Assembly: GCA_947184155.2 (NCBI GenBank)
Contig: CAMXCT020001676.1
Location: 69,501 to 133,500 of the forward strand
Length of the DNA: 64,000 bases
From: Cladocopium goreaui
Lineage: Eukaryota; Sar; Dinophyceae; Suessiales; Symbiodiniaceae
Direction of reading: 5' to 3'
Shown: piece after piece, positions 1-64,000 of the stretch
Position numbering within the stretch: position 1 is the first letter of the stretch
Layout of the letters: each line of letters opens with the position of its first letter
Translations under genes and position numbers: made by a program
Notes under the pieces: generated by a model
What the model saw: the letters and a program-made list of their open reading frames with translations, nothing else
Told to the model about the DNA's origin: nothing
Database searches by the model: none

Positions 1-574
1 CAGGCTCTTGACCCAGCATTTCAGGTTCTGGACCTATGTGATGATTGTGCCTAGTTGGAGCAATGGATCATGCGGTGTTTTATGGGGATGGTCAAACGTG
101 ATCCAGTATGGGGGTTGGCTATTTCTCTTATTGCGATATCTATCCTAATAGTACAGTATCCTGTCAGCCCTGAAGCACTGCATCTTTGTGGCGCAGGAGA
201 TTAGACGGATGCCCTTCAATGCAGCAACGTAGAAGTGGAATTTGTTGGTCATTTCAACCAATCCAAACTGTTTTCTTTGATGCTACCACATGATGATGAT
301 TATCATGATGGTGATCCCCACTTGGCTTTCATATCTTTCAGAAGTGGTTGAAATCAATTTTTACTATTTGTTGGTCAATGTTCCCATTCTCTTTCCTGAA
401 TGTCCCAAGATTGCTGGTCAAATCCTGATTTGTTGCTTTGCAAATCCCCTGTTTTTGGTTGGTTAAATCATTTTATATAATCATCATTTTCGAATGTTCA
501 ATGCACATTTCTGTAGTTCTGGTTTCAATCTGTTGGTAATTCCCCGGTGCGACGCTCAGAGCGTCGCCGTCAGT

Positions 575-661
575 TTTGCGTGTTGTACTTCTTCGCCATC
601 ATCGCTACCTCGTTGATTGGGAAGGCGGAAGCCTTTCAAGACACTCGCCGCAACGCTTTTA
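575..661 (+). CDS. Channel exon: S5 transmembrane helix
   Basis: The frame reads FCVLYFFAIIATSLIGK followed by AEAFQDTRRNAF, a hydrophobic helix ending in the LIG motif typical of S5 in dinoflagellate and alveolate channels. The acceptor AG ends at 574; an acceptor at 560 or 562 is possible. The 3' end is uncertain: GT at 662 or an earlier GA donor. Coordinates may be off by one base. Confidence 0.65.
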
Positions 662-3600
662 GTACGACTCCCCACTAGAACTTGAACAGCTTCGACATGG
701 CCAGAAAAAAGACCGGTTGTATCCAGCAAGATACCCTCTGGTAAACTAACATAACATATAACTATGGAAAATCACCATTTTCAATGGGAACATCCACTAT
801 AAATGGTCATTTTCAATAGCTACGTTAAATTACCAGAGGGTATACGTTGTTCATGGTTTTTCTATGTTGAATCGGTGTCTTTGCATCAATGACGGGGATT
901 GAACTGAGCTACTGTAATACGTAATCCTCTCCCCCAAATAATAAACACCTCAGGTACTTTTTATTATTAGGGAGGTATTTGTTATTAGGGAACCAGAGTG
1001 GACCCTAATAATAAATCTAAACCCTTAATTAAAAAAAAAACTATGTGTTCCATTTCAAAGTCAATTACTGTATATAAATTTCCTTATATATATATATCGC
1101 AATTAAAAAATTGCCAAAAGTGGATTTCGAAGCGGACCATAATGATGAATTTCAACCCTTAATAAAAAATATTAAAAGTTTCGGACGGACCCTAATAAAA
1201 AAAGACCCCGGTCTAGTTTTTATGACTAGGGGGTGAATCCCACAAATAGTAGCTTTATGTTTAAATTGTTTTCTGAAGGGGGTCAATTAAAAGTCAAATT
1301 GGCCAACCTGAAACTTTCCAAAATTGGAGACGGACCCTAGTTTTTATTATTCGGGGCGGTTTTGTAATAGGGGGAAGGGATTATATTGAGTCAAAAAATG
1401 TAGGTGATAGATAGCAATCAGGCCTTGGTGCACCATATAGATGTGCTCGTTTGCCTGTCGGTGCTTGGACAGGTCGTGTGTACAGTCTGTAGAGTCAATG
1501 TTAGCAGATGAGTTACCCTCTGGTAAACATACAAAAAGCTATTGAACATTGCCATTGAAATAGTGAGTTGTCCCATTAGAAATGGTGATTTTCCATAGTT
1601 ATGTTAGTTTACCAGAGGGTATTCTTGTTTTGACTGTTCCTATCCAATCTGCCCTTTGGATCCCTTTGGGTCAAAAATTGGTACTCAAAAGAGAAGCTAT
1701 TTCATACCAAGATGAAATTGATTGGTTCCATTGGTACTCAAGTTTCCATTTTGACTTGTTTCATGTGGATTATGCCACTGAACATGCAGTAATAAACAAA
1801 AGCCTGTCGCACTGTCCGTTGCGCCCTGTTTGCTAAGGATGATGCACTGGCGCAGGAGAGCATCTGCTTCTTCAATGTCAATATATTGAATGCTTCTTCA
1901 ATGTCAATATATTCAATATTGTATCAGTTGCTTCCCATTTTAGCTAGCAATCTCCCATCGAGTGTATGATATGGCGCCCGTAAGTCTAGATTCTAGATGA
2001 GACGAGTAGCACCATTGGAATTGCACCATAGGACAACGTAGGATCACTTCATCGAACAATCCCGGAGCGTCGGAGCGTTGATGCCAGGAGTACTTTGGTG
2101 ATGTGATTCTCTCGATGCTCTCGCTTTTTCAGCTCATGACCTTAGACTCCTGGACCGTTCCTGGCCAGTTGGCAGTTGAGTCGATGTGGTGAGGCATAGC
2201 TACCTCCAACATGACAGCTAGCGATCCTGCGGTGTGAGGATCCCAACGGATACAAAATTGAGGGAGTCAGGCTGTTGGGCTTCATTTGAATCAGAAGAGA
2301 TTAGTCTTTCACGGGATTTTTATCCAATGTCATGGTGGTTCATAGTATTTCATAGGATGTCCAGCGTTCATAGATGTCCATAGTATTTCCATAATATCAT
2401 AGTATTTCCATAGCATTTCCGTTGGTGGCACCTATGATTGCCACGCTTGTTTCAAGCGCAGCGTGCAGGACTGGCTTCGCGCGACCTCTCATGGAGAAAC
2501 AGGTTTGGGTTGGCCCCCTGGCGATCACTGGGCCAGTTGGGAGGGTTTTGGTGCCACTCTTATGGGCATTTATTGGTTAAGTTATAACCGGTGAAATAGC
2601 TCGTTATTAATGGTGATGAATGGTGATGAATGGTGATGAATAGTGCTTAATACTGGTTAACAGTGGCTAATAGTGATTAATGGTGATTACAAATGGTTAT
2701 GTCTATGAGACTATACATTCTATAAATGGGGAAACTTGTTAGTACTTATAACTTATAACTGGTATTTTGGGCCATCACTGCAAGTTTTGGGGAAATATAG
2801 GGGTTTCCGTTGTGTCACACCCAAATCATCATCCAAGTCATGACCGTGACGTGGGATTGAAACAACCATGGTTTTTGGGATCCTCCATTTTAAGAAATCC
2901 CCATATTTACAAGAACACACCACATGTGTTTTGTTTTTAAACGGGAATATATAGATGTAGGTAAACATATGAAAGCCCACCAGAGCCCACGTAAAGGCTT
3001 GAACAGATCAAAGATGTCTAAGAGCTGCAGACTGGGAGCTTACAGCTGGATGGCAGATCCTGTGATATTTGCCTACAGTTTGTTTTTCTTGGGGGAGAAC
3101 TGTAAATGAATACACATACTAGGTCCATGCATTATGATGATCATGATATTATCATGATTATGTTTATTATTATATGTTTAGTTGTTATCATTATCATTGC
3201 ATTAGAATTGTGTGGAAATTGTGTGTGTGTGTGTTTTCAGATAGATCGACTACCGTCCCTCAACCCCTGGAATGTGGGTACATGTCGCTGTACCTCATCA
3301 TGATCCGAACTTTCGATGAGTAGATACCCCCATCATATGCTCGACAGTTAATCTCTGGTAATTTGTTACATAGCTACTGAACATGGCCAGTGATATATAG
3401 TTGATTTTTTTTCCATAGTTATGTTAGTTTACCAGAGGGTAATCTCTGATTTGACCATATCTGAACAGATGCTAGTCATACCAGTGCCTTGGTCTACCGA
3501 TTCTAACCTATGGTGGAAAGCTATTATGGTAACCTCTTGTTAGTACCATATCAATAGCCTAGTGTAGTAACATTAAATAAACCTATTATATAACATGAAT

Positions 3601-4353
3601 CAACAATTATTATCAATTATTATTACCAGATAGATCTATATTATATCATATTACCCTATAATCCTAATCTAGATCTATATATGTAGCCTTAAATGGCACT
3701 TGTTCATTTTCGCAAGTTCTGCTTCTCTCAGCGCTGTTCTTCATTTTCTTCATCGCCGTGGCTGTCTTCGTGATGTTGAACCTCGTCACGGCCGTCATCG
3801 TGGAGAACTCCTTCTCGGCTCCTCGGTTTATTTTCGTCCCAGCGTCGTGTGTTTGATGAGGCTCTTGGGGTAAGCCGCAACGGTAGGTGAATGGTAGGTG
3901 AATGGTAGATGAATGGTAAGTGAATGGTAGGTGAAGGGATTCCTATTCTTTAAATAAATCGAAGAATATCAAAGAACATGTATCCACCTACATCTACAGA
4001 CAATTTCCCACATCACTCAACACAATTTCCAGTCAATTTCCCACATCACCCAACAACTAAAACACAGAATTGTGTAAAGGCAATCTAAGGCCTGGCCACG
4101 TACATATCTGGTATGCAACCAGTCACGTGATTGGGATATAATGTTTGAGTTGTTAGTTTCCATCATGTTGCACTTTCCGTTCTCAAGCTCATTGACAGGT
4201 GGCAGGTGGTTAAGAGGTTGCAGTTCCGTTGGAGGAATAGCCGACGTTCCATTCCTACCTGCTCGATGGAATGGTCACCGATAAAACACAAAGGGGAAGA
4301 GGTAGTAGATCAGGTACAGAATCAATGCTCATTAAACAAAAGAACGGATGATG

Positions 4354-4385
<32 letters not shown>

Positions 4386-7300
4386 GATGATGTTTTATGA
4401 TGTTTTTGTTTTTGTTTTAATCTATGTTCATGAAAACTTAAGATATGACATAATGCATTTGCATATGCTAAATGATAAAACAACACATATAAATAGACAA
4501 CAATATGGATCAAACAAATCTACAATACAATATCAGATTTACCTGGGAACATTATGTTTCCATGCAAAGAAAAATCATGTTGCCATGCAAAGAAAAGACC
4601 AAGCACCATGGGTTTTCCTTTCCGCAGACTTTGAGGAATCCAAAAGCGAAGAGATCGAGCTCGCAGTGCGACTGGAACGAGAAAAGGAGGAAGAACTTGA
4701 AGACTTAAAGCAGCGCCTTGGCCCATTAAAAAAAAACATGAGCCGGAAAATAACAGTTGGTGTTCTTATTTCAGTAACCATAGATGGCAATATGGAGATA
4801 TAATATGATATAATCAAATACTAACTTATATATATATATTACGAGAGTAAATCCTCTGCAGGGATACTCTTGAGTAAACACACAAAACAATGTTGAAAAT
4901 CCATATAGGACTATGTCATCGGGATTTAACTAAGGAAAATTGTGAGACACTTGGAATCTAATGGCACATGATCCAGATCAATTATCTCGACCTCTGACGA
5001 TGAAATGATTGTTTTCCCAGTGCCAACTATCCCAAATGGAGTTCAGCTTGAGGTGGTTCACTGTATTTACCAACAAACATAGGAACTTAACCAACAGAAT
5101 CCAACAAACATATAAGGATTTCATCATCCGGAACGGTGATCTCATGGGTATATAACCAATGATGGTCTGGTTGGTGAACTTCCATAGGGCCTCAGGGTTG
5201 CTGAAACTTCTGAAACCACCAGCTGCTTGAGTGTGGGATTCCAGTTTGTTACTATAGTGATGGTGAACTTAGGCTGATTCTTCGGACCAATACTATATAT
5301 ATATTGTTATATAATGTTATATATATATATATATCTAGAGTATAGATGAGTTTGGGTTTAAGCCGCTGCATGTTTTGATGTACCTAAATTACTGTTGAGG
5401 TGAGCTCTAAACCCCTGCACCTAGGGGCTAGACAGAGAAACTATGCGGGGGGGCAAGATATTTCACATTTTTCTGGTTGGTGGTTTGGAACATTTGTTAC
5501 TTTTCCATATATTGGGAATTTCATCATCCCAACTGACGAACTCATATTCTTCAGAGGGGTAGGTATACCACCAACCAGCTTTTGTTTGGGGTTCGGGGAC
5601 TTGGTGGGCAGGTTTTGTTTCTACGTATGCTATGTACAACTTTCGGCCGGGCCACTCCTACACTCTTTGGAAGATGACACATTCTAAGTGGTTGACATGT
5701 TGATATTGTCCAATTGTGTAGGGATGAGATGGAGTGACTCATCAACTGCTGTTTTCCGGCGCAGTTGTGGGGGTCCTCCTTGTATTACGAGAAGTCTGTT
5801 GCTGTCAGCTGCGGATTCCTCAAGGTATCCCCCAGGGTCCTCGGGTCGGCATAGTGATTGGATGTGATTGGTCATCCCACACTGTAATCATCCATCATCC
5901 CAGGTTCTTCTTGCAGATCGATTTGGATGGAAGTGGCTCTTTGACCAAGCAGGAGTTCTTTCGGGCCACCAAGCAACGATCCTCGGTCGAGCAACAATGA
6001 AGGCATGGAGATTCACTTGGGAGGGTGCCTTTAGGTGTGTCGCCATTTCAGAATTATTTTTGAATATGTGGTAGATACGGTCTTGTGGGTGGAGTTGAAT
6101 ATAATTATAATTACATATTATACAATTATATACATATAGATATATATAGTAATGTTAGGGCAACATAATTCAAATTGGAGGATGCCACACACCTTTTTGA
6201 CCCACTACCATTACTCTACAAGTTGTAGTCCATGTTGCCCCAGCCAGCCAGGAAAGATCCGCAACAAGCTTCGGGCCCTGGATATCTTGCCCAAAGATAT
6301 CGATGAACTTTGGGACATCTTGGACGACGGCAAAGGGGAGTGACTTGTCATGCAAGGTGGTGCCCCCAAGATAGCTAAAATGCTTTATAACTCCAATTTC
6401 ACTATGGTTTATAGGTGATATATCATGATATATCTATAGTTTATGGGGTTTATAAATCAATTAACATAACGTTTTTTGGGGGGGCACAACATTGTGGGAA
6501 TGTCAAGCCAGTTGGAGCAATGGAAATCGGAGGGCTCAATGGAAGATCTACCATCGAAAGATGATGCTCTTGAACAGATGAGATCACCACAGAGGACAAA
6601 TTCTGAAATTGGGAGATTTCAACACGTGGCACGTGGTTTTTTGTTGATTTCTGTGTTTTCTAGCCCTCGGCTCGAAAAAAATGGACAGTGTCTGAAACGC
6701 AGGTCCGCAGGTCATCGCAGGTCCCGGTTGCATCTCCAGAGATGTCCAGTCTGTCCAGGTTGCAAGTCGAAGAGTTCCAATCCGGCATCCGAAGATTGCG
6801 GGGTGAGGCCAAGTCCAAGGATATCCTGAGATTGCCACTCTGGCTGCTGAGTAGCCTGTGATTGGCCTGTGAAAAGGGTACCAAGTGGCCATCAGATTTC
6901 AATGATGCTTCTCTCCAATCATCTCAAGTTCTCCTACTTGTTTATTCCCACATCATCTAAGAACATCTGAAATAAATTGGGATCATCTAATGATTTCCCA
7001 TCATTTCCTGGTGAAATACATTGCACTATTCGAAAGTCATTCAGAATCAGTAACGCTGTGCACCTTTTTATCATCAGCCTACGAGGTCCAAGGAGCTGCG
7101 ACAGTTCGAGATGTCCGTGGCTTGAAATCTTCGCAAGGGAACTGGGGGGCTTCACCATGAACAACTCAAAACCTGGGATTTGTGTGTCATGATTTACCAT
7201 GATTTAAGCACTATTTAAGCCGCATAAACATGGGGGGTGTAAACAGGGGAAGCTTGCAACATCGTGGGAGTACTGTGGTCGCAAATATGCAAACACTTTA

Positions 7301-8369
7301 GACAGATTGGGATTAATTTGGGTTTCACTGCGCAATACTCCAATAAAATGTGGCCTACACGTGGCCAAAATAATGGGGATTGAAATGAAATTGAACAAAC
7401 GAAAACGAGGATACAAACCAACCAGCATCGGGGTATTCTGTGATCAACATTGGTTTCCCTCAGAAATGACCAAACTACCTTCGATGATATCTTGGAGCCC
7501 CCCATTGCTTAGGATACCCCCAAATATTGGGTTCATGTTGCCCCTAAGTCCTCAAACAAACTCGTTGGGTGCCAGCAAAGTACCCATCATATCCCATCAT
7601 ACCAGCCAAAAAAACAGCAAGATTTGAGGATGCTGATTCTATGTCCTGGAAAAATTTGAAGGGGGTGGTGCAGAGGGGAGAACCAATGTTTGTCCCTGGG
7701 CCCCAACAGATAAACATTACCACTGTAGTAGATAACTTTTGGACAACGACATATTTTTTCCACGTCTCACCTAGCTGGTATCGCTTGTTGTCCTTTCTTT
7801 GGAACACTTGTTGTTGAGCGTTTTCTATGTGCCATGATGATTCTAATGTGGTATTCTCAGAAGGGGTTGGAACTAGCAACGAGTACCCGTTCCTGACTAT
7901 GTCTTACCATTTGTGGTGGTGATTTTCCCTCATGTGGCCAATCTGTCAAAAAAAATAATGATGTGCAGCAACCCCAAGCCTCTCAGTAATCCTCAATTTG
8001 ATTCAAATCTTCCTGGCTACAATATGTCTAGTAGAATTGATAAATCTTCCTGGTTACAATATCCTGGTTGGTGGTTTCAAGCATCTTTTATTTTCCATTT
8101 CATATATGGGATAATCCCAACCCCATTGACGAACTCCATCATTTTTCAAGATGGTTGTTGCACCATCAACCAGTATCTCTTCCTGGTTACAATTGATAAA
8201 TCAGACATAGTCAGAATCTGATTTTTGTCGTCCTATTTTCCAGGAACTGAACAATCTACAACGAACGGATCATCCGTGTTCATATTCATCCCAGTTGGAT
8301 CACCGCGGATCACAGACACTTGGGCACAGGTGGATGAGGTGGAGGGTTACATCGAATCCAGACACTTGG
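575..8369 (+). CDS. Voltage-gated cation channel, C-terminal part with EF-hand (multi-exon)
   Basis: This is the 3' part of a plasma-membrane or organellar voltage-gated cation channel (ion transport family). Exons read in order: S5 helix (575-661), pore helix (2088-2152), selectivity-filter side (2469-2512), S6 with NLVTAVIVENSF (3732-3817), charged helix (about 4636-4712), canonical EF-hand loop DLDGSGSLTKQE (5917-5977), linker RNKLRALDILPKDIDELW (6252-6339), EEF...GIRRLRGEAKSKDIL (6759-6827), SKELRQFEMS (7086-7116) and possibly 8330-8369. Most junctions keep frame; several need GA or GC donors. The joins from S5 to the pore helix and from the charged helix to the EF-hand are unresolved; the second probably hides a microexon. 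The EF-hand suggests calcium control of gating. The voltage sensor and any earlier domains lie upstream of the window. Family assignment is strong; exact ends are inferred. Confidence 0.85.
732..842. mobile_element. Family A inverted-repeat element
   Basis: It begins TACCCTCTGGTAAACTAACA and ends in the inverted form TTACCAGAGGGTA, about 110 bp. The arms pair along nearly the whole length (GAAAATCACC against GGTCATTTTC). It lies in a channel intron. Confidence 0.9.
922..1383. mobile_element. Foldback (MITE-like) element, about 460 bp
   Basis: The ends are imperfect inverted repeats (TAATCCTCTCCCCCAAATAA against a right end that reads back as TAATCCCTTCCCCCTATTAC). Internal blocks of the GGACCCTAATAATAA type recur in both orientations. 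There is no coding capacity, so it is non-autonomous. It lies in the channel intron after S5. Confidence 0.6.
1514..1621. mobile_element. Family A inverted-repeat element
   Basis: Both terminal repeats are intact (TACCCTCTGGTAAAC and GTTTACCAGAGGGTA). It lies in the same channel intron as the copy at 732. Confidence 0.9.
2088..2152 (+). CDS. Channel exon: pore helix
   Basis: The frame reads EYFGDVILSMLSLFQLMTLDS plus the first two bases of a Trp codon. YFG...SM..LFQ.MTLDSW is the hallmark pore-helix segment of calcium/sodium-type channels. The acceptor is CCAG at 2084-2087. The only donor that keeps frame into the next exon is GA at 2153 (GACCGTTC), giving LDSW-TGFARP across the junction. 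Confidence 0.88.
2469..2512 (+). CDS. Channel exon: pore to S6 linker
   Basis: The frame reads TGFARPLMEKQVWV, matching the conserved A.P.ME.QPW segment after the filter. The acceptor is TGCAG at 2464-2468. A GC donor at 2513 leaves one base that completes an Ala codon with exon 3732, so the spacing from Gln to LFF fits the family. Confidence 0.82.
2569..2800. mobile_element. Family D element, long subtype (inverted)
   Basis: In reverse orientation it carries the family D core (TAGTACTTATAACTTATAAC and ATTCTATAAATGGG) with an extra block of TGGTGATGAATGG-type repeats. It is the reverse-orientation equivalent of the copy at 21274-21475. Confidence 0.7.
3348..3442. mobile_element. Family A element, left end diverged
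   Basis: The left end reads TTAATCTCTGGTAA and the right end TTTACCAGAGGGTAA. It lies in the intron just upstream of the S6 exon. Confidence 0.8.
3732..3817 (+). CDS. Channel exon: S6 helix
   Basis: The frame reads LFFIFFIAVAVFVMLNL and continues VTAVIVENSFS. The NLVTAVIVEN ending is the best-conserved S6 signature of four-domain-type cation channels. The acceptor is CTCAG at 3727-3731. The donor is probably GC at 3818. Confidence 0.9.
3882..3937. repeat. 11-bp minisatellite (GAATGGTAGGT)
   Basis: About five tandem units of GAATGGTAGGT with single-base variants, in the intron after the S6 exon. Confidence 0.85.
4348..4392. repeat. GAT trinucleotide microsatellite
   Basis: About 15 GAT units with one interruption. 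The acidic, serine and methionine homopolymer frames here are by-products of the repeat. Confidence 0.95.
4636..4712 (+). CDS. Channel exon: charged helix after S6
   Basis: The frame reads ESKSEEIELAVRLEREKE then EELEDLK, a charged helix that follows S6 in EF-hand-bearing protist channels. The start at 4636 (after TTGAG) joins in frame to the S6 exon if the GC donor at 3818 is used; the alternative start at 4628 (after CGCAG) does not. The 3' end is probably a GC donor at 4713. Confidence 0.75.
5473..5578. mobile_element. Family B inverted-repeat element
   Basis: It begins CTGGTTGGTGGTTTGGAACA and ends TATACCACCAACCAG. The conserved middle contains GGGAATTTCATCATCCCAAC and TTCAGAGGGGTAGG. 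Confidence 0.9.
5917..5977 (+). CDS. Channel exon: EF-hand calcium-binding loop
   Basis: The frame reads IDLDGSGSLTKQEFFRATKQ. The 12-residue loop has Asp at 1 and 3, Ser at 5, Gly at 6 and Glu at 12, a complete EF-hand. The acceptor is TTGCAG at 5911-5916. A GA donor at 5978 leaves one base and joins in frame to 6252. Confidence 0.88.
6252..6339 (+). CDS. Channel exon: linker after EF-hand
   Basis: The frame reads KIRNKLRALDILPKDIDELW then DILDDGKG. This block follows the EF-hand in dinoflagellate channel proteins and leads into a second, degenerate EF-type helix. The acceptor is CCAG at 6248-6251 and the GT donor at 6340 leaves two bases that make Glu with the next exon. Confidence 0.87.
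6353..6497. mobile_element. Family C inverted-repeat element
   Basis: It begins CAAGGTGGTGCCCCCAAGAT and ends GGGGGGGCACAACATTGTG, with the inner core ACTATGGTTTATAGG. It starts 13 bp after the donor of the channel intron at 6340. Confidence 0.85.
6759..6827 (+). CDS. Channel exon: RRLRGEAKSKDI tail segment
   Basis: The frame reads LQVEEFQSGIRRLRGEAKSK then DI, joining the upstream DDGKGE as GELQVEEF, an EF-like F-helix. The acceptor is TCCAG at 6754-6758. A GA donor at 6828 joins in frame to 7086. Confidence 0.85.
7086..7116 (+). CDS. Channel exon: SKELRQFEMS tail
   Basis: The frame reads SKELRQFEMS and is joined as DIL-SKELRQFEMS. It resembles the start of the coiled tail of these channels. 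The acceptor is CGAG at 7082-7085 and the donor is GT at 7117. Confidence 0.6.
8064..8173. mobile_element. Family B element
   Basis: Left end CTGGTTGGTGGTTTCAAGCA; right end ACCATCAACCAG, with slightly diverged terminal repeats. Confidence 0.8.
8330..8369 (+). CDS. Possible channel tail exon
   Basis: The frame reads VDEVEGYIESRHLE after CACAG and has the same phase as the GT donor at 7117. That would give FEMS-VDEVEGYIES, a plausible coiled-coil continuation. The 3' border is unclear. Confidence 0.35.
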
Positions 8370-9007
8370 AGCGATCGAAACAGAACGGCGGACTGGGATT
8401 TGATGATAAAAAACCATCCGAGATGTGGATTGAACCATCAACATACCCGTAGACCCTGGTGAAGTGCGGCCATCAAAAAATCAATGGGATCTTAAGAGTC
8501 TTAAGGAACACAATAGGAGTGAAGCAGCAAATACCCATGGAGATACCTGGTGCATGGGGAATACACAAGCATTGAACATGGCAGATGCCATGTGAAAAGA
8601 CAGATGTGTCAACTCTCGTTCAGCAAGAAACAGAGAGTTGTCAACTCCAGGGAATCAACATAATCAACCAACTTCAGCAACTTCAGGTTGCAGGCCGGAG
8701 GTGACTTGCAACCCTGGTTATAAGCCCATATAAGCCCCCCGGTTTCTTGGAATATGGAGCCCCGAACTATGGTGAATCAGTGAAGTCAATGGAGACTCCA
8801 TCATCCAATGGATAAACGGGGCACCTCACTCAGCCAATTCCATTCCAAAGGGGAATGATCCCAACTGGAACATACCACCCAATCATGGTAGTACATATAG
8901 AGGTTTTCATACATTGGGAAAGTCATCCATAAACGGAGTCTTTTTATGGTTAATTTGTTTTCAATTTGTTTTCACGATTGTCGGTATTCATTCGTGTAGA
9001 TTGTTGT

Positions 9008-9118
9008 CTTACTGGTGCTTAGCAGGGAATTTTCGGGAATGATCCATCATCACTATCAATAATCATCCCATTCCCCCATTCCCCCATTCCCATCCATTCC
9101 CTGCTAAGCACCAGTAAG
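9008..9118. mobile_element. Foldback element with 23-bp inverted ends
   Basis: The left end CTTACTGGTGCTTAGCAGGG is matched by the exact inverted right end CCCTGCTAAGCACCAGTAAG. It is unrelated to families A-F. Confidence 0.8.
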
Positions 9119-9538
9119 TTTGTTTCAGTTCAGATTCGGGTTTCTCTGAAAATGCCACGCAAATTCGATCGACTATCACCATGGATTCCATGGATCTCAA
9201 GTAGAACGGCCATATGTCGGGACGGTCGATCCTCATGTTTTAAATACCCAAGTCATATGAATTTCCACATCATATTCCCCTTGTATCTCACTATATCTGA
9301 TTCAACTTCCATTATATCCCCATATCGCAGTAATTTGCCCATTTCTGACCTGGTGATGTCGGCGTCTTGAGGTAAAGGGCGGCTCAAAGGTCTACAGAAA
9401 CCTGGGCTGAGAACAGCTGATGGCTACAAAGTGGTTCCCCAGTTGGGTAAGCTTGGTATTGAGCAGCAACAAATGCTGATTTCATGGGATTTTGCCAGCT
9501 AAGCTGGTTTGTAACTAGATTGACTGTTGGGATTTATG

Positions 9539-9646
9539 CTGGTTGGTGGTTTGGATTTTGTTTATTTTCCATAATATATGGGATAATCCTTCCCATTGAC
9601 TAATATTTTTTCATTATTTTTCAAGATGGTTAAAACGACCAACCAG
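9539..9646. mobile_element. Family B element
   Basis: Left end CTGGTTGGTGGTTTGGATTT and right end CGACCAACCAG. Confidence 0.8.
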
Positions 9647-9804
9647 TATGGTAATTATAACCTCTATCTCTCACCATACTTATATAGATGGGTGAATAAA
9701 GCAAGTTAAAGGGGAACAGGCACCACCTTGAATAACCAAGCACCCTCTGAACTTTGGGGCACTGACTCAGAGATGGACAGTGGAGCTGGAAGATGACTGG
9801 TTTT

Positions 9805-10006
9805 TGCAGAAGGTGGTGCCTGCACCGAGATGCTTTTGACCATAGGAAACCATAGGAACATGTGGGTTGAATGGGATTTATGGCTGATTTATGATAGCCA
9901 AGTTGGTTGAAATAACTCCAATTTCACTATGGTTTATAGGTGAGATATATCGAACTAGTTAATGGGGTTTATAAACCAAATTATAACTAGGGGGCACCAC
10001 CTTGTA
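9805..10006. mobile_element. Family C element, left half diverged
   Basis: The right half is typical (TTAATGGGGTTTATAAACCA and AGGGGGCACCACCTTGT). A left-end remnant AGAAGGTGGTGCCTGCACC lies at 9805, with unrelated sequence between. Confidence 0.6.
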
Positions 10007-10829
10007 GGTTCTGTTAGAGGGTCTAGGTGTATTTGCTGTTGCCAATGTAGCTTTCCCCAATAATTTATCTCAAGAATTATTGGAATTTTAAGTGGCGAAA
10101 GTTATGATCATCGACTGGAATTGAGGTTAATGACATTTTCAGACAAATCCATGTGAAGTCGTGATGTAAATGAGAACTCTGAGGAATCAGCTCACGCGAT
10201 GTCGAGCGGATATCGCAGCTTTCACAAGGACGCTGGTGAGAGCAGCTGGGCATATGATCAGCGTAGGCATGTACCTCTCAGGAACTGGCTCTTTATGATA
10301 GAAATGTACGATTTATATAGTGTGTTTTTGCATACCCCTCCCCTTCCAATCTTTCAGTTACCTACCAGATAAGTAACCAACCCCAAAATCATCAGGTAAA
10401 CTCATCCTAGTTAACTATATCAGAAGTAGCTGGGAAGCTTAGGGTATCTGTCAGCATTTTGAAGGTTCTAATGATATTCCCAAGAACCTGGATATGCGAG
10501 AAACTAAAGGTGACATTTACGTCATTTACGCACCCTTTCGTTACATCTGGCTGATATTTTGGTATAAATACATCTATATAAATATCTCAGTAGCTAAAGA
10601 AGACCCGCAGCATTCGGGTTAGCCTAATAATATCTAATAATGGGGATACCCCTCAATGGTCAGTTTTCTAAAAGGGACGTGAATGAACATAATCATCAAC
10701 AGTTGAATTTAGGGGTACCCTATTTTCACGACAAATCCAAGTTCTCACCATTTTCTCACAGCATGGGCTATGATTCATTCAACACAAACCAGGTTTTGGG
10801 AACCTTTTTCCCCAACTAATGGCGGAGTC

Positions 10830-10938
10830 TGTTACCTTAGGATAAACATACAAAAAGGTGGAACGGCCATGGTTTCCCTAGGACAATGATCTACAAATGG
10901 TGGGTTTTCCACATCGATGTTAGATTATCCTGGAGTAA
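10830..10938. mobile_element. Degenerate family A element
   Basis: GTTACCTTAGGATAAACATA at the left and GATGTTAGATTATCCTGGAG at the right, with AACGGCCATGG and TGGTGGGTTTTCC between, follow the family A layout with many substitutions. Confidence 0.45.
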
Positions 10939-11240
10939 TTTGGGGATTGTAATAATTGTAATGGGACGGATATAGCCAGCAAAAAAATGGACGTATCTTA
11001 AACAATAGATGGATGGTGATACCGGGTTCCTGTCTCATATCCTTCAGGAACCAACATGACAAGGGGTAAATTCCCTAAATGGATGTCTTACTGAGAAGAT
11101 AATCTGAAAAAGGTGTTTTTTAATCCATTGCCATGTTTGACTAACAAAAAATGGTAGATCCCAGAATGCATTAATCCCATTGAGGTTTTCAGATATAAAA
11201 CCTTGCTAAATCTAAATGGAATCCCAGATTTTGCCATGTT

Positions 11241-11300
11241 TGATCCTCACTGCGACCTCACTGGAATGATGAAAATTGTAAGGCGTAACTATCCCAAAAT
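11241..11300. mobile_element. Family E fragment
   Basis: TCCTCACTGCGACCTCACTG is followed by a diverged core and AACTATCCCAAAATAGGC, matching the family E copies at 28284 and 41034. Confidence 0.5.
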
Positions 11301-11537
11301 AGGCTTATTTGTTCTTGAAAGAACAAATTATTACCCATTTTCTATAATTCCAATCTTGCCATTTGCCAATCTGGGTAAATTTGTCATATGGTATGACCTA
11401 ATTTTACCTATTATAGTAATCATGAATTTCAAACATTCCATATCTGGGTACATGTACGCCTAATATTTACCTCATATTCTTCGTGAATTCTTTGGGGATT
11501 GGTCAAAATCTGTTACAATACGATGGTTGCGAAAACC

Positions 11538-11650
11538 GATAAACCACCAATTTGGGATGGTTGAAAGCCTATAAATAATGGGATGTCTACTATCTATCAA
11601 CCATCCTATAAAATAGGCTTTCAATCATCACAATTTGCTAATGGTTTACC
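11538..11650. mobile_element. Foldback element
   Basis: GATGGTTGAAAGCCTAT at the left is matched by ATAGGCTTTCAATCATC at the right around a short AT-rich loop. Confidence 0.6.
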
Positions 11651-11699
11651 ATCTATCAATCGATCAACCACCTTATAACCCTATAACGAACTGGTGCAG

Positions 11700-11790
11700 G
11701 ATTTCGCATCCACCGCTGAGGCGAAAGAGGCGGTGAAGATGGCGGCGCAGACGCAGAACATGACGCTTGGGCTTCGATGCGATCTGAATG
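11700..11790 (+). CDS. Unassigned exon (DFASTAEAKEAVKMAAQ)
   Basis: After the acceptor GTGCAG (11694-11699) the frame reads DFASTAEAKEAVKMAAQTQN then MTLGLRCDLN up to a GT donor at 11791. It is GC-rich against AT-rich flanks, Ala/Lys-rich and probably helical. It could belong to the tail of the upstream channel or to a separate plus-strand gene. I do not recognise a family. Confidence 0.6.
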
Positions 11791-11802
11791 GTGATCGGGG
11801 GA

Positions 11803-11966
11803 ATGATATATGAGCTATGGTCAATACTCATGGTTAATAACCATTAATAGGGGCTAGTCATCCAATGGTTCATAGGGATTTATAATAACCATTATAAGGA
11901 TCCTTATTATGGATGGGATGACTATCAACCATATAGTGAGTATTGACCATGGCTCATATCATATAT
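11803..11966. mobile_element. Foldback element
   Basis: GATATATGAGCTATGGTCAA at the left pairs with TTGACCATGGCTCATATC at the right. The arms extend inward through GGTTAATAACCATTA and AATAACCATTATAAGG. Confidence 0.7.
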
Positions 11967-12032
11967 ATATATAATATGGTTATATGGTTGTTTAAAATAC
12001 TACTGGCATCAAAGATCTGGGATGATATGATC

Positions 12033-12134
12033 TCGTTGGTGGTTTAGAACATTTTTTTTATATTTTTCCATACATTGGGAATAATCATCCCAACTGACGA
12101 ACTCATATTTTTTCAGACTGGTTGAAACCACCAG
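12033..12134. mobile_element. Family B element
   Basis: Left CTCGTTGGTGGTTTAGAACA; right GGTTGAAACCACCAG. The middle has GGGAATAATCATCCCAACTG. Confidence 0.8.
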
Positions 12135-13191
12135 TGATGTGTTTTTCTGTTTAAATTGGAATAGTTGGGATTTCCAGTGCTTTGAGTCAAGAGAAATAGG
12201 GGGACTTCCTTGGAAAGGCTTTATTTTTTCTGGGTCTCTTGCCCGAGGAGCTGATGAGCTGATCCATCGCCGGTCGCGCCATGCCTTGGGTCAATGTGGC
12301 TATGGATCAATAGCTATGTCGCATCACCAAAAAGGGGGATGGACATCCATAAATCCCAGCTATTTTGATGTGAGCATAAATGGGGTACAAGGTGACTTGA
12401 CCCATTCCCATGTTTCTGGGTGATTCCTCCACTTGAAATATGAAGCTTTCTCACAACTTGGGACCCGCAGAAGCACCAAAGCTAGTCATTTTCACCAAGA
12501 AATTCGATGGTTTGGGTGTGCCCAATTCAAAGAAACACAAAGCAATGCTTTGGGGATGCGTTCCCGCCAGCCACAACAAAACTTCCCTTGAAAGATCTTC
12601 CGAGAACCCAGGACCGGAACAGCCAACATTGACAATGGGGTTTGGATGTGTCTTTCGACGGTTTTCCCGTTGGAAATTGCAGTTCTTAAGGGTTTCATGT
12701 GCGTTTTTTCAGAGGCATGTTGCGAGGCTGTTTGCATGTTCGCCGTGCGCGGTCCCTGCAAGATATCCTACTGTTCGGGGGCCAGAGGATCTGTGAAATG
12801 CTGTAACATTTGACTGGCTGGATTAGTTGATAGTGTCACGTTTGTTATATCATATTATAATATGATGTAATATAATATGTAATATGTAGAAATCACCCTA
12901 GTATAAGACACGATAAAACAACGTGATGAACTATGGCTGAAGATGCTTTCGCAGATCCTCCGCAGTCCTGTCCTCTCGCCGTTCACGCCGTTCAAGACGG
13001 CCAGTGAATGACCTGGTTGAGTCCCAGGAATTGTCACGAATTGGGCATGTTGAAACAATGCTACTGGGCTTACCAAAAACACTGGTTGTTGGATGTTGTT
13101 GGATGTGTTTGGTAAATTGATGTAAATTATGTTTCCTTGGTGGTTTCATGTTTCTTTAAGTGTCTTCATTTTTAATATATATACCCTCTGG

Positions 13192-13290
13192 TAAACTAAC
13201 ATAGCTATTGAAGATTGCCATGTATAGTTTATTTACCCATAACCAATGGTGATTTTCCACAGTTATGTTACAGTTATGTTAGTTTACCAG
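13192..13290. mobile_element. Family A element, right end truncated
   Basis: The left end TACCCTCTGGTAAACTAACA is intact. The right end stops at AGTTTACCAG without GGGTA. Confidence 0.85.
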
Positions 13291-14032
13291 CCATATAATA
13301 TGATATGAATTGATATGATGCTTCCAACTTTGAATGGAATTTGAACGGTCTGTACGGCTTCCAAAGGTTTTATATGTAAACATTGCGGGTATTAATCTAC
13401 TTGAACGGTTGGTTAGCCGGGTCGGCTATGATTTTCCATTTTGTTCCTCCATCAAGGAATTAGCCCTACTTATATACAATATCATACATCATCACCAAAA
13501 TCCTTTTGAACGTTTTTGAATGTATAATATCATACATCATTACCAAAATCCTTTCGAACGTTTTTGAATGTATTCAAGACTGATTATCAATGCAAGAGCC
13601 AAAGGGGCCTCTTCTGAAGTTGATAGACTAATCAGCCCTAAAAGGTGCTGCATACAATTGACATCAATTGACAATCATGATCATTCTACACAAAACCAGG
13701 GCCAGGTGTGAAATGAGACGCACCGCCGCGGCGGCGCGAAAAAAAGGGCCGACTGGCGGAGAAGTTGCCGACTGACTTCAGTCACAGTGCTTGACCCTCT
13801 TTAAACGGGTCAAAGTGTATCAAAGTGTCATATTTTTATTGGATTAATGAATCTATAAATGATAAATCGATGGTTTCATGAAAGGTTAGATCCTGTGGCA
13901 ATTGTTGGTTGTGAAAATTCGACGTTTAGCATCGAACTAGCAATGCGTCAAGGGTCCGAACATGGTAGCAGACACCGATTCCAAAATGTTGATCCCAGAA
14001 TTTGTCAACCTAGACATGTCTTTAAAAGGATA

Positions 14033-14138
14033 CTGGTTGGTGGTTTGCAATATGTTTTATTTTTCCATATATTGGGAATTTAATCATCCCAACTGACGAA
14101 CTCATATTTTTCAGAGGGGTAGGTATACCACCAATCAG
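14033..14138. mobile_element. Family B element
   Basis: Left CTGGTTGGTGGTTTGCAATA; right GGTATACCACCAATCAG. Confidence 0.9.
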
Positions 14139-14303
14139 GATAGTAGATGTGTGTTGTGTTTAGTATGCCCCGAAAAGGACATCAGTTGTGCAGTGATGGT
14201 TCTTCCTGCCAGGCAAAGCTTGGCACTTTGGTTGTTTTTCCGCCGCTGGGCCATGGTGGAGATAGTTGTAAGTTTTTTTTTGGAAAATCTATGTCCAGAC
14301 AGA

Positions 14304-14409
14304 GCCCTCTGGTAAACAAACAAAAAGCTATGGAAAATGGCCCATTTATAGATGGTTTACCTATTAAACATGGTGATTTTCTATAGCTATGTGAAATTAC
14401 CAGAGGGTA
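14304..14409. mobile_element. Family A element
   Basis: Left GCCCTCTGGTAAACAAACAA; right AAATTACCAGAGGGTAA. Confidence 0.88.
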
Positions 14410-15518
14410 ATACTTTTGTACATGACAGCTACAGAGATCATTCCACTAAGTTTCACGTCTTCGATGTTTGTTGATGGCTTCTCATGCAAATACGCGTTCT
14501 GCGCTTGTCCAGAAGAGAGTCCCCAACTGAGAAAACTCAGATTCGTTCCTCCGGCAACCATTTGCACCATTCTTTGACCAGCAAGTTTACGGTTTTGTCA
14601 TGTTTTGTCCCTGTTTCATACATAAAGCCATCCTTCACTGAGAGCAAAAGTTTGTTCAAAGAACTGTTTTGTTTGATGTTTATCTCTTTCCCAGAAGTGC
14701 AAATCCTATATCAAAAGCTGTGGGTGAAGCTGTGAAACTGTCGTCATCAACATATGGCGATGGTTCAAATTTGGGACAGAAATGGAATGTGTTCGACGGA
14801 AATTGACTGAAATCGTTTGGAATCTGGATGGATTGTAGCCCTAGATTCTTAGCCTTGGGATTTTTCATGGCAAAAACCATTTGTCCAACTGAAAACCCTT
14901 GGAGATCAAACCATCAAGTCACTGCTGTCCTAATCCACTCTGAGTTTCCGTTTGGTGAAATCATGTACCACCACTTGGGCATGTCCTACCCAGCTGCAGG
15001 CAAACCCTTGTGCCGATATGTGGTCAGAATATCTTAGAATAGCCATGACATTGTTGGTGTGACATAGATTTTCACTTGAAGAATCAGTGCTTCACAACAT
15101 TTCACAAGCATCGACCACTGCTTAAAAGTGGATGTGTCTCCACATTGAACCCAATGAAATCTATAGGTAATAAAGCAGCAAATATATATATATACACACA
15201 TAGAACCATCATTATAGTTTATGATTAACTATTCAACCAGTACATACATATCTGTTCCACTAGTGATAATCATAATTGATATGTCATTATTTATATAGTT
15301 ATACCGATCCATATTGTATCAATATACACTGTATATAATAATCGGTTGACCATGTCCGTTGATCCACAATTAAACATCTATAAATAACTTTACTCTGCTA
15401 TTGGTTCTAACAATCGTAAATATAATCAATAGGCCAATAGTACTCCATAATAGATAACTACATTCGCATGACATTTGTTTAACCTGTGTTTAACATTTGT
15501 ATAACATTCGTATAACAT

Positions 15519-15624
15519 CTGGTTGGTGGTTTGGAACATTTTTTATTTTTCCATATTTGGGGAATTTCATGATCCCAACTGACGAACTCATATTTTTCAG
15601 AGGGGTGGCTCATCCACCAACCAG
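15519..15624. mobile_element. Family B element
   Basis: Left CTGGTTGGTGGTTTGGAACA; right TCATCCACCAACCAG. Confidence 0.9.
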
Positions 15625-15816
15625 TTATGATGGTGATATCCCAGTGATATAAACTACTGTTAGCTAACTACTAGTGGTTACCACCTATACTAACCATTAT
15701 TTGTATAACATTCGCATAACATTATTTGTCGATGATGTACTGACCCACAAAGACTTACGACCCTTGTGAGGTGACCTGTGCCCAGAAGGACGCGAAGATA
15801 CCCCTTTCCAACCGAG

Positions 15817-15870
15817 GTTTTCCGCTCGGGGCTGGGTGTTTCGGGAGGGCAGGCGCCGCAGGCGCCTGCC
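15817..15870 (+). CDS. Unassigned exon candidate (VFRSGLGVSGGQAPQAPA)
   Basis: After ACCGAG the frame reads VFRSGLGVSGGQAPQAPA, a GC-rich block in AT-rich flanks. An Ala/Pro/Gly-rich linker is likely. The donor is unclear (several GC options). Confidence 0.35.
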
Positions 15871-15934
15871 ATCACTTCTTAGCCTTGTAAATGGAAACAG
15901 AAATCATCACCCTCCAAAAAAAGTGACGAACTTT

Positions 15935-16024
15935 CCCATAGGATCCATGTATGGTATATATGCTAACATTGGGGGTATATTGATGGTAAATGTTACCATA
16001 TATAGCATACATGGATCCTATGGG
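15935..16024. mobile_element. Family F inverted-repeat element
   Basis: CCCATAGGATCCATGTATGG at the left and its inverted form CATACATGGATCCTATGGG at the right, with arms pairing through TATATGCTAACATT. Confidence 0.9.
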
Positions 16025-16531
16025 TTTTGGAGATGATTTGATGGTTGTTGTTTTGTGTTTTCTGATTCGGGAGTCTTGGATTGGTGCTCTTCCCCGATGC
16101 AATCCCACAAGAAAGAACCAGATGTAAAATACACATAAACAAAATAAACATGAACACACGCATTACTATGGGTGTGAAAACTGACGGTCATAGAATTAGC
16201 ACAATTTGGAAATCGTTTTTGGATGAAATATCAGAAAGGAATCCGGGGACATAACAAATCCCTCCATCGTAGTATTGGATACCTCCCAAAAACCCTGATG
16301 GAATGCTTTGGATCTTCTGTAATTATGTTTTTTTTGTGCTGCAATAGAGGGGGAATTGACTATTGACTATTGGAAGTTAAATTGGAAGTGATGACCGTTT
16401 CATTCTTGGATGTGTAGTTACAAAGTGTATTGTAAGTTGATCATCTAATAAATCTAATACCCCAATTCTACAGTTCTACATGGAATCTCCCGACAGATAT
16501 ATCTAATATATACGGATACGGGTGAAGAAAA

Positions 16532-16639
16532 TACAATCTGGTAAACTAACATAGCTGTGGAAAATTACAATTTTTAGTGGGTAAATCAACTATTTCGACT
16601 GGGCCATGTTCAATAGCTACGTGAAATTACCAGAGGGTA
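16532..16639. mobile_element. Family A element
   Basis: Left TACAATCTGGTAAACTAACA; right GAAATTACCAGAGGGTAA. Confidence 0.88.
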
Positions 16640-16695
16640 ACGCTTGTTAGCCACTTCCCAGTCCTGGGTCCCCAAAAACTCCCGTGCTTTTGCAG

Positions 16696-16778
16696 TGGCG
16701 AGGCTACACTGTCAAGCTACAAAACCTGGGCAGCGGCTTCTGTGGACGGACGGAGGACGGCAGCGCTGGCGCCAGCAA
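16696..16778 (+). CDS. Unassigned exon (WRGYTVKLQNLGSGFC)
   Basis: After the acceptor TTGCAG the frame reads WRGYTVKLQNLGSGFCGRTE then DGSAGAS, up to a GT donor at 16779. Composition is markedly GC-richer than the flanks. The family is not recognised. Confidence 0.5.
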
Positions 16779-17301
16779 GTCATGGGGCATACCTCAGTGG
16801 TCACCGTTGTTTCAATAATCCCCTAATGTGGGTAAAACAATGTCATGTTTACCATCCCCAAGGAAAATCACAAATTTGATAGGTGGTATAAACTTACTTA
16901 CCATTCCCAGGAAAATGGGCGGTTAAGATACTGGCATTGTTTTAACCACATAAAAATCATATTTTGTGGTGTGTTCTTGTATGGGGATGTCTTAAGTCAT
17001 GGTGGATCCCAAAAAAAACATGGTTGTTTAAATGGGTGATGGTCATCCATTTCGATGATTTCACGGATCAAAGGCACATCTACACCCAGTGCTTGGATCA
17101 AATATGTTCAAATGATCAACCATTGTGCATTTTGAGATGTCCAGAGGAATGTTGATAGAAAACGCAAACACAAACCGGACAGATTTGCTTGGCATACAAG
17201 TAGGTATGATGTCCTCTAAATGTGAGGAATGAATGTTTCGTGGTTTCCCAATCAGAGATCTCGTTCAGGCTTTCCTTTTTTGGCTGAACATGATGCAATT
17301 A

Positions 17302-17409
17302 CTGGTTGGTGGTTTGGAACATGAATTGTATTTCTCCATATATTGGGAATGTCATCATCCCAACTGACGAACTCATATTTTTCAGAGGGGTAGGTATACC
17401 ACCAGCCAG
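17302..17409. mobile_element. Family B element
   Basis: Left CTGGTTGGTGGTTTGGAACA; right GGTATACCACCAGCCAG. Confidence 0.9.
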
Positions 17410-18442
17410 ATTACCGTTTCAATCCTTTTCATATAGTTTGCTTACCGCCATATTCAACTCCAAAATGGTGAAAACCATCTAAAACTAGATCATTTTTTCA
17501 GGCTCACACATTCACAGATCCCCATTCCCTCTCCAACAAAATTCTCCTTATTAAGTAATATATGCCCAGTATATGCCCAGTATATCCCAGCATATCCTAT
17601 AACCCAGCCATTTTCAAGAACCACCCCATATATTCCCTTCACGTCCATTGGTTTCACACGCGCAGGTAACCATAACCATGATCCAATCTTGGTCTGGCTC
17701 ATCAAAAAAAAGTATAAACCACGAATGAACCATTTTTCACCATTATATGCCATGCCAACATGATTATGAATGATATATATACATATGCGTAAACCATTCC
17801 ATACAATGTATATATGACATAGATGCTGTTCATACATTAATAATGTTTAGTTACAACCATGATCACACAGAAACCATTATTAATAATGTCTGTTGATCCC
17901 AATGATTGTTCTACCCCATCATGATCAATGACAGTCAATGAACTGAACCAAAATCATTAGATCATATTGAATCACCATTACTATCCATTGAATCACCATA
18001 ATAATCACCATTTCAACACATAAGCCATTGAAATTCAAAGCATGACTGCAGGATTATAACCACTACTCGTATGAACAACTATTGTTTAAATCTATTAACC
18101 CTTATAAGCGATGAGGTTGAACCAATACAAAGAAATTCACATATCGACTCTTGACTATTATATATAAACCACTATAGTGAACCTTTTGACCACTATCAAC
18201 CACTATATGAACCATAACCACAATGATTCTAACCCATGATCGATATTGGTGCTAAACCCATTATTGATAGTGGTGCTAAACCCTGATAACCAACATATTA
18301 TAACCATAACCACATTCCAACCACTTAGACAATATAACTACCATATTAACAAGTATACTAAACATATGATGAATTCTTCACATATTATAACCATATTAAC
18401 CACTATCAACCACGATTATTATCTGTTCACCCATAATTTCAG
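17410..18442. other. AT-rich stretch with degenerate short repeats
   Basis: From about 17900 to 18420 the sequence repeats short words such as AACCACTAT, ATCAACCACTAT and CATATTATAACC in loose tandem. I see no coding signal. Confidence 0.6.
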
Positions 18443-18549
18443 CCATGACTTTAGCGAGGATCAAATTTTGGTTGCGGCGGAGCCGGCATCCAACAGCAGC
18501 GCCATGTCCATCTGGGTGCGTTGCGCCGCCTTCGCCGAGGCACCGAAGC
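18443..18549 (+). CDS. Unassigned exon (HDFSEDQILVAAEPASN)
   Basis: After the acceptor TTTCAG the frame reads HDFSEDQILVAAEPASNSSA then MSIWVRCAAFAEAPK, up to a GT donor at 18550. The minus strand also has an open frame (ASAKAAQRTQMDMALLLDAG) but no AG acceptor there, so plus is preferred. The family is unknown. Confidence 0.45.
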
Positions 18550-19221
18550 GTGAATTTTTTGGGGAATATGAAATCCCCATGGAACATGAGGAGTTCCATT
18601 GTTTTTTTCATGGATTTTTTGCACACAAATCCTGATTTCTATGGAATGTTGATGGGATTTCATGGAAACTCAGGGGAAATTCTATTGAGATTTGAGGTTA
18701 TCTTTTTTTCGGTTTGTTAACTCATCTTGCTATAGTTGAAACCAGAAATCCTGGTTGGCCTACTTCGCGCAGCTAACGAACTGGGGCACAACTGTTTCCT
18801 AATGTTGTTGAATTTGGATAATTTGGGAAAAACTGCTGAACTTAGGGTTAATGTATAATTATAATTAAGGATATTTTGTTGATGAACATAGGGGGCAGAA
18901 TGTGTGTTAGGAATGTTGGCTATATCCCAAGAATACGTGGGTTATACCTCAAACATGCGGAATTCTTGGATGTGGGTTTGTTGGTGAGCAAAGAAAAATA
19001 TGTTCTATAGTATATCTAATTATCTAATTCCATTATACTAGTTGGTTCATAAATATCACCTAATATGGGTTTCAACCATCCCCCAATCAACCAGGTAGTA
19101 TAACTGTAGAACCCACTCTAATATACTAAAATCAACCAACCATTGACTAGCCGCTAGTAGCCGTCATCCATCACTATCATGTTTATCCCCATATGATAGC
19201 CCATATGATAGCTCATATGTT

Positions 19222-19328
19222 TACCCTCTGGTTATGTCAAAATAGCTATTGAAAATGGCCATAGACATAGTGGATTTACCCATGAAACATGGTGGTTTTC
19301 CACAGCTATGTTAGTTTACCAGAGGGTA
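19222..19328. mobile_element. Family A element
   Basis: Left TACCCTCTGGTTATGTCAAA; right AGTTTACCAGAGGGTAA. The terminal core is shared but the inner left arm differs, as in the copy at 24619. Confidence 0.88.
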
Positions 19329-19341
19329 ACTTTTAGATATA

Positions 19342-19440
19342 AATTGGTTTATAAACCTCATGAACTATAGATATAACACCTATAAACCATAGTTATTGGA
19401 GTTATAAACCAACTTAGCTATCTTGGGGGCACCACCTTGT
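19342..19440. mobile_element. Family C element, right part
   Basis: TTATAAACCAACTTAGCTAT followed by CTTGGGGGCACCACCTTGTA. The left terminus is missing. It directly abuts the family A copy ending at 19328. Confidence 0.75.
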
Positions 19441-19473
19441 ATGTTCAATGGTTAAATCCCATTTGTTTTTCAG

Positions 19474-19580
19474 GTTTGAATCACCATGAAGTAACCGCTT
19501 TGCGCCCCAGCCTCCACCAGACTCCAGGTGTGCGGCGAGTCCAACTCCGAGTTGCCCCTCGGAGCGGGTTTCGAAGAGCT
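19474..19580 (+). CDS. Unassigned exon candidate (EVTALRPSLHQTPGVRRV)
   Basis: After the acceptor TTTTCAG an open frame reads LNHHEVTALRPSLHQTPGVR then RVQLRVAPRSGFRRAFSK. It is GC-rich compared with the flanks. The true 3' end is not clear. Confidence 0.4.
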
Positions 19581-19593
19581 TTCAGTAAATGAT

Positions 19594-19880
19594 CTGGTTG
19601 GTGGTTGGGGGCCACATAACTAACATAACTACAATAACTATGGTTTATGATATTTATATATATTTATTCATGGGATTTAATCATGAGTTCATGGATTTAA
19701 TGGGATTTAATCATGATTTTCATGGTGATTTACCATTAATGGTTGATTTACCTATGAGTTTATCTGGTTGGTGGTGACTGGAACCATGGAATTTTATGAC
19801 ATTCAGTTGGTAATCGGTAATGTCATCATCCCAACTGACGAACTCATATTTTTCAGAGGGGTAGGTGTACCACCAAGCAG
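19594..19880. mobile_element. Family B element(s), nested or partly duplicated
   Basis: There are two left ends (CTGGTTGGTGGT at 19594 and 19764) but one right end (GTGTACCACCAAGCAG at 19880). The inner 117 bp is a normal-length copy. Confidence 0.65.
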
Positions 19881-20575
19881 TGATGGCCAGGATTGGAATC
19901 ATCCACAAGAATTGCAATAAAACATTGACATATTTCTCAAGAATTCAAAGGACTTGCCAATGAACGGGGTACAGTCAGTATAGTCATGAAGCGCGGTTAA
20001 TAATGATATGCCGGTGAGATATTTGCTGCCATCAACAACATACAATAACTAATGCTATTGGGTATCAACAACCGCGATGTTGATGTTAACCATAGGGGAT
20101 TCCTGTTGTTTTGGGGTAAAAGTGGGGAAGCCCAGGGAAGTCTAGCAGCGGTGTAGTTGTTTGCCATCAAACGTCAGGTACCCACAATCGGCATCTGGGG
20201 GCCTGCTTGGTTGCATGTATCAAGCATGAACTGTGGGTTTGATGTCTGATTTGTATGGATATATCTCCACTAATTGGCCCGGTATATATGTAATGTAAAG
20301 ATATATATATAAGTGTAAAATAAAAGTTCATAAGGGCGAATGTGATCAGCCAAATTGGTATTTCAAGGGAATGAGGACCTCTTCAATACACCAGAATCCT
20401 CTTGGATTTTTTGGACAAGCACCTACTGTAGGGTCCTTAAGTTTGTGAAAACCTTCACCCGTGTGAGTACAGTATACCATGGGTGATCTTGTTATGATGT
20501 CTGGATTTCTGGTGGTTATCAACCATTGTTGCTACGCAAACCCTGCAACAAACCCAAATGGATACAGAGAACATC

Positions 20576-20675
20576 ACAGTTATGGCCCTTTACCAGTTAT
20601 AAGTACTTATAACCCCATTTATAGAATGTTTAATCCCATGTATAACTAGTTATAACTAGTTAATGGCCATAACTG
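20576..20675. mobile_element. Family D inverted-repeat element
   Basis: ACAGTTATGGCCCTTTACCA at the left and TTAATGGCCATAACTG at the right. The core has AGTACTTATAACCCCATTTA. Confidence 0.88.
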
Positions 20676-20769
20676 CATGAACATCCACCTGAAATTGCTC
20701 ATGTCCGGTTTTTTGGGTATGCCTTGTGAAATCGGATGTCCCACCTCGTTTTCAACGAACCTCCGGCAG

Positions 20770-20843
20770 TGGAGAATTTTCTCCACCGCTTGCGGATGGT
20801 TATCTTCTCGTCTCCCAGGGACGTGGAACAGATCTTCTTGCTG
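20770..20843 (+). CDS. Unassigned membrane-protein exon, first half of helix
   Basis: After CGGCAG the frame reads VENFLHRLRMVIFSSPRDVE then QIFLL, up to a GT donor at 20844. It ends in phase 0 and joins in frame to 22477-22520, giving a continuous hydrophobic run QIFLL-VATLVVIVTGILML, a credible transmembrane helix split by an intron. Confidence 0.5.
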
Positions 20844-20936
20844 GTGCTGATTTGTGTCGGAACACCTGGCAGAGAATGACCATCAAGCCTTGAGATTTCT
20901 GAATGGTGGTACAGAAATATGTTGTTTTTTTGGTTT

Positions 20937-21041
20937 TACCCTCTGGTAAACTAACATAACTATAGACAATCACCATTTTTTATGGGTAAATCAACTATAA
21001 ATGGCCATTTTCAATAGCTATTTTGACATAACCAGAGGGTA
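20937..21041. mobile_element. Family A element
   Basis: Left TACCCTCTGGTAAACTAACA; right GACATAACCAGAGGGTA. Confidence 0.9.
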
Positions 21042-21273
21042 GATTTTGGGAGATTTCAGGTCATTTGCTGCACGCAAAAATACATACCATCCATGTGACC
21101 CATGTGAGTTTGTTGATGCCCGTCTCCAGTGTCGCATCATTCAGGGTTTCGAAAACTGGCTGTCCATCATGTTGGATAATTTGTGTTTTGGCAGATGTTT
21201 TGGGACTTTGGGGCATCTGGAAGTCGGCCATTGATTAATTATCAATATCAATTCTTGGATATTCTTGGTTCAT

Positions 21274-21475
21274 ACAGTTATGGCCATGTATCAGTTATAA
21301 GTACTTATAACCCCATTTATAGAATGTATTTCATCCCATTGAAATAACCATTTGTAATCATCATTAATCACTATTAGCCACTGTTAACCAGTATTAAGCA
21401 CTATTCATCACCATTCATCACCATTAATAACGAGTTATTTTAGCAGTTATAACTGGTAGCCATGGCCATAACTGT
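21274..21475. mobile_element. Family D element, long subtype
   Basis: ACAGTTATGGCCATGTATCA at the left and CATGGCCATAACTGT at the right. An extra 90 bp of CATCACCATTCATCACCATT-like sequence matches the inverted copy at 2569-2800. Confidence 0.85.
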
Positions 21476-21610
21476 AGTTGCGATTCGTTGCGATTCCTCA
21501 GAGAGCTTCAAGGGCTGCTGTTGCTGCTGATCTTTTCCAGAACGGTGGTGGGACCGAAATGTGCCGAATCGCGGTGCCGAATATGTGTTACATAGCTGAT
21601 CTGAGGGCCT

Positions 21611-21721
21611 TGGAACATAACATAACTATAGAAAATCACCATTTTTTTATGGGAAAATCAACAGTAAATCAACTATCAATGGGCCATTTTCAATAGCTAT
21701 GTTAGTCATTACCAGAGGGTA
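21611..21721. mobile_element. Family A element, left end truncated
   Basis: It starts at TGGAACATAACATAAC, so CTCTGGTAAAC is lost. The right end CATTACCAGAGGGTA is intact. Confidence 0.8.
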
Positions 21722-22299
21722 TCATTGATGTGACCTCCATCTTAACTGCTCATGCCTTCCCTACAGTAAGCCCTGAAGGGCACTACCAAGAGATCACTTG
21801 AGCTGAAAGTTATGAGTTGGGCCACTTGTCGGTGACGAACATTCAGGGCCATTCTGAAGGTTTTGCAGCAGCACTATAAGGGATTATAAGGGAATTATAG
21901 AGGATTATTATGAATTATTGGCTCTAGAGAAATTCGTTATTTAACTGACTTGCCCCAGCCAGCAGATAATGAGTGTCAAACACCCAAGAGTGTTGAGACT
22001 GCTTTCTATGAGAATTGATGATATTTGCACATCACACATGATACGAACGTCACGTCGTCACGTGACATGCCACAAGATCCACAAGAACCTCACCAAATCA
22101 CCGATGATGTTTAGGCTTTTTCGGTGCCAAACATCATCATTTCCCGCAAGTAAAGAAATAGTAAACTCATAGTTTGCTACTATAGATATATATGTATATA
22201 TGTATAGATGGCCCGTAAATTCCATGTTTTCACGGACATGGTGATGTCCCGCAAACTGTCCACCTTTCCCTGCTACAAACACTGGTTTAGAAAGCAGTT

Positions 22300-22385
22300 T
22301 ACGCAGTAAATTTCTCGTACACTACTTACGAAGCGTAAGTGCTTAACATTACTGTAACTTGAGAAATATCTGCAGTAAATATCCT
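22300..22385. mobile_element. Short foldback
   Basis: ACGCAGTAAATTTCTC at the left pairs imperfectly with GAGAAATATCTGCAGT at the right, around a CTTACGAAGCGTAAG stem. Confidence 0.4.
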
Positions 22386-22476
22386 ATACATCCGTGGAAA
22401 TGGTCCAGTGGTTAACCATAGTTCTCAAGTTGCACCTGTCGCCATAGAAATCTGGGACAAGCTAATTACAACCGAG

Positions 22477-22520
22477 GTCGCGACGTTGGTGGTCATCGTG
22501 ACCGGCATCTTGATGCTCAA
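22477..22520 (+). CDS. Unassigned membrane-protein exon, second half of helix
   Basis: After ACCGAG the frame reads VATLVVIVTGILML plus two bases of a Lys codon, with a GT donor at 22521. It is hydrophobic throughout and GC-rich. It pairs with the exon at 20770. The protein family is unknown. Confidence 0.5.
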
Positions 22521-22605
22521 GTACCCTGGCCGGGACTGAAACTGAAACAAGGACCGGTGATGTAACACGGCGGAAAATCACCATGTTTCGTAAATATGGT
22601 TGTTT

Positions 22606-22698
22606 CCTAAATTAGGGGTACCCCCAAATCATCCATTTTTTATTGGATTTTCTATGAAATAAACCCATCTATTTTGGGGTACCCCCATTTTAGGACGC
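22606..22698. mobile_element. Short foldback
   Basis: CCTAAATTAGGGGTACCCCC at the left and TGGGGTACCCCCATTTTAGG at the right form inverted ends about 90 bp apart. Confidence 0.6.
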
Positions 22699-23148
22699 CT
22701 CCATGTAGGTGAATGGAGGTCTGTTCCTCTCCCTGGGAAATACTGATGTAACATCTGGAGAAACCAACCATATGGCTCAGCAATCGACGGAACAAACAGT
22801 TCGTTGACAAATATTCCCTGTCTAGGGTTCCAATTCCCACAGATTTATTCCAGAAGCCATTGTCATCATCATTTTGTCCCATTGTTTTGTAGCTATTTCA
22901 AGACTTGTACTGTAAGAAGATTTTGAAGCATGTCCCCATCTGAGATAGTGACGATACATGATTTTGATGCATGTACTGTGTAACACATTGTGTTTTTTTT
23001 ATATAGTATAATCTAGCTACGTTCAGGCTACGTTCAAAATCAATGTTCTTGTTTTGACCATGAAACCATGAGCCCAGCAGAGATAGACACAGCACATTGC
23101 ATACCAACTATACATTGATTAACAACTCTATACTACTAGATACTACTA

Positions 23149-23250
23149 GCTGGTTGATGGTTTGAGAGAGTGTATCTTTTATTTTCCATCCCGCAATGAT
23201 GCAGCCCGCTGGGGAGCATGTGTTCCATGGGCAACTACCAACTATTTTGT
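23149..23250. mobile_element. Family B left-end remnant
   Basis: CTGGTTGATGGTTTGAGAGA with TTATTTTCCAT following. No right end is recognised. Confidence 0.4.
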
Positions 23251-23700
23251 GCAAACTAAAAACCTATATATATATATATAACAGATTCAAAACACATGTT
23301 ATTTCAATGGTTTTTATTCATCCCAATGTTTATCTACGACGTATTAAGCCATTATGATTCATGCTGTAGTTATATCCAGATTGTTTGGTTCATATTGACA
23401 TTATGTATATATATATATATATGTAACAATTATATGTATGTATCATATATTTGGATAAATCAATCATTATTCACACGCTAAAAAGTTCAGCCATTTGGGG
23501 ATAATTGCCTTATTCTATAACCATCAGCTCAGGGAGTTTCTACAATGCGGGGCCGTTAGACGCCCCCCTAGATAGCATAAGTTGAATTCAAAACCCCTAT
23601 GAATACTAAAGTTACAAGATGTTATAAGTGCCATAGACCAAAGGCCTATAGGGTTTTGAATCCCCAAATAGCCAGCTCCACATCTTCCAGGCGGCCCGAC

Positions 23701-23835
23701 CCCATGGGCCAAGGCACAAGCGCCCCAAGCGCAGTGGCTGGCGGGAACCCACGCGGCAATGGTCACCCAGTGCCGCTGCCGCCACGCTGCGACGCGCCTC
23801 TGGGAGATCCAACCGTTGTTGGAGTTGCCGGGTTC
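23701..23835 (+). CDS. Unassigned GC-rich exon candidate
   Basis: A strikingly GC-rich island follows the acceptor CTTCCAG. In the phase left by exon 22477-22520 it reads KRPDPMGQGTSAPSAVAGG (Lys split across the junction), a Gly/Pro-rich linker. An alternative frame reads TPWAKAQAPQAQWLAGTHAA. Strand and frame are not settled. Confidence 0.35.
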
Positions 23836-23898
23836 CCGCAACAAAAAGTGCTGAAAATGTCGGAAAATGTGGGAAAACTCATGGATCATCTTAGAAGT

Positions 23899-24002
23899 TA
23901 CCCTCTGGTAAACTAACATAACTATAGAAAACCACCATTTTTAATGGGAAAACTCACTATAAATGGCAATTTTCAATAGCTATATTAGTTGACCAGAGGG
24001 TA
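23899..24002. mobile_element. Family A element
   Basis: Left TACCCTCTGGTAAACTAACA; right TTAGTTGACCAGAGGGTA. Confidence 0.9.
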
Positions 24003-24618
24003 AAGAACTGAGTTTACCCAGGTCGTTGGTAATAGGCTATGGTCACCTCCGTCATTGAAATTCACGGTCAATCACGCTCATTCACGGTAAACTAGTTGAT
24101 GCTCACCGCCAGTGTATCGACCACACCGTGCGTGGTTGGCCAAATAAACTTTGGGTGGAAACACAATGGTACGGATTTGGGAAGGTTGACAGTTGACGCG
24201 TTGCGAAACTGCACAGGATGTGGTATATAAATGGTGATGCACAGCCATGGGTCTATCTCACGCCTATCTCACACTTTTCTCACGCCTACCTCACGCCCAT
24301 CTCCTAGCGGTTGAATATCTTCTTCGTCGGACAGGTTTCTACAGTTTTGTTTGTAGTCAAGCTGCCAAGACACGGGGGTGGATCAAAACAAGGGTCCTGG
24401 GACCAAACGTGGATTGGCTCGTCATTGTTCAGTACCAAGCATCACACGTGATTCTTGTCCAAGTTTGGCGTTTTTTTTTCGGGGACCATTTTTCTGGCTA
24501 AAACCAGAGCTTTGACAAACGTCACGACTGGGCCAGGAGCTTCACATCTTCCTTGCCGGGAGTCGCCTCCAGTGTGGAGCCATAGACACGAAAGTTTCGA
24601 GGTGTTTCTTGCCTCTGG

Positions 24619-24745
24619 TACCCTCTGGTTATGACTAACAGTTTGCCATGGTATAGATGGCCCATAGAAATAGATGGATTACCTGGGTTTTCCTATTAAT
24701 AGCATGGTGATTTTCCATGGCGAACTGTTAAATAACCAGAGGGTA
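24619..24745. mobile_element. Family A element
   Basis: Left TACCCTCTGGTTATGACTAA; right AAATAACCAGAGGGTA. The inner arms GTTTGCCATGG and CCATGGCGAACTGTTA also pair. Confidence 0.88.
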
Positions 24746-25277
24746 ATAACTGTTACATAGCTATGGAAATTTGTTACACAGCTATGGAGAAATAGCCCAT
24801 GTATGACTTACCTGACTTACCTATTAAAGACTGTGTTTTTTTTTTAAAATATAGCTATGTTAGTTCACTGCGAAGTAGATCATCATCATGCGTTCACAAT
24901 CTTCCCATCTCCGGATCATATGATTCATGCCCTCATTGGCGCCCTCCAAAATGGATAGAGCCAATACCAAACCAGGGTGTTTTTCGGATTCGTTTGGGTT
25001 GTATTTACTAGGGAGCCGGGACGATTTACAAACGCTAAACTGCAAAGAGATCAATACGGCCGCGGAAGATTTTTTTTTGTGGCTCCGGAAGGGTCCATTG
25101 CTTTGTGTCGGAGAAACTGACGGATGCCAAAATCCTCCATTTTGGACGATCCACGATGAATCCTTAGTCAGAGTTACTCTGCACAAGGGACTCAATAAGG
25201 GATTCAACTGAATCAATGAATGGGATTCAAGAATTGATGATTAAAATTAAAGAGTGTTCTCTCCAACATGTTATCAA

Positions 25278-25350
25278 TCTAGGGGTAACTATCCCAAAAT
25301 CGCCTTATTTGAGGTTTGTGAACAACTAGACTTTACCCAGATGAATGAAA
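25278..25350. mobile_element. Family E fragment
   Basis: GGGGTAACTATCCCAAAATC and GACTTTACCCAGATGAATGA match the right half of family E. Confidence 0.5.
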
Positions 25351-25895
25351 TCCCCTGAAATCCCATGAGATCACTCCTAGATCACCATGAAATCACCTGT
25401 TTTCCCAGATATCCTCAGGTCTCAGCCATTTATTTCTCCAAGGCTCCATCGGACCACTGTCAAACAGATCAGGCCTGTCGGATGCTGATGTGGCTATGGG
25501 TCAAAAGATGTCAACACCTACTATAAAAATTACGGGTGTTGTCTGAAAATCTGGTATATCCCCAGTGATTTATCATGTTAATGCTATTTTTAAGGGGGAA
25601 ATTTCAAAGGGGAATATGATGGTGATAATGAATCAGAATCCAATGGATTTAGGGAAGAAGGACATCCAGCTATACCAGCTATGACTTAGACCCTTTGGGA
25701 GGGTTTTGACGAATATAGCATAATATAGCCATGTAAGTTTCTGAGTTGAAGAGTTTATCCAAAATCTGGGAGTTTATGGCATTAAACAGCCACTTCATAT
25801 GGGGGAGTTCATGGGATCGAGTGGGATAAATCTGGAGTTATTTTGGTTGGATTTGATGAGGATGAAGTCCACTGAAATTGGGCGGATTGAACCAC

Positions 25896-26005
25896 TTACC
25901 ATCTGGGCATGACTAACAGTTCGCCATGGAAAATCACAATTTTTAATAGGTAAAGCATCTATTTCTATGGGCCATTTTTCATAGGGTGCTGGTAAGATCT
26001 GGTAA
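25896..26005. mobile_element. Degenerate family A element
   Basis: It has the inner core CAGTTCGCCATGGAAAATCA and GGGCCATTTTTCATAGG, but both terminal repeats have decayed. Confidence 0.5.
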
Positions 26006-26280
26006 GAGCCTGTTGGGAGTGACCCCTCTCATCTTAAGGGCCTCTGCGCGCAGAAACCAAAATCATACACATTGTCAAACCTGTGGATTGCTCACTCCAT
26101 CTGAATGCACGAAACACTGTAAATACCGACAAAATCAGGGTGTGACCCCTCTCCTCTTGACCACTCTCAGTTGCTCTTTACTACCTCAAACCCCAGAAGA
26201 AAAGAAAAGAAAACATCGGGACGATCGTCAATCGTATGTGGATTTAGAAAGTAAAGCTGTTGGGTGTACCAACAAATGGG

Positions 26281-26380
26281 CTGGTTGGTGGTTTGGAACA
26301 TGTTTTATTGTCCAAAATAGATGGGATGATGATCCAATCTATTCCAATCTGACTCATATTTTTCGCAATAAATAACCAAT
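26281..26380. mobile_element. Family B element, right end decayed
   Basis: Left CTGGTTGGTGGTTTGGAACA; the middle GATGGGATGATGATCC and ACTCATATTTTTCG are kept; the right end reads only ATAACCAAT. Confidence 0.7.
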
Positions 26381-28159
26381 TAGTGGGTGTACCAACAAAA
26401 CATGCTGATTGTTGTCACCCTGGGCACCTGGATGCGGCTGGTGAACTTAGATTAGAGGTTGATTCGGCTGGGTCTATGGTGGTTATATCATGTTATATCT
26501 ATAGTTGGTATAGTTGGATGGGGTTATAGACCGACTTATATAAATTTAAGGGGCAATGTTCTTTTTACATCTACTTGGATTCATGATGCCCATTTAAATC
26601 ATATTTTTAGTGTTTTATCCCCCAACAAAAATGAACCCTGTCATGAGATCGGGGATGGAAGACTACTTTCAACTAAACATCAGCTATTTTCAGGGTCAAA
26701 GTGTTACTATTCGAGATTTTTGGAGGGTAAATATCCTAATTAATTCTTATGTTTAAATGTCATTAAATCGCTGTTTTTTATCCCTGAAATCCCGTGAAAA
26801 ATATATGGTTGACATTCCGATCGCCAGCGCGCCAGGCCCAATTCCAAAGATCTTAGCGCCTCGGTGGTTCCGAAGAAGCAAATCGAAGGGACATAATCCG
26901 TTCCCCCTAATATTAAATAGAGATTTTGAGAGGATATGTAAACCATATATTAATCAGTAGTATTAATCTATGTTAACCTATGTTAACCATCAACAACTTT
27001 CTGTTAGATATAATCCATCTCCTAATATTAACATATATTAACCATCAACAATGGGGATTCCAAGCATTACAAGATGGATCACGGGGACTAATATTAAACA
27101 CCCCCTGTGAAACTAATGTAAAAAAGTATAGGGAATTTCCACATTCCATTGGGACCATCTAATTAATATTGTGGGGACCATCTAATTTCATATTAGGGTG
27201 ATGGGACGATTCAGATCACTACTATATTAGTACTTTTAGTATCTTTTAGTGGGATTTGGTTTCTGACTTTTTGTGATGTTACTAGAGCTCACACCCTTCT
27301 TGAGCTAGATGATATCAGATGACTTAATGTTCGATGTTCATCCCCATTCCTCCAGACGTGAATGATGAACCTCAGATTTTTGATGATTAAGCATGCATGC
27401 GATTGGTTGAGAACCGTCAAAGTCAGGGTCAGACATTGGTTCCAGGTAGATATCCCATTTTGGCGGGGTTGGAATCATAAAGAACAAATTCTACTGCGTG
27501 CTCTGAGCCCTTGGCAGAGTGACACGATATGTTCTGTCATTATCTTGGAGATCCATAAGACAATGACGTTTTTGGCTTTTCACCGAAACTGTGTGCAGAA
27601 GTCCCAATGGACATGACTTTCCAGGGCAAATTTTCAGCGATTTGTTTAGTGTCTGAGATTCTCCGCAGTTTCCGTTCGCCACATTGGCCTTGAGTTCATC
27701 GGGTTCAGGCAAATTCCGATTAAGATTGCTGCATACTCAAAGACATAGGTTGATGGTTGGAACAAACCTCGAATTGGAAACGGAACAGTAAACTCAATCG
27801 AGGCTTTGAAGATGTTGTTTCTTATGGACATCTATTGTGTTGTCATTTCGCGATGAACACTCTTGGACACCCTGTCACAACGGATGTTGTTCAACCGTCA
27901 ATGACTTGGGGTCCAGTAGTGATTTTCCAAGTGATGCATCCAGAAATATCATCAAATATCTAGATAAAAACCCGGGATAATATGTTTTCATCATATGAAA
28001 TTAGATAAAATATAAAGGATTAGATAAAATATAAAGGATATCTAGATAATTGATCATCATTTATATCATCAAATATCATCGTTGCCATCCTTGGACTTCA
28101 TTTTTTATATGTGTTCAATGGGGGTTTTGTGAAAACCCATTGCCATCACCGATCAGCAG

Positions 28160-28263
28160 CCATCACCTGGGATGCGCCGCCTGAGATCTGGCCTCCCGAC
28201 GCCGAATATTCGCCACCGGCGGTCTATTCTCCGAAGGAGGTGAACCACGGCACGGGGCTTCGG
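28160..28263 (+). CDS. Unassigned exon (ITWDAPPEIWPPDAEYSPP)
   Basis: It runs from acceptor CAGCAG to a textbook GTGAGT donor at 28264. The frame reads ITWDAPPEIWPPDAEYSPPA then VYSPKEVNHGTGLR. Proline-, tyrosine- and acid-rich composition suggests an extracellular or linker region. The frame is clearly coding in character but the family is not recognised. Confidence 0.6.
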
Positions 28264-28283
28264 GTGAGTTATAGTCAATCTGT

Positions 28284-28399
28284 CTGGGTAAATTATAACG
28301 ACCTCACTGCGACCTCACTGGAAATCATGGTTAGTAAGGGAAATCATCCCCAAATGGCCTTAATTCAGGTTAGTGAAATATTATAATTTACCCAGATCT
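28284..28399. mobile_element. Family E inverted-repeat element
   Basis: TCTGGGTAAATTATAACGAC at the left and TATTATAATTTACCCAGATC at the right. The middle reads TCACTGCGACCTCACTGG and GGGAAATCATCCCC. It starts about 20 bp after the GTGAGT donor of the preceding exon. Confidence 0.85.
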
Positions 28400-28544
28400 G
28401 TATTACAATGTCTTACATAGATGAAATACCATCTATAATATGTATATGTATATATAACAAGCATATATGTATGTATTATCATATAATAGTACGGCCAGGC
28501 GCTGTGTGTTGCCCGGAGATTTACAGGGACGTTCCCGGCAGTTT

Positions 28545-28860
28545 TATGAAGATATCTTACATGTTATTTCCCATTTCAATATAGAGTTTAAGGGGGTGGC
28601 GTATTTTAATCCCTCATGATGATATGAAGATATCTGACATGTTATTTCCCATTTCAATATAGAGTTTAAGGCGGTGGCGTATTTTAATCCCTCATGATGA
28701 TATGAAGATATCTGACATGTTATTTCCCATTTCAATATAGAGTTCAAGGGGTTGGCGGATTTTTATCCCTCATGGTGACATGAAGATCAAGTTTCATGTT
28801 ATTCCTAATTTTTATATATAGTTCAGAGGGGGTGGCAGACTTTAATCCCTCAGGATATCT
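28545..28860. repeat. 78-bp tandem repeat, about four units
   Basis: The words GAAGATATCTGACATG, TTCCCATTTCAATATAGAG and GTGGCGTATTTTAATCCC recur with a 78-bp period (unit starts 28546, 28624, 28702, 28780). Since 78 is divisible by three, an artefactual open frame runs through on the minus strand. Confidence 0.9.
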
Positions 28861-28894
28861 TAACATGTTATGATCTATTTCTTGGTTGCCGCAC

Positions 28895-28957
28895 CCAGCG
28901 GATACTGGGTTCGCAAGTTGTACTGGGCACTGGCTGCTTGCCAAGCGATGCGATCGC
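28895..28957 (+). CDS. Weak exon candidate next to the 78-bp array
   Basis: A GC-rich islet reads APSGYWVRKLYWALAACQAM in one plus frame. No clear splice borders are seen, and a (CAT)n microsatellite follows at 28962-28991. Confidence 0.25.
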
Positions 28958-28959
28958 GG

Positions 28960-28993
<34 letters not shown>

Positions 28994-29842
28994 ACATCAT
29001 CTAATGAATCTAACATCATAGTTGTGGGTCTGGGCAACACACGGTGCCTGTGGGTAATTATAATATTATGTTGGGATTAATTATCAGAAATCCATGATGG
29101 GACTCCCGTTCTCAGCCAGTATCATCCGCCATTTGGGGTTCGCCTTGGTCATCTAAAGGTTTACTGAAACCTGTTGGGTACTAACGCACTAGTGGTGAGA
29201 AAGTTCGTGATGACTCCCTGGTAAGCAAACCTGGCAATGGACAATCCATTTGTTCAAGAAGAACATTATCTACCCTCACGTTTTTTCCCATCAGGTTGGA
29301 ATGATGAATCAGATACACAGAATGAAGTAAATCAGTTTCGAATCAAATAGATTAAATAGATGCTTCCCATCTTTTTAGGAACCACTTTTTCCCCGCGTCC
29401 CCAGATGTATAGAACAATGACTCGCTGCTATTCCAATGGTGATATAGTCTTTTCTATCCTGGTGGGTGGTTTTAATAGGCTCTGGCAACAGCCCCAAAAA
29501 AATGCTGAACATGTCTGGGGACCACCAGCGCAAATTTGGATTCCCCAAAACGTCAGAGTTCCTAATCGGTTTGGAATCCCCCAAAGTTTGTGATATTGGA
29601 GGGACCCCTAAGACGGGGGGTCCTTATGTTTCAGCGTTTTTGACAGGGTTACAGGGTACACATCACTTGTTGGTCACTTGTTGGTGGTTAAACAATGATT
29701 GATCCCAAAAAAGGTGATGCCTATCAAGGACATAAAAAAAAAAAAAACGAATCCTGCAAGAAAAGCACGCCTGCATCCCGGACGCAGTTCACCCGCAAAA
29801 CAGCTTGGAATCCCTCAAAAACTCAGAATCCCCAAGAATTTT

Positions 29843-29953
29843 CTGGTTGGTGGTTTGGAACCATGGAATTTTATGACTTTCCATTCAGTTGGGAATGTCA
29901 TCATCCCAATTGACTTTAATATTTTTCACAGGGGTAGGCTCAACCACCAACCA
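29843..29953. mobile_element. Family B element
   Basis: Left CTGGTTGGTGGTTTGGAACC; right CTCAACCACCAACCA. It belongs to the subtype with ACCATGGAATTTTATGACTT. Confidence 0.9.
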
Positions 29954-30548
29954 ATTTTAAATCCTCCAGGTCCAATATCCGCGCAGGAGCCTCGTCGATC
30001 CACTGAGATCAGCCTCTGAGCTCAGCCGAAGTCTTCGGCTGAAAACGGGAGAGTTTCGCAGCAAAAAAACAATGGTGGGCTGAGAGATGCAGCACTCATT
30101 TTGGTTGTATGGCCATTGATCAATGGAAATGATCATGATATATCATGATATCATGCCAATAATTATAAGGCCATGATAAGGCCATCATCATGAGGAATTT
30201 GATCAATGAATGTTGTTTAAAAACAAATAAAAATGTGTGTTTCGAAGTATCTGGGAGGCGAGGATAATTTTCGGTGATTTCAAAGAACTGCCAGTGTTCT
30301 TCACTCGGACGATGATTTTGGTGGTTTCACCCATGTCTCATCTTGATTCTCTGGGATCATGATCCCAACGAACTAATATGCTTGAAGGGGGGTGAGACTA
30401 GACTTAGAACCTGAAAAGCGACAAAGCTATGGTGGTTTTACATGGTTTTATTGAAACACATGCAAACATGCAGCTTTCTGCTTTCTTGAGCAGAACTATC
30501 AACAGCAAGGACAAACATGATGATCTGATGACTGAATCTGGTTCAATT

Positions 30549-30620
30549 ATCCTCACTGCGACGTTACTGGAGTGATGGTTAGTATAGGGGTAACTATCCC
30601 CACATGTCCTTATTCCGGAA
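30549..30620. mobile_element. Family E fragment
   Basis: TCCTCACTGCGACGTTACTG and GGGGTAACTATCCCCACATG match family E. Confidence 0.5.
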
Positions 30621-31130
30621 GATTGGGATTTTGGGGATGTAAGTTCTGAGGTTAGAAGACTTGTAAGCTCCAAGAGCTGTCCACCACATCCGGTTTGCTC
30701 AGCTCATCTCAGCTTCCATGGCTGTAGAATCCCATAAGTAACCGATGACTGATGATTTTCCCCGTTGGCAAGCTCCATTTTGATGATTTTCCAGCCACAT
30801 TTGAGTACTAGAACTTTTCATTACTGCACCCAACACGATAGACGGTATAATGATGTATAATTGCAATTAATGTACCATAATTTAATTGGATTTCACTGTT
30901 CATGATGTTGTTGTTCCATCCTTTCGTTGGTTATCGTAAAATGAAAAGCCACCGAATCACAGTACAGACCACCCACCAGGGTCGCCTTCTGAAATTCGCC
31001 TTCTGCATGGTTTTCTGTCGCCTGCGGTGGCATCTTGAAAGCTTGGAGTCTGACTGGTCCCATTTTTGAGGGGACTCTGACATGGATAGATCCAATTCTG
31101 AGGATTTCGTTTGGGTGATAGTTACAATGT

Positions 31131-31312
31131 GAGGCCCCCAAAAAAAGCTCAGTTGGTGAACATGACTCCAATTTCACCATGGTTTATGAATGATTATGAT
31201 AGTATGATACTTATAACATCTTATAACTTATAACTTATAACCCATATAATTATATATATACACTTATATAATGGGCGTTATAAACCAAGAAACATCACTG
31301 GGGGCCCCACAT
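31131..31312. mobile_element. Family C-like element (GGCCCCC variant)
   Basis: GTGAGGCCCCCAAAAAAAGC at the left and CACTGGGGGCCCCACA at the right, with GTTGGTGAACAT and TTATAAACCAAG inside. An AT-rich expansion is present. Confidence 0.7.
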
Positions 31313-31423
31313 TTTTTCATATGTGTGTCTCATGGTTGATCCCTCTGCCATACATCCAACAGTGACGGCACAAAATCAGTTCAGTTGAGTCAGTTGGGAT
31401 ATAACAAAATCATGCCGTAACTG

Positions 31424-31532
31424 CAGTTATGGCCATGGCTATCAGTTATAAGTACTAACTTAAGTCACCCCATTTATAGAATGTATTTCATCCCATAGTT
31501 TTATAACCACTTATAACCGGTAAATGACCATA
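31424..31532. mobile_element. Family D element
   Basis: GCAGTTATGGCCATGGCTAT at the left and AATGACCATAACTGTG at the right. Confidence 0.85.
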
Positions 31533-31560
31533 ACTGTGGGAATGAACCACTCGCGATTTT

Positions 31561-31675
31561 TACATATGTTTACTGTACTTAGATGATATCAACAGTTATG
31601 ACAAGCTGAAAATGGCCCATCTAAGATATCATCTATAAGTACAGTAAATGCATGTAAATGCTGTTGAACCACTCG
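31561..31675. mobile_element. Foldback element
   Basis: CATATGTTTACTGTACTTAG at the left pairs with ATAAGTACAGTAAATGCATG at the right, with GATGATATC and GATATCATC further in. Confidence 0.65.
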
Positions 31676-31716
31676 CTCAGCCGCACGTGTGCCGACGTGG
31701 TTCAACAGACTCTCAG

Positions 31717-31835
31717 ACGAAGCTTGCGTTGCCTAGTTGTGCTCGCCGTTTTGGTGACGCCAGGGCTGTCAGATGCCAGGGACTGCTGGGCCCGGCATAA
31801 GAAGATTCTGCCGTATGGCGGTCCTGGTTTAGGCT
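31717..31835 (+). CDS. Unassigned exon candidate with hydrophobic segment
   Basis: After TCTCAG the frame reads RSLRCLVVLAVLVTPGLSDA then RDCWARHKKILPYGGP. The first part has a basic start, a hydrophobic core and a small-residue end, as in a signal peptide or signal anchor. Alternative splicing at GT 31753 or the internal CCAG is possible. The family is unknown. Confidence 0.4.
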
Positions 31836-31862
31836 AGTTATACAGTATATCAGTACATCTAT

Positions 31863-31997
31863 ACAGGATGGTGCCCCCCAGTTATAAGTTGGTTTATAAA
31901 CCCCATTAATTAGCTATAGTTATATCTACTCGTACCATAAACCATAGTTATGGGAGTTATAAACCAACTTAGCTAACTATGGGGCATCACCTTGTAC
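31863..31997. mobile_element. Family C element
   Basis: ACAGGATGGTGCCCCCCAGT at the left and GGGGCATCACCTTGTA at the right, with long inner pairing (GTTGGTTTATAAACC and GTTATAAACCAACT). Confidence 0.88.
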
Positions 31998-32287
31998 CGT
32001 CTGTACCTTGCTTTTTCGGGGTGAACACTTTGTGTCAGATGCCGATTTGATCAGTGAAAGCCCTGGTTCTGAAGGTTATTTGGTGGCCAGGGGGCACTAG
32101 GTGTTTCCAAGAAGAACCTAGTGCGTTGTAGGCCTTACTGTATAAGAACAAAGATGTACAAAGAATCAGCAGTTGTGAAATAGCCTAATTACTTGTTTTA
32201 GTACAAAGAAGGCATGCCTCGTACCTTCATCAAACAAGTCTGAATAGTGATTCAGAAGAAGATATGGATAATGATTTTTGTTTCCCC

Positions 32288-32493
32288 ACTTGCCAGGTGA
32301 GGGTCTCTAGATTTTATCGGAGTTACTTCCGCTTTCTCCTCCTCCCTTCTCCTTCCTTCCTCCCGCGAGCTCGCAGTTGAGGTCCGGCAGTGCCCACTGA
32401 GATCCGGCACTTGCAGTTGAGATCCGAGGCTGCCGGAGGAGAAGAAAGCGAAGGAGAAGAAAGCAACTCTGATAAAATCTAGAGACCCTCACC
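32288..32493. mobile_element. Foldback element with purine/pyrimidine-rich arms
   Basis: GGTGAGGGTCTCTAGATTTT at the left and AAAATCTAGAGACCCTCACC at the right, a perfect 20-bp terminal inverted repeat. The inner arms are CTTTCTCCTCCTCCC-rich and GGAGGAGAAGAAAGC-rich. Confidence 0.85.
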
Positions 32494-33471
32494 TATATAC
32501 ACATACAGCAGTGAGCGAATAGGGTCTGCAGGGCGCTCAAGGATTGTTTACATATGTTTTTTCTTGTGCAGGGGGGTTGATGATTTCAACTGGGCTGAAG
32601 GGTTGTGAAAAAATCTCACCGGCCATGCAGTCTTTGGTCCCCCTTGGCAGGGATCCACAAGTGTCCCCCCCTGAAGCGTGTGAATTCCACAAGCTCCAGA
32701 TGCCGTTCAGAGATGGGGATGGGTCAGAATTGAACCATGTGTTTTTCGGTTTGCCACTTTTGATGGTGAAAGACTCCGATTTTCCACCTGTTTTTTACTT
32801 CAAAGGGTATCTAAGGTTGGCCAAAACTTGCACTGCGTAGGCGAATGCTGCACGTAGATAAATTCTGAACATATTAAAGAAATGGGGACCATTTTTATCC
32901 TCGTTTTTTAACCCAATGCTGAAATTCACCAATAAAATCCAAGAATGTCAGAAAATCATAGAATTCATAATATTTTGACCCATAAGACCCCGACTGAACT
33001 GAGGTGCTGGAAATGCCATATACATTATATACACTGTTACAAAATATCGACTTGGGTAAGCAAAGATAGTTCAGGAGCAAGGAAGGCTGGATTCGGCTGG
33101 ATGCTACTCAGGAGGAAGCTAAAGAGCCCAGACAGACTCAACCACCGACAAGTTTCCTTCAATAGAACCATGTTTTTTTCACACATATTTCAAATTTCCA
33201 ACATCAATGAACTTGTGCCGCCATGTACGTGGTACGTTTCCGCATGCGGAAAAATAAAAAAACAGCTGCTGGATCCGGATCTTGTGTTGCCATCGGTTTG
33301 TTTGACCTCTTTGGCTCATGGTTTCAGATAAAATTTGTGAATTTTGATGTTCAGTTCCAGTATATACTGGATGCTATCTTTATACAAAATATCTTTATTG
33401 ACCTAGTTATATATTCCTGAAACTCCATCAAACAATATTTATGTTCATTACTGCAAGTTAATGACCCTGGT

Positions 33472-33601
33472 TGTGGTTGTTGTTGTTGTTGTTGTTGCTG
33501 TTGCTGTTGCTGTTGCTGATGCTGTTGCTGTTGTTGTTGGTGGTGGTGGTAGTGGTGGTGGTGGCGGTGGTGGTGCTGCTGCTGTTGTTGTTGTTGTTGC
33601 T

Positions 33602-33632
<31 letters not shown>

Positions 33633-33715
33633 GCGGTGGTGGTGGTGGTGCTGTTGTTGTTGTTGTTGCTGTGGTTGTGTTGATGGTGTTTGTTGTGTTT
33701 GTTGTGTTTGTTGTT
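33472..33715. repeat. Imperfect TTG/CTG/GTG trinucleotide array
   Basis: About 80 triplets of TTG, CTG and GTG. All three frames are open, so homopolymeric Val/Ala/Gly, Leu or (minus strand) Asn/Ser/Thr frames arise. Nothing supports translation. Confidence 0.9.
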
Positions 33716-33995
33716 TTTTGTCCCTGTTCTTGTTACTTTTATTGTTTTTGTTCTTGCTAGTGTTAAAACAAAATCATATAAGTGAAATTCATTTGTTGAA
33801 TACATGTCTCGAATCCAGGATCCAATTGATACAATCCTGACGCCGCAGATTGGTTGTAGACACGACCATTCGGGATATGGGCCTCAAAAACTGAATCCTG
33901 AGATTCTTTGAATTAGATCAGTTTTTCGTTTTTTTTTGAGCATATAACTAAGTAACATATACCTCGAAATATCATACCATTTCTCCATTCCGAAG

Positions 33996-34089
33996 TCTGA
34001 TGCTCGCCAAACATCACCTCCCCCGGGCTTTACTGGGGACCACAGGGCACCACTGGATGCGGAGGCGGCTGAGTGCCCCTGTTCCGCTG
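33996..34089 (+). CDS. Unassigned exon (SDARQTSPPPGFTGDHRAP)
   Basis: It runs from acceptor CCGAAG to a GTGAGT donor at 34090. The frame reads SDARQTSPPPGFTGDHRAPL then DAEAAECPCSA. The strong donor and composition favour a real exon. An internal acceptor CACAG at 34041-34045 is an alternative start. The family is unknown. Confidence 0.5.
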
Positions 34090-34187
34090 GTGAGTTTTAA
34101 GTCGAACACCTCGTTCAGCAGTGAACGGCTTGGATCTCAGACGAACTGACAGGATCTGATGATCTGATGAGTATCTACATTTGTGGC

Positions 34188-34323
34188 CCAAAATACCAGT
34201 TATAAGTACTGACATAGTCCCATATTTATATATATAATATATAATTATATATACACACACATAGAATGTATAATCCCATTTATTTCCAGTTATAACAGTT
34301 ATAACTAATCAATGGCCATAACT
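34188..34323. mobile_element. Family D element with AT-rich insertion
   Basis: CCAGTTATAAGTACTGACAT at the left and AATGGCCATAACTGT at the right, interrupted by a TATATATAATATATAATTAT tract. Confidence 0.7.
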
Positions 34324-34740
34324 GTGATGATCTGATGGGTATCGGTATATCGATGTGGTAAACTCCATAAACACAAACGCCGGAAACGCCCAGTGTTTTA
34401 ACTTAAGTGAATATCCAACCATTTCTGAAAAGTGATGGCATCATATCCCCCACAATTTTTTGCCCAGATCTGTTGTTTTCGTTCCTTGCGGGTGATGACT
34501 GGTGCAAGCAACCAGTCTACTACTCGTATTGTATAGGACTAGGAAGTGGGATGAGATGTGGGATGAGAAGTGGGATATAATATAATATAATCTATAATTG
34601 GAGTGGGCAGAGCCTGAGTAGATACACTTCATCAGTTCCATGGATGTTGTGATGTCCAAGTGATTGTTTTCGTTCATCCAGTTGAACCTCCCCACAGTAC
34701 AGGTAAACAGATGATACCCTTGGGAACCACCGTAGCTCAG

Positions 34741-34788
34741 GGGTGTGGCACCTTATACGAGATCCAAATCTTCGAGCATGCTCTCAGG
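34741..34788 (+). CDS. Unassigned exon candidate (GTLYEIQIFEHAL)
   Basis: The plus frame reads GCGTLYEIQIFEHALRQGLS and stays open to 34836. A GC donor (CTCAG/GCAAGG) would end it near 34788. Protein-like composition only. Confidence 0.35.
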
Positions 34789-34960
34789 CAAGGACTATCG
34801 CTCTCTGCGGGTGAAGCATCGATTAAGGAATGCTGTTGAATCATAGAGTGGCTCCCTACCCAAGCTGATGATTAGACAGGAAAGTTCGGGAAGTGTTTGA
34901 TTGAGAAAACTCACATAACAGGTCAAAAATGAGAGTCATCATTGATTGTAGTTCATTAAG

Positions 34961-34994
34961 TATTCTCACTGAAGAATTTGCTGGCCAATTGGAG
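34961..34994 (+). CDS. Unassigned short exon candidate (ILTEEFAGQLE)
   Basis: From acceptor TTAAG to donor GTAAAT the frame reads ILTEEFAGQLE. The donor is followed at once by family E-like sequence (TGCGACGTCACCAGGCATGA). Confidence 0.35.
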
Positions 34995-35554
34995 GTAAAT
35001 TCTTTTGCGACGTCACCAGGCATGATGGTTATATCTATATATATATAGATATATAGTATAGGGAAACGACTATGAAAAACTACAATTGCACTATGTAAGA
35101 TATTTCTGCTGGGCAGCAGCTTAGCCAACATTTTTCTACCTTAGTCGCCTTAGCCCCTGGCCCCCTGGCCCTTGCGCACAGCCCTGTAAACCAAAGATAT
35201 CGGAGTTTTTTGGGGGCCCCAATTTTTTTTGGGGCCCCTGGCTGAGAATTTGCACAGGTCTTGCGTTTTAACTGGTGGCTTGTGTTTTATGGATTGGCCC
35301 CCCCCAAATAGGCACCAAACTCTGCATTTTGGACCAAAGAGAAACCATGCCATTCTCATGGATTCATGGCTCAACAAAAAAGATAAACCACAAGGCAATG
35401 CAAGTTTGAGTCACCTTAGTTATCATACATGTTACATATAACTATAACTTGTAACCAGGTAATTCATTTTTTTATTACATATATACTTACTACATACTTA
35501 GCTCAAACCAACCCATCCAAGATTCAAAAGTCAAATCATTGTCATTGTCATAGA

Positions 35555-37665
35555 AGGCTGGGAAAATTTTAAAATTCAAAAAAGGCTGCGAAAAGATAGC
35601 ATTATGGATTCCCTTAAACGATTTTTTTTCAAATAAGAAAATTTTAAAAATCAAAAAAGGCTGGGAGAAGATAGGGTTATGGATTCCCTTATTTGATTTT
35701 TTTTCAAATAAGAAATTGATTTTTTTAAAAAAAAAACTAGTTTTTTTTAAGGAATCTCTTAAACGATTCTCAAATAAGCAAATTTGAAACTTCAAAAAAG
35801 GCTAGGAGAAGATAGGATTATGGATTCCCTTATTATGCCCTTATTTGATGTTTTTTTCAAATAAGAACTTTGAAAAAAACTAGGATTTTATATGAATCTC
35901 TTAAACGATTTTTGTTCTCAAATAAGCAAATTTGAAAATTCAAAAAAGGCTAGGAGAATATAGGATTATGGATTCCCTTAAACGTTTTTTTTCAAATAAG
36001 AAAATTTAAAAATTCAAAAAAGGCTAGGGGAAGATAGGATTATGGATTCCCTTAAACGATTTTTTTTACCTAAGAAAATTTTAAAATTCAAAAAAGGCTG
36101 GGAGAAGATAGGATTATGGATTCCCTTATTTGTTTTTTTCAAATAAAAAATGTTTTTTTTAAAGACTATGGTTTTATATGAATCTCTTAAACGAGTTTTT
36201 TCTCAAATAAGCAAATTTGAAAATTCAAAAAAGGCTAGGAGAAGATAGGATTGTAGATTCCCTTAAACGATTTTTTTTTACCTAAGAAAATTTTAAAATT
36301 CAAAAAAGGCTGGGAGAAGATAGGAGGGTTCCCTTATTTGATAATCAATTTAAAAAAAAACAAGGCTGACATCGGTTCTTTCATCAAATTTGCTTCCAAA
36401 CTGGTGTCTATTGTTTTTTGTTTTTTTTTAATTGTTTAACATGTTTTGGTTGCATTTTTTTTTTGGAATTTTCCTTTTTTTACTATTTAATTTAGTTTAA
36501 ATATATAAACAAAAACAATACCAATCTCTCTGACTCTATTCTACCTACAGTTTTTTTTTCAATCATTTTTCTTATTTTGATTTGATATGTATTTGATAAA
36601 AAATATGGCAATCTTCTCCCAGCCTTTTTTTAATTTTCAAATTTTCTTATTTGAAAAAAACGTTTAAGGAAACATAATCCTATCTTGTCTTCTCCCAGCC
36701 TTTTTTAATTTTCAAATTTTCTTATTTGAAAAACAAATCAAATAAGGGAACCCTCCTATCTTCTCCCAGCCTTTTTTGAATTTTAAAATTTTCTTAGGTA
36801 AAAAAAAATCGTTTAAGGGAATCCATAATCCTATCTTCCCCCAGCCTTTTTTGAATTTTAAAATTTTCTTATTTGAAAAAAAAAAATCTTTTAGGGGAAT
36901 CTACAATCCTATCTTCTCCTAGCCTTTTTTGAATTTTCAAATTTGCTTATTTAGGAAAAAACTCGTTTAAGAGATTCATATAAAACCATAGTCTTAAAAA
37001 AAAAAACACAATTTTGTTATTCGAAAAAAAAACAAATAAGGGAATCCATAATCCTATCTTATCCCAGCCTTTTTTGAATTTTAAAATTTTCTTAGGTAAA
37101 AAAAATCGTTTAAGGGAATCCATAATCCTATCTTCCCCCAGCATTTTTTGAGTTTTAAAATTTTCTTATTTGAAAAAAAAACGTTTAAGGGAATCCATAA
37201 TCCTATCTTCTCCTAGCCTTTTTTGAATTTTCAAATTTTCTTATTTGAAAAAAACGTTTAAGGGAATCCATAATCCTATCTTCTCCTAGCCTTTTCTGAA
37301 TTTTCAAATTTGCTTATTTGAGAACAAAAATCGTTTAAGAGATTCATATAAAATCCTAGTTTTTTTCAAAGTTCTTATTTGAAAAAAACATCAAATAAGG
37401 GCATAATAAGGGAATCCATAATCCTATCTTCTCCTAGCCTTTTTTGAAGTTTCAAATTTGCTTATTTGAGAATCGTTTAAGAGATTCATACAAAAAAAAC
37501 ATAGTTTTTTTTTAAAAAATCAAATTTCTTATTTGAAAAAAAATCAAATAAGGGAATCCATAACCCTACCTTCTCCCAGCCTTTTTTGATTTTTAAAATT
37601 TTCTTATTTGAAAAAAAATCGTCTAAGGGAATCGAATCCATAATCCTATCTTTTCCCAGCCAGGA
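35555..37665. repeat. Palindromic satellite: two inverted arms of about 75-bp units
   Basis: The left arm (about 35555-36341) is built of units with AATTCAAAAAAGGCTGGGAG, AAGATAGGATTATGGATTCC, CTTAAACG and CAAATAAGAAAATTTT, spaced about 75 or about 140 bp. The right arm (about 36738-37665) carries the same units in reverse order and opposite orientation. A 400-bp AT-rich, T-run-rich spacer lies between. The open frames inside are by-products. Confidence 0.92.
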
Positions 37666-37952
37666 TGTTAGCACAGGACACGCATGCACCAAAAACAGTG
37701 CACGGCGCACAGTGGGGAAAAAAGGCCAGCAGCATCAATTTGGAAGAACTGGGTTCCATGTGTTTTTTTTCTGTTTTGGAACTTGCGCAATAATAAAACG
37801 CAAGGGCAAACTTATACCGCAAGCAAAACAGCTACCTGTGAAAATTGACACCCCTGGCCTTGTACTTGTTGGTTTCATCAACAGGTCAACCTTTGGAACT
37901 AGCCCCCGTGGATCCCCGTGCATCCCCTCGTTGAGGCGACGTTCCAAATCAC

Positions 37953-38020
37953 TCGCCCTCCTCGTCCTTCAGCTCCTCGTTGAACTCCACCTTTGCCGCC
38001 GCCTCGGTTTCGCCGCCGAG
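37953..38020 (-). CDS. Unassigned minus-strand exon candidate (acidic)
   Basis: On the minus strand, from acceptor CACAG to a GT donor, the frame reads LGGETEAAAKVEFNEELKDE then EG, a charged helix-like segment with GC-rich third positions. The plus strand is also open (LLVELHLCRRLGFAAEL) but less protein-like. If real, a minus-strand gene overlaps this region. Confidence 0.4.
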
Positions 38021-38202
38021 CTGTGGGGTATGAGCTGAACGCAAAGACATAATAAAGGTACTAAGAAAACATGTTGCAGAAAACTGAATTTCTAAGGCTA
38101 CTTTGAAGGTGTATATATATATATCGATCTAGAATGCTATAGATATGTCCCGTTATGTCCCCCAGAAACTTCACTGAAGCTAGTTATAAACTGACAGAAA
38201 AC

Positions 38203-38369
38203 TGCTTTTCGTTTCGGGGGCCCTTCTGTGTATTGTGAAGGGTGAGGCCCTTTACCGAAACCACTCAGTTGGTGGACATAGGTCAATTCCGTCTATGGAT
38301 GTCCATGGTAGATATGATATATCGATCTAGTTCACTAGAAACCAACAAAGTTGACTTGGGGGCCCCACA
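38203..38369. mobile_element. Family C-like element (GGGGCCC variant)
   Basis: GGTGAGGCCCTTTACCGAAA at the left and TTGACTTGGGGGCCCCACAG at the right, with CAGTTGGTGGACATA inside. Confidence 0.65.
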
Positions 38370-38658
38370 GTTGCACCATATTTGGGGATGTTCTATTCGA
38401 GGCAAATAGCTGCGATAGTGCCAGGTGTTGTGTTGGACGAAAGTGACGAAAGTGGATAAATCGGTACAGAATGTATTGCATTAGAAGTACAGCAGCATTT
38501 ACATGAACTGATGGACTCGATCATGGACTTCTTCTTTCGAAGCAGATGTTTTGAAGTCAGGCTCAGCCATGATGGCTGCTATAACGACCCGTTGAGGATG
38601 AGCCCTTTTTTTGGGCGCAGGGGTATGTTTCCAGGTCAAAGAATACCAAGGTTACCAG

Positions 38659-38701
38659 AGATTAAGAAGTTCAATTATCACGGCGAGGTTCAGGACAAGA
38701 A
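38659..38701 (+). CDS. Unassigned exon candidate (IKKFNYHGEVQDK)
   Basis: It ends at a GTGAGT donor at 38702 and reads EIKKFNYHGEVQDK. The acceptor is ACCAG or ACCAGAG. A family B element starts 19 bp into the intron. Confidence 0.45.
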
Positions 38702-38719
38702 GTGAGTTTTAGAACTTAG

Positions 38720-38829
38720 CTGGTTGGTGATTTGGAACCATGGAATTTTATGACTTTCCACATATTGGGAATGAAATCATCCCAATAGACTTTCATATTT
38801 TTCAGACGGGTAGGTCAACCACCAACCAG
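38720..38829. mobile_element. Family B element
   Basis: Left CTGGTTGGTGATTTGGAACC; right GTCAACCACCAACCAG. Confidence 0.9.
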
Positions 38830-38904
38830 CTTGGAGCTTATTTTCATATCATCCAACTTCGAAGGTCACTGATCCTGAGTCCGTCCCCTTGTTTTTCCAC
38901 CCAG

Positions 38905-39040
38905 GGCGAAGCGCCCACATGGCTTTTGTCGGGGAACTCCGGGAGCATCATTTTTCGAAGCCAATCAGATTTGTTCAATAGCTTCGATGAGCTTCACTTT
39001 GCAACAACCTCCAAAGCAATGCCGAGCAGGTTTCGAAGTT
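38905..39040 (+). CDS. Unassigned exon candidate (PTWLLSGNSGSIIFRSQSD)
   Basis: After CACCCAG a long frame reads GEAPTWLLSGNSGSIIFRSQ then SDLFNSFDELHFATTSKAMP. It is GC-richer than the flanks. Two other plus frames are partly open, so the reading is tentative. Confidence 0.35.
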
Positions 39041-39703
39041 ATGTTATGTAACATATATATATATATGATCATTTGCCAAAAATAGTTGACAGAAGTTTTG
39101 TACTAGTTGTTGATAATTAGTGTGAATCTAGAATCTAGTGTTTTTTCTCTTCGTTATAAGGCGGCACGCAACTAAATTCACCAATTCTGAAAGCCAGCGC
39201 TAGCAAACCCGCTAGGTTTGCGCTAGTTATTTTTAATATCAATGTTCAAAGATTCTTGTATGTGTTGCTGACTCGTTGGTATTTCAACACTAAGAAAATA
39301 ATAAGATATAGCACGTAGCGCCTTAAACCTAAGGATGTCTTAGTGAATTTCTGTGCTACCCAACCATTTTCCTATGCTTTTTAATGTGTCGTTCAATTTT
39401 GCGAATTTATACGTAATTTTACCCGCTAGATCCCCGCGAGCAATGCGCTAGCAAAAGTTGCAAAAAGATGCAAAAAGCGGCTTTGGCTGACCCGTGACCC
39501 AGTCGCCGCCAGAGAACAGTGCCAGCAAAGGCAACGACAAGGATTATATGTATATATATATATATAGAGGTCATTATAGATCTCCCATTCTTGGTGGCTT
39601 CAAGACCCCATTAATCCCCATTATTTGGTTCATTTGGTATCTATAAGAACCATGCTCTTATTTAACCCCCCTTAAATGGTTCAAAAAACAACCATCACCT
39701 CAG

Positions 39704-39863
39704 CCCGGCGCGAAAGCCCCGCCTAGCCAGGTCTCCAAGCAGCTCACGAGTGTCTCCTTTCGTTGGCAGCCGGGCGATGCCTTTATCCACTGTTGGCATC
39801 GGAAGCTCAGCGACACGTGCGCGGCTGCGCGGGCAGCAAACGTTGGGCGGGCAGTGGCTGGGA
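39704..39863 (+). CDS. Unassigned exon (VSKQLTSVSFRWQPGDAF)
   Basis: From acceptor CCTCAG to a GT donor at 39864 the frame reads PGAKAPPSQVSKQLTSVSFR, WQPGDAFIHCWHRKLSDTCA, and on to VGRAVAG. It joins in frame to 40044 (split Arg codon). The minus strand also offers an AG-to-GT open frame (GDTRELLGDLARRGFRAGL). Plus is preferred because its third positions are richer in GC and it chains with the next exon. Confidence 0.45.
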
Positions 39864-40043
39864 GTGGGAGATGACCATAGTTCAATGTGTGGGAAACTTG
39901 TCATAGCCAGATCAATATAGAATAGAAGACATAAAACTAACAAGTGATAGATCTACGGGCAAATCATAGTTAAGCTAGTTATAACATGTCATAAAGCAAC
40001 TTAACTACCGTGTTTTTTTTACCCCAGCTAGTATTGTCTGCAG

Positions 40044-40111
40044 GGTATATCGACGTCATTGATTTGTCCGGCTTCACCCTGGGCAGGAATCTGCTGATGG
40101 CGATTCCCGAT
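40044..40111 (+). CDS. Unassigned exon (YIDVIDLSGFTLGRNLL)
   Basis: From acceptor CTGCAG to a GT donor at 40112 the frame reads YIDVIDLSGFTLGRNLLMAI then PD. Just downstream is a family B element (40132). It may be near the 3' end of a gene upstream of the kinase, or an upstream part of the kinase gene itself. Confidence 0.5.
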
Positions 40112-40131
40112 GTCAGCTATACTTACATTGC

Positions 40132-40234
40132 CTGGTTGGTGGTTTGGAACATGATTTTTGTTTACCTGTATTGGGAAGAATCATCCCAACTGACGAACTC
40201 ATATTTTTAGATGGGTAGGTATACCACCAACCAG
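40132..40234. mobile_element. Family B element
   Basis: Left CTGGTTGGTGGTTTGGAACA; right GGTATACCACCAACCAG. Confidence 0.9.
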
Positions 40235-40628
40235 TTGCTATCCAGTCAAAGTATGCAGCAAATGACTATCCCTTAGTAAAATGTTGGCGGTTGATTCGAG
40301 TTGGCAGAGGATTTCAATAGCCATTTGCAGAATGATGTCACAGGCCAGGGTGCAAGCCTGATGTTGCAGCCCTTGGAATTCAACAACCACAACATTTCGG
40401 TTTGTCCGGGAGATACATTAGTTTCAAGAGGTACACTTGCTGGTATACAACAAATATAAGTAGTTATAAAAACATCAATTTTGGGGAAGTAAAAAACAGA
40501 ATTAGCTTATTTTAAGATCCCATATCATCCCATTTATCCCATGTCATATCGGATTTTCCCATATATCTAATATATTATCCCATGTTATACCATATTATCC
40601 CATTAAGTGTGTCAGAGTATTTTATTCC

Positions 40629-40684
40629 ATGGCATCCTGTTTTCATCTGTCGATTCTTCCATCGTTCAGAGCGTCGTCCACAAA
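40629..40684 (+). CDS. Kinase exon 1 (probable start)
   Basis: ATG at 40629 opens MASCFHLSILPSFRASST plus two bases of Lys. The donor GT at 40685 lies in the terminal repeat of a family C element. An AG (GTGTCAG) 14 bases upstream of the ATG could be a cis- or spliced-leader acceptor. The frame stays open to that AG, so an internal exon is also possible. Confidence 0.6.
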
Positions 40685-43600
40685 GTGGGGCCCCCTAGAT
40701 AGCTAAGTCGGTTTGTAACTCCAATAAGTATAGTTTATGGTACTTATAACCATAGTTAATGGGGTTATTTCGACCAACTAACATCACTGGGGGGGCCCAC
40801 ATTGCAGGTATCAGGACTACAACATGGTGAACCTCATCGGTGAAGGGAGGAACGGTGCCGTCTTCATTGTGGTGACCTCAGAGCCAATTTAAATGGTGTA
40901 TTATATTGTTATATCTTGTTAAATATAAGATAGCTAAGTTGGTTTATAAGTGGCTGAATTCTATGGTTTATGGTAGATATAACGAACTAGTTAATGGGGG
41001 TTATTTCATGGTGTACAAACCAACTAATGACCTCACTGCGACCGAAGCCTGGAATCATGGTTAATAAGGGAAATCATCCCCAAATGACCGCAAGTTTCAG
41101 GTTAGTGAAATATGATAATTTACCCAGATGAATGAGTTAGACCCAGAAAAAAAATCCTGGAAATGATATATATATATATAGTTGGTTTGTGAAGGGTAAA
41201 CAAACATGTTGGTGAGTTGCTTTTGTTGATTAGTCAATGTTAAAAATCTATAGTTGGTTAATGTTGGTTAGTTTTTTTTTTTGGTTGATATAGTGAACAC
41301 AGAACTTGGTCATTTTTCCATACCCACATATACATATCTTTGTGCTTCTTTGGGTACGTGTTTGTTTTTTTGTTTGTGGGATGGTACTTTGGTGGCTAGG
41401 TGAAAATAGTGAACTCTGCAGTAGAAAACTATAGCGCATGGGCGACTTCCCTAGAAGCTATGGAGCCCCAGAGTTAGAAGTTGGTTTTGAAACCCCACTC
41501 ATGAAGTAGTTCGATATAAACCCTATAAACCATATATATATATATATGCATGTATAGATTATAGATTGTTTATTGTCATGTTCACCAACATAGCTAATCG
41601 TAATCGGGGGCCTTACCCGGTGACTGTAATTTGATGATTGGTCAGGTTTTCTGGTTTTCTGGAGGGTAAAGTCAACCCCCGCGTATATCTCGGCTTGAAA
41701 CAAATAGGCATGGGAAGTATGCTCAAAAAGCAATAGATGTTTAAACATTTTCCACATATGGAGGTTTCCTAAAATGGGGCTTGCCCCAAATAAATAATCC
41801 CCCCCAAAACAATAATGCCAATGTGTTGTTTGGCCATATTATTCGGTCAGTTGGGCACCACAGGCACTAAGCCGTATGATCACCGAAGTATGGCCAGTCT
41901 CGCAGAAGTTGCCCGTGTTTCTTGCTGAAATGAGACATTGACATCGGTGGTCGTTCAGTGAGAGTTGGTGTTTACACCCTGAGGTTCAGCACAAGATCAG
42001 CGAGCAGTACTATGCTTGCAAAGTCCTGCACAAAGCCTGGGTCCCGGTGGGTCCTGGTGTTGGAAAATGGCACTTTGTGAATATCCCAACAGTCCCAACT
42101 AAGTATACTAAGTAATATCATTGGTGCAAATGTACAGAAGCCATCATTGGTGCCTTCTTTAAATAATTTATTTGTGACTTTGGGACATGTTCACCAGCAT
42201 ATTCTGCAAGCAGTTCCTGTTCCAAACGCTCGGAGAATGCCTGGTAGGCGGAACAGGACTCCAGCGCGCTACGAGCGGAGATCAAGGACTGGATCAGCTA
42301 CTGTCTGAAAATGGCGGACCGAACGAAGCAAAGGGGATACAACCGGTATACCCTCTGGTAAAGTAACATAGCTATTGAACATGGCCATAGAAATAGTGGA
42401 TTTACCCATTGAACATGGTGATTTTCCATAGTTTTTTTGTATGTTTACCAGAGGGTAATGTTGGTAAAACAACAGCTGGTTGGTGGTTTGGAACCATGGA
42501 ATTGTATGACTTTCCATTCAGTTGGCAATGTCATACTCCCAACTGTTACTCAGTCCATCATTTTTCAGAGGGCTAGCTATACCACCCAGATAAATGTGGA
42601 TCAATCAATGCCATTTGCACCACCTTTTTCTTGGGAGATGGTTCAATTCATAGCTATTAAATTTGGGGATTTAGGGGGACGGTTTATTAGAATTTTACCC
42701 ACATGAAATATTGGATATGATATTGTAGGAATAATTATACCCTCTGGTAATTTAACATAGCTATTGAAAATGACCATTTATAGTGGATTTTCCCATTGAA
42801 CACATGGTTATTTTCCATAATTTCCATAGTTATGTTAGTTTACCAGAGGGTATGTGGAACAATGGAATATATACGATGACTTCCGGTTTGCAAGCTGGAT
42901 ATTTTTCATGTTTTAAATATGTTTAAGGGGTAAGCCGGGTAAACGATCAAATTTTGCATGGTCCACGTGCCATAGCAACTCGTTAAAACACGAGAATATC
43001 ATTTTGATGTGTGCAAATCGATGAATTTCAAGATAGGTTAGGATAGTCATTTACAGAAAAAAATAATATCACTTATTTAAATCCTTAAATAGATGATAGA
43101 TGGAGAACTTTCACTGGAGATGTTCAGACATTTTCCTGCCCTTCTCTCTATTTGATGGGCATTGTCCAGAAGTTTCCTGGATTTACACAAGGTCGGCCCT
43201 CGGTCCCTGTTGCTTTATAAACCCTTTGAACTACATCGAACTATGTCTACTTCTATCATTTTATCATATTTTATCTACCATAAACATCCATAAACCAATA
43301 CAGTAGAATCCACTTTTGATGGCCACTAACTTAGCCAATTTCCTAAAGATTTTTCACGGACCCTCCCACCTTGCAGCTTTCCGGCAGAACTTGCGGATGC
43401 TGGACCATCCCCACTTGGTTCGCCTCTACGAAGTCAATGAAGACGCCGAGGCGAACGCAGATTTCCCACGGTTCGTTGTTTTTTTCAATCTGACGTAGGA
43501 TCCATGGTTTAATCAGAGTCACTGGTATTTAGTTAGCTTTAATCATGGGATATAACTTGATATAACCATATAACCAACCAAGTTGATATGACACTTACCC

Positions 43601-46600
43601 TCTGGTAAACTAACCTAACATAGCGAACTGGAAAATCACCATGCTATTAATGGGAAAACTCACTCTAAATATTTAATTAATGGGCCAGCTATTCAATAGC
43701 TATGTTAAATTACCAGATCAAAGGGTACCCTTAGGATCAAAGTAGACAAATAGGGCAGTATCGGCAAAGTCGGTCCCAGAAGGGTACTTTTCGGACAATG
43801 CACCATCTTTTGATCCTCAGAGTATAAGGTAGTTTTAAGTCATTCTGAATGAAATCTATTGAAATCTCATGTTTGTTAAATCTGACTTAATAAATATAAT
43901 ATATAATAATATATATATATATAATAATTATAATCTTAATAACAATCTGATCTTTTTTGCCCTGCTTGAGGCAGTTTTCCTGCTGATGGAGTATTGCAGT
44001 GGAGGAGATTTGTTCAGTCCGGTGGCTCAGATGAAGAGATTTCAAAGTGTCAAAAGTGTGCCAACTCGGTGTTGTTCCAGTTCGGTGGCCAACTCGGTTT
44101 ATAACAAAAGACAATGATTTATAGGGGATACATGTATTTATATATACCCTACAAGTCCGCGACATGAAAAGAAAGGGGGTTAGGACTCGACCTTTCTTTG
44201 GCGTGAACCCCCTTTGTTTGCATGCTTCGCTTTTCGGCTTTGGACCGATTCTGGTCAAAAACACATCACTGGGGGGCTCCATCTTGTACAGGTTTGGGAC
44301 AAATGCTCTTAGTTGAATGCTAAACAACGATTGAATGCAGAAACTCGCGATTCAAACAGACAACTTTGGTGATTTGAGACAAAATGTATCAAAATGTAAG
44401 CCAGTGGCAAACTCAAGTCACCAGAAAATATGTTAGACTTCACGTCAGCAAACTTTCTTCAGAACCGTTAGACATCATTACAGTTATGGCCATAAAAACC
44501 AGTTATAACTGGTTATTTCTATGGGATGAAATACATTCTATAAATGGGGTGACTTGTTAGTACTTATAACTGATCAACTGCCATAACTGTAGATATCATT
44601 AGACTTAAGATTCAACAAACTTTCAGCTCTCCTGCCAGGCCTCGTGACGGAAAGCCCCGAGGGTCGGCTGCCGGAGAAAACGGCCAGATCCTTCGCTGAG
44701 CAAATGCTCAGTGCGCTCCAGTGCCCCGGGTGGACTGGTAAGGTGCCACTGTCAGGAATGAGATATCACTTAAAATTGGGCGGTAAACCGGAACTAACCT
44801 CTCCTGTTTTTTTCGACAACGGTGATTGCCCCAGGGTTGATTTTATGTTATTCGGAAATGTAGCCACCTACTTGTAGCAAAGTTCATAAATGTTCCATAG
44901 TTTGAAATTGAAATTATTAATTAATGTATGTATGTATGAGGTATGAACCATTGCTATCCATTGCTATGTTAAATGGCCCAAGTGCAATCATGTTTGTATT
45001 CCAAGTCTTGTATGGGAGGACGCCCATTTAATGAATTTGGGAAAAAAAACGGGTTATGAACTATTTGCAAACTGGGATGCACCCCCGGTCGCCTGGTTTC
45101 GACAAGTGTTTCTTAAATGTTTGGGGCATCAAAAGCTCCGGTAATCAAACACAATGGAAATCCCCCATTGAATGATGTTCCATTGAAGCTCCATTGATAC
45201 AATGTGCGGTCCCCCAGTTATAAGTTGGTTTATAGACTCCAGTAACTATAGTTCTAAGTACCAACATATAATAACTTTTTTATACCAATTAATATAAACT
45301 ATAGTTTTGATTAGCCCGTTATAACTATATAGCTCCAGTAACCCCAGTAGCATTTTAAATTTAATAAGTTGGAGTCACGTTCACCAACTGAGCTCCGATT
45401 TTCCGGGGATTCAGGCCGCAGCTCACCTCAAATGGCTGCAGGTATTGCCACTCCATCGGCATCGTCCACCGGGACGTGAAGTCCGGGCCCCAGTGGAGAA
45501 GGACTTTCTGGGTCTTCTGCGGTAGATCCTAGCAGAAACATCCATAAACCCATATAAAAACCCTACAGGATGGGGCCTGGGGCTAAGTTGAGATATAAGT
45601 GGTTTAACTATGGTTTATGGCTTATGATAGATATAACTATAGTTAATGGGGTTTATAAACCAACTTATAACTGGGGGGGCACCATCCTGTATAGTTAGTG
45701 CGTGTTAGGACAAAGTGGTGCCCCCTAGATAGCCAAGTTGGCGAACATAGCTAGTATAGCTATATTTATAGCTAGGGCTTATGGGAATGATAACTATATA
45801 ATATCACAGTATATATATATATATAAAGTTCATAGGGCTTTACAAACCAACTTAGCTAACTATGGGGGGGCACCATATTGTGGGATGATCCTCTAAGTAT
45901 GAACTACCCCATTCTTTGGGTTGAAGGGGCAGATTCCAAGGACTTCACGACGATCTGTGCCATAATCTGACATCTCACAGATACCAGCCTTGCTTGTTGC
46001 CCAGAGAAAGGTTCCTGGGTTCCAAGGAAATGGCATTGCTTTGTCTGAAATTCCGTTTGATTCAAGGTCTTGAAGGCATTCCCAACATTATTCAAGGTCA
46101 TTATCTCAAATTATGTAGGGATACCCGAGGAATCGGAGTTTTTTGCTGATATCCCTACATACTACTGATTTGTCATAGTCTTGCAAGGTGGAGTCCCCCA
46201 TTTATAACTTAAGTCTAATCATGATCAAACATAGCAATCACCACAACCATCCCATAACCGTAGCACCGTGTGGGTACCTCTCTGTCACACCGAAAGCATA
46301 CTGAGATCGCCCTGAAAAGTTCCCTGACTTTGTTTTGGTTGTTTTTTTTTGAGGTGAAATCCTAAAAGGAACATGAGCATAAGGGTTAAATATGCTTAAA
46401 TCGCAAAAAAAAAACATGAAAAAGAATAAAAAGAAAACCATCGACATCACAAGTTTTGCTGCGAAGTTCCAGTTTCTGCCCGGATCTATCGCCTTCTATC
46501 CCCAGGCCAGAGAACTTCCTCCTGGAAGGTGCTGTCGGGGAGGCCAGGGAAAAGCCGGGGCTTGGGGAATAGAAAGGCTGTTAAGATCGATCAAAACCTA

Positions 46601-49027
46601 TAGAAAAAACTGTGGTTACCCATAGGATCCATCTATGGTATATATGCTAACATTGGGGGTATATTGATGGTAAATGTTACATATATAGCATACATGGATC
46701 CTATGGGTTTTGATTTATGATTGACGAATCTCAAAAAACAGGTGTTAAACTCGTTGAAACATAATATGTTGAAAAAGCTCGCACGAGCGTAAAACAAAGG
46801 ATAAAAATAGTGGATCCGCTCCAACTTGCTTGGTTCATAGAGTTCACATCGCGGTTCTGAACACGTGTCAACATCGCACAGGACGCGTCCACGGCCACGT
46901 TGAAATTAGCGGACTTTGGCATTGCCACGCACATCCGGCCGCTCTGCGTGACACGGAGGGACGTGGAGTTGGGTATGCAATGAGTTGTGCATTTGCAAAT
47001 GGGGTACTGGTTGGTGGTTTGAAACATGTTTTACTTTTCCATATCTTGGGAATGTCATCATCCCAACTGTTACGAACTCCGTCATGTTTCAGAGGGGTAG
47101 GTCAACCACCAACCAGGGTAGTTTACCACAAAAGCCATGCCAAATCTCCAGTAAGATGACTGTAAGTCACTGGCCTCGGAAGGATAAGCTAAGCTGCTTT
47201 CCTGGCCTCCAATAACTCTGCGATTTCTGATATATATATATATATAATATATATTATATATATAATATTTATATATATATATATGTATATGGTATATATG
47301 ATATATATGATATATATGATATATATGATATATATATGGTATATATGATATATATGATATATATGATATATATATGATATATATATGATATATATGATAT
47401 ATATGATATATATATATATGATATATATGATATATATATATATGATATATATATATGATATATATGATATATATATATGATATATATGATATATATGGTA
47501 TATATGATATATATGATATATATGATATATATATGATATATATGATATATATATATATATATATATACGTATATATATATATATGTTTGTAGTAATCATG
47601 GGGGTTATAAGATGTTATAAGATACTTATACGGTATAAGTTGCACCTGTAGTATTCATGGCGGTTATTAATGCGGTTATAAACCAACAAACATCGTGTTT
47701 TGGGGGGCACCAGATTTTCATTGGCTGCTCACTGCCTCACTGAAGATACTGAAGCGGTTTGTTGCCTCGCGCATGGCACCCATGGGTATTGCCTCCAAGA
47801 CTCATTTGCATTCATTTGCTTCATCCTACAAGGTGGTGCCCCCAAGATAGCTAAGTTGGTTTATAACTCTAATAACTATGGTTTATGGTACTTATAACTA
47901 TAGTTAATGGGATTATAAACCAACTTATGACTTGGGGGGCACCACCTTGTATAACATCCTATAAAAACGACCACAGATGTTCAAAGTTCACTCTAAGCCT
48001 TGAAGTATTTTAGGCAAAATCTTTACTGTACCCGTACCCCCCAAAAGTGACACTATGCGGGGTTACCAAGCTGCAATATTGTCCACTGTCGCGGAGTTTT
48101 GTGGATGTTAGTGGACGGGGAATTTGACACCATCCACTGTTCCCAGGATGTTCCGTGATGTTTCCCACATATTTTCCAGGTTCTCAACTTGTCTTTTCTT
48201 TCCCATGACGGATCCGGTCCATGGTGCTGCTATATATGGTGTGCCATGGATCCCATCATTTTTTACCCCAGTCATGTTAGCATTAAAATACTAGCACCAT
48301 GGATCCGTCATGGGTGTTGGTAAACCATGGAAAATCACCATGTTTAATAGGTAAAGCACCTATAAATGGGCCATTTTCCATAGCTATGTTAGTTCAGCAG
48401 TGGGGTGCCGACACCTTGCTCCACTGCCTGCGGTTGTCGAGAGCCCAGGTCGGCTGAGAGCCTTTCGGAGGGACAGGTGAACGGCAGCAGCTCGGAGCGG
48501 AGCGGAGCGCTGGGAGAGATCAGTTGGGATGCGCTATGCTATGCAGCAGGCCATGGTATTAGTAGGAAATCGAAAGGAAAAACATCACACATACATTATA
48601 TCATATACGAATATATACAGATACTGATTGGTCGTTTGGAACATGTTTTTTTTTATGACTTTCCATATCTTGGGAATAATTAATAATCCCAACTGTTACT
48701 CACTCCATCATGTTTCAGAGGGGTAGGTCAACCACCAACGAGAAAGTTATATCAATGGTCAATGCCTACAAACTATTATTACAACCTATTGTGACGGAGT
48801 CAAAGTTAGAATGAGTCCCGGTTTTCCAAAAAAAAAGGATTCGTGCACTTAGAATGAGGTGAAAAACACCCTCAGTTAGAATGAGGGGGGCCTTCCAACC
48901 TTCAAATCAAATCATAAATCTATCTTAAACCATCCAAAATCCAGTAAAAGGAAATAATTTCCAATGCAACGGGTCATCAAAACCACAAACTATATATATA
49001 TGCATGAGTTGTCAAGGTTTATATTCT

Positions 49028-49059
<32 letters not shown>

Positions 49060-52000
49060 GAAACCTATCCCTTCCATCCCAGCCTGCACTCGTCACGCCC
49101 ATAGGCGGTTGTGGTCATTTTCCCCGTTTTCCCGCCTTGTTTTGAAATTTCGATCCTCTAGTCCCTAAGTCCGCGTGGATTCATCAAAACAACGAAAATA
49201 TGTATTTATATATATAAATATCCAGAACTAAAAAGATTCCAACACCAATAGGATGGGGGTTCCTGTTTTGGAACTTTCAAGAGCCCCTGAAGCGGACAGA
49301 ATTCGCACATGCTTTGAATTTAGCCTGAGGCCGCCAAACTATGGAACGTACTGGGGTGGCCCCGAGTTCGGGAAGTCCCAATGAAAAAATAGATTCACAG
49401 TTAGAATGACTGCCCTTAGCCGACATGCATGGACATTTACATAAATAAATAAATAAATATATATATATACCGTATATACACATAAGAAATCATGCTTTGT
49501 GATGAAACCAGAAGTTTTGATGGTTATAGTGACCGAGGGAAAGATAGAATGAGCGTTTGGAAAACCGCTATGATTTTTTTTGGGCCAAATGCAAGGCAAA
49601 ACCCCTCATTCTAAGTGAAGGCACCCGGTTTTTCCATTTATCACCACAGTTAGAATGACGTCGTTTTTGCGCTTTAGGCTCTGACTTTGCGGCATGTGTG
49701 GGGAACTGCATTTTGGCGACCACAGATAGAATGACGACCAAACAGATGCCGAAACCGTTACGCAGTCCCAATCCGTTAGATTCTTCCAGAAAAGTGTCGT
49801 TTAGTCCATGCCACCCATACCCTTCCGCCTAGGATGATTCATAAACACGACCATCATCATCACATCATCTAAATCACCTGATCTAATCACTTCGTCATTA
49901 CTACCACCATCTGCAAGAGCCATGGACGACATCAGGGAGGGACTCCTGCTATCAGCACCACCAGGCCTGACTGGTTTTGGGCCTGCCCTCAAGCTTTACA
50001 CCGAGAGAGAAGGGGAGAGACAGTTAGATATAGATATCGATGTAGATATGCATACACAGCATGTACATATTCATATTTATATACATACGCGCACACCTGT
50101 GATATTTTAGTGTGTATATAAATATAGTGATATTTGCATATAAGTAGAGGATCCGGTGCTCCTCTTTGACAAATACTTCCCTTTCAATTTCAAGCATGTT
50201 GCAGGCGCTGAACCTTGGGAACGAAGGGAGCTGGCTCCCCTGCCACCACCTGATGAACCTCCCCCGGAATCGGTGGAGACGAATTCACCGACGGCTGAGC
50301 CATCGGCAAGTTCAGTTGAACCTTCTGCGATGACAGCCCAGCCCGTCCCTACTCCAGATCTTCCCGCCGGGATCAAAGAGTTCAAAACCACGTGCCTTGG
50401 AATTGGTCATGGGTGAAAACTAAGTGGATCACTTCAGTTTAACTTTGGAAGATTATCCCGGTATGGTTTTTTCACTGGTGTAGGTGGGGAAACTGCTGAA
50501 ATTTGTGAGGCTGAGTTAGAATGGGGTGCTTGATTCAGAAGCTTTGCTTCCCCCCTACCAAGCTTTGCCCGAGAGCCGCAGGTTTCAAGTGAAAATAGAG
50601 GGGAAGACGCGGATCTTCCCAATCAAGCTATACGGTGACAAGCTAGCCGCCCGAAAAGCAGCTGTCACGTTTCAGCAGCGGGTCACCCGCATGCTGACCC
50701 GATGTGAGGTCATGAAGGGTCAGGCACGGATTTAGCCTGAGGCCGCCAAACTATGGAACGTACTGGGGTGGCCCCGAGTTCGGGAAGTCCCAATGAAAAA
50801 ATAGATTCACAGTTAGAATGACTGCCCTTAGCCGACATGCATGGACATTTACATAAATAAATAAATATATATATATATATACCGTATATACACAAGAAAT
50901 CATGCTTTGTGATGAAACCAGAAGTTTTGATGGTTATCTTTAATGAAACTTACAAGCTACCATCAACTCATATGATTCTTTCGAAGGAACGTTCGATTCT
51001 GTTAGATCCCCTGGGCTGAACATTTTTCTCCAGCTGAGTTAGAATGACTGTTCCAGAATACCTAAACCCCCAAGTACCCTATGAAAAAAGGTAAAAGTAC
51101 CCAAACAATGGGGAAGTATTATAGATGGGTATATATGGGTATATGCAAATTCGCACAATAAGGAAGGCTTGAAGGTCAAAGTATTTACTTGGGTTCTCAG
51201 ATCCGTGCCTGACCCTTCATGACCTCACATCGGGTCAGCATGCGGGTGACCCGCTGCTGAAACGTGACAGCTGCTTTTCGGGCGGCTAGCTTGTCACCGT
51301 ATAGCTTGATTGGGAAGATCCGCGTCTTCCCCTCTATTTTCACATGAAACCTGCGGCTCTCGGGCAAAGCTTGGTAGGGGGGAAGCAAAGCTTCTGAATC
51401 AAGCACCCCATTCTAACTCAGCCTCACAAATTTCAGCAGTTTCCCCACCTACACCAGTGAAAAACCCATACCGGGATAATCTTCCAAAGTTAAACTGAAG
51501 TGATCCACTTAGTTTTCACCCATGACCAATTCCAAGGCACGTGGTCTTGAACTTTTTGATCCCAGCGGGAAGATCTGGAGTAGGGACGGGCTGGGCTGTC
51601 ATCGCAGAAGGTTCAACTGAACTTGCCGATGGCTCAGCCGTCGGTGAATTCGTCTCCACCGATTCCGGGGGAGGTTCATCAGGTGGTGGCAGGGGAGCCA
51701 GCTCCCTTCGTTCCCAAGGTTCAGCGCCTGCAACATGCTTGAAATTGAAAGGGAAGTATTTGTCAAAGAGGAGCACCGGATCCTCTACTTATATGCAAAT
51801 ATCACTATATTTATATACACACTAAAATATCACAGGTGTGCGCGTATGTATATAAATATGAATATGTACATGCTGTGTATGCATATCTACATCGATATCT
51901 ATATCTAACTGTCTCTCCCCTTCTCTCTCGGTGTAAAGCTTGAGGGCAGGCCCAAAACCAGTCAGGCCTGGTGGTGCTGATCGCAGGAGTCCCTCCCTGA

Positions 52001-55000
52001 TGTCGTTCATGGCTCTTGCAGATGGTGGTAGTAATGACGAAGTGATTAGATCAGGTGATTTAGATGATGTGATGATGATGGTCGTGTTTATGAATCATCC
52101 TAGGCGGAAAGGTATGGGTGGCATGGACTAAACGACACTTTTCTGGAAGAATCTAACGGATTGGGACTGCGTAACGGTTTCGGCATCTGTTTGGTCGTCA
52201 TTCTATCTGTGGTCGCCAAAATGCAGAGTTCCCCACACATGCCGCAAAGTCAGAGCCTAAAGCGCAAAAACGACGTCCTTCTAACTGTGGTGATAAATGG
52301 AAAAACCGGGTGCCTTCACTTAGAATGAGGGGTTTTGCCTTGCATTTGGCAAAAAAAAAATCATAGCGGTTTTCCAAACGCTCATTCTATCTTTCCCTCG
52401 GTCACTATAACACATTTACAAATAACATCAAATAACCCGTTCCACAGTTTTCTTGTGTCTCGTGAACATGTGGATTTATGAGTAGGCTTGCCGCATTATA
52501 GGCGGCCCTTCAGAGCCTAAGTAACCTCTAAAATCCTCTCTATATAAATCACTGCAAAGTAGTACAGGGTTCCTTCAACCTACAGCAGGTAAATGATTGC
52601 CACAAGTGGGGAAATGGCTGATTCTACCTCTTTATTTAATTTGGCTAATTTGCCCCTGTAGTATCCGGGGTGAGCAACCCTTCAGTAGTTGTTACATGAT
52701 GATGACATACTCCAATGGGATCCAATGGGTGTGTTGCCAATGTCCAGCCTAGATTCAAATCGAGGGGAATGAGAGGGTTACCACCCGAAAAGTGTGATAA
52801 TAAGTTTTTTTTTCACAAAAAGGACTGCTCTAGTTCAACTAGTACTCATAGCTAGCCAGCTGTGTATGATTGATCCAACCGGCAGTAGGAAATCGAAAGG
52901 AAAAACATCACACATACATTTACAAATATATACAAATACTGATTGGTGGTTTGGAACATGTTTTTATTTTTCCATATCTTGGGAATAATCATCCCAGCTG
53001 ACTTTAATATGTTTCAGAGGGGTTGAAACCACCAACCAGTATACTTCCTGCAATTTAATTTGGCGAACAGCTTTTCTGGTTCGTTTACCTTCCATGAACT
53101 GAATGAATGAAAACATATTGTGGACAAGTCACAGTTTAAATCATATAAAGAAGTGCATTAGTGAATGGGTGTGTCTCAAGATAGGGTGCAACATTCCATC
53201 TACTGGTTACAGTTATGGCCATTTATCAGTTATAATTAAGTACTTATAACCCCATTTATAGAATGTATAATCCCATTTATAACCACTTATAACCGGTAAA
53301 TGGCCAGAACTGTGATATTTAATGATCATGTTTCCCTTTCTATGAAAACTGCTAATGGTCATGTCATGCTTTGGGTCAATCCCCCATTTTCCCCATTAAA
53401 TCCATCGATGATATCACCATTGTCCATCGGTAGTTATACCCGGTTTGCATGGACAAAATGGAAAGTACCCTCTGGTAAATTAACATAACTATGGAAAATC
53501 ACCATTTTTAATGGGAAAATCCACTATAAATGGTCATTTTTAATAGCTATGTTAAATTGCCAGAGGGTAAACTGACGCTTCAACATGGACAAAGGAACAT
53601 ATATATATATATATATATATATATGGATCTCCATAGGCGTTTGGAGTTGCCGTGTCTCATTAAATCATTGGCACTGTTGAGGTCTTCATGTCCACAGCCA
53701 CTTTTCACAACTAGACTGTGATATGCCGATTTCTTTGGTTGCACCTAAAACTAGGGCTACCCTGAATCATCGATTTTCATAGGGTATTTCCGTTAACCAT
53801 CCATTCTGGGGTATGCCCATGACTTGGGAAACGTCCATATTCTACCCTTCAAAGTTGACCAGAGATTCAGAATGAAGCCCTCATTGTAGCAGGCAGCTTT
53901 CGGTTTGTAAGCAAATGGACACTTTTGAAGTCAAAATCCCGAAGTGAGCTTCAGTGAGTATGACAATGAACCAGGGTCTACCTATTTAGGATTGACAATG
54001 GTTGACACTACCTCAAGCGACTGTATAAACATTATAAACCCCATAGATGATGGGTACATGTTGGGAAATGAACACTTTGATGAAATCAATACCGCAATCC
54101 CAGTACCAGGAAGCCTGGGGTTCGAAGTATTTTCACCTCAACAGAGTCAACTATTGGCCAACAAAAGAAAGATATCCAACTGAAATTGTCAGATTCATTT
54201 ATAATAAACCCCAGATAAGATGCAAAAGTAAATCCCTATAGTTAATAGAGATAGTTTATGATATGTTGTAATTGCTATATTGATGATGGTTACACTACAT
54301 CAGTATTTCTATAAATGATTTCTCTGATATAAGCTACTACTTTGACAGCCGGGCGTATCTGTTCTTCCTTGGCGCTTGAGCGCTTGATCTTCGGCTGCAC
54401 GGCTCACTAAGGTGTGCCATACATGGCTCCAGAGCTCTTTACCAAACGATGGAGCTCGTTGGTTCGGGACCGCGGAGATTACTGCGCTTGTTTGATCGGG
54501 GATGGCGTATCAATATCAACCCGACTGGTTGATCCATAATGACTACAATGTGGGAAAAACGATGCCATAAACCATCCCCCAAATCACCTTTTAAATAGTT
54601 TGTATACGGTATCCGTATACATGTATAAATTATTATAAACCCTTCCCAAATGGGTGGTTTGTTGTTGTTCTACCCGCATTAGAAGCACCAAAAATACTTA
54701 AATCTGGATTCTTACCATGGATCGATGATCAATGTATAGGTGGTTTATCACACGACAGTAGCTTGCTTCACCCCAGTGGAGCAACCAGAAACTTTGCCGA
54801 TAAAGATAGCAAGGCTTCTCCCACCCAAAAAAACGATTCGGATGAAAAAAACTAAGATCCAACGTATAAGTATACCTTGACCCTTGGATGGGTAGAAATA
54901 CTCGATGGGATAAAATCGAATGTTTATGGATAAATGCATGAACAAAACGTTGAATTTTGATTTGCTGAGATCATTCGGAACTGGTGGGGGAGCGTCAGCT

Positions 55001-56884
55001 TGGTGAATTATAATAGCTTAAGGGCCTGATTCGTGTTGACCCATCCTGATACCAGCAGGAATCCATATCCCAAACCCCTGATATAATATCTTACTCAGAT
55101 ATAGAGTAGCTCACAAAAAGATAGAACAACTGGTTGGGGTTGCACTTCCAGTTGTAAAGTATTATACATGGTCTCAAACCATAGATGCAGGGCTCTCCCA
55201 TTTTTGAAGGTTCTGACCAAGGTTATACAAGGTGGGGCCCCAAACGTCAGCTAAGTTGGTTTCTAACTGCAATATCTTGGGTTTAAGGGGATCTATCGAA
55301 CTAGCTAGATGGCATTAAAAGCCCACAAAGATAGATCCCCTACAATGTTTAGATGGGACGGATCCCTTATTAAGTATAGACCCTAACCAGGATTTATAAC
55401 ATGTAATAAATAGGATTTATAGGGGATTGATGGAACTATGATTAGATAACTTCTTTTCGGGCCCACATTGTACCAAGTTCTCCAGGGTCACCCTTGGCCC
55501 ACCTGGCCCTGCATGGCTGGCGAGGACTCCCAGGGTGATCGCCAAGTGTTGGCAGCCAGTGATCTCTGGAGCTGTGGCATTGTGATTTATGTCCGCGGCC
55601 GAGCCGACGAAGGGATGCTGAGAGGATCCTGGAAACCCACGACTCGTGAGATCGAAAGTGGTTTTTGAAATTGCTTCGAGAGTGGTTTTTGAATGTTTCT
55701 GAAAGTAGTTTCAACCTCCAAAAATAGTTGTTAACACCCATTAAAAACTGAAGTTAACTGTAAGTAAGTGGTTTGTAACATGTGGTCAGTTCACCCATTT
55801 TCCATAGGATCCATGTATGCTATATATGGTAACATTTATATACCCCAAATGTTAGCATATATACCATACATGGATCCTATGGGTTATAACTGGGATAATC
55901 CACATGGGGACAATCACCAGGCTTCCAAAAACCACTTTTTCGCTGTGATCGGATGATCCCCCGTTGGGGTCGTAAGAACTGACCGATGGTTTCTATAGGG
56001 ACCTATATTTTGCACCCTCCAAAGAAATATGGGAAATTGATGGAAATAGATGTAGGACGGTGATGAAAATAAATGGATTAGATATCAGGAAATTGATGGG
56101 AATTGATATCCTGAAGTGATGGAAAGTGATGGAAAGTCATGTTTCTGTTTCTATCTTTTTGCGGGGTACTGCACATATGACATACCACAGACAGGAATGA
56201 ATGGTCTGGTTTATGAGTTAGGAGGGAGGTAGGTCGAGAGTTGAAATGTCATGTCACACGTCATTGTCTTTGGTATGGAAATATCGGTAATGGGGCAATC
56301 GACAACAGCATGACATATCGAGACAGCTGACCATTGGAAGGTACCCACGTTCCTGGGAATTTAAGATCTTTGCTGCTAAGTGGAATAAGCTCTGTGGGTC
56401 ACAGCCAGCTGCAGACTGGTCTCCCAGAAGTTTTTTTTTTTTGCATTGATCAAAATGTTCATGACTATGGACTATCGTCCTGTTCCACTAAGTATACCAT
56501 CATGTTCTCGGGCACCACAGTTCTGGCGCATGGATGCGTATGGTGCGCTGGTGGAGCAATGGTTCAAAAATTATCCACGGTCAGACTTAAATGATACTGA
56601 AATGGCCAGCAACTTGCTACCCCCTTTAATTACAATTTAATAACCTGTTTTCATTTTATTTTATACTAATCTACAATTACCATAAGACATCATAAAACAA
56701 TGGTAACTTTATAATGGTTTCCATCATATACCACTTCAACATGTTAACTGTTATCATATACAACTTGCTTACTTCAGTACCAGTTCCACTTACCACTGGG
56801 GCACCACCCGACCTTCACCGCCTCACCAGGTGATGTTGTCCGGCGACTTGCCCTACGGCTCCGATGAGTACCGGATCGCTAACG
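40629..56884 (+). CDS. Ser/Thr protein kinase, CDPK/CAMK-like (13 exons)
   Basis: This is a cytosolic-type protein kinase catalytic domain that transfers ATP phosphate to Ser/Thr. Exons: 40629-40684, 40808-40871, 41990-42034 (or 42040), 42257-42286, 43388-43450, 43971-44016, 44639-44720, 45442-45480, 46506-46542, 46882-46972, 54412-54453, 55547-55590 and 56830-56884. All junctions can be read in frame with GT, GC or GA donors. Motifs in order: glycine loop IGEGRNGAVF, YYACK (ATP lysine), LRAEIK (helix C Glu), hinge LLMEYCSGGDLF, HRDVKPEN, DFG, YMAPE and DLWSCG. All catalytic residues are present. The domain is closest in pattern to calcium-dependent kinases. No EF-hands and no C-lobe end (after GDLPYGSDEYRIANG) were found; reading past 56884 meets TGA at 56914. 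The ATG start is inferred. Confidence 0.88.
40685..40807 (+). mobile_element. Family C element forming kinase intron 1
   Basis: The 123-bp intron starts GTGGGGCCCCCTAGATAGCT inside the left terminal repeat (ACAAAGTGGGGCCCCC) and ends GGGGGGGCCCACATTGCAG, the inverted right terminus. Removing it joins SST-K-YQDYN in frame to the glycine-loop exon. It is the clearest introner-like copy in the window. Confidence 0.85.
40808..40871 (+). CDS. Kinase exon 2: glycine-rich loop
   Basis: It reads YQDYNMVNLIGEGRNGAVFI then V. GEGRNGAV is the GxGxxGxV nucleotide-binding loop (subdomain I). Acceptor TTGCAG, donor GT at 40872, phase 0. Confidence 0.92.
40928..41030. mobile_element. Family C element, ends lost
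   Basis: AAGATAGCTAAGTTGGTTTA at the left and GTACAAACCAACTAATGACC at the right, with the ATGGTTTATGGTAGATATAA core. It is joined directly to the family E copy at 41034. Confidence 0.7.
41034..41126. mobile_element. Family E element, left end lost
   Basis: CTCACTGCGACCGAAGCCTG, then GGGAAATCATCCCCAAATGA and TGATAATTTACCCAGAT. It matches 28284-28399. Confidence 0.8.
41459..41622. mobile_element. Family C-like element
   Basis: TATGGAGCCCCAGAGTTAGA at the left and AATCGGGGGCCTTACCC at the right, with AGTTGGTTTTGAAACCC and TTCACCAACATAGCTAA inside. Confidence 0.6.
41990..42034 (+). CDS. Kinase exon 3: ATP-binding lysine
   Basis: It reads HKISEQYYACKVLHK; the Lys in YYACK is the subdomain II ATP anchor. 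Acceptor GTTCAG. The donor is GC at 42035 or GT at 42041. Confidence 0.88.
42257..42286 (+). CDS. Kinase exon 4: helix C
   Basis: It reads DSSALRAEIK; the Glu in AEI is the helix C residue that pairs with the ATP lysine. Acceptor AACAG; a GA donor at 42287 keeps frame into EIK-NLRMLDHPH. Confidence 0.82.
42349..42457. mobile_element. Family A element
   Basis: Left TACCCTCTGGTAAAGTAACA; right TGTTTACCAGAGGGTA. First of three elements in kinase intron 4. Confidence 0.9.
42476..42589. mobile_element. Family B element
   Basis: Left CTGGTTGGTGGTTTGGAACC; right AGCTATACCACCCAG. It begins 19 bp after the preceding family A element. Confidence 0.88.
42738..42852. mobile_element. Family A element
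   Basis: Left TACCCTCTGGTAATTTAACA; right AGTTTACCAGAGGGTA. Third element of the cluster. Confidence 0.9.
43388..43450 (+). CDS. Kinase exon 5: subdomain IV
   Basis: It reads NLRMLDHPHLVRLYEVNEDA then E. LDHPHLVRLYEV is the classic subdomain IV segment. Acceptor CGGCAG, probable GC donor at 43451. Confidence 0.9.
43596..43727. mobile_element. Family A element with interrupted right terminus
   Basis: Left TACCCTCTGGTAAACTAACC; right TTACCAGATCAAAGGGTA, where four bases interrupt the terminal repeat. In kinase intron 5. Confidence 0.82.
43971..44016 (+). CDS. Kinase exon 6: hinge
   Basis: It reads AVFLLMEYCSGGDLF plus one base. LLMEYCSGGDLF is the hinge and start of helix D. Acceptor CTTGAG, GT donor at 44017. 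Confidence 0.92.
44480..44590. mobile_element. Family D element (reverse)
   Basis: ACAGTTATGGCCATAAAAAC at the left and CAACTGCCATAACTGT at the right, core in reverse orientation. In kinase intron 6. Confidence 0.88.
44639..44720 (+). CDS. Kinase exon 7: helices D-E
   Basis: It reads LVTESPEGRLPEKTARSFAE then QMLSAL. Junctions give DLF-S-LVTESPEGRLPEK and SAL-Q-YCHSIG, as in family members. Acceptor TGCCAG, GT donor at 44721. Confidence 0.92.
45206..45395. mobile_element. Family C-like element
   Basis: GTGCGGTCCCCCAGTTATAA at the left; the right part reads GTTCACCAACTGAGCTCCGA. The arms TTGGTTTATAGACTCC and TTGGAGTCACG are diverged. In kinase intron 7. Confidence 0.55.
45442..45480 (+). CDS. 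Kinase exon 8: catalytic loop HRD
   Basis: It reads YCHSIGIVHRDV plus Lys split with the next exon; Asp in HRD is the catalytic base. Acceptor CTGCAG, GT donor at 45481. Confidence 0.95.
45565..45690. mobile_element. Family C element
   Basis: ACAGGATGGGGCCTGGGGCT at the left and GGGGGGGCACCATCCTGT at the right. In kinase intron 8. Confidence 0.85.
45710..45882. mobile_element. Family C element
   Basis: ACAAAGTGGTGCCCCCTAGA at the left and GGGGGGGCACCATATTGTG at the right. It lies 20 bp after the previous copy. Confidence 0.85.
46506..46542 (+). CDS. Kinase exon 9: catalytic loop PEN
   Basis: It reads PENFLLEGAVGE and completes HRDVKPEN. The Asn binds the second Mg ion. Acceptor CCCCAG; the 3' border (GC at 46543, or GA/GC nearby) is uncertain because several phase-0 donors exist. 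Confidence 0.88.
46619..46707. mobile_element. Family F element
   Basis: CCCATAGGATCCATCTATGG at the left and CATACATGGATCCTATGGG at the right; nearly identical to the copy at 15935. In kinase intron 9. Confidence 0.9.
46882..46972 (+). CDS. Kinase exon 10: DFG and activation loop
   Basis: It reads DASTATLKLADFGIATHIRP then LCVTRRDVEL plus one base. DFG is intact. Acceptor GCACAG, GT donor at 46973, which opens a 7.4-kb intron. Confidence 0.93.
47007..47116. mobile_element. Family B element
   Basis: Left CTGGTTGGTGGTTTGAAACA; right GTCAACCACCAACCAG. It starts 34 bp into kinase intron 10. Confidence 0.9.
47231..47584. repeat. TATA / ATGATATAT microsatellite
   Basis: About 350 bp of TATATATGATATATATGATA-type sequence. 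The Ile/Tyr/His-rich frames are artefacts. Confidence 0.95.
47640..47713. mobile_element. Family C right-end remnant
   Basis: GCGGTTATAAACCAACAAAC and TTTTGGGGGGCACCAGA follow the AT microsatellite, as if the microsatellite expanded inside a family C copy. Confidence 0.55.
47828..47951. mobile_element. Family C element, most intact copy
   Basis: ACAAGGTGGTGCCCCCAAGA at the left and GGGGGGCACCACCTTGTA at the right, with perfect terminal pairing. It is a good reference for the family. Confidence 0.93.
48315..48393. mobile_element. Family A element without terminal repeats
   Basis: GGTAAACCATGGAAAATCAC at the left and TTTTCCATAGCTATGTTAGT at the right. CCCTCTGG is missing at both ends. Confidence 0.7.
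48561..48742. repeat. Direct repeat flanking the 49.5-52.4 kb palindrome, left copy, with family B element
   Basis: AGTAGGAAATCGAAAGGAAA and AACATCACACATACATT lead into a family B element (CTGATTGGTCGTTTGGAACA, 48624-48742). The same arrangement recurs at 52884-53039. Confidence 0.85.
49021..49061. repeat. CT dinucleotide tract
   Basis: TTCTTTCTCTTTCTCTCTCT and further CT units. Confidence 0.95.
49321..49530. repeat. Block next to the palindrome, first copy of direct repeat
   Basis: AGCCTGAGGCCGCCAAACTA through AACCAGAAGTTTTGATGGTT is repeated almost exactly at 50733-50937 in the same orientation, the main difference being the length of the ATAAATAAATATATAT tract. Confidence 0.92.
50145..50416 (+). 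CDS. Open frame in left palindrome arm, Pro/Ser/Thr-rich
   Basis: The plus frame reads VLLFDKYFPFNFKHVAG, then a Pro/Glu/Ser/Thr-rich stretch (PLPPPDEPPPESVETNSPTA) and LPAGIKEFKTT before a possible donor. It resembles a linker upstream of the AP2-like segment at 50526. The identical frame lies on the minus strand at 51516-51776. Expression is unknown; it may be a captured gene fragment. Confidence 0.45.
50526..50735 (+). CDS. Open frame in left palindrome arm, AP2-domain-like
   Basis: The frame contains SRRFQVKIEGKTRIFPIKLY then GDKLAARKAAVTFQQRV. The pattern (short basic strand, KxFxIKxYG, then A-rich helix) resembles AP2/ERF-type DNA-binding domains of alveolates. An expected Trp in the second strand is replaced by Phe. 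The inverted copy at 51197-51406 differs by Gln to His. A gene fragment or part of a mobile unit are both possible. Confidence 0.45.
   Translation: MLDSEALLPPYQALPESRRFQVKIEGKTRIFPIKLYGDKLAARKAAVTFQQRVTRMLTRCEVMKGQARI
50733..50937. repeat. Second copy of the direct-repeat block
   Basis: It matches 49321-49530 and sits exactly at the inner end of the left palindrome arm. Confidence 0.92.
51197..51406 (-). CDS. AP2-domain-like open frame, right palindrome arm
   Basis: Inverted copy of 50526-50735 with one residue change (RFHVKIEGKTRIFPIKLYGD). Retention of the frame in both arms reflects their near-identity and is not by itself proof of function. Confidence 0.4.
   Translation of the reverse strand: MLDSEALLPPYQALPESRRFHVKIEGKTRIFPIKLYGDKLAARKAAVTFQQRVTRMLTRCEVMKGQARI
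51516..51776 (-). CDS. Pro/Ser/Thr-rich open frame, right palindrome arm
   Basis: Inverted copy of the frame at 50145-50416, differing at one residue (GIKKFKTT for GIKEFKTT). Confidence 0.4.
   Translation of the reverse strand: MLLFDKYFPFNFKHVAGAEPWERRELAPLPPPDEPPPESVETNSPTAEPSASSVEPSAMTAQPVPTPDLPAGIKKFKTTCLGIGHG
52884..53039. repeat. Direct repeat flanking the palindrome, right copy, with family B element
   Basis: AGTAGGAAATCGAAAGGAAA again leads into a family B copy (CTGATTGGTGGTTTGGAACA, 52939-53039, ending ACCACCAACCAG). Confidence 0.85.
53210..53313. mobile_element. Family D element
   Basis: ACAGTTATGGCCATTTATCA at the left and AAATGGCCAGAACTGTG at the right. Confidence 0.88.
53466..53569. 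mobile_element. Family A element
   Basis: Left TACCCTCTGGTAAATTAACA; right AAATTGCCAGAGGGTAA. Confidence 0.9.
53570..54411. other. Remaining end of kinase intron 10
   Basis: AT-rich. It contains a TATA microsatellite (53601-53624) and a 79-residue open frame (53944-54183) of ordinary intron composition that I do not regard as coding. Confidence 0.55.
54412..54453 (+). CDS. Kinase exon 11: P+1 loop and APE
   Basis: It reads VPYMAPELFTKRW with a split Gly before it (VEL-G-VPYMAPE). APE is intact. Acceptor CTAAG. A GC donor at 54454 gives RW-M-LAASDLWSCG with the family's normal APE-to-DxW spacing. Confidence 0.85.
55229..55350. mobile_element. Family C-like element, degraded
   Basis: ACAAGGTGGGGCCCCAAACG at the left with AGCTAAGTTGGTTTCTAAC. 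The right end has decayed to ATAGATCCCCTACAATG. Confidence 0.5.
55547..55590 (+). CDS. Kinase exon 12: helix F (DLWSCG)
   Basis: It reads LAASDLWSCGIVIY. Acceptor CCAAG, GT donor at 55591, phase 0. A longer version starting after TCCCAG (GDRQV...) is possible but does not fit the spacing. Confidence 0.88.
55802..55883. mobile_element. Family F element
   Basis: CCATAGGATCCATGTATGCT at the left and CATACATGGATCCTATGGG at the right. In kinase intron 12. Confidence 0.9.
56830..56884 (+). CDS. Kinase exon 13: helix F-G region
   Basis: It reads VMLSGDLPYGSDEYRIAN plus one base before GT at 56885. SGDLPYGSDE is typical of the loop after helix F. Reading on without splicing gives GDSSDGSMGR and a TGA at 56914-56916, which would remove subdomains X-XI. 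Confidence 0.88.
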
Positions 56885-56916
56885 GTGACTCGTCCGATGG
56901 GTCGATGGGTCGATGA

Positions 56917-57029
56917 AATGCGGTAGAATGGTGTATAGTAGATATGAACTGTTTATTATATGGTATAGATTATAGTAAATGTTATTTACATGTGTAATGT
57001 TATATATTTAAGTAAATACAGATCTCTTA

Positions 57030-57061
<32 letters not shown>

Positions 57062-57730
57062 TATATATATGGTTTATATATTTATATTTGTAATGAATGA
57101 ATCGAAGTATGTAGATATTCAAGGTACTTGAAAGATGTGTGGTATTGTTTTTTCCCCTCATAGTCTGAACATGTATGAAGAACACATATATACATATACA
57201 CATATTACATATGTTTGGATGAATATTGGTTGTGTTGCTGATTTGTTTGATAGATATGAATCTATATGCAATCATTTCTTGAGCATGACATTGCTGAACA
57301 ACGGCAGTTTGACAACTGTCTGACGGGCCTGTCTTTGCTTCTAACCTCATCAAAAATATTAGGTTGATGTTTGATGAGTCCCATGTTGGTTGCTTAAATG
57401 ATAGGTTTAAAAGTCAACTTCTTACTGTATACAACATGCCCACACCCCTTGGATATTTCATCAGGAAACCTTTTCTCATTGGTTACACCAGTGGTTTAAG
57501 CCTAGTTGTCATTATATGTTAATGTTGGCTCCTGATTAGTAGCTAGGGTCGCTATTGTGGCAAATTATTCTGAAACTCATGTATTGTTTGGAGGGTTCGC
57601 TTTTGTGGCAACACAAAATTGGGAGACCCCTTTTTTTTGAAAAAAAAAACTGTAATTGCTGAGATGCATTTTTTTTCTAAAAAACGCTGTAGCTCAGTCA
57701 AGTTTTTGTTCATCTCCCTATCTGAGCCTG
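56917..57730. other. Stretch downstream of the last kinase exon
   Basis: AT-rich. I searched all frames for the missing kinase C-lobe (helices G-I) and for glycosyltransferase C-terminal exons and found nothing convincing. Confidence 0.5.
57026..57072. repeat. TA microsatellite
   Basis: Two TATATATATA tracts after the last recognised kinase exon. Confidence 0.9.
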
Positions 57731-57739
57731 TAAATGCAT

Positions 57740-59225
57740 CTCTCTCTGAATAGGTTTGTTTGCTGGGTTCACTATTGCAGCAAGCTGTGCCAGAGCAGCC
57801 CCTGGAAGCCCAGAAGGGAAGCAAGCCATTTCCAAAATTGCCAAATTCAAACTCCAAGCCTTTCCCAAAAGAACCAATCCCTTATTAAACCCTTATTAAA
57901 GAACAGCTTTTCCACAATTTTCCAAGGCCCTGGACCAGGAGAGGCCCCATTTCACTTTAGTAGGTTTTGTTTGATGGGTTCAAATTTGCAGCAGCTGGTT
58001 GCCAGAGCAGCCCCTGGAAGCCCAGAAGGGAAGCAGCCTTTTCCAAAGGCAATTGCCAACTTCAAACTCCCAAGGGGGGGCCTTTCCAAAAGGAGCCAAT
58101 CCCTTATTAAACCTTATTAAAAGAAACAGCTTTTCCACAATTTTCCAAGGCCCTGGACCAGGAGAGGGCCCAATTTCACTGTAATAGGTGACATGTCTCC
58201 CCGGGTTTGTTTCGCCGGCCTTCAGCCTTGTTTTGTTTGAACGAGACCTTGGGCATGGGGGGGTTCACATTGCGGGCAAGCTGTTGCCAGAGCAGCCCCT
58301 GGAAGCCCAGGAAGAGAAGAAAGACTTTCCAAGGCAATTGCCAAGTTCAACTCCAAGGCCAATCCTTATAAACCCTTATTAAAGAACAGCTTTTCCACAA
58401 TTTTCCAAGGAGGAGAGGCTCCATTTCACTTTAGTAGGTTTGTTTGCTGGGTTCACTATTCCAGCAAGCTGTGCCAGAGCAGCCCCTGGAAGCCCAGAAG
58501 AGAAGCAAGCCTTTTCCAAAGGCAATTGCCAAATTCAAACTCCAAGCCTTTCCCAAAGGAGCCAATCCCTTATTAAACCCTTATTAAAGAACAGCTTTTC
58601 CACAATTTTCCAAGGCCCTGGACCAGGAGAGGCTCCATTTCACTTTAGTAGGTTTGCTTGCTGGGTTCACTATTGCAGCAAGCTGTGCCAGAGCAGCCCC
58701 TGGAAGCCCAGAAGGGAAGCAAGCCTTTTCCAAAATTGCCAAATTCAAACTCCAAGCCTTTCCCGAAGGAGCCAATCCCTTATTAAACCCTTATTAAAGA
58801 ACATCTTTTCCATAATTTTCTAAGGCCCTGGACCAGGAGAGGCTCCATTTCACTTTAGTAGGTTTGTTTGCTGGGTTCACTATTGCAGCAAGCTGTGCCA
58901 GAGCAGCTCCTGGAAGCCCAGAAGAGAAGCAAGCCTTTTCCAAAAGCAATTGCCAAATTCAAACTCCAAGCCTTTCCCAAAGAACCAATTCCCTTATTAA
59001 ACCCTTATTAAAGAACAGCTTTTCCACAATTTTCCAAGGCCCTGGACCAGGAGAGGCTCCATTTCACTTTAGTAGGTTTGTTTGCTGGGTTCACTATTGC
59101 AGCAAGCTGTGCCAGAGTAGCCCTTGGGAGCCCAGAAGGGAAGCAAGCCTGTTCCAAAATTGACAAATTCAAACTCCAAGCCTTTCCCAAAGGATATTAA
59201 ACCCTTATTAAAGAACAGCTTTTCC
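57740..59225. repeat. About 210-bp tandem repeat, seven units
   Basis: Units contain GTAGGTTTGTTTGCTGGGTT, AGAGCAGCCCCTGGAAGCCC, CCTTATTAAACCCTTATTAA and CAAGGCCCTGGACCAGGAGA. Clear units start near 57750, 57960, 58190 (diverged), 58435, 58645, 58857 and 59068. No gene is supported; the open frames are repeat by-products. Confidence 0.9.
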
Positions 59226-59226
59226 A

Positions 59227-59421
59227 CAAGTACTACAAGTACTACAAGTACTACAAGTACTACAAGTACTACAAGTACTACAAGTACTACAATTACTACA
59301 AGTACTACAAGTACTACAAGTACTACAAGTACAACATGTACTACAAGTACTACAAGTACTACAAGTACTACGAGTACTACAAGTACTACAAGTACTACAA
59401 GTACTACAAGTACTACAAGTA
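59227..59421. repeat. 9-bp minisatellite TACTACAAG, first block
   Basis: About 21 units of TACTACAAG with occasional T or G variants. It directly abuts the last unit of the 210-bp array. Confidence 0.95.
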
Positions 59422-59576
59422 CGGCCAAACACCTTGATTTGCCCGCGCTTTTCGGCGGCCATCTTCCGACGTGCTGAAAACGTGGTAAAAATGGGAGTTT
59501 TTTGCATGACCGGTAACTTGAAGTTGTTTATCTCAACGCACAGGTCCCTGACCTGTGCGCGGCTTTTACACAGCAA

Positions 59577-59647
59577 CATCATCATCATCAACATGAACAT
59601 CATCATCATCATCAACAACATTAACATTAACATCAACATCAACATCA
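59577..59647. repeat. ATC/AAC trinucleotide tract
   Basis: CATCATCATCATCAACATGA and AACATCAACATCAACATC-type units. Confidence 0.9.
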
Positions 59648-60312
59648 GTTTAATATTCCCCAAATACCGTTGTTGATTTTCCCAATTGAATGTAAAGTTT
59701 AACGGGGGTGGGAGTTTAATATTCCCTAAATACCCTTGTTGATCTTCCCAATTGAATGTAAAGTTTAGCGGGGGTGGGAGTTTAATATTCCCCAAATACC
59801 CTTGTTGATCTTCCCAATTGAATGTAAAGTTTAACGGGGGTGGGAGTTTAATATTCCCTAAATACCCTTGTTGATCTTCCCAATTGAATGTAAAGTTTAA
59901 CGGGGGTGGGAGTTTAATATTCTCTAAAACCTTTGTTGATCTTCCCAATTGAATGTAAAGTTTAACAGGGGTGGGAGTTTAATACTCCCTAAATACCCTT
60001 GTTGATCTTCCCCATTGAATGTAAAGTTTAACGGGGGTGGGAGTTTAATATTCCCTAAATACCCTTGTTGATCTTCCCAATTGAATGTAAAGTTTAACGG
60101 GGGTGGGAGTTTAATATTCCCCAAATACCCTTGTTGATCTTCCCAATTGAATGTAAAGTTTAACGGGGGTGGGAGTTTAATATTCCCCAAATACCCTTGT
60201 TGATCTTCCCAATTGAATGTAAAGTTTAACGGGGGTGGGAGTTTAATATTCCCTAAATACCCTTGTTGATCTTCCCCATTGAATGTAGAAGTTTAACGGG
60301 GGTGGGACATTA
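59648..60312. repeat. 66-bp tandem repeat, about ten units
   Basis: The words CCCAATTGAATGTAAAG, TTTAACGGGGGTGGGAG and CCTAAATACCCTTGTTGAT recur every 66 bp (59681, 59747, 59813 and so on). The period is a multiple of three, so a 22-residue repeat frame (NIKLPPPLNFTFNWEDQQ) stays open on the minus strand. Confidence 0.95.
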
Positions 60313-60385
60313 TCTTCCTAATTGCATGTAAAGTCAACCCAATGGTAGGGTATAAAAGGGGTGTGGGCGAATCAGGGTGTTTGCG

Positions 60386-60783
60386 CGTACAAGTACTACA
60401 AGTACTACAATTACTACAAGTACTACAAGTACTACAAGTACTACAAGTACTGCAAGTACTACAAGTACTACATGTACTACAAGTACTACAAGTACTACAA
60501 GTACTACAAGCACTACAAGTACTACAAGTACTACAAGTACTACAAGTACTACAAGTACTACAATTACTACAAGTACTACAAGTACTACAAGTACTACAAG
60601 TACTACATGTACTACAAGTACTACAAGTACTACAAGTACTACAAGTACTACGAGTACTACAAGTACTACAAGTACTACATGTACTACAAGTACTACATGT
60701 ACTACAAGTACTACAAGTACTACAAGTACTACAAGTACTACAAGTACTACATGTACTACAAGTACTACAAGTACTACAAATAC
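60386..60783. repeat. 9-bp minisatellite TACTACAAG, second block
   Basis: About 43 units of the same 9-mer as at 59227, with TGTAC and TTAC variants. All frames on both strands stay open. Confidence 0.95.
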
Positions 60784-61219
60784 CACAACTTCATCGGCAA
60801 AAAAAAACAATAGTAATTAGATTTCAATTGTAGCCAATTGAAATCCTTACTTAATCGAGGATATGTTTTTCTTTTGGGAAGATTTTTTTTGCTTTTCTAC
60901 TTTAAAGAGAGTCCAGATATAGTTTAGGGGAGGGGGGGGCCACACACTAATCAGGAACCAACATTACAAATCCAAAAGCATCAAGGGTTGATCATCCATG
61001 TCCTGACATTTTCACCCCAGGGTTGATCATCAATTTCCATATTAAATCCCATTAGATCCGATGAAATCCCGTGAAACTAAAAATCACATTCTCCCGTCTA
61101 TTCCCATTGAACCCCATTAGACCCCCTTTAAATCCCTTTAAATCCCCTTAAATCACATGAAATCACTATAAGATCCCATCAAAACCCATCAAAATCCCAT
61201 TTTTTTTGGACCCAGTCAC
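60784..61219. other. Stretch between satellites and the glycosyltransferase exons
   Basis: AT-rich. From 61035 to 61200 short phrases such as AAATCCCATTAGATCC and AAATCCCTTTAAATCCC recur loosely. The last exon of the minus-strand gene should lie here or further left but was not found. Confidence 0.5.
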
Positions 61220-61282
61220 CTCCTTGCGGTACTGCTGCATGGCAGCTGGCTCTTCACCATCTTCTGGAACTGGTCGATCCAC
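61220..61282 (-). CDS. Glycosyltransferase exon: VDRPVPEDGEEPAAM
   Basis: It reads VDRPVPEDGEEPAAMQQYRK then E, 21 codons, from acceptor TGCCAG to a GT donor. It joins as VALQ-VDRP. Confidence 0.82.
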
Positions 61283-63572
61283 CTGGCAGCATTCAATGGG
61301 GTACGCATGGAATCATATATACATGTATATAACTGATTATAACTGTAATTATATATTTAAATATATAAGTTATTATTGTACACCGACTCAAACATTGTGT
61401 TGCATTTGGTACTAAAATGTATTAGAGCATGCATTTTCCTGAGCAATGACAAGCCACAGCATGCCACAGCATGCCACAGCATGCCACAGCATGCCACAGC
61501 CGCTGGGCTGGTGACCCGATCAACTGCTACCCACATGGTGGGTCATTCACTTCCCTAATTTTGCTTCACCCGGAATTACCCTCTGGTAATTTGTTGCATA
61601 GCTATGGAAAATGGATGAACATGGTGATTTACCGATTTACAATGGTGATTTTCAATAGCTAAATTACCAGAGGGTACTGTAGGTTCCGCATCAATGTTGG
61701 TTGATTAACTCAAGGCGTTGCTTTAAAGTTAACTTTGAAGGTCCAAGACAGGGCCATCCGCGCACCTGCAGCGCAACGCCCATCGCTTGAGCCTTCTGTG
61801 CGTTCGCTGGTTGGTCTGCAAAGCCAGGGCAGCCCACCATGGGAATGCCCACGGACAAAGACCTCGGCGCGGTCAACAACTGTCACGTCTATGAGGTACA
61901 CCAAAAAATGTGATGATTCATCATCATATTTTTTCTTTGATAGACAAGTTTGACAACGAGACATCAAAATAGTACCAGGCACAGATGGCAATACTCTTTT
62001 CTCCTGTGGAAAATTCGTCGCCTTTGGAATCAGCAAGATTGGGATCTCTTATGATATTAATCTTGCCATTGAACAGGCAGTTGCCTGGAAAGCCCCACAT
62101 GAAACAACCCACAGGGTCATCTTGGGCTATCCCTTGTGGACATGCGCAGACCTGTTTTCAACTTTGTGACCAGAAAAGCATGACCTGGTCCTTCCTACAG
62201 CGTATTATTTCAATATCGTGAAAGTTTGGGTCAAATGGGGGTTTGAGCCACAAAATATGGTGATTCGCACATGAATAATTATGGGGGCTTCCAAACAAAA
62301 AAATCATGCGATTATGGAGGAGAGAAACCGTACCTGGTTTTCACAGTAAAAAAGAGCTGAAACAAGCGGAGTTTGATCACTTTGATGCCCTTTTCAACCG
62401 ATGATCTGATAGGCATTGACCAATCCCCTTTTTATCCGAAGCAACCAATGGGCAAGGAACATCTGTGGTCGTGAGTGTAAATCCCCAGTATTGGTTTGAC
62501 TATCCTTCTTGGTACGGCAATTAATATGGGAGTACATAGTGATTCAGGTAGTAAAATAGATACTGTGTGTATATATATATATAATAGAATGATACAACAT
62601 CGAATGTCATATACTATAAAATAGTACTAATGAATAATCATTAATAATCATCATTAATAATCCATAAAATACAACACATCACACCCCAGAACCAAGTGTG
62701 TCCATGGCCCAGCAATCGCATTCGGCGGGGCGGCTCCATGAAGCTGTTCTGTCCAAAGTGAGTCAAGAAGACATCCACGCCGCAACGCAACAAATCCACC
62801 TGACCGATGCTGGGCCCGGCCAAATGGAAACGCGCAAGAAGGGAGCTATGGTTGGCCCGTTTCGGCTTAGTTCTCATTGGATCCTGATTTTTTTCTCTTT
62901 CATCTTCACATTGATGATATGATGTTATGTTTGATTTGGGCACACATAGAATGAGGGCCACTTCTGTAGTAATCAGAGCCATAGTTCGACAGAATCAACT
63001 GCACATCAAAGGACCTGTTGGCAAGGGTAGCTCCTGGTCAGCCCAACAAAGGTTCAAATCATGCTCGCAAAAAACACTTTGGCACTTCTACACTTTGCTA
63101 AATGTGGAGCAGGAGACTTCATCCATCCTCATCCTCATCTATCCCACGCCCTGGTCCCGGTGGGTCCCGGTGGGTCCCGGTGGGTCCCCGTTAGCGCCTG
63201 AGGCACTTCCGGCACACACACTGCATTTTCTGGAACCTCCAGATTTTCCAACGCATCTGGCTGTGGCCCCGTGGACATCACAATTAAAGGCGCCTCACTG
63301 GGCCTCGGCGAAGGACATCGGAAAATTTTCATGAATTTTGTCACCATTTAAATTGGACAGGGCAAAATTGCAAAATTATGCGAAATTTCAAGTACATATA
63401 TATATAATTTTATGTATATATATTGTATATTATATATATATGGGTACAAACATCAATATAAATAGACCATGTCCTGTGATTCGGAGTGGCCAGGGAAAAA
63501 CGGTCAACGTCAGGAGACGGAGAGTTCTCACCGAAGGCATCAAAGACCGCGCCAAAGGCTGCTTGACAGAGC
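61220..63572 (-). CDS. UDP-glycosyltransferase-like enzyme, C-terminal half (5 exons seen)
   Basis: This is a GT-B glycosyltransferase of the UGT/MGT type, transferring a sugar from a nucleotide sugar to a small acceptor. Minus-strand exons in reading order: 63572-63532, 63293-63198, 62799-62735, 61862-61766 and 61282-61220. They give LCQAAFGAVFDAF, PLIVMSTGPQPDALENLEV, VDLLRCGVDVFLTHFGQNSF, SVGIPMVGCPGFADQPANAQ and VDRPVPEDGEEPAAMQQYRK. The donor-binding signature (D..L.H.GQNS...P.V..P.F.DQ..NA) is clear. Four junctions keep frame with GT or GC donors; the first is uncertain. The N-terminal half lies beyond 63.6 kb and the final exon was not found. The gene is convergent with the kinase. Confidence 0.9.
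61452..61502. repeat. 10-bp minisatellite GCATGCCACA
   Basis: Five units of CACAGCATGC inside the minus-strand gene's intron. Confidence 0.95.
61577..61676. mobile_element. Family A element
   Basis: Left TACCCTCTGGTAATTTGTTG; right TAAATTACCAGAGGGTA. In the glycosyltransferase intron between exons 61862 and 61282. Confidence 0.9.
61766..61862 (-). CDS. Glycosyltransferase exon: GIPMVGCPGFADQPANA
   Basis: It reads SLSVGIPMVGCPGFADQPAN then AQKAQAMGVALQ. GFADQPANA binds the nucleotide sugar. Acceptor GCCGAG, GT donor; joins as FM-E-SLSVGIPMV. Confidence 0.93.
61863..62734. other. Glycosyltransferase intron
   Basis: An 872-bp intron with no listed family element and no further exon signal that I can support; AT-rich towards its right end. 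Confidence 0.6.
62735..62799 (-). CDS. Glycosyltransferase exon: DVFLTHFGQNSFM
   Basis: It reads VDLLRCGVDVFLTHFGQNSF then M plus two bases. The UGT signature His is followed by Phe-Gly rather than the usual Cys/Gly-Gly. Acceptor GGTCAG, GC donor. Confidence 0.9.
63144..63187. repeat. 11-bp tandem repeat CCCGGTGGGTC
   Basis: Three to four units just inside the intron after exon 63293-63198. Confidence 0.9.
63198..63293 (-). CDS. Glycosyltransferase exon: LIVMSTGPQPDAL
   Basis: It reads APLIVMSTGPQPDALENLEV then PENAVCVPEVPQ, exactly 32 codons from acceptor GTGAG to a GC donor. This is the strand and loop preceding the donor-sugar motif. Confidence 0.88.
63532..63572 (-). CDS. Glycosyltransferase exon: LCQAAFGAVFDAF
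   Basis: It reads LCQAAFGAVFDAF after the minus-strand acceptor CCCAAG. The donor is GT (GTGAGA) in one phase or GA two bases later, the latter fitting the next exon's phase 0. Confidence 0.72.
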
Positions 63573-64000
63573 CTTGGGCATTGGCATTGCAGGTCACCCC
63601 ATCCAAGTCAGGCCATTGTGACTCAACATCCCATTGTAAATTCAATGCCAGTCCCCCTTCAAAAATCCAGGATGTTGAAAACCTGCCCCTGGTATCATGT
63701 TGAAAACATCATGTTCATTGACTTCCTCTGTCATCAAGTTTCAACTCCTCAAGAATCTGTAGGGTGGTGTGGTTCAGGGAAACCGCCATGCGGTTTTCCA
63801 CTTTCTAAAATGTAGATTGATGCAAACATATATTCAAACAATGACCATTCAACCCCATTACCCCCCATCCAATGCCCGTTTTAAGTACTTATTGGTTGGT
63901 TGGTATTGTATTATGACTGCATGCGGGACTACCAACTAGTTTCATGTTGTATCATACATCATATATGAAGATCATGTAACCACATCTTGATACATTGAAA
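63573..64000. other. Window end, upstream side of the glycosyltransferase gene
   Basis: No further exon is clear. A family B-like remnant (TTGGTTGGTTGGTATTGTAT and ACTACCAACTAG) lies near 63893-63939. Confidence 0.4.

Follow-up and report, generated by a model that had tools for sequence, protein, structure and literature searches.

A MITE-like element as a candidate intron in a Ser/Thr kinase gene of the dinoflagellate Cladocopium goreaui

Can a transposable element become an intron when it reaches an exon? This question is raised by a kinase gene in the 64,000-nt stretch of DNA that we analysed (hereafter the window; C1676:69501-133500 of a 1.17-Gb assembly of 6202 contigs, which was also the genome searched). 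According to the original prediction, a terminal-repeat element forms the whole of intron 1 of this gene and carries both splice sites within its own ends.

The element and its family

We found that the stretch concerned is a MITE-like element, a single copy of a non-autonomous DNA transposon that has been strongly amplified. It is short, has inverted termini (CAAAGTGGGGCCCCC and GGGGGGGCCCACATTG; the family terminus is CAANGTGGNGCCCC) and no coding capacity, with stops in all three frames, and it belongs to a family with many copies and a 2-bp target-site duplication, as is usual for MITEs.

40681..40804, + strand: MITE-like element, 124 nt, matched by the 26-copy family profile from its first to its last position
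40679..40680, + strand: left copy of the target duplication, CA, 2 bp, read from the sequence
40805..40806, + strand: right copy of the target duplication, CA, 2 bp, read from the sequence

A single-sequence profile of 40680-40812 revealed many related stretches in the window, and a family profile built from 26 aligned copies (two identical copies were dropped) gave 17 places, complete or partial, at E<=1e-3 (a manual count). Genome-wide, the two-ended pattern GTGGNGCCCC-N75..105-GGGGSNCCAC matched 2592 times on the forward and 2623 times on the reverse strand, compared to 0 and 1 for the reversed control, so that the predicted repeat family is indeed real. Because the element comes close to being a palindrome, the majority of copies are found on both strands, and these counts therefore correspond to ~2,600 intact copies. 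Divergence from the consensus is 8.1% for the kinase-gene copy and ranges from 1.6 to 9.1% for the 26 profile copies. No match to the 22-nt core of the element was found in viral contigs, and nothing was found by Rfam and tRNA scans of the window. The dinoflagellate spliced-leader core was present genome-wide 81 times forward and 91 times reverse (reversed control 0 and 0), which marks the host as a dinoflagellate.

The following other copies lie in or near introns of the kinase gene:

40928..41038, + strand: related family copy inside the next, longer intron of the kinase gene
45582..45684, + strand: related family copy inside intron 45481-46505
45711..45880, + strand: related family copy inside the same intron, 45481-46505
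47829..47949, + strand: intact family copy with a TA/TA duplication, downstream of the DFG exon

The window holds further repeats. A second MITE-like family with ends ACCCTCTGGTAAA and TTTACCAGAGGGT has 13 end matches in the window, including 42350-42456, and one of its copies begins directly behind the kinase exon ending near 42345. A large inverted repeat (49523-50731 / 51201-52411) has arms of ~1.2 kb that are 98-99% complementary, an AT-rich repeat array at 35562-37633 contains both orientations with arms up to 324 nt, and 59122-60820 consists of 9-bp and 66-bp tandem arrays.

At the kinase gene the site reads CA, then 40681..40804, then CA. Identical 2-bp flanks were observed in 35/47 family copies and identical 3-bp flanks in 0/47 (TA/TA 29, TG/TG 3, CA/CA 2, TT/TT 1, unequal 12), in a sample that was not chosen by flank and includes the kinase-gene copy, many of its members having been found by similarity to that copy, the query including 8 bases of the copy's right flank. 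The left terminal repeat (CAAAGTGGGGCCCCC) has its first base at 40681, and the profile match runs up to 40804. Given these ends and the CA/CA flanks, the terminal repeat begins four bases before the donor GT with which it had been thought to start, and the acceptor AG, which had been assigned to the inverted right terminus, lies outside the element and is made of the duplicated A and a target G.

The kinase gene and the candidate intron

The host gene does encode a Ser/Thr kinase. An exon string assembled by hand gave a Pfam PF00069 match at 6.7e-30, and many PDB kinases match it by sequence.

40295..40456, + strand: preceding open frame and possible upstream exon, an open frame without homology support
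40808..40868, + strand: kinase glycine-loop exon (YQDYNMVNLIGEGRNGAVFI), its end at 40868 set by eye
45442..45480, + strand: 39-nt kinase exon YCHSIGIVHRDVK, both borders set by conserved motifs
46885..46980, + strand: kinase exon region with LADFG, ends approximate

Two joints are fixed by conserved motifs, since joining 44720 to 45442 gives LQYCHS and joining 45480 to 46506 gives HRDVKPEN. The corresponding introns, of 721 and 1025 nt, surround the 39-nt exon and have the borders CCA/GTGCCC...GCAG/GTATTG and GAA/GTCCGG...CCCAG/GCC (a slash marks the splice border), from which it follows that tiny exons and donors unlike GTAAGT occur in this gene. A local kinase profile gave weak matches to LADFG at 46885-46929 (E 0.28) and to DLWSCG near 55561 (E 0.041).

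Neither a close paralogue nor a processed copy of the kinase turned up among the 150 scored of 180 candidate loci. Ranked by E-value, the top locus apart from the kinase gene itself shares 37% identity with it (34% when aligned a second time), and kinase matches of much higher identity elsewhere in the genome are short. Many long-ORF kinases with a GC of 0.55-0.62 (L015, L019-L021, L023, L029, L031, L034) lie on contig C1 of 7.38 Mb, which, judged by nothing more than its size, GC and long frames, resembles a bacterial genome within the dinoflagellate assembly.

The features of the candidate intron are as follows:

40685..40807, + strand: candidate intron, 123 nt, delimited by sequence and open frame; use of the sites putative
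40778..40782, + strand: CTAAC, possible branch site, found by eye
40670..40684, + strand: putative micro-exon, 15 nt (or 13 nt from 40672)

Both predicted splice dinucleotides are present: the GT at 40685-40686 begins at base 5 of the element, inside its left terminus, and the AG at 40806-40807 is composed of the A of the duplicated CA and the target G at 40807. The claim that the splice sites lie inside the element's own ends consequently stands for the donor and fails for the acceptor, which would be recruited from the target. Removal of 40685-40807 leaves an open frame, reading ASSTKYQDYNMVNLIGEGRNGAVFI, and thereby restores the frame into the glycine loop as predicted. The empty site, ASSRYQDYNMVNLIGEGRNGAVFI, shares this frame with the spliced form and the glycine loop. 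With 126 nt inserted and 123 nt in the intron, the net gain is +3 nt. As in introners, the putative splice sites are at or beside the element ends and the frame would be kept. The second A of CTAAC, a motif also present in the family consensus, precedes the last base of the AG by 26 nt.

Upstream, the candidate micro-exon stands behind a pyrimidine-rich tract ending in CAG at 40669. In its 15-nt form it joins in phase to the upstream donor 40363 (phase 2), and in its 13-nt form to donors 40350, 40404, 40431 or 40443 (phase 1). The predicted RNA fold of 40665-40830 (-55.7 kcal/mol, z -3.0, 1/200 shuffles as good) pairs both ends and pairs the donor bases too.

We hypothesize that the element targeted a CAG close to the 5′ border of a kinase exon and duplicated its CA. 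The GT at base 5 of the element's inverted terminus would provide the donor, CTAAC within the element could serve as the branch site, and the AG would be rebuilt from the duplicated CA and the target G. Under this hypothesis the cell would most likely remove the element as a 123-nt intron, with 3 nt gained and the frame kept. We favour a micro-exon model of this kind, with a putative exon at 40670-40684 and a putative donor at 40685, and give it an even chance of being correct. The model is preferred because the pyrimidine tract ends in CAG, because GCAG/GTATC resembles the motif-fixed GCAG/GTATTG, and because the empty and spliced forms share a frame. The element ends, the CA/CA flanks, the stops in the element and the common open frame all speak for an intron born by insertion, as do the gene's other donors unlike GTAAGT, its AG/G acceptors, its 39-nt exon, its Pfam kinase match and the paired ends. 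Counting against it are the small size of the upstream exon (13-15 nt), the preceding open frame with its lack of homology support, the pairing of the donor bases in the fold, and rival frame-compatible sites: 40363 also joins 40808 directly in frame, and the phase-0 donors 40337, 40400 and 40421 join 40815. The prediction that the element is the whole of intron 1 is accordingly supported in part, by an element with inverted ends and a 2-bp duplication that stands within 4 bases of a kinase exon, by the GT in its terminus and by the common frame, and is weakened by these other donors and acceptors.

These rival sites permit other explanations. It is rather unlikely, in our judgement, that the element sits at the 3′ end of a longer and older intron, inserted into its CAG acceptor, which the CA duplication would have kept working; we equally doubt that the donor lies upstream (for example 40363, phase 2) and that 40670-40684 is not an exon. 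Joining 40363 to 40808 does give a GT-AG intron, in frame and without a micro-exon, 10 nt separate a pyrimidine tract from the insertion point downstream of it, and all seven other family places in the kinase gene are within longer introns. However, the first AG past the pyrimidine tract is 40669 and not the insertion CAG, and the element sets 124 nt between the tract and the acceptor. If the acceptor were instead the AG at 40813-40814 (GTATCAG/GAC), the element would not be exactly the intron, a reading that we regard as improbable; equally improbable are the two forms that it could take, an intron including the element from 40400 or 40421 (phase 0), or one from 40685 after a 15-nt exon SVVHK. 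While phase-0 donors exist, the HKDYNM or NISDYNM frame is open and the acceptor is of the AG/G type, the alignment to the local kinase profile, a weak one (E 1.2), begins at YQD (codons in 40808-40817), and the empty site would fall out of its frame.

There is also a slight chance that the insertion broke the gene, or that the gene is unexpressed, and that the element is retained unspliced. With stops in three frames a retained element would truncate the protein, and neither a close paralogue nor a processed copy attests expression; yet HRD, PEN, DFG and, weakly, DLWSCG (E 0.041) are open, in order and on one strand.

Target preference and coding context across the family

Do copies of this family commonly act as introns? 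The genome holds 123 oriented matches to ACAANGTGG...TTGCAG (56 on the forward and 67 on the reverse strand, with none on either strand for the reversed control). Fifty of the 123 CAG copies were examined, namely the kinase-gene copy and 49 from 50 fetched loci with one duplicate dropped; they stand first in the list sorted by contig, from which three places were omitted. In all 50 the gain upon splicing would be +3 nt, because the donor is fixed at base 5 and the target is CAG.

The left flank of these 50 copies is CA in 44 and TA in 6 (for CA, binomial p 4e-21 against 0.245 in the window, with a search pattern that fixed only the A of the left flank and with the kinase-gene copy among the 50). 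For oriented copies with CA on the right, the next base is G in 123/337 (36.5%) compared to 19.8% in the window (p 1e-12). The 29 TA/TA copies likewise have an outward G at 21/58 ends (11 right, 10 left) compared to 17% (p 4e-4), and the rate of G after CA and after TA insertions shows no difference (Fisher p 1.0). Furthermore, the base preceding the left CA of CAG copies is C in 21/43 versus 31% (p 0.01). The insertion machinery thus seems to favour C-NA-G-type targets, which double as 3′ splice acceptors, and the G after the duplicated dinucleotide at ~36% of ends (background 17-20%) is apparently a target preference. The CAG excess had at first looked to us like selection for splicing, a reading that we dropped, since TA/TA insertions show an equal rate of G, and on both sides; we take target preference to explain the excess, and by its taste for G it supplies an acceptor-like YAG.

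Coding signal beside the borders was scored with a codon table derived from ten kinase ORFs, after eight loci on contig C1 had been set aside as probably bacterial. In the 60 nt next to the donor and to the acceptor, 2 and 1 of 50 copies scored within the top 5% of a CAG-conditioned background (2.5 expected) and 3 and 3 of 50 within its top 10% (5 expected), in a test of limited power, as 31% of training-exon windows pass a comparable threshold. With 36- and 90-nt windows beside the borders no top-10% count exceeds 6 of 50, and against random places 3 and 3 of the 50 CAG copies were in the top 5%. Ten spliced frames, picked by open-frame length or codon score, gave no Pfam match above gathering and one below it (DUF2715, E 0.078). 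The reading of the family as a mass introner is therefore not supported, on 50 of 123 CAG copies without coding excess and at the limited power stated above.

Each of the seven further copies or fragments in the kinase gene is separated by 61-849 nt from the closest known exon upstream and by 147-7797 nt from the following one; these distances depend in part on approximate exon ends, and the gene may have additional exons. At 25 other kinase-match loci outside C1676 no family copy was found; this and the 50 CAG copies without coding signal above background were both counted against an intron born by insertion. The absence of a coding excess, the intronic places and the 0/25 kinase loci together indicate that the family is mainly a non-coding MITE. 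On these results the family does not look like the introner of the original prediction, and "direct sequence evidence" for an intron-creating element is too strong a term for what is one candidate intron.

We tentatively suggest a MITE with a preference for YAG, about 1/3 of whose ends, in either orientation, carry a ready 3′ acceptor, the kinase intron being one realised case among ~2,600 intact copies. Together with the fixed GT in each terminus, such a preference could conceivably, though we hold this with low confidence, amount to an intron generator that is independent of length and preserves the frame (+3 nt at CAG).

Comparison with known introners and MITEs

Tc1/mariner-type MITEs are short, with inverted ends, a 2-bp TA duplication and a high copy number. 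The family described here resembles them in its size, its inverted ends, its copy number and its 2-bp duplication, which is mostly TA, and differs in that CA, TG and once TT were duplicated too.

Introners are on record from several dinoflagellates. In the excerpts of Gozashti et al. 2022 (PMC9860276), those of Symbiodinium microadriaticum have 4-bp duplications, carry the 3′ site and recruit the 5′ site, and those of other species bring the 5′ site with them or add codons. For Polarella glacialis, 12,253 recent introner introns are given (Roy et al. 2023, as cited in the portion consulted of PMC11453091), and introner-type introns are reported from Prorocentrum cordatum in an extract of PMC10666404. 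As far as the excerpts of PMC9860276 go, the kinase-gene element is like dinoflagellate introners in being a short non-autonomous DNA element with inverted ends and a target duplication that can supply an intron, one splice site being carried and one recruited from the target. Unlike in S. microadriaticum, the duplication is 2 bp and not 4 bp, and the 5′ site would be carried and the 3′ site recruited, as in the Chrysochromulina example in the same excerpts. Also unlike dinoflagellate introners as excerpted there, we have one candidate intron and 50 splice-competent copies without coding excess.

In Amoebophrya, a relative of dinoflagellates, the inverted repeats of introners pair the intron ends (excerpts of PMC7789003), as they do in our predicted fold. 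The same excerpts describe non-canonical splice sites and direct repeats of 3-5 nt, whereas the kinase-gene candidate has GT-AG and a 2-bp duplication; unlike the Amoebophrya introners described there, it also belongs to a large family lying mostly outside coding context. A search of titles and abstract starts, in which sequences are not searchable, returned nothing on this particular family among the matches listed.

The introner idea is thus already known in dinoflagellates, and the kinase-gene family possibly adds to them, only if RNA confirms the splice. In that case, a mostly non-coding MITE family would become an intron on reaching an exonic CAG, and the acceptor would come from the target preference and not from the element. 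If true, this would link a transposon's choice of target to the places where introns can be born, and it would make a countable prediction for RNA data.
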